DNA from: Pseudotabrizicola sp.
GTDB lineage: Bacteria; Pseudomonadota; Alphaproteobacteria; Rhodobacterales; Rhodobacteraceae
Reading direction: 5' to 3'
Length of the DNA: 36,699 nucleotides
Assembly: GCF_030684215.1 (NCBI RefSeq)
Contig: NZ_JAUXOV010000023.1
Coordinates: 1-36,699 of the forward strand
Positions 1 to 36,699 of the stretch are shown here, piece by piece. Position 1 is the stretch's first letter. The number at the start of each line of letters is the position of its first letter. The notes under the pieces are model-generated. The model was not told the origin of the DNA. It saw only the letters and a program-made list of their open reading frames with translations, and did no database searches. The translations under genes were made by a program, and so were the position numbers.

Positions 1-412
1 GACGCTTTCCACGGCCAAAAGGAGTTCGCGACAGAGAGGACAGCATGGAACGGAGAAAATACGCCCCCAGAGTCTGACGGCCCTTATGGTCAGCAAGGAC
101 CTTGCCGCTAATGAGACCAAGGCGCGTGCGTAACCCCATCAAGGCCACGGCCCGCGAGCCGATCAACAGGCCGGATACATATGAGCGATTTCCGAAGTCG
201 TGCCAAATTCTCAATTGCGAACAGCAGCCGACACATACATAAAGGCCGTGCATGACCAGTCATGTTTTCAAGACCTCCGGACTGTCCAGCAGCACGTCGC
301 GCGGCAGGTCGCGGGCGATGAAGACGACGCGGCTTTTGCTGCCGGATACGTTTTGCAGACTGTTCACACCGTCAGAAAATCAGTTCTTGCAGCCGGGGCG
401 GGCCATACGTTT
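1..412. other. left edge, no gene recognised
   Basis: I could not assign any reading frame here to a family on either strand. Several frames stay open for 60-80 codons, as is common in GC-rich DNA, but none has a convincing start site or a recognisable motif. The stretch lies immediately beyond the point where the transposase remnant at 413-775 loses its family resemblance, so it is probably debris from the same rearrangement. Confidence 0.4.
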
Positions 413-775
413 TCACCCGCAGGCTGGTCGCCGTGCCCCTCTCGCACATGCCTTGCACGTGCTGCCGGGCAACGGCTGTGCCTTCAGATAGGTCGCATCG
501 ATCATCACCATCTTCGGAACTGCCGCCTCGGAGGCCAACCCTTCCATCATCCGGGCAAAGACGCCCATGTCACCCCATCGCTTCCATCGGTTGTAGAGCG
601 TCTTCGGCGGGCCATATTCCTTCGGAGCATCAGGCCACCACAAGCCATTGCGATTGATGAGGATAATGCCACTAAGCACGCGCCGGTCATCGATACGAGG
701 CACGCCATAGCTCTTCGGGAAAAACGGTCGAAGCCGGGCCATCTGTGCTTCTGTCAACCAGAAAAGATTGCTCAT
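413..775 (-). mobile_element. IS5-family transposase, N-terminal fragment
   Basis: The protein begins MSNLFWLTEAQMARLRPFFP, the typical N-terminus of IS5-group (IS427-like) transposases. It continues through the R-V-L-S-G-I and G-L-W-W-P-D-A-P segments to M-I-D-A-T-Y-L-K-A, which carries the first Asp of the DDE catalytic triad. Directly after that the reading frame turns into unrelated sequence and stops, so about half the protein and the remaining two catalytic acids are missing. The ATG at 775 is preceded by a GGGGGTG stretch. In-frame upstream GTG is possible but less likely. The element can no longer transpose by itself. Its terminal inverted repeats could not be identified with confidence. 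It probably marks the insertion or deletion that also truncated the neighbouring helicase gene. Confidence 0.8.
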
Positions 776-810
776 CGTCACCCCCTTAAATTCGGGGGAG
801 ATTACCCCTC

Positions 811-1233
811 ATCGACACCGCGGATGTGGGTTTCGTCGAGCGACACGTCGAGACCTACGAAGAACTCCATCGCATGAATTCCCTGATCAGTTGCGACGAG
901 GAACATCGTCCAAACGTCGACGGCTTGCGCCAAGCCCGATCAGCGCATCTGTATCGCCAGAGCCAGAGTCTGGCGCGGACGGGTCTTGATCTGCACCATG
1001 CCGTTCTGGCGGATTGGATCGACTCGATGCGCAGAGAACGATTGAACCCGGTCGTGATCGACGTTAGCATTTCACTCATGCGTGCGTCCGACACCGCGGA
1101 CGATGCTGACCTCGAGGAGGTCAACAACACAGAGCGACATCTGCTGTACATAGCATGCACCCGCACCCACGATCATCTGCGTGGAGCTGGCATCACGCCG
1201 GTCTCCGAATTCGTAGACGATTTTCTGAAGTGA
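811..1233 (+). pseudogene. UvrD/Rep-type helicase, C-terminal fragment
   Basis: The last 35 codons read like the end of a superfamily 1 DNA helicase: N-T-E-R-H-L-L-Y-I-A-C-T-R-T-H-D-H-L is helicase motif VI (family form L-L-Y-V-A-x-T-R-A-R-D-x-L), followed by a terminal segment V-S-E-F-V-D-D-F-L-K. The Arg of T-R that contacts ATP is kept. The Walker A, motif II and most other helicase motifs are absent because only about 135 codons remain. The 5' end abuts the IS5-type remnant at 413-775, which reads in the opposite direction. The frame is open from about position 790, but the true junction is unclear. I read it as the 3' stub of a helicase gene cut by the insertion; a separate small protein is unlikely. 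Confidence 0.65.
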
Positions 1234-1577
1234 ACCTGAGCATGCCCTTTGGATGGCAATATTCGACAGCGAGAATGGTCGTCTCGGCGGCCTTCGATGC
1301 AGGCCTCCCTCCCGATGGTTCCTCCCCGGCCCCGAAAGTATGCGAAGGGGCGCAGCGCGGCATTTCGCTAGTGGCAGGCAGTTTCACTTGGGCATCCAGG
1401 CGGCTGTCGGTCGCGATGACCAGAAAGCGGGCATTCGCAAGTGGGGTCGCCGGGCCTGTTGCGCGGATCAAGACTGAATATTGGTCCTTTTGCAAGCCAT
1501 CGCTGCTGTTTTCAGGCCTTTTCAAGACCAAGCCAAATTCCTAAGCTTGTGCCAGCAGCCACATAAGTGAGACGTCC
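1234..1577. other. intergenic region upstream of the M20 hydrolase
   Basis: Long frames exist on both strands, including about 110 codons on the minus strand, but none shows family features or a ribosome binding site. I see no clear sigma-70 promoter or hairpin. The region must hold the promoter of the downstream hydrolase gene unless that gene is expressed from further left. Confidence 0.35.
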
Positions 1578-2765
1578 TTGATAAATACTTCCCGTTTTTT
1601 GTCTGATCTGCACCATCTGCGCAGCTTCGGAGCGCAGGGTTCCGGCGTCATCCGACCAGCCTATTCTCATGAGGACATCGCCGCGCGGGATTGGCTGGCC
1701 AATCAGATGGACGAGGCCGGGTTGACTGTGCGGTTCGACGCAATGGGCAACCTCTTTGGTCTTGCAGAAGGGCGCTCTTTGCTGCTGGGATCGCATTCCG
1801 ACACGCAGCCAACGGGTGGGTGGCTGGATGGTGCGCTGGGGGTTGTTGCGGCCTTGGAAGTGGCCCGCACAGCACGAGAAATGGGCGGACCTGCGATTTC
1901 TGTCGTATCGTTTCAGGATGAGGAAGGCCGGTTCGGCGGCACCACTGGGTCGGCGGTTTGGTCGGGTCTGATGACCTTGACCGAAGCCGACGCGGCAACT
2001 GACACCAATGGCATCACACTGGCGCAGGCACGGACGGCGATGGGGGACAGGGTGGGCGCCGATGTGGACCCGGCGCAGTTCTCAGGCTTTATCGAATTGC
2101 ATATCGAGCAGGGGCCGACGCTGGATGCCGCAGGTGAGCAGATCGGTGTGGTGACCGATATCGTGGGGTATCGCGAAATGATGGTAACGCTGACCGGGCA
2201 GCAAAACCATGCGGGCACCACGCCGATGGCGCTGCGGCGCGATGCGTTTCAGGGTCTGTCAGCCTTTAACGCGCGCCTGAACGACCGACTGCAAAACGTG
2301 GTCACCCCGCAATCGGTGTGGACGATTGGCCATGTCGCGCTGGCGCCCAATGCTTCCTCGATCGTGCCGGGGCAGGTGCGGTTTTCGATGCAATGGCGCG
2401 ACGGGAACAGGGACAGGCTGGACCGGATGCAGTCCGTGATCGAGACCGCGCTGGCAGAGGTAGTGGCCGAGGTGGGCCTTGGGCTGGAATCCGGGGCGGT
2501 ACTGGGCCTTGAACCCGTGGCTATGGCCCCTGCCCTGCGCGCCCGGCTCGAGGCAGCGGCCAAAGACGTCGCACCCGGGCGCTGGCGGCAGATGCCGTCG
2601 GGTGCGCTGCATGATGCCACTAATGTGGCGCGGCTGATGCCGGTGGCGATGCTGTTTGTGCCCTCAATCGGAGGGATCAGCCATGCCTTTGAAGAAGACA
2701 CGGCCGAAGACGATCTGGTGGCGGGCCTGCGCGTGCTGGCACAGGCCGCGGGCCTTTCAGGCTAG
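1578..2765 (+). CDS. M20-family N-carbamoyl-L-amino-acid hydrolase / allantoate amidohydrolase
   Basis: A 395-residue zinc hydrolase of the AmaB/HyuC/AllC branch of peptidase family M20, which hydrolyses the carbamoyl group of N-carbamoyl-L-amino acids, beta-ureidopropionate or allantoate to release ammonia, CO2 and the amine. The di-metal site is visible: H73-S-D-T, D84 in G-G-W-L-D-G-A-L-G, the E115-E116 pair in [10 protein letters not shown]175 in H-I-E-Q-G, and the C-terminal G-I-S-H-A-F-E-E. The length matches the family (about 400). The start is a TTG with only weak upstream purines (AGTGAGA), and no ATG lies near, so the N-terminus is uncertain by a few codons. The gene faces the ABC/amidohydrolase operon and its stop overlaps that operon's last stop by 4 bp. 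The family is mostly L-specific, which would complement the D-carbamoylase at 23295-24230. Which ureide it uses cannot be read from sequence. Confidence 0.88.
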
Positions 2766-4285
2766 AACACCTTGCAGCTTGGATCTGCACTTTCAATCCG
2801 CCGGACCATTGGCACCGGGGTCCGCATCGCCCGCAGATACATGTCGCGGTAAAACGGCAGGCGGCCGTCCATCTGGACTGCTGCCGCTTCCACGGCGCGG
2901 CGCTTGGCACCAAGGCACTCTGCAGCCTCTGCCAGCAACCCGGCGCGGTCCAGATGGCAGACCCTGCCAGACTTTGCCACCACACGCCCCGCCACCATGG
3001 TCAGCCGAACCGAAGATCCAGTTTCGCAATGCACCAGCTGGCGTGCCGCATTGTTCAGCGGCAGATAGGCAAGTGCCGACAGGTCGATCAGGTTAAGGTC
3101 GGCAGGCGCACCCACCTCCAGCCGCCCCAGTCCCGGAACCCGCATCGCCACTCCCCCGCCCACCGTGGCCGCCGCCAGAATTTCCGCCGCCTGCGGCCAG
3201 CGCAGCCAGTCCGGCTCGGTCAGAGAATGGATCATGCCTGCGGTTTTCATCACGAGCCACATGTTCACAGCATCGTCAGCAATCGCCTCATCAACGCCAA
3301 GGCAAATGTTCACCCCCCGGTCGCGCAGCGCGCGAAACGGCATGATGCCACTGCCAAGCCGCAGGTTGCTGTTGGGGTTATGGGCCACCGTGGCATTCGA
3401 AGCGGCGATCAGGTCCATGTCGGGCTCGTCGATCCAGATCGCATGGATAATGTTCATCCGGTCCGACAACAGGCCCAGATCGGCCGTGTACCGGACCAGC
3501 GACCGCCCCTCCAGCCGTTCCTGCCCGAACACGCGCTGCAACCGCGTTTCCAGCATATGGGCATAAAACGGCAGGTCATGGGTTCGGCTGACCTCATCCA
3601 GTTCGGCGAAATACTCTGGCGTCACCCGCTGCGGAGCAGAGATCGACACTGCCGCTTGCAACCTGCCATCCGCCGCGCCATGCCAGCGGTCGATCAGATG
3701 CCGGTAAAGCGCCCGCATTTCCGTCTGCCCCACGCGGGCGGGGCGCGACAGTTCGGCTTTCAGCGACGGGGGCAGTTGTTCGGACAAAAACGGCAGCTTG
3801 TCGAGTTCCGGCACTTCGGGCTGATCAATCGCCAGCCGCGCGCGAATGCCGCTGTCGGCATAGGCCTGCATCACCGCATCCATAATGTCGGGCTCGGGTT
3901 CGGGCACAAAAAAGCAATCGTCCTGTACCGCCGTTGTGCCGGTTTCCAGCATCTCGATGCAGCCAAGCATGGTGCGCAGATACGCTTCGCGCGGGGTCGG
4001 GCGCAGCGTATTCAGTTCCGGGCATTCATACAGCATGAAGATTTCCAGCGGCATGCCGGGCAGCCGTCCCTTCATGTGATTGACCGAGGAATGGAAATGC
4101 CCGTTGACCAGACCGGGCATCAACAGATCACCCTGCCCTTCGATCACCGCCTCGTCCGCGTTTGGCATCAGGTCAGATCCGATCTCTGCAATGACCCCCT
4201 CTGTCACCCGCAGGTTGATCGGCGGCGACACGCCTTCGGTCGCCGTGCCATCCAGCAGGCAGACGTTTCTGAAAAAGGTTTTCAA
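2762..4285 (-). CDS. COG0402 amidohydrolase (deaminase-like), second of a pair
   Basis: A 507-residue cytosolic amidohydrolase of the ATZ/TRZ/cytosine-deaminase-like group, which hydrolyses amino or chloro groups on heterocycles with one divalent metal. Visible metal-site residues are H63 and H65 in G-H-F-H-S-S-V, H243 in Y-A-H-M-L-E-T, H281 in I-I-H-A-I-W and D332 in G-V-D-E-A-I-A-D-D. The composite-domain beta strands at both ends are present (start [10 protein letters not shown]; end [11 protein letters not shown]). The start codon is TTG, chosen because GGGGAGG lies 10 nt upstream and M-K-T-F-F-R-N is the expected beginning. It lies 36 bp after a related gene and is last in an operon with an ABC importer, so its substrate is probably what that importer brings in. 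The D-E-A motif instead of the usual D-G-A/S marks a less common subgroup. The exact substrate is unknown. Confidence 0.85.
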
Positions 4286-4321
4286 GTTTTTCTCGCCTCC
4301 CCTCGCAGCCTGTTGTGCGAC

Positions 4322-5863
4322 TCAGGTCCTGGAACTGGACTTGTAAAACGGCACGCGCTCGGGTTCTGCGGTCAGATAGCCTGCGTAAAATTTTTCCACT
4401 TCAGGGAATATCTCGTGGCGCAGCCAACGGCGCTGTGCCTCCGAGTCGCTGCGTGGTTTGGCAAAAACCTCGGCGATCTGCTCCAGAATGGCCTTGTGAT
4501 CGATCCGGGTAAAGCTGCCGTCCTTGAAGATGACCTCGCCATCCACCAGCACGGCATGCACATCCTTGGCCTTAGCGCGGTAGATCATCGCGTCCAGCGG
4601 AGGGATATCCGTATCTTGATAGGGCCAAGTGGCCGTCGCGTAATCCAGCACCACGGCATCAAAGCGACGCCCCGGGTCCAGCCGCCCGATCTCGGCACCG
4701 AATGACGTGGTCATTGCGCCGTGTTCGGATGCCATGCGCAAGACCTGTGTCGCCGTTGGCACATCGGCATGATCCATTCCCGGAACGCGGTGCACCGTCA
4801 GCGCCATGCGCATTTCCTGCAACATGTCGCGGTCTTCGTTGATGCCAGCCTCGTCCATGCCCATGCCAACAGTGATGCCACGCTTTTGCAGTTCCATAAG
4901 CGGCAGAACGCCCGACCGCAGGCGGAAGTTCGATGAACAGTTGTGGCACACACAGGTGCCGGTTCCGGCACAGATCTCAATATCTTCTTCGGTCATCCAG
5001 ACCCCGTGACCAAGCGTCAGCTTCGGCCCCAGAATCCCCAGCTTTTCGAGATGCTTAACCGCTGTTGTTCCAGTACGGCGGCGCGCGTATTCCTTTTGGT
5101 AGGCGGTTTCCAGAACGTGCATATGCATCGGCATGCCGGTAGCATCCGACCGTTCCTTCATCGCCAGCAAACCATCATCCGTCATCCAGTGCAGGTTGGC
5201 CGGCGCAAGCTGGATACGCGCGCGCGGGTTGGTATTGGCCACCGTCAGTGCGTCAAACAGATCCATGAACTCGGAAAATGACATCTTCTGGCGGGCATAC
5301 ACTTCGGCCATCGGGCCTGCCAGATGGGGCGGCAGGCGGCGCACGAAATCCTCGTCTGCCTCATAGACAAAACGGTTCTGTTCGCGCACCGCATAGCAAT
5401 AAGACACCCGCATCCCAACGGCGCGATACCCGTCAAGCACACCCGAGGCCGAGGCAAGCACCTCTTGATAGGTGCCAGGCGCCCAGCCCTGAATGTGCTG
5501 CACGGTGGTCACCCCGGTCGAGATCATCTCGAACGCCGCATAAAGCGTGTCCAGCATGGGGTCGATGTCGCGCATGGTCAGACGTGCTGCAAACCACAGT
5601 TCCAGCGCAAAATCCGGCGCCCCGTGTTGCAAGGGCGTGACGCCCAGATGGTGGTGGCTGTTGACCAGCCCCGGCATCATCAGATGATTGCCATAGCGGG
5701 TTTCCGGCGCACCGGGATAGGCGGCGCGGATGGTGTCAGCCGGGCCCACGGCAAGGATCTGCCCATCCTCATGCGCCAATGCGGCATGTTCGATGATGTC
5801 GGGTTCGGTGGCGTTTTTGGCGCCTGTCACGATCCAGCGGGCCGAAGTTATTTGGACGGTCAT
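4322..5863 (-). CDS. COG0402 amidohydrolase (deaminase-like), first of a pair
   Basis: A 513-residue amidohydrolase-fold enzyme. The metal ligands are in place: H70/H72 in N-S-H-H-H-L-G, H249 in M-H-M-H-V-L-E-T, H286 in T-L-G-H-G-V-W-M and D337 in G-M-D-E-A-G-I-N-E-D-R-D. The E-T after the third ligand is the usual proton-shuttle region of deaminases such as MTA/SAH, 8-oxoguanine and triazine hydrolases. The ATG overlaps the stop of the upstream ATPase gene as ATGA, so it is translationally coupled to the transporter. It shares the unusual D-E-A metal-site motif with the next gene but differs strongly elsewhere. The two may act on successive intermediates or on related substrates. I would call it a heterocycle amidohydrolase and not go further. 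A cluster of Cys residues (C-V-C-H-N-C, about 304-309) before the D337 strand is unusual. Confidence 0.85.
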   Translation of the reverse strand: MTVQITSARWIVTGAKNATEPDIIEHAALAHEDGQILAVGPADTIRAAYPGAPETRYGNHLMMPGLVNSHHHLGVTPLQHGAPDFALELWFAARLTMRDIDPMLDTLYAAFEMISTGVTTVQHIQGWAPGTYQEVLASASGVLDGYRAVGMRVSYCYAVREQNRFVYEADEDFVRRLPPHLAGPMAEVYARQKMSFSEFMDLFDALTVANTNPRARIQLAPANLHWMTDDGLLAMKERSDATGMPMHMHVLETAYQKEYARRRTGTTAVKHLEKLGILGPKLTLGHGVWMTEEDIEICAGTGTCVCHNCSSNFRLRSGVLPLMELQKRGITVGMGMDEAGINEDRDMLQEMRMALTVHRVPGMDHADVPTATQVLRMASEHGAMTTSFGAEIGRLDPGRRFDAVVLDYATATWPYQDTDIPPLDAMIYRAKAKDVHAVLVDGEVIFKDGSFTRIDHKAILEQIAEVFAKPRSDSEAQRRWLRHEIFPEVEKFYAGYLTAEPERVPFYKSSSRT

Positions 5864-6642
5864 AGCAATTCCTGTTCCTTGAAGGCCTTTGTCACCTCTT
5901 CCGCCAGCAGTGCTTCGCAGCGGCGGGCAAGGTCGATCATTTCGGGGCTACGCAGATCGCGCGGGCGCGGGGCATCGACTGTGATTTCGGCCTTGATCTG
6001 GCCGGGGCGGGCCGTGAACACGACGATCCGGTCAGCAAGAGCCAGCGCCTCGTCAATCGAATGGGTCACCAGCAGCACGGACGCGCCAGAGGCTTGCCAG
6101 ATCTGAAGCAGATGGTCCTGCATCCGGGCCCGCGTCTGGATGTCGAGGGCGGCAAAGGGTTCGTCCATCAACAAGACCTTGGGGTCCATCGCCAGCGCCC
6201 GCGCCAATGCCGCGCGTTGCCGCATGCCGCCAGACAGCTCATCCGGTCGCCGGTCGCCAGCACCGCCAAGCCCCACCATCCGCAACAGAGCGTCAACCTT
6301 TTCTTTGCGCTCAAGGGGTGTCTTGCCGCGGATCGCCAGGCCAAAGCCCACGTTTTCACGCACCGACAGCCATGGAAAAAGCGATGCCTCCTGAAAAATC
6401 AAGCTGCGTTCAGGCGATGGTTGGGTGACCGGCAAGCCGTCAAATGTCACTTTGCCCGAGGTCGCATCCTCCAGCCCCGCCACGATGTAGAGCAATGAGC
6501 TTTTCCCACATCCCGAAGGCCCCAACAGCACAACAAATTCGCCCAAAGCCACGTCCAGCGTCAGGTTGGTGACTGCGGGCACCGGGTTTGGCCCCTTCGG
6601 GTTCCAGACCTTGGATACGTTGGTGATTGATAATCCCAGCAT
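5860..6642 (-). CDS. ABC transporter ATP-binding protein, SsuB/TauB type
   Basis: A 260-residue ABC ATPase for the importer formed with the two genes upstream. Walker A G-P-S-G-C-G-K-S-S is at 41-49, the Q-loop is in F-Q-E-A-S-L-F-P, the signature L-S-G-G-M-R-Q-R is near 136-143, Walker B V-L-L-M-D-E-P is at 156-162, and the switch His is in V-T-H-S-I-D-E-A. The S-I-D-E-A-L-A-L-A-D-R-I-V-V ending of the core is typical of the nitrate/sulfonate/taurine group. The ATG follows the permease TAA with no base between, and its own stop overlaps the next start as ATGA. Both ends are therefore translationally coupled. The associated enzymes suggest an N-heterocycle or ureide cargo; a sulfonate is less likely. 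Confidence 0.95.
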   Translation of the reverse strand: MLGLSITNVSKVWNPKGPNPVPAVTNLTLDVALGEFVVLLGPSGCGKSSLLYIVAGLEDATSGKVTFDGLPVTQPSPERSLIFQEASLFPWLSVRENVGFGLAIRGKTPLERKEKVDALLRMVGLGGAGDRRPDELSGGMRQRAALARALAMDPKVLLMDEPFAALDIQTRARMQDHLLQIWQASGASVLLVTHSIDEALALADRIVVFTARPGQIKAEITVDAPRPRDLRSPEMIDLARRCEALLAEEVTKAFKEQELL

Positions 6643-7536
6643 TTACAGCGCCCCTATGTTTGACGGACCGATCCACCACAGAACCTTGCGCTGAATAAGC
6701 CGCAGCGCCTGATCGAACAGAAACCCTGTCAGGCCGATCAGCGTCATGGTGAAGAAGACGAGGCTCGCGTTGAACGTGTTGCGCGCCATCATGGTCACCT
6801 GCCCAAGACCCGATCCCACGCCCACAGCTTCGGCGATCAAGACCACCATCCACGCGCCAAACAGGTTCATACGAAGTGTCACGAACAACCCCGGCAGAAT
6901 GGCAGGCAGGATCACCCGCAGGAATATCTGACGCTTTGACGCCCCCATCACGCGGGCCAGCTGGATGTAGTGCTTGGGCACCGCATCAATCTGCGACAGC
7001 GTCGCCAGCACCATCACGAAGAAGATCGAGATGAAGACCAGAAAGATCGCCGGCGTATTCCCGATGCCAAAGACGAAAATCGCCACCGGCAGCCAGGCCA
7101 CGGGCGAGATCGGCGCCAGCATCGTGATCAGTGGAAGGGTCAATTTGCCAAAGATGTTGAAGTAGCGGATACCGACCCCGACGATCAGCGACGCTGTGAA
7201 ACCGATCAGCAGCCCCAGAAAAACCCGCATCGACGACCACCCGATGACGCCCAGCACCGACCAGATCGATCCGCCCGTTGACAAGGCGCCGATCCGCTGA
7301 CCGTTCGGATCAAAGAACCGGAACTGGTCGGTCAGGTTTGCCAGAAAGATATGCGGTGGCGGAAGCAACAGCGGGTTCGCCCAGCCCCGCCACCAAGCAA
7401 ATTCCCAAAAAGCGACAAACAAACCGATGGACATCACGGCCCACCCGGTGGCCTGCGCCGCAGCAACCCACCGCGCTGCAAACACTGGCTTTCGCTTGCG
7501 CACTATGGCGCCCGTCTGAAAGGTATTGTCGCTCAT
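6643..7536 (-). CDS. ABC transporter permease, SsuC/TauC type
   Basis: A 297-residue inner-membrane permease with about six hydrophobic segments and the cytoplasmic EAA loop in the form A-R-V-M-G-A-S-K-R-Q-I-F-L-R-V-I-L-P, which contacts the ATPase. An N-terminal membrane segment near residues 26-48 (W-A-A-A...F-W-E-F-A-W-W) precedes a periplasmic stretch with P-P-P-H, as in the SsuC family. The ATG has an AAGGAGGG ribosome binding site that begins right after the stop of the binding-protein gene. The stop abuts the ATPase start. Probably a homodimer in the complex, since only one permease gene is present. Confidence 0.93.
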   Translation of the reverse strand: MSDNTFQTGAIVRKRKPVFAARWVAAAQATGWAVMSIGLFVAFWEFAWWRGWANPLLLPPPHIFLANLTDQFRFFDPNGQRIGALSTGGSIWSVLGVIGWSSMRVFLGLLIGFTASLIVGVGIRYFNIFGKLTLPLITMLAPISPVAWLPVAIFVFGIGNTPAIFLVFISIFFVMVLATLSQIDAVPKHYIQLARVMGASKRQIFLRVILPAILPGLFVTLRMNLFGAWMVVLIAEAVGVGSGLGQVTMMARNTFNASLVFFTMTLIGLTGFLFDQALRLIQRKVLWWIGPSNIGAL

Positions 7537-7551
7537 TCCGGGAAGCCCTCC

Positions 7552-8619
7552 TTATGCCGATTTCAGTTTGAGTCCGGCGTAAAGGTCAGCGTTTTCAGCA
7601 ATGACCGCCTCAAGCAGGCTCCAGTCCACGGCATCATCGGGCACAAGGTTCCTCACATAGCCCATGGCCTGCATTGACGCAGAGCGGTCCTTGAAGAACT
7701 GGGTGTTCAGGCGTTGGTCAATCATGATGGGCTGGCGCGATTGGGCCAGCGTCAGCGCCTCAATGGACGTTTTGTAATAGGTGCCGACTGTCTGCTCCAA
7801 GGCGGCGCCCACATCGGCTTCGGCCTGCGATTGTGCGGTCATCATGGCCTTGATCAGCGCCTTCACCGCCTCGGGGTTGCTTTCGATCAGCGGTGTGGCA
7901 GCAGCAAGAACGCAGTCGGAATAACCCGCACCGTAAAGATCAATCCCGTCCGACAGCACCGACGATCCGGCCCGTTCGGTCAGGCATTGGGTGGCATAGG
8001 GTTCAATGTGGCAGACCGCATCAATCGCGCCCGCGATGAAAGCCGCCGCCAGTTCAGGCGAAGTGTTGAAGTACTTTACGTCAACATCGGCAAAGGACAG
8101 CCCCGCCTTCACCAGATAGTCATAGGGCATCACTTCCAGCGTGTCGGCCTGGAAGGTGCCGATTGACTTGCCCTTCATATCTTCGGCCGTGGTGATGCCT
8201 TCGGCCGCCACCAGAACGCAACCCTGCACGCCCGCGCCTGCCACGATCTTGACCGGGGCACCCTGATCGACCAGCGTCAGGAAGTTGGAATACGGGATAA
8301 CCGAGACATCGACGATCCCGGCGCCAAACAGCGTGACCACATCCGTGGTGGTCGGGGCCACGACAAATTCCAGATTGACGCCATCGGCTTCGGCCAGTTT
8401 GCGTTCCTTGGCAAGGAAAATGCCCAGGTTGCAAAGGCCCGAACCATGGGTGGCCTTTACCGTGGTGGGGTCCGCCGCAAAGGCAGCGCCTGCGCCCATC
8501 AACTGCACAACGCCCGACGGCAATGCCACTGCCGCCAACGCGCCAAAGCCCGTTTTCAGAAACCCACGTCGCGAGGCTTCCATGATTTTTTCGTGTGTGT
8601 TTCCACATCTGTCGCACAT
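7552..8619 (-). CDS. Tat-exported substrate-binding protein, SsuA/THI5-like
   Basis: A 355-residue periplasmic binding protein of the NMT1/THI5/SsuA type. A twin-arginine signal A-S-R-R-G-F-L-K-T-G-F-G-A-L lies at about residues 15-28, with a hydrophobic core and a cleavage site after A-G-A-A-F-A-A. The mature part starts near D-P-T-T-V-K-A-T-H-G and has the family pattern L-G-I-F-L-A-K-E-R-K-L-A-E-A-D-G-V. The ATG at 8619 has AGAGGGG nine bases upstream, so translation should begin with the Cys-containing leader M-C-D-R-C-G. An in-frame ATG after 12 codons (M-E-A-S-R-R) has no comparable site. First gene of the operon with permease, ATPase and two amidohydrolases. The same M-C-x-x-C-G beginning recurs in the small protein at 26603, possibly by chance. 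Confidence 0.92.
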   Translation of the reverse strand: MCDRCGNTHEKIMEASRRGFLKTGFGALAAVALPSGVVQLMGAGAAFAADPTTVKATHGSGLCNLGIFLAKERKLAEADGVNLEFVVAPTTTDVVTLFGAGIVDVSVIPYSNFLTLVDQGAPVKIVAGAGVQGCVLVAAEGITTAEDMKGKSIGTFQADTLEVMPYDYLVKAGLSFADVDVKYFNTSPELAAAFIAGAIDAVCHIEPYATQCLTERAGSSVLSDGIDLYGAGYSDCVLAAATPLIESNPEAVKALIKAMMTAQSQAEADVGAALEQTVGTYYKTSIEALTLAQSRQPIMIDQRLNTQFFKDRSASMQAMGYVRNLVPDDAVDWSLLEAVIAENADLYAGLKLKSA

Positions 8620-8914
8620 AATCTTGACCCCTCTGTTACGTCACAAGGCCAAGTCGAGGGTGCACACGCAAACGCCGCAGAACCGTCGACCTAAGTCTCT
8701 TTTGACGAGTTCGGCACGCCAACCTTGAGAAGAGGGTGTCTAAAAGGGTGGTTTCACCCTCTCTGCGCTGAGACTAACAAAATATCTCTGAACGATTCGC
8801 GAACAGAAGATTTCGGTGCATCTGGCCCTTTCTGACGCCTCATGCCGCACTGCGGCGCAATGTTCGTCAGATTTTCGCGCTGTTGACGCCTTTTTGAGCA
8901 ACCCGCAAAAGAGA
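8620..8914. other. intergenic region between two minus-strand operons
   Basis: This region should hold the promoter of the binding-protein/amidohydrolase operon and the end of the racemase-like operon. It contains the hairpin described at 8741-8762 and an 8-bp palindrome TTCGCGAA near 8798-8805. I could not place a convincing -35/-10 pair. Confidence 0.4.
8741..8762 (-). terminator. possible intrinsic terminator of the amidase/racemase-like operon
   Basis: Read on the minus strand, AGGGTG, loop AAAC and CACCCT form a 6-bp stem followed by TTTTA. This suits a weak Rho-independent terminator about 155 bp after the stop at 8915. A second copy of the GGGTG arm at 8731-8738 can pair with the same CACCCTCT strand (8 bp, 16-nt loop), so two mutually exclusive hairpins are possible. 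The U-tract is short. Confidence 0.4.
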
Positions 8915-9658
8915 TCAGATAAAATCTGTCGTCCGCTGAAAGACGCTGCCCCAACCGCGCACCAAAGATGGGTCCAGTCCCGTCGCGTGCATCGCATAGG
9001 CCGCCGTCACCGCCACGGAATCAAAGACGGGAATGGTCAGGTCTGCTTCCAGCATCTCCGCCACTCCTGCCCCACGAAAATTGGTGCAGATGATGGCAAT
9101 CGCTTCTGGCCCGGCTGAGGCCACCTTTCGCACAAGATCTGCCACCACATCGGGACCGTAGCCCGCGAAGGAATGGTTGCCCTTGTCGGACAGATGCGCC
9201 TCTGCCACCACAGAAATGCCGCGCAGCGCAAGATTTGCCACGATGCGCGTCTGGATCTCGGGCAGATACGGGGTCACAACTGCGATCCGGCGTATTCCCA
9301 TGCCTTGAAACAGCGCGTCAAACGCCAGACTGGTTGACGTCGCAGCCACGCCGGTCCGCTCCGTGATGGCCGCACATAGCCTGTGGTCGGTCTCAAGCCC
9401 CAACCATGACGCCGATGTGCCGTTCCACACGATCAGATCCGGCTCAGTTTCCGCAAGTCGCTCTGCGGCTTCAAGGATGGGGCCGAGGTCAAACTGCCCA
9501 CGCGACGCGGACGAGAGTGAAATCTCGACCACGCGGAACCGGGCATAATGCACGGATCCCCGGTCCCCGACCGCTTGAAACATGGCCGACGTATAGGGTT
9601 CCAGCACCGTATTCGATGATGGCACCAGCATTCCCACCCTCACAGGTTTTTGCCCCAT
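8915..9658 (-). CDS. maleate isomerase / arylmalonate decarboxylase-like protein
   Basis: A 247-residue member of the Asp/Glu racemase superfamily, nearest to maleate cis-trans isomerases and arylmalonate decarboxylases. Family signs are the N-terminal V-G-M-L-V-P-S-S-N-T-V-L-E-P loop that binds carboxylates and the C-terminal I-I-C-T-N-F-R-G with C191. The place of the first catalytic Cys is taken by N-G-T-S-A-S (residues 79-84), so this is a one-cysteine enzyme as in arylmalonate decarboxylase. A cis-trans isomerase would have two cysteines. The ATG lies 3 bp after the stop of the racemase-like gene upstream. Third and last gene of the amidase operon. A role in handling a dicarboxylate product is conceivable but unproven. 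Confidence 0.78.
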   Translation of the reverse strand: MGQKPVRVGMLVPSSNTVLEPYTSAMFQAVGDRGSVHYARFRVVEISLSSASRGQFDLGPILEAAERLAETEPDLIVWNGTSASWLGLETDHRLCAAITERTGVAATSTSLAFDALFQGMGIRRIAVVTPYLPEIQTRIVANLALRGISVVAEAHLSDKGNHSFAGYGPDVVADLVRKVASAGPEAIAIICTNFRGAGVAEMLEADLTIPVFDSVAVTAAYAMHATGLDPSLVRGWGSVFQRTTDFI

Positions 9659-9661
9659 TTG

Positions 9662-10399
9662 TCAGTCTTCCCTTGCAATGCGGCGCGCCAAAGCAGGCGC
9701 AAGACCGGTAGAATGCTTGGCCAAAGGCCGCGCCAGTCGCGATTTCGGGCGCGCGCCCTGCCCGGCCAAAGCATAGGCCTGCCGCACTGCCGCCTTGATC
9801 GGGTCAACAAGGATTGCCGGCACATCATCCACCAGATCCTGCGCCAGCCCGGCGAGCGGCGCTCCGCCGAAGATGATGACCTCCGCCCCTTGTTCCGCAA
9901 CGCCCAGCGCAAGATCACGCAACGCCGCGCGCCGGGTATGCGCCACATCGCCCACCTGCACCGCCTGCCGATCATCCGGGGTGATCACCCCAAGGCAACG
10001 CGCGCCCATCCCAAGTGCGGCCACGCTGGCCATGTACCAAGGCGTCATTGCCGGGGTAAAGGTCACGATGGCAAAACGCCCGCCCAACTGGACCGCAGTC
10101 AGGATAGCAGCCTCGGCCATGCCGACCACAGGAAAATCAAACAGCTCACGCGCCGCGACAAGGCCGGGGTCACCGAAAGCCGCAATTATGGCGGCATCGA
10201 CAGGCGGCGCCTCGGCCAGCATTTCAAGGCAGATCGCCCCAGCAATCTGCGCTTCGGCCAGAGATGAGATGTAGGGAAATCCACGCGGCGCTGTGCGCGC
10301 AATAACCTCGGTCCCCGGCGGCACGGCAGCCGTTGCAAGCAAGGCCATGCTGTCGGTCATGGCCCGCGTCATGTTGGGGTTGGCAAGCAGGATCCGCAT
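9662..10399 (-). CDS. hydantoin-racemase-like protein lacking both catalytic cysteines
   Basis: A 245-residue Asp/Glu/hydantoin racemase family protein, recognised from the start M-R-I-L-L-A-N-P-N-M-T and the segments V-V-G-M-A-E-A-A and L-G-G-R-F-A-I-V-T. Hydantoin racemases use two Cys, in I-A-C-F-x-D-P and L-G-C-A-G-M. Here they read I-A-A-F-G-D-P (A74) and F-G-G-A-P-L-A-G-L (G179), so two-base proton exchange by thiols is not possible. The start is fixed by a TGATG overlap with the amidase stop. An open frame extends 40 codons further upstream but only inside the amidase gene. The paralogue at 22639-23310 keeps both Cys. The protein could be a lyase/hydrolase variant, a binding protein or an inactive partner. 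G-G-A-P-L-A-G looks like a conserved subgroup signature and does not look like decay. Confidence 0.8.
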   Translation of the reverse strand: MRILLANPNMTRAMTDSMALLATAAVPPGTEVIARTAPRGFPYISSLAEAQIAGAICLEMLAEAPPVDAAIIAAFGDPGLVAARELFDFPVVGMAEAAILTAVQLGGRFAIVTFTPAMTPWYMASVAALGMGARCLGVITPDDRQAVQVGDVAHTRRAALRDLALGVAEQGAEVIIFGGAPLAGLAQDLVDDVPAILVDPIKAAVRQAYALAGQGARPKSRLARPLAKHSTGLAPALARRIARED

Positions 10400-11739
10400 C
10401 AGCCTTGCCCCGCCAGCATTGGTGCCACATCCTGCGCAAGTGCCAACAGGGCCGCATCGGCGCCGGGTGCGGCCATGATCTGCAAGCCCAGCGGCAGGCC
10501 CGTACTGGTGTGTCCGCACGGCAGGCTGATCGCGGGCGATCCGGCATGGTTAGCTTGCGACGTGAACGCCGCATGATCGCGCGGCGACGCCGCAAGCCCG
10601 CCGATGAACCGGGGGGCCACGTCCTCGACCGGCCAAGCCGGACAGGGCGTGGTCGGCGTAATCACAAAGGGATGCCGCCCAAGAAAGGCGCGCAGCGTTT
10701 CGCCCATGCGGTGGCTGGCCTGATGCGCCTGCGCCACTTCAACCCCTCTCAGGCCAAGGCCGCGCATGATCTGATCCGCGATACCGTCGCCAAACCGGGA
10801 TGGATCGTGCCGGAACGCCGCACCATATAACGCAGCCAGTCCCGCCCATTGCAACGGCGCCACATCCGCACGGCCTGATCCCTCTGGCCAGACAGGCGCT
10901 GCTGTTTCCACCGGGTAACCCGCCCGGCGAAGGCGGTCCACCGCGCTATCGGTCACGCGCGCCACATCTGCATCCAACGGCTGATCCAGTCCAAAGTGCG
11001 CGGCATAGGCAAGCGCCGGGCGAGCGATTTGGGACATCAGGCTTTGCCCGGTCAGAACCCGCATCGCAAGCGCAATATCCACCATGTTGCGCGCAATCGG
11101 ACAAATGACAGAAATCCCCCAGACAGGTTCCTCAAAGCCCGGCCCATAGGGAACCAGATCCTGACTGGGCTTGAAGCCGATCACGCCCACATGCGCCGGT
11201 GGCCTGCGGGTTGACCCGCCTGCATCCGTGCCCAGTGCAAGCGGCGCAAACCCTGCCGCCACCGCCGCAGAGGGTCCACCCGATGACCCTCCCGGCGTCA
11301 GTGACGGATCAATCGGATTGCGTGTCATCCCATACAGCTGCGTGTTTGTGACGCCGATGCAGGCAAATTCGGATGTGGCGCCGATGCCGAGGATAATGGC
11401 ACCAGCTGCTCGCAACCGCGCCACGGCAACCGCATCCGTCGGTGCCACGAAATCTGCAAAAAGCTGCGAGCCTTGGGTGATTGCCAATCCTGCCACCCAA
11501 AGATTGTCCTTTATCACTACAGGAACCCCCGCAAGCGGCAGCAGTTCACCAGCCTGCAGACGGTGGTGAACCGCAGTGACCTCTGCCGAAGCCTGTGGGT
11601 TAAGCCGAATGATCGCGTTTAGTCCGGGATTGTCACGCGCCACGCGGTGCAGGCTTCTTGCCAAGGCATCGCCAACCCTGATGGTTCCGCTTGTCACCAA
11701 ACTGGCAATTTCGGTGGCAGTTTCGGGCAGATCCCTCAT
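10399..11739 (-). CDS. amidase signature family hydrolase
   Basis: A 446-residue amidase-signature enzyme that hydrolyses carboxamides in the cytosol. The Ser-cisSer-Lys triad is visible: K77 in V-V-I-K-D-N, the pair S152-S153 in P-G-G-S-S-G-G, and S176 in D-A-G-G-S-T-R-R-P. The C-terminal family element G-L-P-L-G-L-Q-I-M is present. I chose the ATG at 11739 because GGAG lies 9 nt upstream and the protein then starts M-R-D-L-P-E-T-A-T-E. A longer frame with a TTG at 11799 has no ribosome site. First gene of a three-gene operon, overlapping the racemase-like gene by TGATG, and divergent from the GntR regulator at 12162. The R-R-P after the nucleophile (usually R-x-P or I-R-x-P) is ordinary. 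The substrate is unknown; the context suggests an amide or ureide of an amino acid. Confidence 0.88.
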   Translation of the reverse strand: MRDLPETATEIASLVTSGTIRVGDALARSLHRVARDNPGLNAIIRLNPQASAEVTAVHHRLQAGELLPLAGVPVVIKDNLWVAGLAITQGSQLFADFVAPTDAVAVARLRAAGAIILGIGATSEFACIGVTNTQLYGMTRNPIDPSLTPGGSSGGPSAAVAAGFAPLALGTDAGGSTRRPPAHVGVIGFKPSQDLVPYGPGFEEPVWGISVICPIARNMVDIALAMRVLTGQSLMSQIARPALAYAAHFGLDQPLDADVARVTDSAVDRLRRAGYPVETAAPVWPEGSGRADVAPLQWAGLAALYGAAFRHDPSRFGDGIADQIMRGLGLRGVEVAQAHQASHRMGETLRAFLGRHPFVITPTTPCPAWPVEDVAPRFIGGLAASPRDHAAFTSQANHAGSPAISLPCGHTSTGLPLGLQIMAAPGADAALLALAQDVAPMLAGQG

Positions 11740-12161
11740 CAACACTGGCTCCAGCTCTTGGCAAACCTTTGGCGCAGATGGAGGCATGATCTTGAACAAT
11801 CCCGCACTGGCCTTTTCACAAATGCGGCGGATCCAGCGTCAAATCCCAAAGCTGCAAAGCACGCTTGCAGCAAACCCCTCAGCCAGCAACGCCGCCCGCA
11901 TTTTCCGCCATTCACGCTATGCCGTGCTGCAAGACGATAGATTGAGGATTCGGCGCGCAAACACCCCATTGGACGCCAATTTGCTGCTTTCCGGGCGGGC
12001 GGCTTCTTCCTCTGCCCAATATGCAGTCATTTTGTGAAAGCGCGCGTTTGTGCATTGCGCGCTGCAGGCACGTGTGGTTCCCGATCTGTGCTGTCGCGCC
12101 ACCCTTTAATTCTTCAGCATTGTCGCCGACCGGAATGTGAGGAAAGCTGGCTGCTCCGGGG
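11740..12161. promoter_or_regulatory. divergent control region, amidase operon / GntR gene
   Basis: About 420 bp separate the two divergent start sites. The stretch contains an inverted repeat AGCGCGC / GCGCGCT at 12039-12045 and 12057-12063 with an 11-bp spacer, a reasonable size for a dimeric winged-helix regulator. It also has an AT-richer stretch around 12021-12038. No other gene is evident. That this is the operator of the adjacent GntR protein is a guess from position alone. Confidence 0.35.
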
Positions 12162-13205
12162 GTGGCGATCAGCACCTGTTGCCATCAAGCGGAGCACGGA
12201 CTAGTCCATCAATGGACCTTTTTGCGCAAAGGGCTGTCTGGCTTGCACAAGGCTTATTTTGATATCGTCAAGGATTGGGTCAGCGGCAGCATCGCCGCAG
12301 GCCTTTTGCCGGATGGAACACGGCTGACGGTCGCAGCCGTTGCCGACCGGCTGGCGCTCAGCCGGTCGCCGGTAAAGCGGGGGCTGGAGCTTCTGACAGA
12401 GACCGGACACCTGACGCGGGACGCACGATCCGGCTACATCGTTGGCAACGGATCCTTGGCAGAGCCGGACGCAGCCAATCTCTTTACCCTGCCGCTGCCT
12501 GATCTGGCCCCGGCGACCGGTGTGTTTGTCCGCGCCGGATGGGAGCGCATTCTGGATGAAGTGGCCGAGGCAACCGCCGCCAGTATTCCCTTTGGTATCT
12601 TTCATATCTCGGAGACCGCCATCGGCGCGCATTTCGGCGTCAGCCGGACCGTCACCCGAGAAGTTCTGTCGCGGTTGCAGGAACGGGGGGCAATCGGAAA
12701 GGACAGGGCATCGCACTGGATTGCCGGGCCGCTGTCGGCCCGGATGCTGGACGATGAACATGCCTTGCGGCGCTTGCTGGAGCCCGCAGCACTGGCTCAG
12801 GCCGCATCAATGCTCCGCGCCGTGCTGCCTGCGATGCAAGAGCGATTGACAAAGGCACGCCCGAACTGCCCGCCCGACGAGATCGACCTGATCGAGGCCG
12901 ACCTGCACGACACCTGCACCTCATACCAGCCGAACCGGCGGCTTGCGGCTGTGCTGATGCACCTGCGCTCGGGCCGGCGGGTGAACCGATTGTTTGCGAC
13001 CCATGTTGTGCAGCATGACGAGGCCGCCATGCTGACCGAACACCGGCTGGTTCTGGACCATCTGGCCCTTGGCGACAGCGAGGGCGCAGCGGCTGCCCTG
13101 CGCCACCATCTGGACGCCGACCACGCCCGCACGCGTGAGCGCCTGAAGGTGCTGTCGGTCTTCACAGACCCGGTGGTGGCGCCTTATCTGACACGGGTGG
13201 GCTGA
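12162..13205 (+). CDS. GntR/FCD-type regulator with two winged-helix segments
   Basis: Up to 347 residues. A first winged helix-turn-helix spans about 34-95 (D-R-L-A-L-S-R-S-P-V-K-R-G-L-E-L-L-T-E-T-G as recognition region). A second one spans about 125-185 (G-A-H-F-G-V-S-R-T-V-T-R-E-V-L-S-R-L-Q-E-R-G). A helical ligand-binding domain of the FCD kind follows, with E-H-R-L-V-L-D-H-L-A-L-G-D and a terminal R-H-H-L-D-A-D-H. Ordinary FCD regulators have one DNA-binding domain and about 220-250 residues, so this is a double-headed form. The start is uncertain: GTG at 12162, or a TTG at 12243 with AAAGGG nine bases upstream that fits the first domain better. Its stop lies one base before the start of a signal-less binding-protein homologue. 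Divergent from the amidase operon, which it probably controls. Confidence 0.8.
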   Translation: MAISTCCHQAEHGLVHQWTFLRKGLSGLHKAYFDIVKDWVSGSIAAGLLPDGTRLTVAAVADRLALSRSPVKRGLELLTETGHLTRDARSGYIVGNGSLAEPDAANLFTLPLPDLAPATGVFVRAGWERILDEVAEATAASIPFGIFHISETAIGAHFGVSRTVTREVLSRLQERGAIGKDRASHWIAGPLSARMLDDEHALRRLLEPAALAQAASMLRAVLPAMQERLTKARPNCPPDEIDLIEADLHDTCTSYQPNRRLAAVLMHLRSGRRVNRLFATHVVQHDEAAMLTEHRLVLDHLALGDSEGAAAALRHHLDADHARTRERLKVLSVFTDPVVAPYLTRVG

Positions 13206-13206
13206 C

Positions 13207-14373
13207 ATGTCCCCAAAGCAGACCACGCGCCCCGGCCTGCGGATCATCGCACGCAGCGAGCTTGTCACCCAGCCGATCCGTGACCAGGCGGCGGCTGATC
13301 TGGGGTTTCCGATCAGCTTTGAGATGATCGATTCCATCGATGGATTGGCGCGGGTAGTGACCCGCCCTGACACCTTTGATCTGTATCACCAGTGGCACAC
13401 GGTCGATCTGATCTGGACTGCGCGCTGTATCCAACCAATCGACGTGGCCCGGCTGGATCACGGGTCGGAAATCTTGGCCGCCGCGCGCGGTCGAAGCGGG
13501 CCAAGCCGCATCATCGACACGGTGTTCGACAAGCTGTTCGTGCAGGCAGATGGCCGCCTTGGACCAGCACCGACAAACCTTCTGTCGATGCTGCCGCTTT
13601 TGCACGGGCTTGACAGTTTCGGCTATGCGCCCGCCGTCCGCGACCTTGTCGGGTCTGAGGCTGAAAGCTGGGGCTGGCTTCTGGACCCCCGGCTTCAGGG
13701 CCGCGTCGCGATGATCAACGACCCGGTGCTGGGGATGATTGAGGCTGCCCTTGCTGTTGAGGCCACCCGTGGCACTGCGTTCAGCAGCGTCGGGAACCTG
13801 ACGCTGGACGAAGTGGACGAGGTAGCCGATATTTTGCTGCACAAAAAGCGGATCGGGCATTTCAAGGGCATGTGGTCTTCGTTCGAGGACTCGGCTCGGC
13901 TGGTGCAACGCGGCACCCTGATCCAGTCAATTTTCTCGCCCGGCGTCACTCGGCTGCGCTCGCTGGGACAAGAGGTCATCGTCGGAACCCCTGCCGAAGG
14001 GTCGCGCGGTTGGCATGCGGATCTGTGCATTTCATCCGAAGCGGCGGGCGAGACGTTGGATATGGCCTATGCCTATCTGAACTGGTGGCAAAATGGCTGG
14101 GCTGGGGCCTCGGCGGCACGGCAAGGATATTACGCCACGTTTCCGGCCCGCGTGCGACAGCACCTTTTGCCCGGCGAATGGGAATACTGGTACGAGGGCC
14201 AGCCCGCGCCCCGCGCGCTCGCCGACCCCTATGGCCAGCCCAGCGTCCCCGCCGGTCACCGGCGCGAGGGGGGATCCCATGCCGAACGGATGAGCGGCGC
14301 AAGGGTGTGGAACACGTTCATGGACGAGCATACCCATATCGTGCACCGCTGGCGCGAATTTCTGTCGGCCTGA
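13207..14373 (+). CDS. PotD-like binding-protein homologue without a signal peptide
   Basis: A 388-residue protein of the spermidine/putrescine-type solute-binding fold. It is clearly a paralogue of the exported protein at 19608: N-W-W-Q-N-G-W-A-G against N-W-Y-L-S-G-W-V-G, R-Q-G-Y-Y in both, E-W-E-Y-W-Y-E-G against E-W-G-F-W-Y-E-G, and W-N-T-F-M-D-E against W-N-S-V-M-D-E near the end. It begins M-S-P-K-Q-T-T-R-P-G-L-R-I-I-A-R-S and goes straight into the first beta strand, with no hydrophobic core, lipobox or twin arginine. The ATG follows the regulator's stop after one base, so the two are co-translated. I infer a cytosolic ligand sensor working with the GntR protein, but loss of an export signal by start mis-location should be considered; no better upstream start exists because the regulator gene occupies that DNA. 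Confidence 0.82.
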   Translation: MSPKQTTRPGLRIIARSELVTQPIRDQAAADLGFPISFEMIDSIDGLARVVTRPDTFDLYHQWHTVDLIWTARCIQPIDVARLDHGSEILAAARGRSGPSRIIDTVFDKLFVQADGRLGPAPTNLLSMLPLLHGLDSFGYAPAVRDLVGSEAESWGWLLDPRLQGRVAMINDPVLGMIEAALAVEATRGTAFSSVGNLTLDEVDEVADILLHKKRIGHFKGMWSSFEDSARLVQRGTLIQSIFSPGVTRLRSLGQEVIVGTPAEGSRGWHADLCISSEAAGETLDMAYAYLNWWQNGWAGASAARQGYYATFPARVRQHLLPGEWEYWYEGQPAPRALADPYGQPSVPAGHRREGGSHAERMSGARVWNTFMDEHTHIVHRWREFLSA

Positions 14374-14377
14374 CAAC

Positions 14378-16108
14378 CTATTGCCGTGCGCCCGTGCCAT
14401 CCGCACGGATCGTCACGCCAAAATCCCGCAGGGCCGTTGCCGCCGAGATCAGCCCGTCTGCCACATCGCGCGCGACCGCACCCGGCGCGCGCGCCGCCGC
14501 ATCGCCGTATCCGCCGCCGCAGGGGCCGGTTGCAATCAACCGATCCCCCGCCTTGACGCGGGCATAGGGCACCTTGGACGGCAAGGCGCGCACGGCCCCA
14601 TCCGCCGCCACCAGCGTCAGCGAGGCCGTGTGGCCATCGGCGCCATCCTGAAACCCCCACGGCGCATGGGCGTGGCCATCGCCCTCAATGGAAAAGCCCG
14701 CATCGGCCAGAAAACGGAATTCGCGAATGGTGCCGATGCCGCCACGCCATTCGCCCGGCGCCATCGCCTCTTCGCGCAATTCATAGCGTTCGACCCGCAG
14801 CGGCACATGGCTTTCGATATCTTCTACCGGGTTGTTGCGGGTGTTGGCATAGAGCGTATCAACCGCATCCATGCCATCCTTGCCATAACGGCCACCGTAG
14901 CTGCCTTCCATGATCTCCATATGCACCCAATGGTTGCCATGGTTCAGTCCCGACAGCGCCACGACGCGCAAGTTGCCGATCCCGGCGGAAACCTGTTGCG
15001 GCACGGCTTGGGCAAGCGCTTTCATCACCGTATCAGCCAGCGCATTGCCCGAACAGAACCGCGCGATCACGGGGGCCGGAAAAATCGGATTGGCCAGACA
15101 ACCCAAGGGGGCCACAATGGTGATGGGACGGGTCAGCCCCTCATTTTGCGGAACGGGGCCGACCACGGCCGCATCCAGCAGGATAGACCTGACCGTTAGC
15201 CAGATCGCGCAATCGACGGTGCCGACCAGCGGCATGTTGATCGGCTTGTCCGGGATTTGCGGGGCTGTACCGGTCAGATCAACTGTCAGCGCATCACCAC
15301 GCACCTTGACCGTGGCACAGATGATCAGATTGCGGCGCGCTGGGTCGGGATCGTCCAGAAACCCGTCGATCCGGGTTGAGGCGCTGTAATCGCCATCCGG
15401 CACCGCGCTGATCGCGGCACGCAGGCGACGCTCGGAGTAATCCATCAGGTCTTCGGCGGCAGCTTGCAACGTGGCAAGCCCATGCTGCGCAATCAGCGCC
15501 AACAGGCCCTTGGCCCCGATATGCGCGGCCTTCACCTGCGCCTCCATGTCGCCCACAACAAGCTCGGGCGCGCGGATATTGGCGCGCAGGATGTGCCAGA
15601 CCGGGTCCACCCGCCGCCCGGCATCATAGACCTTGATCGCCTTGAACTGGAGGCCCTCGGCATAAGTGTCAACGGCATCGACAATACCGCAAGACCCCGG
15701 AGAAAGCGCCCCGATATCAAGGTGATGCGCTGTTGTCACCGACCAGCCCACCAGCGTGCCGTCATGGAACACCGGCACGGCAAAGGCCACATCGGGGCCG
15801 TGGCTGGCCCCGCCGTAGGGATCGTTGTGCATGATGACATCGCCATCGGTCAAGGCCTCGCCGCGCGCGTGCAACGTGGACAGGATGTTGCGCACATAGC
15901 CGGGGATAGGCCCCGACTGCAAAGGTGTAGACAACCGACATTCGCACAGCTGCCGACCCGTGGCATCGGTCAACGCCGCGCCAAAATCCTCGGACTCGCG
16001 GATGATGGAAGAATAAGACATCCGCATCAGCTTGTGCCCCATTTCCAGCGCGATGGTATCAAGACCGCCCTGAATAACAGCGGCGGTGACGGGGTCGATG
16101 CGGATCAT
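14378..16108 (-). CDS. hyuB: hydantoinase B/oxoprolinase family subunit
   Basis: A 576-residue HyuB-type subunit. With HyuA it forms an ATP-dependent ring-opening (or, in carboxylase relatives, ring or ketone carboxylating) enzyme. Family marks are the beginning I-D-P-V-T-A-A-V-I-Q-G-G-L, E-M-G-H-K-L-M-R-M-S-Y-S-S-I-I-R-E-S-E-D-F, H-N-D-P-Y-G-G-A-S-H-G-P-D, and the C-terminal G-x-G-G-G-Y-G-D (here G-P-C-G-G-G-Y-G-D-A). The length matches the family (about 520-600). The ATG overlaps the stop of hyuA as ATGA. Its 3' end lies 4 bp from the stop of the binding-protein homologue on the other strand, leaving no room for separate terminators. Possible substrates are 5-substituted hydantoins, N-methylhydantoin or 5-oxoproline; the neighbours favour a hydantoin. 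Confidence 0.92.
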   Translation of the reverse strand: MIRIDPVTAAVIQGGLDTIALEMGHKLMRMSYSSIIRESEDFGAALTDATGRQLCECRLSTPLQSGPIPGYVRNILSTLHARGEALTDGDVIMHNDPYGGASHGPDVAFAVPVFHDGTLVGWSVTTAHHLDIGALSPGSCGIVDAVDTYAEGLQFKAIKVYDAGRRVDPVWHILRANIRAPELVVGDMEAQVKAAHIGAKGLLALIAQHGLATLQAAAEDLMDYSERRLRAAISAVPDGDYSASTRIDGFLDDPDPARRNLIICATVKVRGDALTVDLTGTAPQIPDKPINMPLVGTVDCAIWLTVRSILLDAAVVGPVPQNEGLTRPITIVAPLGCLANPIFPAPVIARFCSGNALADTVMKALAQAVPQQVSAGIGNLRVVALSGLNHGNHWVHMEIMEGSYGGRYGKDGMDAVDTLYANTRNNPVEDIESHVPLRVERYELREEAMAPGEWRGGIGTIREFRFLADAGFSIEGDGHAHAPWGFQDGADGHTASLTLVAADGAVRALPSKVPYARVKAGDRLIATGPCGGGYGDAAARAPGAVARDVADGLISAATALRDFGVTIRADGTGARQ

Positions 16109-18183
16109 GGCTGCACCCTTTGAGTCAGAATCAGGGAACCGGCAGCGTGTACTTCAGCCTGCCAACCGGGGGGAACGACCGTGGTGGTGTCCTTTTGCAC
16201 GATCACCGCAGGGCCGGGGAACGGCTGGCCCACCGGCAAGGCCGCGCGATGGTAAAGGGCTGTGGCATAGGACGCCAGCGTGCCGTTCACCCGGAACACC
16301 GTGTCGCTGTGCCGGATCAGCGCCTGTTCCAGCGATCCCCCTTGTGCCGCATGGCCGGGGGCAAGGCGCGGCATCGCCCCGCGCCCGATCACGCGAAGGT
16401 TCACCACCTCGACCGGGTTATTCGGGAAAGCATGGCCGTATTCGGCAGCGTGCGCGGTGTGGAAAGCCACCAGCACATCCTCCATCCCTGCGGCGTCCAC
16501 CGGGCCGTCGGGGATCGGCACCTTCAGCTCATACCCCTGCCCCACATAGCGCAGATCACCGATGCGGGCATAGCTGACAGCGTTCGGCGCGATCTTGTCT
16601 GCAGCAAACCGACCTGCCAGATCGTCTTGCATGGCAGCCAGATCAGCATTGATCCGCACCAGATTGAACTGGCCCGAGGTCTGGAACAACGTCCGAACCG
16701 CATCATACTTCAGGTCAGTGACCAGCAGCCCCATGGCCGAGGTGATGCCCGGATACGGCGGCACGATCACCTCGGGGATCGCCAGCATCGCGGCCACTTC
16801 GGCCCCGTGCAGCGGCCCCGCCCCACCCATCGCGACCAAGGCAAAGCCGCGCGGATCAATCCCCTTTTGCAAGGTTCGCGACCGGATCGCATTGGCCATG
16901 TTGGCATTCAGAATGGTCAAAACGCCTTCGGCTGTATCCAGTAGCGGAAGGCCAAGGCGCGCGGCCAATGCGGCCATCACCCGCTCTGCCGCCACCGGGT
17001 CCAGCGTCATGGCGCCCCCCAGAAAGTCACCGGGCAACAGACGACCCAGCACAACATTGGCATCGGTGACCGTGGGCAAATCCCCACCGCGGCCATAGGC
17101 GGCAGGCCCCGGCACCGCCCCCGCCGACTGCGGACCAACCCGGAACGCCCCGCCGTCATCCAGATGCGCGATAGACCCACCCCCTGCCCCTATGGTGTGA
17201 ATGTCCAGCATCGGCATCAGCAGCGGAAACCCCGCAATCGAGGTTGATCGCGCGTCTGTCTCGACGATCTGACCGTCGTTGATGATGCCGATATCGGCCG
17301 AAGTTCCCCCGATATCAAAGGTAATCAACCGCGTGCGGCCAGTTTGAGACCCGACCCAACCGCCCCCCAACACCCCCGCCGCCAGCCCCGACATCAAGGT
17401 CAGCGCCGGTTTTTCGGTGACCATCCGCGCCGTGGCGACGCCGCCGTTCGACGCCATGATCCGCAACTCGCCCGTCACACCGATCTGTTTCAGCGCCGCA
17501 TCCAAGGATGCCACATAAGATCCGACCTTTGGTCCGATGAACGCCGACAGCGCCGCCGTGGTGAACCGCTCAAATTCCCGAAACTGGGGCGACAGGGAAG
17601 ACGAGGTGGTGACGAACGCCCCCGGCATTTCCGCGCGCACGATGGCTGCGGCGCGGTCTTCATGCGCGGGGTTGAGGTAGGAAAAGAGAAAGCAGATGGC
17701 GACGGCTTCCACCCCTTCGGTGGCCAGTTCGCGGGCCACGCGGCGCACTGCGTCCTCATCCAGCGGCACCAGTTCCGCGCCATCTGGTGGAATCAGGCGA
17801 CACGGCACGGTCTTGCGATGCGCCCGCGCGATCAGGGGGCGCGCCTGCCACGGCAGATCCTGTAAGATAGAGTAATGTTCCACCCTCTGATGCCGCGCGA
17901 TATGCAGAATGTCGCGAAAACCGTCGTTGGTGATCAACCCGGTCTTCGCACCCTTGTGTTCAAGCACGGCATTGGTGGCGGTCGTGGTGCCGTGCAGCAC
18001 ATACCGCACCTCAGCGGGATTAACCGTAGCCAATGCGCACAGCTCGGACACACCCTGCAACACCCCGACAGACGGATCGTGCGGTGTTGTCGGCACCTTG
18101 TGAATGACCGACTGCACGCTTTGCGTGTCCGCCAGCACAAGGTCGGTAAAGGTTCCCCCGACGTCCACCCCGATCATGATCAT
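16105..18183 (-). CDS. hyuA: hydantoinase A/oxoprolinase family subunit, ATP-binding
   Basis: A 692-residue actin/Hsp70-fold ATPase subunit. The N-terminal phosphate loop M-I-G-V-D-V-G-G-T-F-T-D-L-V is typical, followed by H-G-T-T-T-A-T-N-A, the second phosphate motif F-D-I-G-G-T-S-A-D-I-G and G-A-G-G-G-S-I-A in the middle, and M-G-G-A-G-P-L-H-G near residue 460. The ATG at 18183 has AAGGAG seven bases upstream (18191-18196 on the plus strand). It couples to hyuB by an ATGA overlap. It diverges from the polyamine-type transporter operon across a 412-bp region, so the two units are probably controlled together. ATP-dependent opening of an imported hydantoin is the likely task; N-methylhydantoin hydrolysis in creatinine breakdown is an alternative that the window does not settle. 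Confidence 0.93.
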   Translation of the reverse strand: MIMIGVDVGGTFTDLVLADTQSVQSVIHKVPTTPHDPSVGVLQGVSELCALATVNPAEVRYVLHGTTTATNAVLEHKGAKTGLITNDGFRDILHIARHQRVEHYSILQDLPWQARPLIARAHRKTVPCRLIPPDGAELVPLDEDAVRRVARELATEGVEAVAICFLFSYLNPAHEDRAAAIVRAEMPGAFVTTSSSLSPQFREFERFTTAALSAFIGPKVGSYVASLDAALKQIGVTGELRIMASNGGVATARMVTEKPALTLMSGLAAGVLGGGWVGSQTGRTRLITFDIGGTSADIGIINDGQIVETDARSTSIAGFPLLMPMLDIHTIGAGGGSIAHLDDGGAFRVGPQSAGAVPGPAAYGRGGDLPTVTDANVVLGRLLPGDFLGGAMTLDPVAAERVMAALAARLGLPLLDTAEGVLTILNANMANAIRSRTLQKGIDPRGFALVAMGGAGPLHGAEVAAMLAIPEVIVPPYPGITSAMGLLVTDLKYDAVRTLFQTSGQFNLVRINADLAAMQDDLAGRFAADKIAPNAVSYARIGDLRYVGQGYELKVPIPDGPVDAAGMEDVLVAFHTAHAAEYGHAFPNNPVEVVNLRVIGRGAMPRLAPGHAAQGGSLEQALIRHSDTVFRVNGTLASYATALYHRAALPVGQPFPGPAVIVQKDTTTVVPPGWQAEVHAAGSLILTQRVQP

Positions 18184-18258
18184 CGCTAATCTCCTTACAG
18201 ATACAATTACTGCATTCCGAATTCAAAGTTCATCGATAAAATCATCTACGCGGACGGA

Positions 18259-18471
18259 TCAAACGGCCTGCTGTGCAAGATTGCGGCGTCCCTGCATCGA
18301 ATCGATCTGTTCTTGAGCTTCAAGTAAAAGATCATAACCCAGATTCTTGCCCTGCACAGCTTGCAGAAGGTGGCCCGTCAAAGCGTGGCTGGCAGACGCA
18401 GCCGCCCGCGCATCGCCGATTCTGATGACGGAACTTTGCTTTCTGTGTTCAGAACGCACGCAATTGGCCAA
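18259..18471 (-). pseudogene. possible C-terminal remnant of an FCD-domain regulator
   Basis: A 70-codon frame whose middle (E-H-R-K-Q-S-S-V-I-R-I-G-D-A-R-A-A-A-S-A-S) resembles the end of FCD ligand-binding domains, where E-H-x-x-I-x-x-A-I-x-x-G-D-x-x-A-A precedes a final helix with H-L. No DNA-binding domain or good ribosome site is seen upstream. If real it is the stub of a second GntR-type gene that once sat between the divergent operons. The resemblance is short and could be chance. Confidence 0.3.
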
Positions 18472-18487
18472 AAATCTGCCAGATTTT
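18471..18487. promoter_or_regulatory. 17-bp perfect palindrome, candidate operator
   Basis: AAAATCTG-C-CAGATTTT is a perfect inverted repeat with a one-base centre, 109 bp before the transporter start, and a further half-site CAGATTT follows at 18491-18497. Its size and AT-rich arms fit a dimeric regulator site in the divergent region. Confidence 0.5.
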
Positions 18488-18595
18488 GCACAGATTTAAG
18501 GCACAGCCCAGATAAACACCGCGCGCCAGACTCTGATTCAACCACAGTGCCTCTAGGATCAGACCCAAGATAACTGGACGTCGGGGGCACCACAT

Positions 18596-19570
18596 TTGCG
18601 CAGCGCTAACGATCTTGAACTGGTGGCCGTTTCCAAGAGCTATGGAACTGCACTGGCGGTTGACCGTGTGAGCCATCTTTTCAGGGCCGGTTCCTATGTT
18701 TGCCTTCTGGGGCCGTCGGGCTGCGGCAAATCTTCGACCCTGCGTATGATCGCGGGGCACGAGTCGGTGACAGAGGGTGCCATAATTCTTGGCGGCAAGG
18801 ATGTGGCGCACCTGCCGCCCGCCCAGCGCGGCACCGCGATGATGTTTCAGTCTTACGCGCTGTTTCCGCACCTGAACGTGCGCGATAACGTGGCCTTTAG
18901 CCTCAAGATGAAAGGCATAGGCAAGGCAGAGCGGCACGCGCAGGCCGATAAACTGCTGGAGTTGGTTGGCATGACCAGCTTTGCCGATCGTCTTCCGGCG
19001 CAACTGTCGGGCGGGCAGCAGCAGCGCGCCGCCCTTGCACGCGCGCTGATCACCAAGCCGCAAGTCCTGCTTTTGGATGAGCCGCTGTCGGCGCTGGATC
19101 CGTTCCTGCGCATCCACATGCGGACTGAGCTGAAAAAGCTGCAACGCGAGCTTGGCATTACCTTCATTCATGTGACCCATGGCCAGGACGAGGCGCTGGC
19201 CTTGGCCGATGAGATCGTGGTGATGAACAACGCTGTCATCGAACAGTCCGGCCCCGCGCGCGAGGTGTTCAACGCCCCGAAGACCGCCTTCGTCGCGCGG
19301 TTCATCGGGGGCCACAATGTGCTGTCCCTGCCCGAAGGCCGCTTTGCCGTGCGCGCAGACGAGGTGCGCCTGGTGGTACATGGCACCCCGGCCATTGTGA
19401 CCGCCATCGAATATCAGGGCGCGCACGTTGCGATGACCGGTCGTATTGCGGGCGATCAGGACGTTTTGGCGCTGATCCCCGAGTCGGTGTTTTTTGCCGA
19501 CCCCAAGACCCTTGGCGACACCGTCACGCTCGCCTGGGACGAAACGAGGGCACATCGCCTTCAAGGCTGA
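18596..19570 (+). CDS. ABC transporter ATP-binding protein, PotA type
   Basis: A 324-residue ATPase of the spermidine/putrescine importer group. It has Walker A G-P-S-G-C-G-K-S-S-T (about 40-49), Q-loop M-M-F-Q-S-Y-A-L-F-P-H-L, signature L-S-G-G-Q-Q-Q-R-A-A-L-A-R-A-L, Walker B V-L-L-L-D-E-P-L-S-A-L-D and the switch H in H-V-T-H-G-Q-D-E-A. The C-terminal regulatory domain after about residue 240 is shorter than in PotA (usual total 350-380). The start is a TTG preceded by a CGGGGG run 8-9 bases upstream; no ATG is close. First gene of a long plus-strand operon running through the hydantoin enzymes, so its cargo is likely a hydantoin, dihydropyrimidine or carbamoyl amino acid. Confidence 0.92.
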   Translation: MRSANDLELVAVSKSYGTALAVDRVSHLFRAGSYVCLLGPSGCGKSSTLRMIAGHESVTEGAIILGGKDVAHLPPAQRGTAMMFQSYALFPHLNVRDNVAFSLKMKGIGKAERHAQADKLLELVGMTSFADRLPAQLSGGQQQRAALARALITKPQVLLLDEPLSALDPFLRIHMRTELKKLQRELGITFIHVTHGQDEALALADEIVVMNNAVIEQSGPAREVFNAPKTAFVARFIGGHNVLSLPEGRFAVRADEVRLVVHGTPAIVTAIEYQGAHVAMTGRIAGDQDVLALIPESVFFADPKTLGDTVTLAWDETRAHRLQG

Positions 19571-19607
19571 AGCTGACCACCCAAATAACAACAGTGAGGG
19601 AAATACC

Positions 19608-20873
19608 ATGAGCAAGATGCGTTACAGCCGTCGAAACATCCTCAAAGGCGGTGCCGCCGCCGTTGCAGCAAGTGCATTCCCGGCCCCGATGATCTGGGCA
19701 CAGGACATCAAGAATGTCGTGCTGCGTCAGGCCGGCACCGGGGTTTCGGCTTTCAACGAAGTGGCGGCCAAGGTCAAGGAAGACCTTGGTTTTACCTTGG
19801 AAATGACAGCGCTTGATTCAGACGCGGTGACCCAGCGCGCGGCAACCCAGCCCGACAGCTATGACATTGCCGACATTGAATACTGGATCTGCAAAAAGGT
19901 CTGGCCGACAGGCAACCTGCAGGCGATGGATATCAGCAAGATCACAAACTACGACAAGATTGCCGGCACCTTCCGCGATGGCAAGCTGACCCCCGACAGC
20001 GTGATCGCCCAAGGCACCGCACCGCACACCGTTGGCTTCGTCGAAGGGCCGGGATCTACCACGTTCTCGACGCAGGATTCGGGCTGGATGACCTTGATCC
20101 CGACGATCTACAACGCCGATACGCTGGGTATCCGCCCTGACCTGATTGGTCGCCCGATCGAGTCCTGGGCGGAACTTCTGAACCCCGAATTCAAGGGCAA
20201 AGCGTCCATTCTCGACATCTCGTCCATCGGGATCATGGACATGGCGATGGTCTGCGAGGCGATGGGAGAAATCCAATACGCCGACAAGGGCAACATGACC
20301 ACGGACGAGATCGACAAGACCATCGGTATCTTCATGGAAGCCAAGAAAGCCGGGCAATTCCGCGCGTTCTGGAAATCCTTCGATGAATCGGTGAACCTGA
20401 TGGCATCGGGCGAAGTGGTGATCCAGTCGATGTGGTCCCCGGCGATCACTGCCGTCAAGGCGCAAGGCGTGCCATGTGTTTATCAGCCGCTCAAAGAAGG
20501 CTATCGCAGCTGGGGCGGCGGGATCGGCCTGTCGGCCGGCTTAAGCGGTCTGCCGCTGGATGCGGCTTACGAATACATCAACTGGTATCTCTCGGGCTGG
20601 GTCGGTGGGTTCCTGATGCGTCAGGGCTATTATTCGGCGGTTCCGGAAACCTCCAAGCTGTTCATGTCGGAAGACGAATGGGGCTTCTGGTACGAAGGCA
20701 AGGCCGCGACGGGCGATATCGTCAGCCCCGGTGGCACCGTCATCGAACAGGCGGGCGCGGTGCGCGATGGCGGAAGCTTCCTTGACCGGATGGGCAAAGT
20801 TGCCTGCTGGAACTCCGTCATGGATGAAAACCAGTACATGGTCCGCAAGTGGAATGAGTTCGTCGCAGCCTGA
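19608..20873 (+). CDS. Tat-exported PotD-like substrate-binding protein
   Basis: A 421-residue periplasmic binding protein. The twin-arginine signal is R-Y-S-R-R-N-I-L-K-G-G (residues 5-15), then an Ala-rich core and cleavage near M-I-W-A-Q-D. The start ATG at 19608 has GTGAGGG eight bases upstream. The mature part is longer than E. coli PotD (about 348 in total) and carries many Trp/Tyr residues in the C-terminal lobe (W-G-F-W-Y-E-G). It lies 37 bp after the ATPase gene and 71 bp before the first permease, and that gap holds a GC-rich hairpin. A cytosolic paralogue is found at 13207-14373, which suggests that one ligand is read both outside and inside the cell. Confidence 0.93.
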   Translation: MSKMRYSRRNILKGGAAAVAASAFPAPMIWAQDIKNVVLRQAGTGVSAFNEVAAKVKEDLGFTLEMTALDSDAVTQRAATQPDSYDIADIEYWICKKVWPTGNLQAMDISKITNYDKIAGTFRDGKLTPDSVIAQGTAPHTVGFVEGPGSTTFSTQDSGWMTLIPTIYNADTLGIRPDLIGRPIESWAELLNPEFKGKASILDISSIGIMDMAMVCEAMGEIQYADKGNMTTDEIDKTIGIFMEAKKAGQFRAFWKSFDESVNLMASGEVVIQSMWSPAITAVKAQGVPCVYQPLKEGYRSWGGGIGLSAGLSGLPLDAAYEYINWYLSGWVGGFLMRQGYYSAVPETSKLFMSEDEWGFWYEGKAATGDIVSPGGTVIEQAGAVRDGGSFLDRMGKVACWNSVMDENQYMVRKWNEFVAA

Positions 20874-20896
20874 GGCTGTTTGAAATCGCATCCCCA

Positions 20897-20923
20897 CCTC
20901 TTCCCTGCCACGCGGGGGAGAGG
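20897..20923 (+). other. intercistronic hairpin after the binding-protein gene
   Basis: CCTCTTCCC (20897-20905) pairs with GGGGAGAGG (20915-20923), a 9-bp stem with one G-T pair and a 9-base loop, between the binding protein and first permease. No T-run follows, so it is better read as an RNA-stabilising or partial-termination element than as a true terminator. Such hairpins often make binding proteins more abundant than their permeases. Confidence 0.55.
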
Positions 20924-20944
20924 GCTTTCGCCGCCGGAGGTCCC

Positions 20945-21796
20945 ATGCGTCGTGCAAATCTGAACAGCTGGTTGCTTGCGGCCCCCTTGACCGGGGTGCT
21001 TGTGATGTTCCTGATCCTGCCGATCCTGCTGATCGTCGCGGTCAGTTTCTGGACGGCGGATGCCTTCACCTTTCGGCCCGACTTTCAGTTCGACAACTAC
21101 CGGTATCTTTTTGGCTCTGCGGTGGCGTGGAAGGTGTTTGGTCTGACCTTCATGATGGCGGGCATAGTGTGGGCGGTTACCTTGGTGATCGGCTTCACGA
21201 TCGCCTTTTTCCTTGCCTTCCATGTGCGCACGCAAAAATGGCAGATGGCGCTGTTCCTGCTGACGACGATCCCGTTCTGGACATCTAACATCATCCGCAT
21301 GATTTCGTGGATCCCGCTTCTGGGTAAGAATGGCCTTGTGAACCAGACCTTGATGGGTGCCGGGATCATCGACGAGCCGCTGCAATGGCTTTTGTATTCC
21401 AGCTTTTCGGTCTGTCTTGCCTTTGTTCACCTTTACACGCTGTTCATGGTGGTGCCGATCTTCAACACCATGATGCGCATCGACAAATCGCTGATCGAGG
21501 CTGCGCGCGATGGTGGGGCAAGCGGGTTCCAGATCCTGACAAATGTCATCATTCCGCTGTCAAAACCTGGCATCATGATCGGTTCGATCTTCGTGATCGC
21601 TTTGGTGATGAGCGATTTTGTGACCACGCGCTTCATGTCGGGCAGCCAGTTGGCGAATGTTGGCCGCTTGATCTCGAACGACATCGGGTTGTTGCAATAC
21701 CCGTCAGCGGCGGCAACGGCAGTGGTCCTACTGATCTCGGTCTTGCTGACAATTGGGGCGATGCTGCGCCTTGTCGATATACGCAAGGAGTTGTGA
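20945..21796 (+). CDS. ABC transporter permease, PotB type
   Basis: A 283-residue inner-membrane permease. The first membrane helix is at about 9-33 (L-L-A-A-P-L-T-G-V-L-V-M-F-L-I-L-P), with further hydrophobic stretches to the end. The EAA loop reads E-A-A-R-D-G-G-A-S-G-F-Q-I-L-T-N-V-I-I-P-L-S-K-P (contact with the ATPase). The ATG has CGGAGG with a short 4-base spacer. It sits between the hairpin and the second permease, whose start comes 3 bp after this stop. Works as a heterodimer with that protein. Confidence 0.93.
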   Translation: MRRANLNSWLLAAPLTGVLVMFLILPILLIVAVSFWTADAFTFRPDFQFDNYRYLFGSAVAWKVFGLTFMMAGIVWAVTLVIGFTIAFFLAFHVRTQKWQMALFLLTTIPFWTSNIIRMISWIPLLGKNGLVNQTLMGAGIIDEPLQWLLYSSFSVCLAFVHLYTLFMVVPIFNTMMRIDKSLIEAARDGGASGFQILTNVIIPLSKPGIMIGSIFVIALVMSDFVTTRFMSGSQLANVGRLISNDIGLLQYPSAAATAVVLLISVLLTIGAMLRLVDIRKEL

Positions 21797-21799
21797 CAG

Positions 21800-22639
21800 A
21801 TGGAAAAGCGCCCCAGATCCTTTTACGTCCTTGCCACCTTTTTCACCCTGTTCATGCTGTTCTTGTATGGCCCCACCATCACCATCGCCATTCTCAGCTT
21901 TCAGGGGCCTTCAGGTGGCCTGACCTTCCCGATGCGCGGCACCTCGCTGAACTGGTTCCGCGAGTTGTTCCTGCAACAGGCGGTGGGCGACATCTGGGGC
22001 AGTTTCCGGCGCAGTCTGGTCTTGGGGCTGATGGTGATGGTCACGACGGTTGTCATCTCTGTCATGGCGGGGCTGGCGTTCCGGCGGCATTTTCCCGGAT
22101 CAACGGTGCTGTTTTATCTGGTCATCGGCAGTCTTGTGATCCCGTCGATCCTTGTGTCCATGGGGATCGGGTTGTTGTTTGACCGCACGGGTCTTGGCAA
22201 TCACTGGTCAACATCGGCGTTCGGCGCCCATCTGACATGGACCCTGCCCTTTGGCATCCTGATCATGTTCGCGGTCTTCAACCGCTTTAACCCGGCCTAT
22301 GAAGAGGCCGCGCGGGATCAAGGCGCAAGCACATGGCAGGTCTTTGCCCATGTCGTATTGCCGCTGATCGCGCCTGCGTTGGTGGGGGTGGCCTTGTTCG
22401 GCTTTACCCTCAGCTATGACGAGATCGCACGCACGATCCTTGCATCGGGCAGCCGCAACACCCTGCCGCTGGAAATCTGGGGGATGACGACCAACGTCAC
22501 CTCGCCGGTGCTGTATGCGCTTGGCACATTGACCACGATCTTTTCGCTGTCCCTGGTGGGGCTAGTGATCTTGTCGGTCACCATCATGCAGCGGCGGCGC
22601 GCGCGGAACGGGTCGGATGCCGGAAGCGGGATCGTCTGA
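21800..22639 (+). CDS. ABC transporter permease, PotC type
   Basis: A 279-residue second permease of the polyamine-type importer, with about six membrane segments. The EAA loop is E-E-A-A-R-D-Q-G-A-S-T-W-Q-V-F-A-H-V-V-L-P. The start has AAGGAG nine bases upstream, inside the end of the previous gene. Its stop overlaps the start of the racemase gene as TGATG, so the transporter and the catabolic enzymes form one translational chain. The C-terminus ends in a basic tail (Q-R-R-R-A-R-N), as usual on the cytoplasmic side. Confidence 0.93.
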   Translation: MEKRPRSFYVLATFFTLFMLFLYGPTITIAILSFQGPSGGLTFPMRGTSLNWFRELFLQQAVGDIWGSFRRSLVLGLMVMVTTVVISVMAGLAFRRHFPGSTVLFYLVIGSLVIPSILVSMGIGLLFDRTGLGNHWSTSAFGAHLTWTLPFGILIMFAVFNRFNPAYEEAARDQGASTWQVFAHVVLPLIAPALVGVALFGFTLSYDEIARTILASGSRNTLPLEIWGMTTNVTSPVLYALGTLTTIFSLSLVGLVILSVTIMQRRRARNGSDAGSGIV

Positions 22640-23310
22640 TGCGGCTGGTCGTGATCAACCCGAATTCAACCGTGTCGATGACCGAAAAGGCCACCATTGC
22701 CGCACGCTTGGCGGCACCGGGGGCCATGATCGAGGGCGTCACCTGCCACGGGTCGCCCCCTGCCATCCAAGGGCCAGAGGATGACGCCATCTGTCGCCCC
22801 TTTGTGCTGACCGAGGTGGACCGTGCGGCGGCGAACGGTGCCGATGCCATCATCATCGCCTGCTTTGACGACCCCGCGCTGGACGAGGCCCGTGCGCGTG
22901 TTTCCATCCCCGTTTTGGGCATTGGTGAGGCCGGGTTCCATGCGGCCATGATGCTGGGCGGGCGGTTTTCGGTGGTAACGACCCTGCCCGTCGCCATTCC
23001 CATCCTTGAAGCGAACCTTGCGCATTACGGCCTTGCCCAGGCCTGCGCGCGGGTGCGTGCGGCCGGGGTCAAGGTTCTGGATCTGGAAGACGAAACCTCG
23101 GGCGCTGTGGCATCGGTTTCGGCTGAAATCGCCCGTGCCAAGGCCGAAGACGGCGTGGGCGCCATCGTTCTGGGCTGTGCCGGGATGGCCGATCTTGCCG
23201 CTCGGCTGGAGGCCGAACACGGGTTGAAGGTCATTGACGGCGTAGGGGCTGCGGCCGCGTTTGCTGCGGCATTGGTCAACATGAGGAGGGAACAATGGCA
23301 CGACACTTGA
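22639..23310 (+). CDS. hydantoin/allantoin racemase, both catalytic cysteines present
   Basis: A 223-residue Asp/Glu/hydantoin racemase. Two acid/base thiols are visible: C75 in I-I-A-C-F-D-D-P and C180 in V-L-G-C-A-G-M, spaced as in characterised hydantoin racemases. The N-terminal strand V-V-I-N-P-N-S-T binds the ring. It would interconvert D- and L-5-substituted hydantoins so that the stereospecific enzymes downstream can use the whole pool. The start overlaps the permease stop by TGATG, and its last 16 bases overlap the carbamoylase gene. Allantoin racemase is a close alternative; the D-hydantoinase and D-carbamoylase next door make hydantoin likelier. Confidence 0.9.
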   Translation: MRLVVINPNSTVSMTEKATIAARLAAPGAMIEGVTCHGSPPAIQGPEDDAICRPFVLTEVDRAAANGADAIIIACFDDPALDEARARVSIPVLGIGEAGFHAAMMLGGRFSVVTTLPVAIPILEANLAHYGLAQACARVRAAGVKVLDLEDETSGAVASVSAEIARAKAEDGVGAIVLGCAGMADLAARLEAEHGLKVIDGVGAAAAFAAALVNMRREQWHDT

Positions 23311-24230
23311 TCACCGCCTCGGCACAGATGGGGCCGATTACAAAATCAGAAACCCGTCGCGACACCGTCGCCCGACTTTTGGCCATGATGCGCGAAGCAC
23401 ACGGGCGCGGGGCCAAGCTGGTCGTGTTCACCGAAATGGCCCTGACCACCTTTTTCCCGCGCTGGATGATCGAGGATGAGGCAGAGCTGGACAGCTACTA
23501 TGAAACCGCCATGCCTTCCGCCGCCACACAACCGTTGTTTGACGAGGCCGCAAAGCTGGGGATCGGGTTCTATCTGGGTTACGCCGAACTGGTCACGGAA
23601 GGCGGAGCAAAGCACCGCTTCAACACCTCGATCCTTGTCGATCAGACCGGCACCATCATCGGCAAATACCGCAAGGTGCATCTGCCCGGCTGGGCCGAAC
23701 CCTTGCCCAACCGCGCCTTTCAGCATCTGGAAAAGCGGTACTTTGAGCCCGGAGATCTGGGCTTTCCCGTCTGGCGCTCGATGGGTGGGATCATGGGCAT
23801 GTGCATCTGCAATGACCGCCGCTGGCCCGAAACCTACCGCGTGATGGGACTGCAAGGGGTGGAGATGGTCATGCTTGGCTACAACACGCCCTTTGGCCAT
23901 CTGAACACCCAGCCGATGGACAGCCTCACCCTGTTTCATAACCACCTGTCGATGCAGGCGGGTGCGTATCAGAACGCCACATGGGTCGTGGGCACCGCGA
24001 AATGCGGGAACGAGGAAGGCAGCCAGATGGGCGGCCAGTCGGTGATCGTGGCCCCCTCGGGTGAAATCGTGGCGCAGGCCGTCACGGTCGAGGATGAGGT
24101 GATCACCGCCAAATGCGACCTCGATATGGGCCGCATCTACAAAGACACCGTTTTCAACTTTGCCCAGCATCGTCGGCCCGAGGCTTACGGCCTTATCACC
24201 GAACGTGCGGGCGTCATTTTGCCGGAGTAG
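23295..24230 (+). CDS. N-carbamoyl-D-amino-acid hydrolase (nitrilase superfamily)
   Basis: A 311-residue C-N hydrolase matching the well-studied Agrobacterium D-carbamoylase (304 residues) almost from end to end. The Glu-Lys-Cys triad falls at the same residue numbers: E47 in V-F-T-E-M-A-L, K127 in K-Y-R-K-V-H-L-P and C172 in C-I-C-N-D-R-R-W-P-E. The family segments L-T-T-F-F-P-R-W and H-L-E-K-R-Y-F-E-P-G-D-L are also present. It converts N-carbamoyl-D-amino acids to D-amino acid, CO2 and ammonia. The ATG lies inside the end of the racemase gene with GGAGGG five bases upstream. Second enzyme of the racemase / carbamoylase / hydantoinase trio. Confidence 0.95.
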   Translation: MARHLITASAQMGPITKSETRRDTVARLLAMMREAHGRGAKLVVFTEMALTTFFPRWMIEDEAELDSYYETAMPSAATQPLFDEAAKLGIGFYLGYAELVTEGGAKHRFNTSILVDQTGTIIGKYRKVHLPGWAEPLPNRAFQHLEKRYFEPGDLGFPVWRSMGGIMGMCICNDRRWPETYRVMGLQGVEMVMLGYNTPFGHLNTQPMDSLTLFHNHLSMQAGAYQNATWVVGTAKCGNEEGSQMGGQSVIVAPSGEIVAQAVTVEDEVITAKCDLDMGRIYKDTVFNFAQHRRPEAYGLITERAGVILPE

Positions 24231-24233
24231 AGC

Positions 24234-25688
24234 ATGAGCACTGTCATCAAGGGCGGCACTGTCGTCACCCACGACCTGACCTATAGCGCAGATGTGCTGG
24301 TCGAAGGTGGGATCATCACCGCCATCGGCCAGGACCTTTCGGGCGATACTGTGATCGACGCGGAAGGCGCTTATGTGATGCCCGGCGGGATTGATCCCCA
24401 TACCCATCTTGAAATGCCGTTCATGGGCACCTCCACCGCCGAGACATGGGAAAGCGGCACCTTTGCGGCCGCCTCTGGTGGCACCACGATGATCGTGGAT
24501 CACATCATTTCCAGCCCGACGGACCTGCTCGGCCCGCTTGGATTGTGGGAAGAACGCGCCGCGCGGCAGGCCAGCATCGACTACGGCTTTCACATGTCGA
24601 TCACCGGCTGGTCGAAAGAGGTTTGGGCGCAGATGGCGACATGCGTGGACAGGGGCGTGAACACGTTCAAGCACTTCATGGCCTACAAGGGCGCGTTGAT
24701 GGTGAACGATGACGAGATGTTCGCCAGCTTTACCCGCTGCCGCGAACTTGGCGCTATCCCCCTTGTCCATGCCGAAAATGGTGATCTGATTGCGGGCCTG
24801 CAGCAGAAACTGCTGGCCGAAGGTAACTGCGGCCCCGAAGCGCATGCCTATTCCCGCCCGGCAACAGTCGAGGGCGAGGCGACCAACCGCGCCATCATGA
24901 TTGCAGATGCCGTGGGGGTGCCGGTCTACATCGTGCACACCTCGTCTGAGGAGGCGCACGAGGCGATCCGCCGCTGGAAACAAGCAGGCACCCGCGTCTG
25001 GGGTGAGCCTTTGGTGCAGCACTTGCTGCTGGACGAAAACGAGTACAAGAACCTTGACTGGGATTATGCCGCCCAGCGGGTGATGAGCCCGCCCTTCCGC
25101 GACAAGCGCCACCAGGACAGTCTTTGGGCGGGCCTTGCAGCGGGGACGCTTTCGGTGGTGGCAACCGACCACTGCGCCTTTACGACCAAGCAAAAGCAAA
25201 TGGGCCGCGGCGATTTTACCAAGATCCCGAACGGCACCGGGGGACTGGAAGATCGCCTTAGCCTGCTGTGGACACATGGCGTGGCCACGGGTCGGATCAC
25301 GATGAACGAATTCGTCGCCGTCACCTCGACCAACATCGCGCAGATCCTGAACATCTACCCGAAAAAGGGCGCGATCGCCGTGGGGGCCGATGCCGACATC
25401 GTGGTGTTTGATCCCAAGGCCAGCAAGACCATTTCGGCGGCCACCCAGAAATCCGCTATCGATTACAACGTCTTCGAAGGCTTCAGCGTAACGGGTCTGC
25501 CCCGCTACACCCTGTCACGCGGTACTGTCCTGTGGGGGCCAAACGGTGGTCAGCCGCAGCCCGGCCACGGCCAGCATGTGATGCGCACCGCCAACCCACC
25601 CGTCAGCCGCGCCTATTCGCAATGGCGCGACCTGATTGCCCCACGCGCTGTTGCCCGCGACGAAAGCCTGATGCCCATCGGAGTCTAG
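24234..25688 (+). CDS. hydA: D-hydantoinase / dihydropyrimidinase
   Basis: A 484-residue cyclic amidohydrolase that opens 5-monosubstituted hydantoins or dihydrouracil to carbamoyl amino acids. The binuclear zinc site is complete: H56 and H58 in D-P-H-T-H-L, the carbamylated K152 in H-F-M-A-Y-K-G-A-L-M, H179 in L-V-H-A-E-N-G, H235 in I-V-H-T-S-S and D312 in A-T-D-H-C-A-F. The product-side loop N-G-T-G-G-L-E-D-R is the usual one. The start lies 3 bp after the carbamoylase stop, with GGAG overlapping that stop. Hydantoin and dihydropyrimidine specificity cannot be separated by eye, but the D-carbamoylase and the racemase argue for a D-hydantoinase role. Confidence 0.94.
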   Translation: MSTVIKGGTVVTHDLTYSADVLVEGGIITAIGQDLSGDTVIDAEGAYVMPGGIDPHTHLEMPFMGTSTAETWESGTFAAASGGTTMIVDHIISSPTDLLGPLGLWEERAARQASIDYGFHMSITGWSKEVWAQMATCVDRGVNTFKHFMAYKGALMVNDDEMFASFTRCRELGAIPLVHAENGDLIAGLQQKLLAEGNCGPEAHAYSRPATVEGEATNRAIMIADAVGVPVYIVHTSSEEAHEAIRRWKQAGTRVWGEPLVQHLLLDENEYKNLDWDYAAQRVMSPPFRDKRHQDSLWAGLAAGTLSVVATDHCAFTTKQKQMGRGDFTKIPNGTGGLEDRLSLLWTHGVATGRITMNEFVAVTSTNIAQILNIYPKKGAIAVGADADIVVFDPKASKTISAATQKSAIDYNVFEGFSVTGLPRYTLSRGTVLWGPNGGQPQPGHGQHVMRTANPPVSRAYSQWRDLIAPRAVARDESLMPIGV

Positions 25689-25700
25689 GAAGAACCTGCA

Positions 25701-26603
25701 ATGCCCAAAAAGATCATGTGTGCCTTTGGCACAGATATCGATTCAGTTGCCGCCTGGATCGGCAGCTATGGCGGCGGCGACAGCCCGTCAGACATCCAGC
25801 GCGGCATATTTGCAACCAAGGTCGGGATCCCCCGCCTTTTTCGGATGTTCAAGAAGTACGATCTGAAAACCAGCTTCTTCATCCCCGGCCATTCCCTGGA
25901 AACCTTCCCCAAGGAAATGGAGATGATCGTGGCCGACGGGCACGAGTTCGGCGCACATGGCTAACTGCACGAAAACCCCATCGCCATGACCCCCACGCAG
26001 TAAGAGGATGTGCTGGTCAAATCTATTGAGTTGATCAAGGACCTGACCGGAAAGGCGCCGCGCGGCTATGTGGCACCCTGGTGGGAGATGTCGAATTCCA
26101 CCGCTGCCCTTCTGCTGAAGCACGGCTTTGAATACGACCACTCCCAAGGCTACCGCGATTTCCAGCCCTTCTACGCCCGCATTGGCGACAGCTGGAACAC
26201 CATCGACTATTCCAAGACAGCTGCGGACTGGATGCACCCCCTGAAGCACGGGAAAGAAATCGACCTCGTCGATATCCCCGCCAGCTGGTATATCGATGAC
26301 CTGCCACCGATGATGTTCATGAAAAAGGCCCTCAACAGCCACGGCTTCGTCAACCCGCGCGATATCGAAGAAATGTGGCGCGATCAGTTCGACTGGGTCT
26401 ACCGCGAAATGGATTATGCCGTGTTTGCCTTCACCATCCACCCCGATATGGCGGGGCGTCCGCAGGTGCTGCTGATGCTGGAACGGCTGATCGAATACAT
26501 CAGCAAACATTCCGGCGTCGAATGGCTGCCGTTCGAGGACATTGCTCGGGATTTTCGTGCCCGCTATCCCTTTGCGGGCAAGGCGCGGCCCGAGGTCATC
26601 TGA
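25701..26603 (+). pseudogene. NodB-fold deacetylase / imidase-like gene with two in-frame TAA codons
   Basis: A 300-codon frame of the polysaccharide-deacetylase superfamily, in the branch holding PuuE-type allantoinases and cyclic imide hydrolases (about 290-310 residues), which suits a ureide cluster better than sugar deacetylation. Family features continue along one frame: F-G-T-D-I-D near residue 9, [23 protein letters not shown], and A-F-T-I-H-P-D near 245. The frame is cut by TAA at codon 88, between the two His of the metal motif H86-x3-H90, and by TAA at codon 101, where a Glu is usual (E-E-D-V-L). No frameshift is needed, so two base changes explain it. The start has GGAAGAA, 12 bp after the hydantoinase stop. 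The stop overlaps the next start by TGATG. It is either a recent pseudogene or the sequence has errors. Confidence 0.8.
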
Positions 26604-26877
26604 TGTGCAATGCCTGCGGTTATCCCGCCCGTGCCGGCCACTGGACAGTTGCCGGGCTGGACATGCCGCATGACCGCTTGCGCGCCCGGTTCCGCCGCGC
26701 GCAGGTGCTGGCGCGGGTGCTGCGCCCGATTGGCCTGACCGCACATGATGATAGGGTGACGGATGGGTTGATCCTGTCAACCCGGTCGGGGCCAGCGTGA
26801 TCGTGATCGACCCCGCGCAGCTTTGGCCAACGGTTGAGCGCCTTGCGGGCCGCGCATACGGCCCTTTGGCGACATGA
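26603..26877 (+). pseudogene. small MCxxCG protein, apparently frameshifted at a G run
   Basis: The frame starting at the TGATG overlap gives a 65-residue protein beginning M-C-N-A-C-G-Y-P-A-R-A-G-H-W, with a basic helix R-L-R-A-R-F-R-R-A-Q-V-L, and ending ...S-T-R-S-G-P-A. A second frame from 26797 (GTG overlapping that stop) gives 26 residues with V-I-V-I-D-P-A-Q-L-W-P-T-V-E-R-L and ends in an ATGA overlap with the GTPase start. Adding one G to the GGGG run at 26788-26791 joins both into one 91-residue protein. I believe homologues have this longer form, with a metal-binding-looking CxxC head and a V-D-L-x-x-L-W tail, though this is from memory. Its function is not known to me. Its constant place before a CobW-type GTPase suggests metal handling for the hydantoinase. 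Alternatively, the two pieces are separate coupled mini-genes. Confidence 0.6.
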
Positions 26878-27790
26878 CCGACAACGGCCTGCCGCTGACG
26901 GCGTTGGGCGGCTGGCTGGGAGCAGGCAAGACGACGTGGCTGCGTCATCAGTTGCATGCAGGGTTACAGGCGCATGTCATCGTGAACGAGGCAGCGGGGA
27001 TCGCCGTAGACGATGCCCTGCTGTCGCAAGCCCATGGATTGACCGTCTTGGCCGGCGGCTGCGCGTGTTGTGACGGGCGCGCGGAGTTGGTGGCGGCCCT
27101 GCGCCATCTGGCCGACCGGCACAGCACGGGCGAAGCTGTGCCCGAAATCATCCTTGAAACCAGAGGTCTGGCCGACCCTGCCGCAATTATCACAGCGATC
27201 ACAGACGATCCGCTTCTTGCACGCCATTTCCGCCTGACCGGCACCACCGTTCTGGTCGACGCGGCAAACGGGGCCGCCGAACTTTGCCCCGGGACACTGG
27301 TCATTCACCAGATCCGTGACGGGCGGCACTGATCCTGACCAAGACAGATGCAGCGCCGCCCGTCACGACAGCACGACTTGCGGCGACCCTCGCCGCGTTG
27401 AACCCGTTGGCGACGCTTTCTGCGGCGGTGGCGGGCGTTGTGGTGCCACTGCCAGCCTTGGTGGCAGACCCGTTGCCACTGGCGCAAGCAACGCGTGCGG
27501 CAACAGCGGTCATCCTGCCGACTCCAAAGGGTGCAGACTGGGCAAGCCTGTCCTTGTGGCTGTCTGCATTGCTACACGCGCATGGTGACAGGCTGATCCG
27601 GTTGAAGGTCGTAATCAGGACCCCTGCCGGACGTCTGTTGATCCAGACCGTACGTCGCACTGTCCAACCGCCCGAGATACTGACCGAAGGCACTGGCACG
27701 GATGACATTCTGGCCGTTATCTGCGAAACCCCTGATGCCGCCGCCCTTCAGGCTTCACTTGCGCGTTGCTTGATCCGAGCCCGCGCTTAG
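26874..27790 (+). pseudogene. CobW/COG0523-type GTPase, frameshifted
   Basis: A G3E-family metallochaperone GTPase in two pieces. The N-part (26874-27332) has Walker A G-G-W-L-G-A-G-K-T-T, the metal-binding G-G-C-A-C-C, and L-E-T-R-G-L-A-D-P. It stops at a TGA after I-R-D-G-R-H. The C-part continues in the -1 frame from about 27323 with A-L-I-L-T-K-T-D, the guanine-specificity motif, and the COG0523 C-terminal domain to 27790. One extra G at the GGG of 27321-27323 restores a single 305-residue protein, the normal family length. The ATG overlaps the preceding stop as ATGA. Without the shift, the N-part lacks the base-recognition motif and cannot be a working GTPase. In this place it would deliver zinc to the amidohydrolases. 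The lesion may be real, a sequencing slip, or less likely programmed. Confidence 0.8.
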
Positions 27791-28788
27791 TCGGCGATAC
27801 GCAGAACCAGCTTTCCCGCAGTCTGCCGACTTTCGAGTGCGGCAAACATCGCCTCTGCCTCCTCCAGCCCGTAGCTGCCGGCGATCGGCACCTCCAGCTT
27901 GCCCGCCATGATCGCACCCACAACGGCATCGACACCCTGCCGCCAGGCATCACTGCGATTGTCCAGATGGCCGATGTGAAGCCGGGTAAAGGTCAGCGAT
28001 TTCTGCACTAGCCGCTCCCACAGATTTGGCAGCGGCTTGCCCTCGGCCTCACCATAGCTGACGATATGGCCAAGGCGACGCACACAGTCAAACGACTGGT
28101 CAAGGATTGTGGCCCCCGTTGAATCAATGATCTTGTCGACACCGATGCCATCCGTCATCTCATTGCAAACGCTGACGAAATCTTCTGAAGTACGGTTCAC
28201 CACACGGTCGGCACCAAAGGCCAGCGCCCGTGCCTCTTTGCCCGGCGTACCAACCGTCCCGATCACCACAGCCCCCGCCATCTTTGCAAGCTGGGTCAGT
28301 TGCAGCCCAACCCCACCGCCAATCGCGTGGATCAGCAAAGAGTCGCCAGCCTTTGTCTTGCTGACCGTGTGCAACAGGTGCCAGGCCGTGAGGGACTGAA
28401 TGTAGAAGGCGGCCCCCGCGTCAAAGCTCATGGCATCCGGCAGGCGGATCAGCCGCTCTTGGGGCACAGCACAAAACGCGGCAAACCCACCCGCATTTTC
28501 GGAAAACCCCGCAACCCGATCACCCGGCGCAAAGCCAGTGACACCTTCGCCACAAACCTCCACCACACCCGAAAGTTCCAGTCCTGCAACCAGCGGATAG
28601 CCTTTGGGATGCGGATACACGCCCTTGCGCATCATCAGATCGGCGAAATTAAGTCCCGCGCGGTGGACACGGATCAGAACCTGCCCGGCCAAAGCCACGG
28701 GGCGCGGCACATCGCGCAAAAGCGTGTCTGAAGTCAGTGCGCCGGGCGAGTCAAAGACAATCGCTTGCATTTGGATCGTGTTCTCCAC
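27787..28788 (-). CDS. NADPH:quinone oxidoreductase-like MDR dehydrogenase
   Basis: A 333-residue zinc-independent medium-chain dehydrogenase/reductase of the quinone oxidoreductase/VAT-1 type. It has the GroES-like N-domain (G-L-N-F-A-D-L-M-M-R-K-G-V-Y-P, G-L-E-L-S-G-V-V, F-A-P-G-D-R-V-A-G-F) and a Rossmann fold with A-I-G-G-G-V-G-L-Q-L-T-Q-L-A and D-K-I-I-D-S-T-G-A. The structural-zinc Cys cluster of alcohol dehydrogenases is absent. It faces the broken GTPase gene with a 4-bp overlap of stop codons, so it is not part of that operon. Substrate unknown; general quinone or enone reduction is usual for the family. No link to ureide breakdown is evident. Confidence 0.88.
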   Translation of the reverse strand: MENTIQMQAIVFDSPGALTSDTLLRDVPRPVALAGQVLIRVHRAGLNFADLMMRKGVYPHPKGYPLVAGLELSGVVEVCGEGVTGFAPGDRVAGFSENAGGFAAFCAVPQERLIRLPDAMSFDAGAAFYIQSLTAWHLLHTVSKTKAGDSLLIHAIGGGVGLQLTQLAKMAGAVVIGTVGTPGKEARALAFGADRVVNRTSEDFVSVCNEMTDGIGVDKIIDSTGATILDQSFDCVRRLGHIVSYGEAEGKPLPNLWERLVQKSLTFTRLHIGHLDNRSDAWRQGVDAVVGAIMAGKLEVPIAGSYGLEEAEAMFAALESRQTAGKLVLRIAD

Positions 28789-29114
28789 GTCTTCATTGAT
28801 GCCGTCCGAAAGACCACCGCAATATCCGGCAGGCCTGTTACCCGGTTTTCAAAGATCAGCCTCAGAAAGAATTTCGACAGAGTCAAAGGGATGCACGCCT
28901 CAAACCAGCAAACTGGCAAAGCCCCTGAAATTTTAATGCGTAAATAGCAATCTGCGCGACCTGACTTGCCCAAACTTATGGCTGAATCAAACTTGCTGCA
29001 TGAAAACGGCACATGCTCCTTTGACAACCATGGAACCTGCAGGCTGTATGAATGGCTTGTGCTTGGTTCCGCCCGGACACGATATTCGGCCAATCTATAA
29101 GGATGATGACAGAC
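28789..29114. promoter_or_regulatory. divergent region with a candidate promoter for DUF3830
   Basis: On the plus strand TTGACA (29021-29026) matches the -35 consensus exactly. A -10 candidate is TGTATG at 29045-29050 with an 18-bp spacer, or TATGAA at 29047-29052. AAGGA at 29099-29103 could serve the downstream start. No gene is recognised in the rest of the stretch. Confidence 0.35.
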
Positions 29115-29522
29115 ATGCTGACGGTAACTGCCGCCGGATTCACTTTCGCTGCCCGGTTTGAAACTGACGCGGCCCCCAGAACCGTGGCCGCCTTCCGCGA
29201 ACGTATGCCCTTCGAGGGAAAGATCGTTCATGTTCGCTGGAGCGGTGAAGGCGTTTGGGTGCCGCTTGGTGATATGGATTTTGGCGTGGGATATGAAAAC
29301 CATACCAGCCATCCGGCCCCCGGCCATGTGCTGCTTTATCCGGGTGGGATCAGTGAAACCGAACTAATCATCGCCTACGGAGGCGTGGATTTTTCCTCAA
29401 AGATGGGCCAGCTTGCCGGAAATCATTTTATCACGCTCACAGGTGGTCTTGAAAACCTGCCGAAACTTGGCCGCCGTGTCTTGTGGGAAGGCGCTCAGCC
29501 AATCCGGTTCGACGCAGATTGA
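29115..29522 (+). CDS. DUF3830 family protein, cyclophilin-like
   Basis: A protein of about 135 residues with the pattern of the DUF3830 family, predicted to have a cyclophilin-like barrel: A-P-R-T-V-A-A-F-R-E-R-M-P-F, H-V-R-W-S-G-E-G-V-W-V-P and a tail with G-N-H-F-I-T-L-T-G. There is no export signal and no known catalytic motif. I chose the ATG at 29115 because AAGGA lies about 11 bases before it and M-L-T-V-T-A-A-G-F is a natural first strand; ATGs at 29103 and 29106 are in frame. Its molecular function has not been established as far as I know. Relatives tend to lie near amide or ureide catabolism genes, which would fit here, but this one stands alone on its strand. Confidence 0.75.
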   Translation: MLTVTAAGFTFAARFETDAAPRTVAAFRERMPFEGKIVHVRWSGEGVWVPLGDMDFGVGYENHTSHPAPGHVLLYPGGISETELIIAYGGVDFSSKMGQLAGNHFITLTGGLENLPKLGRRVLWEGAQPIRFDAD

Positions 29523-29787
29523 CCAGCGCGATGCATAGCAGAGCGAAGCTGCGGCGCTGACGGCAAGCACTGACAAATGGGCTGCTCGGCGGACAGCAGA
29601 TCCGGTTTGGGTTTCGGGGAGCCGTTGCGCATGATCCTGACCAGGCTTCGGTTTGGGCACGTTCAGATGCCGCCCTGAGCGTCAGGATAGACGCGGCCTG
29701 GCAGGATATCTGACCGACCTATGCAAGCTGATGGGTGGGATGGACTGACCGTTTCGGCGGGCCGGACGCGACCCCCGGCCTGTCTGC

Positions 29788-30942
29788 TTACAGAAACACC
29801 CGCTCGACCGTCCACCAGACGCCGATCCCGGCGATGAGGCATGAGGCGGGGATGGCAATGGCAGAGCGATACCAAGTTTGCCGCCCGAAAGGCATGGCGA
29901 ACAACACGAAAGCTGCGGCGATTACCGCAAGCTGGCCCAGTTCCACCCCGATGTTGAACCCGATCAGGGCGACCACAAAGCGCCCCTCTGGCAGGCCCAC
30001 GTCGCTGAGGACCGAGGCGAACCCGAGGCCGTGCAGCAGCCCGAAGCCAAAGACCACAGCGACCCGCGCCCAAGCGACCTTGCTGCCCCCGTCTTTGCCA
30101 CCAAAAATATTCTCGACCGCCACATAGACGATAGAGGCGGCGATCAGGGGTTCGACAATGGCGGCCGGGACACTGACGATCTTGAGGCTTGCCAGCGCCA
30201 AGGTCACAGTATGGGCCAGAGTGAAGGCGGTAACCTGCCACAAAAGCGGCCCGAATCGCAGCGCAAAAAAGAACAGCCCCAGGACGAACAGGATATGGTC
30301 CAACCCCATTGGAATGATGTGTTCGAAGCCTGAAACGACAAACCGCGTGAAAACCGGAAGCGCACCCTCGGTGGCGAACCCCTCACGCGGCAGGGCGGTG
30401 CTGAGGGTGCCGCCCGCAAGAATGGCGGTGTAGGCATCTGCACCCCCCCCCATCTGGCGCACCACGACAGACCCAAAACTTGCATCCCAGCCAACCTGCA
30501 CCGGCGTGCCATCGGCAGGCAGTGCCGCGGTGATCCGCAGTTCACTGTCACGCGGCAGGCTGATATCGCCCACCTCGGGCACGGTCACACCGGCGATCTG
30601 CGGGTCAAGCCGGATGCTGCCCGCAAGCAGGGTGATCCGCGCGGCAATGCCGGGCCATGCGGCACGCAAGGCGGCCTCAAGCTCGGCGGGATTCTCGGCG
30701 CGCAGGGCATCATAGCGGTCAGAAAGGGGGGAAAGGTCGGTATCTTCAAGCCCGGCAAGGTCCATCCCGGCGATCAGCGGCTCAATCGGTGCGCGCAGGA
30801 TGATCTCTATCATTTCTGCGCCGACAGTTACGTCGGTGATCGCGGGGCGCACCTCATGCGCAAAGGCGGGTATGGCCAACCCCATTGACAGCAAGACGCA
30901 GAGGGCCAGTTTACGAAGGGATGTGACAACGAGGAACGGCAT
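29788..30942 (-). CDS. HupE/UreJ-like membrane protein with large extracytoplasmic domain
   Basis: A 384-residue protein. A signal peptide (S-L-R-K-L-A-L-C-V-L-L-S-M-G-L-A-I, cleavage after A-F-A) is followed by a soluble domain of about 180 residues beginning H-E-V-R-P and then about five to six membrane segments from residue 210. The membrane part has the histidine motifs of HupE/UreJ-like metal transporters: I-P-M-G-L-D-H-I-L-F-V-L-G, F-T-L-A-H-T-V-T-L and G-L-L-H-G-L-G-F-A. It probably moves a divalent transition metal, but the cargo is unproven. The ATG is preceded by GGAAG seven bases upstream, and that site lies inside the first codons of the divergent gene. Only one base separates the two start codons. 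Confidence 0.82.
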   Translation of the reverse strand: MPFLVVTSLRKLALCVLLSMGLAIPAFAHEVRPAITDVTVGAEMIEIILRAPIEPLIAGMDLAGLEDTDLSPLSDRYDALRAENPAELEAALRAAWPGIAARITLLAGSIRLDPQIAGVTVPEVGDISLPRDSELRITAALPADGTPVQVGWDASFGSVVVRQMGGGADAYTAILAGGTLSTALPREGFATEGALPVFTRFVVSGFEHIIPMGLDHILFVLGLFFFALRFGPLLWQVTAFTLAHTVTLALASLKIVSVPAAIVEPLIAASIVYVAVENIFGGKDGGSKVAWARVAVVFGFGLLHGLGFASVLSDVGLPEGRFVVALIGFNIGVELGQLAVIAAAFVLFAMPFGRQTWYRSAIAIPASCLIAGIGVWWTVERVFL

Positions 30943-30943
30943 A

Positions 30944-31753
30944 ATGAGGCTTCCGGTATTTCTTGCTGCTCTGGCTGTTGTACTTAGCGCGGCAACTGCA
31001 AAGGCGCATGAATTCTGGCTGTCGCCCGAAGATTATACCGTTGCTCCCGAAGATGTGATGCAGGTTCGGTTGCGGATCGGGTCCGAGATGAAGGGGGTGG
31101 CCCTGTCCTATCTGCCGCAAGACAGTGCCCGGTTCGAGGTGATTCAGGGTGACACCATCCGCCCTGTCGAAGGGCGGATGGGCGATAATCCGGCGCTGGC
31201 GATGGATTCCCAACTGGATGGGCTGGCCATGGTTGTGCATGAGACCAAAGACACAGAGCTGACTTATGACGATTTCGCGGTGTTTCAGGATTTTGTCGCA
31301 CACAAGGATTTCCGCACTGCCCTTGCCGACCACACAGCGCGCGGCCTGCCTACAACAGGATTCAGTGAGACATATCGACGCCATGCCAAAAGCCTGATTG
31401 CGGTGGGGTCTGGCGCAGGGGCAGATCGGGCGGTGGGACTGAAGATCGAAATCGTGGCACTGGCAAACCCCTATACCGACGATCTGACCGCCGGGATGCC
31501 TTTGCTGGTGCTGTTGGATGGCGTGCCACGGGCAAACGCTCAGCTAGAACTGTTTCAGAAGTTGCCCGATGGCACGGTGACCATTTCTCTGCACCGCACC
31601 GATGCGGATGGCCACCTGACCGTCCCGGTGCAGCCGGGGATCGAGTATCTGGCCGACAGCGTTGATCTGCGGGCATTGCCCAATGACGATGTTGATGCCG
31701 GGCCGGTCTGGCATTCGGACTGGGCCTCACTGACTTTCCGCACCCCGGACTGA
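30944..31753 (+). CDS. DUF4198-type secreted protein, possible metal-binding partner
   Basis: A 269-residue exported protein. The signal peptide R-L-P-V-F-L-A-A-L-A-V-V-L-S-A ends at A-K-A, and the mature chain begins H-E-F-W-L-S-P-E-D, the hallmark start of DUF4198 proteins (often annotated as nickel-uptake-associated). A carboxypeptidase-regulatory-like beta domain follows, with T-A-G-M-P-L-L-V-L-L-D-G-V-P and T-D-A-D-G-H-L-T-V-P near 200-235. GAGGA lies 8 bases before the ATG, within the divergent gene's first codons. The N-terminal His of the mature protein resembles a copper or nickel ligand site. The pairing with a HupE-like transporter supports a metal-related role; this is inference. 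Confidence 0.8.
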   Translation: MRLPVFLAALAVVLSAATAKAHEFWLSPEDYTVAPEDVMQVRLRIGSEMKGVALSYLPQDSARFEVIQGDTIRPVEGRMGDNPALAMDSQLDGLAMVVHETKDTELTYDDFAVFQDFVAHKDFRTALADHTARGLPTTGFSETYRRHAKSLIAVGSGAGADRAVGLKIEIVALANPYTDDLTAGMPLLVLLDGVPRANAQLELFQKLPDGTVTISLHRTDADGHLTVPVQPGIEYLADSVDLRALPNDDVDAGPVWHSDWASLTFRTPD

Positions 31754-31921
31754 TATTTCACCCTGTGGCGGTTATGGATTATTCCAGCCCCAAAGACACG
31801 TGACCGACGTGGAGGGCAGACGCCGGTCCTGTGCATCAACAGAAACACATTCTCAACGAAATTTCACAACGCAGGCGGGGCCGATCTGCGACCAGCAGGT
31901 ACAACGGCTTCAAGCGTCAGT

Positions 31922-32959
31922 TTACGCCCTCTTTTCTGTGTTTTCCGCTGGCCGAATTTTGTCTTGTGCTGCCATTCGCCAGGCACTTGGGGTTAGGCCG
32001 ATGATGCGCTTGAACTCACGATAGAAATTGGACTTTGAAGCGAATCCGACCGCAAGGGCAACCTGCAGGATACTTTGATCAGTTTCACTCAAGAGGCCGC
32101 AGGCATCCTGGATTCGGTATTTGTTGACGAATTGCGACAGGTTCACGCCGCGCAGCCGGTTCACTGCCTCGGACGCCCGACGATCCGGCAGACCAAGACG
32201 GCGCGACAATCGACGCAGGCTCAGATCCTCAGACCTGTGCAGCCCATCTTTGGCGAAAAGATCGTCAAGGCGTGACAGCACCTGCTGGTGATCCGAAAGA
32301 TCGGAAGGATCAAACGCTGCCGCCGTTTCAGCGTCTTCGGGGGTGGATCGACCGAAAGCTGCCGCGATTCCGATAATCACGACAAAGGCTGTCTGCACGA
32401 CGGAGATCAGATGTCCGCTGATCCAGCCGGAGTTGGTAAGGAAATCATAGACGATAAAGGCATCCGTCATGGCCGAGGCGATAAGGGTCGCGCCGATCAG
32501 GCCCATGGCCCGCCGTGTCTGCCGTGCGTCGCCAATCGGGGTGAGGGCCGGTGCGTCTTGGTCGCGGACCACGGGAATCAGGATCAGCAGCCCAAAGCCA
32601 AAATAGGTCAGCGGAATAAGGATATCGGCTGCGTCGGGCCATCCCAACAGGGCAGCCCTTGTCACAAGCGTGGGAAAGAGAGCCCAGAGTGAGTAGAGAC
32701 CGATCCGCCCCGCCAACGCGCGCGAGGCGATCCAGGCACAAGCAGGGATCAGGGCAGCAGTCAGGCCAATTAGCAGGCGCAATGCCTCGATTTCATAGCC
32801 CTAGCGTATCGAAACCAGAAACGACTGGACCAGATACGAGGAAACAAGTGCCACGAACAATCGGTTCGCGGGGAGGTGAATATCTCTCAGCAACAAAAGG
32901 CGCATGAGCACGAAACCAAGTGCTGCAGTGGTGAAGAAGGTCACAGGAACAAGAAGCAT
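31922..32959 (-). pseudogene. membrane-bound AraC-family regulator interrupted by one amber codon
   Basis: The C-terminal part is an AraC/XylS DNA-binding domain: R-R-L-S-R-R-L-G-L, V-N-K-Y-R-I-Q-D-A and G-F-A-S-K-S-N-F-Y-R-E-F-K-R-I-I-G-L-T-P. It is preceded by several hydrophobic helices. The frame stays open upstream to an ATG at 32959, apart from one TAG at codon 53 (32801-32803). The flanking text, F-L-V-S-I-R-[stop]-G-Y-E-I-E-A-L-R, matches the membrane-AraC family pattern in which a Trp (R-W-G-Y) is usual, so TGG to TAG explains it. Restored length is 345 residues, normal for the family. A TTG at 32782 could restart translation and give a 286-residue protein lacking the first membrane helices. 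The ATG has no strong ribosome site. It is divergent from a truncated hydrolase gene at 33097. Confidence 0.75.
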
Positions 32960-33096
32960 CGTGGGGTCTGGCAGGGTTTAAGTCGGGGCGACCTATCCCA
33001 GATCGCGATCCGGCACGACCTCGAACGCGATCAAGGACGCCTTGGGAATGAAAAACTTCGATTGTTGGCATGGACCTGCATTGAAAGGATATCCCC

Positions 33097-33363
33097 ATGC
33101 GACCTGTTATCAAGTTTGCCGCTGCCGCCGCTATTGCAGGCGCTTCCGTCTGGGCCGGGGCGGAATTGACCCGCCCGCCCTATGACGGCCATGTCGGCAT
33201 CGCCTATGGTGAGGCGAATGCCCCGCTGCACCAGACGGACATCGACTTTCACATCTGGTATCCCGCTGAACCCGGAGGCCGGGCAGTCACAGTGGGCGGC
33301 AATGGCGTATTCCATGGCACACTGGCTGGCCTCGGCGCTCCCCATGGCGCAGTCAGACCTTGA
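33097..33363 (+). pseudogene. dienelactone-hydrolase-like protein, N-terminal fragment
   Basis: An 88-codon frame with AAAGGA seven bases before the ATG. It has a hydrophobic export signal (K-F-A-A-A-A-A-I-A-G-A-S-V-W-A) and then the first strands of secreted alpha/beta hydrolases related to dienelactone hydrolase: F-H-I-W-Y-P-A-E-P-G-G-R-A-V-T-V-G-G-N-G and a glycine-rich turn. The text expected next (strand, oxyanion H-G, nucleophile elbow G-x-S-x-G) is missing, and the sequence becomes unrelated before the stop, so about 250 residues have been lost. Such hydrolases are frequently paired divergently with membrane AraC regulators, as here, 137 bp away. Both members of this pair are damaged. 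Confidence 0.6.
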
Positions 33364-33936
33364 AGGTTCCACCATGTGCTACAGCATGCACAAGTTTCGA
33401 TCAAACCGTAGCGAGGATGCGAGGCCCAGACGTCCATCTTGAAGTGGACTGACATGGGTCATGCGCAATGCCGCCACAGCAGATTTCGCGACGCCAGAGT
33501 CAAGAAAGCTCCCCGCTTTTCAGGGGGAACTCTTCAAACGTTGATGTGGCGTGAGGTAAAACGCCCCCCTATACACAAGTGTTTTTGTCGAATCATAACC
33601 ATTTGTAAAGGTTAAATATTTCTTTTGCGAAGGCGCACAACCTCCGAAACTTGCCTGAACTCCGGTGCGCAGTATGACCTGCGGCCTTCAGGTTATGAGT
33701 CGCACCAAACAAACCGTGAACAATTGCTCAGGATCGTGAGTTGGTGCGCAAATTCCGACACATCGAGCCCCCTGCCCCGCGCGCGTGATGCCATAGCTTG
33801 AGATTTCACCATGTCTTGCATGGCCGAGTTATCGGATGGTTTTCTGACTTGCGTTGATGCGGATCATTGCTCGACGCCTTATCATTGTGAACTGTTGCAG
33901 GGTGCCACCGTTCAAGCGCAGGCAGGAGTTTTACTT
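33364..33936. other. intergenic region before cbpA, AT-rich in the middle
   Basis: No gene is recognised. The part 33560-33640 is distinctly AT-rich compared with the surroundings and could contain promoters. An 8-bp inverted repeat CGCACCAA (33701-33708) and TTGGTGCG (33741-33748) lies further on. A short minus-strand frame around 33249-33455 shows no family features. The left part probably holds the deletion junction of the hydrolase gene. Confidence 0.35.
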
Positions 33937-34887
33937 ATGTCCATCGATCCCTATAAAGCGCTCGGCCTGACCAAGTCCGCCACGGCAGACGAAATTAAAA
34001 AGGCCTATCGCAAACTGGTACGCACCAGCCACCCGGATCTGCATCCCGATGATGCCGGTGCAGAGGCACGCTTCAAGGCGATTTCGGCAGCTTACGACCT
34101 CCTGAAAGATCCCGAAACACGGGCAAGGTTCGATACTGGCGAAATCGACGCCACAGGCGCGGAACGCCCGCAGCGCCAATACTATCGCGACTTTGCCGAG
34201 TCGACTGGCAGTCCTTACCAGCAGGGGCGGGGTTTTGATGCGCAAGGCGATCCGGCGGATATATTCGCCGAGATTTTGCGCCAACGAACACGTGGCGGAA
34301 GCTATGGCAGTCAGCGCGATCAGGGGGGCTATTCCGTCCCCGGTCACGACGTGAAATACGCGCTCGAAGTACCGTTCCTCGATGCCGCGCGGGGCGGCGA
34401 GATGCACATCACCCTGCCGGACGGCAGCAGCATTTCCGTCAAGATCCCGCAAGGCGCACGTGATGGCCAGACCCTGCGTCTGCGGGGCAAGGGTGGCCCG
34501 GGCTATGGCGGCGGGTCGGCTGGAGACGCGCTGATCGCGCTGACGGTCAGCCCGCATCCCGTGTTTCGGCGCGAGAACGATGACATCCTGCTGACGCTGC
34601 CGATCACGATCGACGAGGCCGTGCTGGGTGGAAAGGTCGTCACCCCGACGATTGACGGGCCGGTTACCCTGAGCATCCCCAAGGGTGCCAACTCTGGCCG
34701 TATCCTGCGCATGCGCGGTCGCGGCGTGGCTCGGGCAGGCGGCAAAGCCGCTGGCGATCAGCTTGTTGAACTGCGGATCGTGGCACCACCGTCGATTGAC
34801 GACGCATTGCGAGATTTCCTGAATGAATGGCGCGAAACCCATGCCTATGATCCGCGCGTGGACCTGCTGAACGAGGCTCTGTCATGA
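33937..34887 (+). CDS. cbpA: DnaJ-class co-chaperone, CbpA type
   Basis: A 316-residue J-domain co-chaperone that would stimulate DnaK ATPase and bind unfolded clients. The J domain covers about 1-68, with D-P-Y-K-A-L-G-L, the basic helix K-K-A-Y-R-K-L-V and the H32-P-D motif. A Gly/Gln/Tyr-rich linker leads to two beta-sandwich client domains (F-L-D-A-A-R-G-G-E-M; V-K-I-P-Q-G-A-R-D-G-Q-T-L-R-L-R-G-K-G). There is no CxxCxGxG zinc region, so it is class II (CbpA-like). The ATG at 33937 has AGGAG eight bases upstream. A frame 42 codons longer has no ribosome site. It overlaps cbpM by ATGA. Confidence 0.93.
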   Translation: MSIDPYKALGLTKSATADEIKKAYRKLVRTSHPDLHPDDAGAEARFKAISAAYDLLKDPETRARFDTGEIDATGAERPQRQYYRDFAESTGSPYQQGRGFDAQGDPADIFAEILRQRTRGGSYGSQRDQGGYSVPGHDVKYALEVPFLDAARGGEMHITLPDGSSISVKIPQGARDGQTLRLRGKGGPGYGGGSAGDALIALTVSPHPVFRRENDDILLTLPITIDEAVLGGKVVTPTIDGPVTLSIPKGANSGRILRMRGRGVARAGGKAAGDQLVELRIVAPPSIDDALRDFLNEWRETHAYDPRVDLLNEALS

Positions 34888-35228
34888 CCGAACAACTGAC
34901 CGAAGACGAAGTCATTGCCGCTGTCCCTGGCCTCACGCGCACCCGTCTCGTCGCTTTCATCGAGACCGAGGTCGTCGTTCCTTTGCGCCGAGAGGACGGA
35001 GCCGTCTCGGCGCTCGTCTTCCGCCAAGTGGACGTCGCTCGCATGACCATGCTGTGCAACCTGGCAGAGGACCTTGAACTGGACGATGCCACTTTGCCAG
35101 TTGTCATCGCCTTGATCGACAAACTGCACGCGACCAGGCAAGACCTTCTGGCGATAACGCGAGCCGTGGCGGCGGAGCCGCCGGACGTTCGGGCCCGCAT
35201 TGGTTCGGCTGTCCTTACATCTCGATAA
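34884..35228 (+). CDS. cbpM: chaperone modulator CbpM
   Basis: A 114-residue MerR-HTH-like small protein of the CbpM family that binds the J domain of CbpA and inhibits it. Visible features: early helices T-E-D-E-V-I-A-A-V-P-G-L-T, F-I-E-T-E-V-V-V-P, F-R-Q-V-D-V-A-R-M-T-M-L-C-N-L-A-E-D-L-E-L, and the following L-P-V-V-I-A-L-I-D-K-L-H. The ATGA overlap with cbpA indicates coupled synthesis of partner and inhibitor. Length and position are as expected for the pair. Confidence 0.9.
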   Translation: MTEQLTEDEVIAAVPGLTRTRLVAFIETEVVVPLRREDGAVSALVFRQVDVARMTMLCNLAEDLELDDATLPVVIALIDKLHATRQDLLAITRAVAAEPPDVRARIGSAVLTSR

Positions 35229-35700
35229 ACGAATCACGAGCGGTGCGGGTCGATTGGTGATTTTCATGTCCCTTCTGGACTCATCGACAGGCAAGCACAA
35301 TGAAAGCCTTGCGACCTTCAGATTGTGCGCCTAGACATACACGATTTCAATAGCTTAAAGAAGACAACGACTTATCCGACATGCCTTGATTCCACGGATT
35401 TTCGATGTTTACACTGACTGACATTTACCTGCATTAGTCGTCACAGACCGGCGCAAAGTGACATGCGCTCGTTGACATGAACTTCCTCCGCCGGAGCAAA
35501 TAAGATGATGGGTTCGCCGTCAGACTCGTCCCTTTGCCGTTATTCCGTGTCTGTTCATGCTGTCGCGCGGCTTCGTCGAAGCAGCCGGTTATTGCCTCGG
35601 CCATGTACTTTAAAGCTTGGTGGCGATCACAAGTTGAACAGATGTGCCAACCGCCCGACATGAAAGGCACCTACCAAAGGCCTCAGCAGGCAGGCAGCAT
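35229..35700. other. intergenic region before the transglutaminase-like gene
   Basis: No recognised gene over about 470 bp. AATCAC (35232-35237) and GTGATT (35258-35263) could form a loose hairpin after cbpM. On the minus strand a 14-codon frame (35434-35478, ATG preceded by GGAGG at ideal spacing) is present but probably fortuitous. The rest is moderately AT-rich and may carry promoters. Confidence 0.35.
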
Positions 35701-36486
35701 ATGAAATTGGCTATCGATGTCGACATGAACTACGCGCTTGAGGGCGGCGATCCAGCTCTGTTGGCAATCACGGCAGCTCAGACGAAGGGGCAGACCGTGC
35801 TCTCAAGTGTGCTGGAAATCGAGAATGCAACGCTGCACTGGATCGACGGCGAGGGCAACGTCGGGCAACGGGTCTGGGCGCACGCAGACGGCGGCCAGCT
35901 GAACCTGCGATATCGCGCCCAAGTCGATGTAAGCAGAGCCAATGTTGACTTGTCTAGCCTTGCAGCAACGCCCTTGTGTGCGCTGTCGGGCGAAGTTTTG
36001 ACGTATCTCAAGCCGTCCCGCCTATGCCCCTCCGATCTGCTTCACACGTTTGCCGACGAGCAGTTCGGGCATCTAGGCGGCGGCGAGAAGATCGCGGCGA
36101 TCCTCGACTGGACGGCGGCCTCGCTCGCCTATGTCCCCGGTAGTTCGTATGCCTCCACGACGGCATTTGATACGTTCATTACGCGCGAAGGGGTTTGTCG
36201 GGACTATGCACATCTGGTCTGTGGCCTTGCGCGTGCGGGGAATATCCCGGCCAGATATGCTACCGGATATGGCGCCAATGTTGACCCCCCGGATTTCCAT
36301 GCCGTTGCAGAAGTCTGGCTGGACAGCGCATGGCACCTTGTCGATGCAACCGGTATGAGCATGGCGGGCGACCTCGCAATCATCGGGTCTGGCCGGGATG
36401 CCGGGGATATTCCCTTCATGCAGACCGAAAAGTGGGTGACCCTTATTCACCAGCGCATCTGTGTGTCAGCAGAGCATCCGACATAA
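35701..36486 (+). CDS. transglutaminase-like (cysteine protease-fold) protein
   Basis: A 261-residue cytosolic protein of the bacterial transglutaminase-like superfamily. The Cys-His-Asp triad is in place: C166 in R-E-G-V-C-R-D-Y-A-H-L, H200 in P-D-F-H-A-V-A-E-V-W-L and D215 in W-H-L-V-D-A-T-G. The N-terminal about 100 residues form the beta-rich domain typical of the family (M-K-L-A-I-D-V-D-M-N-Y). There is no signal peptide. I chose the ATG at 35701 since the longer frame adds 19 residues without features. The ribosome site (GGCAGGCAG) is weak. The physiological reaction is unknown; relatives are probably peptidases or amidases more often than cross-linkers. Confidence 0.87.
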   Translation: MKLAIDVDMNYALEGGDPALLAITAAQTKGQTVLSSVLEIENATLHWIDGEGNVGQRVWAHADGGQLNLRYRAQVDVSRANVDLSSLAATPLCALSGEVLTYLKPSRLCPSDLLHTFADEQFGHLGGGEKIAAILDWTAASLAYVPGSSYASTTAFDTFITREGVCRDYAHLVCGLARAGNIPARYATGYGANVDPPDFHAVAEVWLDSAWHLVDATGMSMAGDLAIIGSGRDAGDIPFMQTEKWVTLIHQRICVSAEHPT

Positions 36487-36671
36487 TCCATCATGCGCAT
36501 CACGCCGGTGCCTGGAGCGATCAAAACGCACTCGGCCCTTGGAAGAAGCCGTTCCGCGGCATTGGCGCATTTGGCTGATGGCGTGAGACGCCCCCAAATG
36601 TCGCTCATTTTGCGATCTGCCTGACCTGCCTGACGATTGGGGCCTTCTCAATCATCAGACAGGAGGCTTCC

Positions 36672-36699
36672 ATGACAGAGCAGAGAGTAAGCCCGCCTC
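36672..36699 (+). CDS. start of a truncated CDS, possibly a tyrosine integrase
   Basis: An ATG with AGGAGG six bases upstream opens M-T-E-Q-R-V-S-P-P and runs off the window. The first residues resemble XerD-like integrases that accompany IS91-type elements (M-T-E-Q-x-V-S-P-L-R-x-R-M), but nine residues are too few to be sure. If correct it would be a second mobile element at the other end of the window. Confidence 0.3.

Follow-up and report, generated by a model that had tools for sequence, protein, structure and literature searches.

RESULTS

Genetic organization of the locus

What is a transport-type binding protein without an export signal doing next to the gene of a transcription factor? 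The question is raised by a locus of Pseudotabrizicola sp. (assembly GCF_030684215.1, contig NZ_JAUXOV010000023.1), of which a stretch of 36,699 nucleotides, hereafter the window, was analyzed. According to the original prediction, a GntR-type gene is followed after one base by that of a PotD-like protein with no signal peptide, and the two products form a two-part ligand-sensing unit. Pfam and Foldseek searches and inspection of the N terminus by eye bore out this gene arrangement. The longest ORF of the regulator, from GTG 12162 to 13205, ends one base ahead of the ORF of a 388-residue protein (13207-14373), both on the plus strand. We judge TTG 12243 to be a more likely regulator start than GTG 12162, because an AAGGG sequence is seen by eye 9 nt ahead of it and it matches the N termini of homologues.

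The regulator matched the Pfam families GntR (two stretches; 47.6 bits, cut-off 27) and FCD (38.3 bits, cut-off 24.3), and no ANTAR match was listed for it. GntR regulators of the FCD subfamily usually have a single, N-terminal winged helix. The window regulator departs from that layout by an extra N-terminal winged helix, as its two GntR stretches indicate; the model of a natural fusion protein described below also has two winged helices. Two GntR stretches are present in all five linked regulators that were run through Pfam (window, L005, L037, L040, and L055); the remaining ones were compared by alignment alone.

The downstream protein begins with MSPKQTTRPGLRIIARS, in which no hydrophobic or twin-arginine stretch is seen; like all export assignments in this work, this one was made by eye and not with a trained predictor. 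No Pfam or NCBIfam match was obtained at E ≤ 0.001. The AlphaFold2 model (pLDDT, 92.3; pTM, 0.90) predicts an intact two-lobed fold of the PotD/PotF type, with YdcS, PotD, and PotF as Foldseek matches (best E, 7.1e-17; TM, 0.71 by query), and as judged by eye the periplasmic export typical of that type is missing. The binding protein is under purifying selection: comparison of the window with L041 gave Ka/Ks values of 0.060 for the binding protein and 0.078 for the regulator, and six binding-protein pairs ranged from 0.03 to 0.16. The protein had also been called a paralogue of the Tat-exported binding protein encoded at 19608. The relationship stands (31% identity; E, 6.7e-64), as a distant one: a recent local duplication as the origin of the two was rejected, since a tree (see below) places them in separate groups.

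Residues invariant in 41 proteins of the putative sensor branch include D136, S154, W155, R267, W269, R305, and Y309, and W70 is nearly so; an EG-x-R-x-W motif is also kept in the transport paralogue. Aligned by profile with PotF, the protein has the tryptophan in register, lacks the acidic residue two positions further along, and has an additional arginine; this pattern hints that the ligand may not be a polyamine.

The predicted products of the surrounding genes (Table 1) indicate a setting of hydantoin-type catabolism, and the neighboring hydantoinase-type genes suggest a ureide or hydantoin-like ligand. The hydantoinase A and B genes are convergent with the pair, and the ABC importer of the window has its own exported binding protein, the 19608 product. 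Upstream of the regulator gene lies a palindrome of 7 + 11 + 7 bases, which was not found shared with relatives. A search of 14 regions upstream of regulator loci (17, minus the near-duplicates L044, L054, and L048) yielded no trusted common operator; the exact inverted repeat seen most often, a half site rich in GC, occurred at 3 loci, with a maximum of 2 in 30 shuffles. Between the two divergent window regions, the best common stretch was 12 of 14 bases, compared with 11 to 12 in shuffles.

Elsewhere, at 2762-8619, the window has another ABC system, made up of an NMT1-type binding protein, a permease, and an ATPase; together with two amidohydrolases, it adjoins genes of the Asp/Glu-racemase type.

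Table 1. Predicted features of the window and loci of exported relatives
Feature	Position	Strand	Evidence
Amidase, divergent from the regulator (listed ORF)	10399..11799	-	Pfam Amidase
Divergent promoter region	11800..12242	.	Palindrome 12039-12063
GntR/FCD regulator with two winged-helix domains	12243..13205	+	Pfam; NCBIfam profiles on both HTH regions; alignment of 57 relatives
PotD/PotF-fold binding protein without export signal, proposed cytosolic ligand sensor	13207..14373	+	N terminus by eye; fold; fusion and linkage in relatives
Hydantoinase B/oxoprolinase-type subunit	14378..16108	-	Pfam PF02538; caprolactamase beta-like, below cut-off
Hydantoinase A/oxoprolinase-type subunit	16105..18183	-	Pfam PF01968 and PF05378
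ABC importer ATPase, PotA-like	18596..19570	+	Pfam ABC_tran and TOBE_2
Tat-exported transport binding protein, distant paralogue of 13207-14373	19608..20873 (ORF from 19494)	+	Pfam TAT_signal and SBP_bac_8; 31% identity
Two ABC permeases	20945-21796 and 21800-22639	+	Pfam BPD_transp_1
Racemase	22639-23310	+	Pfam
Carbon-nitrogen hydrolase	23295-24230	+	Pfam
D-hydantoinase/dihydropyrimidinase	24234-25688	+	Pfam; TIGR02033, 559 bits (cut-off 393)
Exported kinase/GGDEF-linked loci: L061, L065-L070, L075, L077-L079, L082, L089, L091, L092, L099, L101, L102, L104, L110-L112, L114, L115, L117-L120			

Distribution and linkage of the gene pair

Within the same family, 52 of 198 genomes matched the binding protein at E ≤ 1e-40. 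N termini were read at 32 loci, comprising the window genome and same-family matches: 7 (L001, L002, and L006 to L010) lack a signal, and 25 are of the Tat-like exported type (L004 starts inside the protein, and its N terminus was read separately). Across the class, the cytosolic type is sparse: of 385 genomes drawn evenly from it, 30 matched the fusion protein at E ≤ 1e-70, and the best place in each was signal-less only in the window genome and in G293, where the regulator lies 37 bases from the signal-less binding protein in convergent orientation.

The pair turned out to be conserved far outside this strain. Genera carrying such proteins include Rhizobium, Pseudomonas, Burkholderia, Paracoccus, and Methylobacterium. 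A scan of named genomes gave 550 confirmed relatives, of which the best 80 were taken and all 80 N termini read: 52 are signal-less, an uneven sample in which many are close Pseudomonas or Rhizobium strains, and 28 have Tat-like export signals. Seven loci (L036, L052, L064, L071, L087, L095, and L108) were classed as signal-less by eye, the automatic exported flag having come from frames that start too far upstream or are cut. A regulator, counted at a BLAST score of at least 60 bits, was present in the flanks of 42 of the 52 signal-less relatives, 41 times as a gene and once as a fusion; 22 of these regulators lie within 350 bases of the binding protein, 17 within 8 kb, and 2 further away. 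Only part of the regulator is present, at the end of a contig or flank, in L050, L060, and L063, and L041 and L103 start at the end of a contig. Of the 10 remaining relatives among the 52, nine had their genomes searched, and the regulator is encoded in all nine (E ≤ 1.5e-65), the tenth (L087) being outside the search. In L072, L080, L106, L107, L113, and L116 the coordinates put it some 10 kb away from the binding protein, at the end of the flank or slightly past it, if the numbered contig is the named one; in L059, L071, and L100 it is on a different contig, where its neighbors are genes of the same kind of cluster.

Among 165 plasmid records that matched the binding protein, six were opened: a GntR gene adjoins the signal-less protein in Agrobacterium MWF001, Paracoccus AK26, and Paraburkholderia BN5, is at the far end of the cluster in Klebsiella, and lies about 10 kb away in Rhizobium johnstonii 3841; on a Halomonas plasmid that has no annotation, the distance is 4.7 kb. 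On plasmids the binding protein is annotated as "extracellular solute-binding protein," "hypothetical protein," or "signal peptide prediction."

Gene order varies. The regulator precedes the binding protein in the window and at most hydantoinase loci; the order is reversed in a second pair of the window genome (on C30) and in L064, L074, L040, and L172; the genes are convergent in L171 and G293, at opposite cluster ends in Pseudomonas and Rhizobium, and fused in L055. Linkage kept through such rearrangement argues for function rather than inertia. The second pair of the window genome (L005; G000:C30:42000-58000) stands beside ABC importer genes and others that we take to be kipI, kipA, and a biotin carboxylase gene. 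At eighteen loci, mostly of Pseudomonas and also of Klebsiella, Halomonas, Paraburkholderia, and Brenneria, the flanks contain an MFS gene and nothing that matches the ABC genes of the reference set, so that transport becomes a weaker explanation for why the protein is kept.

Searching the 198 family genomes in the reciprocal direction gave 12 regulator-like places, spread over 10 genomes. Seven share a cluster with a signal-less binding protein, and five have no such protein in the stretch read. Scored against the window regulator, the unlinked five reached 106 to 124 bits and overlapped the weakest linked ones (116 to 119 bits); scored against the best of four reference regulators, they reached 122 to 134 bits, and the linked ones of the same set at least 163. 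The regulator type is thus broader than the partnership. Of the FCD regulators at L164 to L168, which are related to the linked type and have no binding protein in the stretch read, four of the five stand beside a dehydrogenase-like gene.

We aligned 52 linked regulators, a different set from the 52 signal-less loci. A C-terminal LKVLS motif is common among them (L328 in 46/52, K329 in 46/52, and S332 in 44/52), and K329 and S332 are found in none of the five unlinked regulators. In the FCD domain, His249 is kept in 41 of the 52 and replaced in 11; His294 is kept in 42, replaced in 9, and aligned with a gap in 1. Neither is replaced in the five unlinked regulators, a small control with shared ancestry. 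The window regulator has kept these histidines, so its own FCD domain could still bind a ligand or metal.

A natural fusion of regulator and binding protein

L055 (JANYIH010000310.1), from a Hyphomicrobiales MAG, encodes in a single 745-residue frame (1797-4034) two GntR stretches, an FCD domain, and the binding protein, and the locus also has a hydantoinase A gene. By eye, the linker is basic and has no in-frame ATG, GTG, or TTG ahead of the first strand of the binding protein. The predicted model has a pair of winged helices, then a helical FCD part, and, after a linker of low confidence (around 334-363), the binding protein; with a pTM of 0.55, the orientation and docking of its domains are tentative. 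The fusion is one case from one MAG, with no second found at the best places of the 30 matching genomes among the 385 of the class. The occurrence of regulator and binding protein as one chain points to a cytosolic partnership, in keeping with the two-part unit proposed at the outset.

Exported relatives and the origin of the signal-less branch

Each of the 28 exported relatives among the best 80 of 550 has, within 2.5 kb, a BLAST match of the kinase-, GGDEF-, or receiver-like type, and its closest kinase or GGDEF frame is at most 90 bases away or overlaps (in L066 and L111 via long overlapping frames). Some of the scores are modest (57 bits in L079); Pfam analysis of the immediate downstream gene of five of these loci identified four kinases and one GGDEF protein. 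No regulator was detected at 60 bits or more in the flanks of any of the 28, L117 having a weaker GntR match. Conversely, one of 59 signal-less loci checked, L063, has a kinase-like match, on the opposite strand and 1.1 kb away. The branch thus looks like one of receptors.

Alteromonadaceae, Planctomycetota, and Desulfobulbaceae are among the groups in which exported binding proteins, sister to the cytosolic group, occur beside histidine-kinase- or GGDEF-like genes.

A 115-row tree was built by a quick method with midpoint rooting from 66 signal-less proteins, 28 that are kinase-linked, and 21 transport proteins of our choosing; it resolved three groups by class with the fewest possible changes (2). 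SH-aLRT support was 100 for the signal-less and kinase-linked proteins together, 100 for the kinase-linked group, and 87 for the signal-less group. The closest homologues of the window protein lack export signals: all 66 signal-less rows fall on one side of one branch. This result and the conservation of the pair beyond the strain both favor the original prediction. The putative receptor branch stands apart from the sampled transport proteins. On balance, we lean toward a single receptor lineage that split from ABC-transport binding proteins and is employed on either side of the membrane, together with histidine kinases and diguanylate cyclases on the outside and as the separate or fused input module of a double-winged-helix GntR regulator on the inside. 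A transport-type fold would thus have become the ligand-sensing half of a DNA-binding switch for the catabolism of cyclic amides, imides, or ureides.

DISCUSSION

We consider it probable that the 13207 protein is a cytosolic ligand receptor that forms a signaling complex with the GntR/FCD regulator encoded upstream of it, and that ligand binding alters the hold of this complex on the divergent promoters. In such a mechanism, the imported substrate of the hydantoin-like pathway, or one of its early intermediates, would close the cleft of the binding protein. The closed cleft would change or break the contact with the regulator, perhaps at the conserved C-terminal LKVLS tail, and the altered contact would shift the regulator's hold on the divergent catabolic promoters. 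The ligand could release the regulator, as in NasS-NasT, or lock it allosterically, and the regulator could act as a repressor or an activator.

The binding protein might instead be a carrier that passes the imported compound to cytosolic hydrolases or buffers it, with no regulatory role. Its presence in catabolic clusters at the loci opened with annotation would fit such a role, as would many Pseudomonas and Rhizobium loci in which its gene follows that of a CobW GTPase with a 4-base overlap, far from the regulator. That the gene in those clusters is coupled to the CobW GTPase gene and not to the regulator counts against a sensor. A carrier nevertheless seems unlikely to us in view of the fusion in L055, the kinase- or GGDEF-like genes beside all 28 exported sisters, and the regulator itself, which is present in the flanks of most signal-less relatives (42 of the 52 among the best 80 of 550) and encoded in all nine further genomes.

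A somewhat less likely reading is that ligand sensing falls to the FCD domain of the regulator itself and that the binding protein is a bystander kept for another reason. FCD domains bind ligands or metals in other regulators, and most linked regulators have kept His249 and His294. Both positions are nevertheless replaced in a minority of the linked regulators and in none of the small, ancestrally related unlinked control, and a bystander would hardly be linked to the regulator as it is, or fused with it. Least probable of all, and by our estimate very improbable, is a decaying or cryptically exported transport protein, one that lost its signal recently or is exported piggy-back on a Tat partner. 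Its distant paralogy to a Tat-exported transporter subunit is what such a history would leave; yet the 66 signal-less rows share one side of one branch, the Ka/Ks values of all six pairs are low, and the protein is kept at the 18 loci with an MFS gene and no ABC match. Judging from the fusion, moreover, the export of a chain that starts with DNA-binding domains is implausible.

The original prediction knew of no described system of this exact design. We found none with a GntR/FCD regulator: among the matches listed in our literature search, which covered titles and the beginnings of abstracts and had most subscription journals outside its scope, no GntR regulator with a cytosolic binding protein appeared. 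The kind of system, in contrast, is known with RNA-binding regulators, as one report describes for NasS-NasT and AmiC-AmiR (PMC3795266). In nitrate assimilation of Paracoccus denitrificans and others, NasS, a cytosolic, signal-less relative of NrtA, forms a heterotetramer with the co-encoded NasT that is broken by nitrate or nitrite, according to the same text (PMC3795266). In aliphatic amide catabolism of Pseudomonas aeruginosa, the amide-binding protein AmiC acts on the co-encoded AmiR, as stated in two papers (PMC3795266, PMC3369936). A survey of binding-protein repertoires cites AmiC-AmiR and mentions single-domain proteins in the cytosol that have other functions (PMC9602780).

The pair described here has two traits of these systems, a signal-less homologue of a transport binding protein and conserved co-encoding with a regulator, and differs from them in the regulator, which combines GntR and FCD domains and is not an ANTAR antiterminator. 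NasT is such an RNA-binding antiterminator, whereas a DNA-binding type is predicted here, and the PotD/PotF-type fold sets the binding protein apart from the NrtA-related NasS, as the latter is described. AmiR, too, is an antiterminator. AmiC belongs to another class of binding proteins than the PotD/PotF type. By analogy, the pair would be a variant of a known design, with the sensing principle in common and different classes of regulator and binding protein.

Two other kinds of system are close. Exported binding proteins with a histidine kinase or diguanylate cyclase, sister in the tree, are a probable receptor use of the same lineage, and differ by their Tat-like signal and membrane-type transducer from a protein with a cytosolic site and a GntR regulator. 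With the GntR FadR/FCD subfamily, for several members of which solved structures exist, the window regulator shares the winged helix and the FCD domain; it is set apart by the extra N-terminal winged helix, the LKVLS tail found in most linked members, and the linked or fused binding protein.

If our reading is correct, a DNA-binding member joins a sensing design known to us from RNA antiterminators, and annotation with transport names conceals a probable regulatory family. The natural fusion would be a single-chain, possibly ligand-responsive DNA-binding protein that is directly testable.

Two minor observations concern the relatives. The locus L063, titled Mycobacterium sp. KBS0706, is very close to the Inquilinus limosus locus L060, and its organism label looks wrong. 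At L035 (6694-8953), L037 (3834-8996), and L038 (347-2507), the signal-less binding protein is accompanied by a polysaccharide-deacetylase-like protein, a protein of about 100 residues (two were run through Pfam, neither with a match), and a GTPase of the CobW type; as an idea, this set might possibly represent a cyclic imide hydrolase that depends on a metal, together with the chaperone for that metal.
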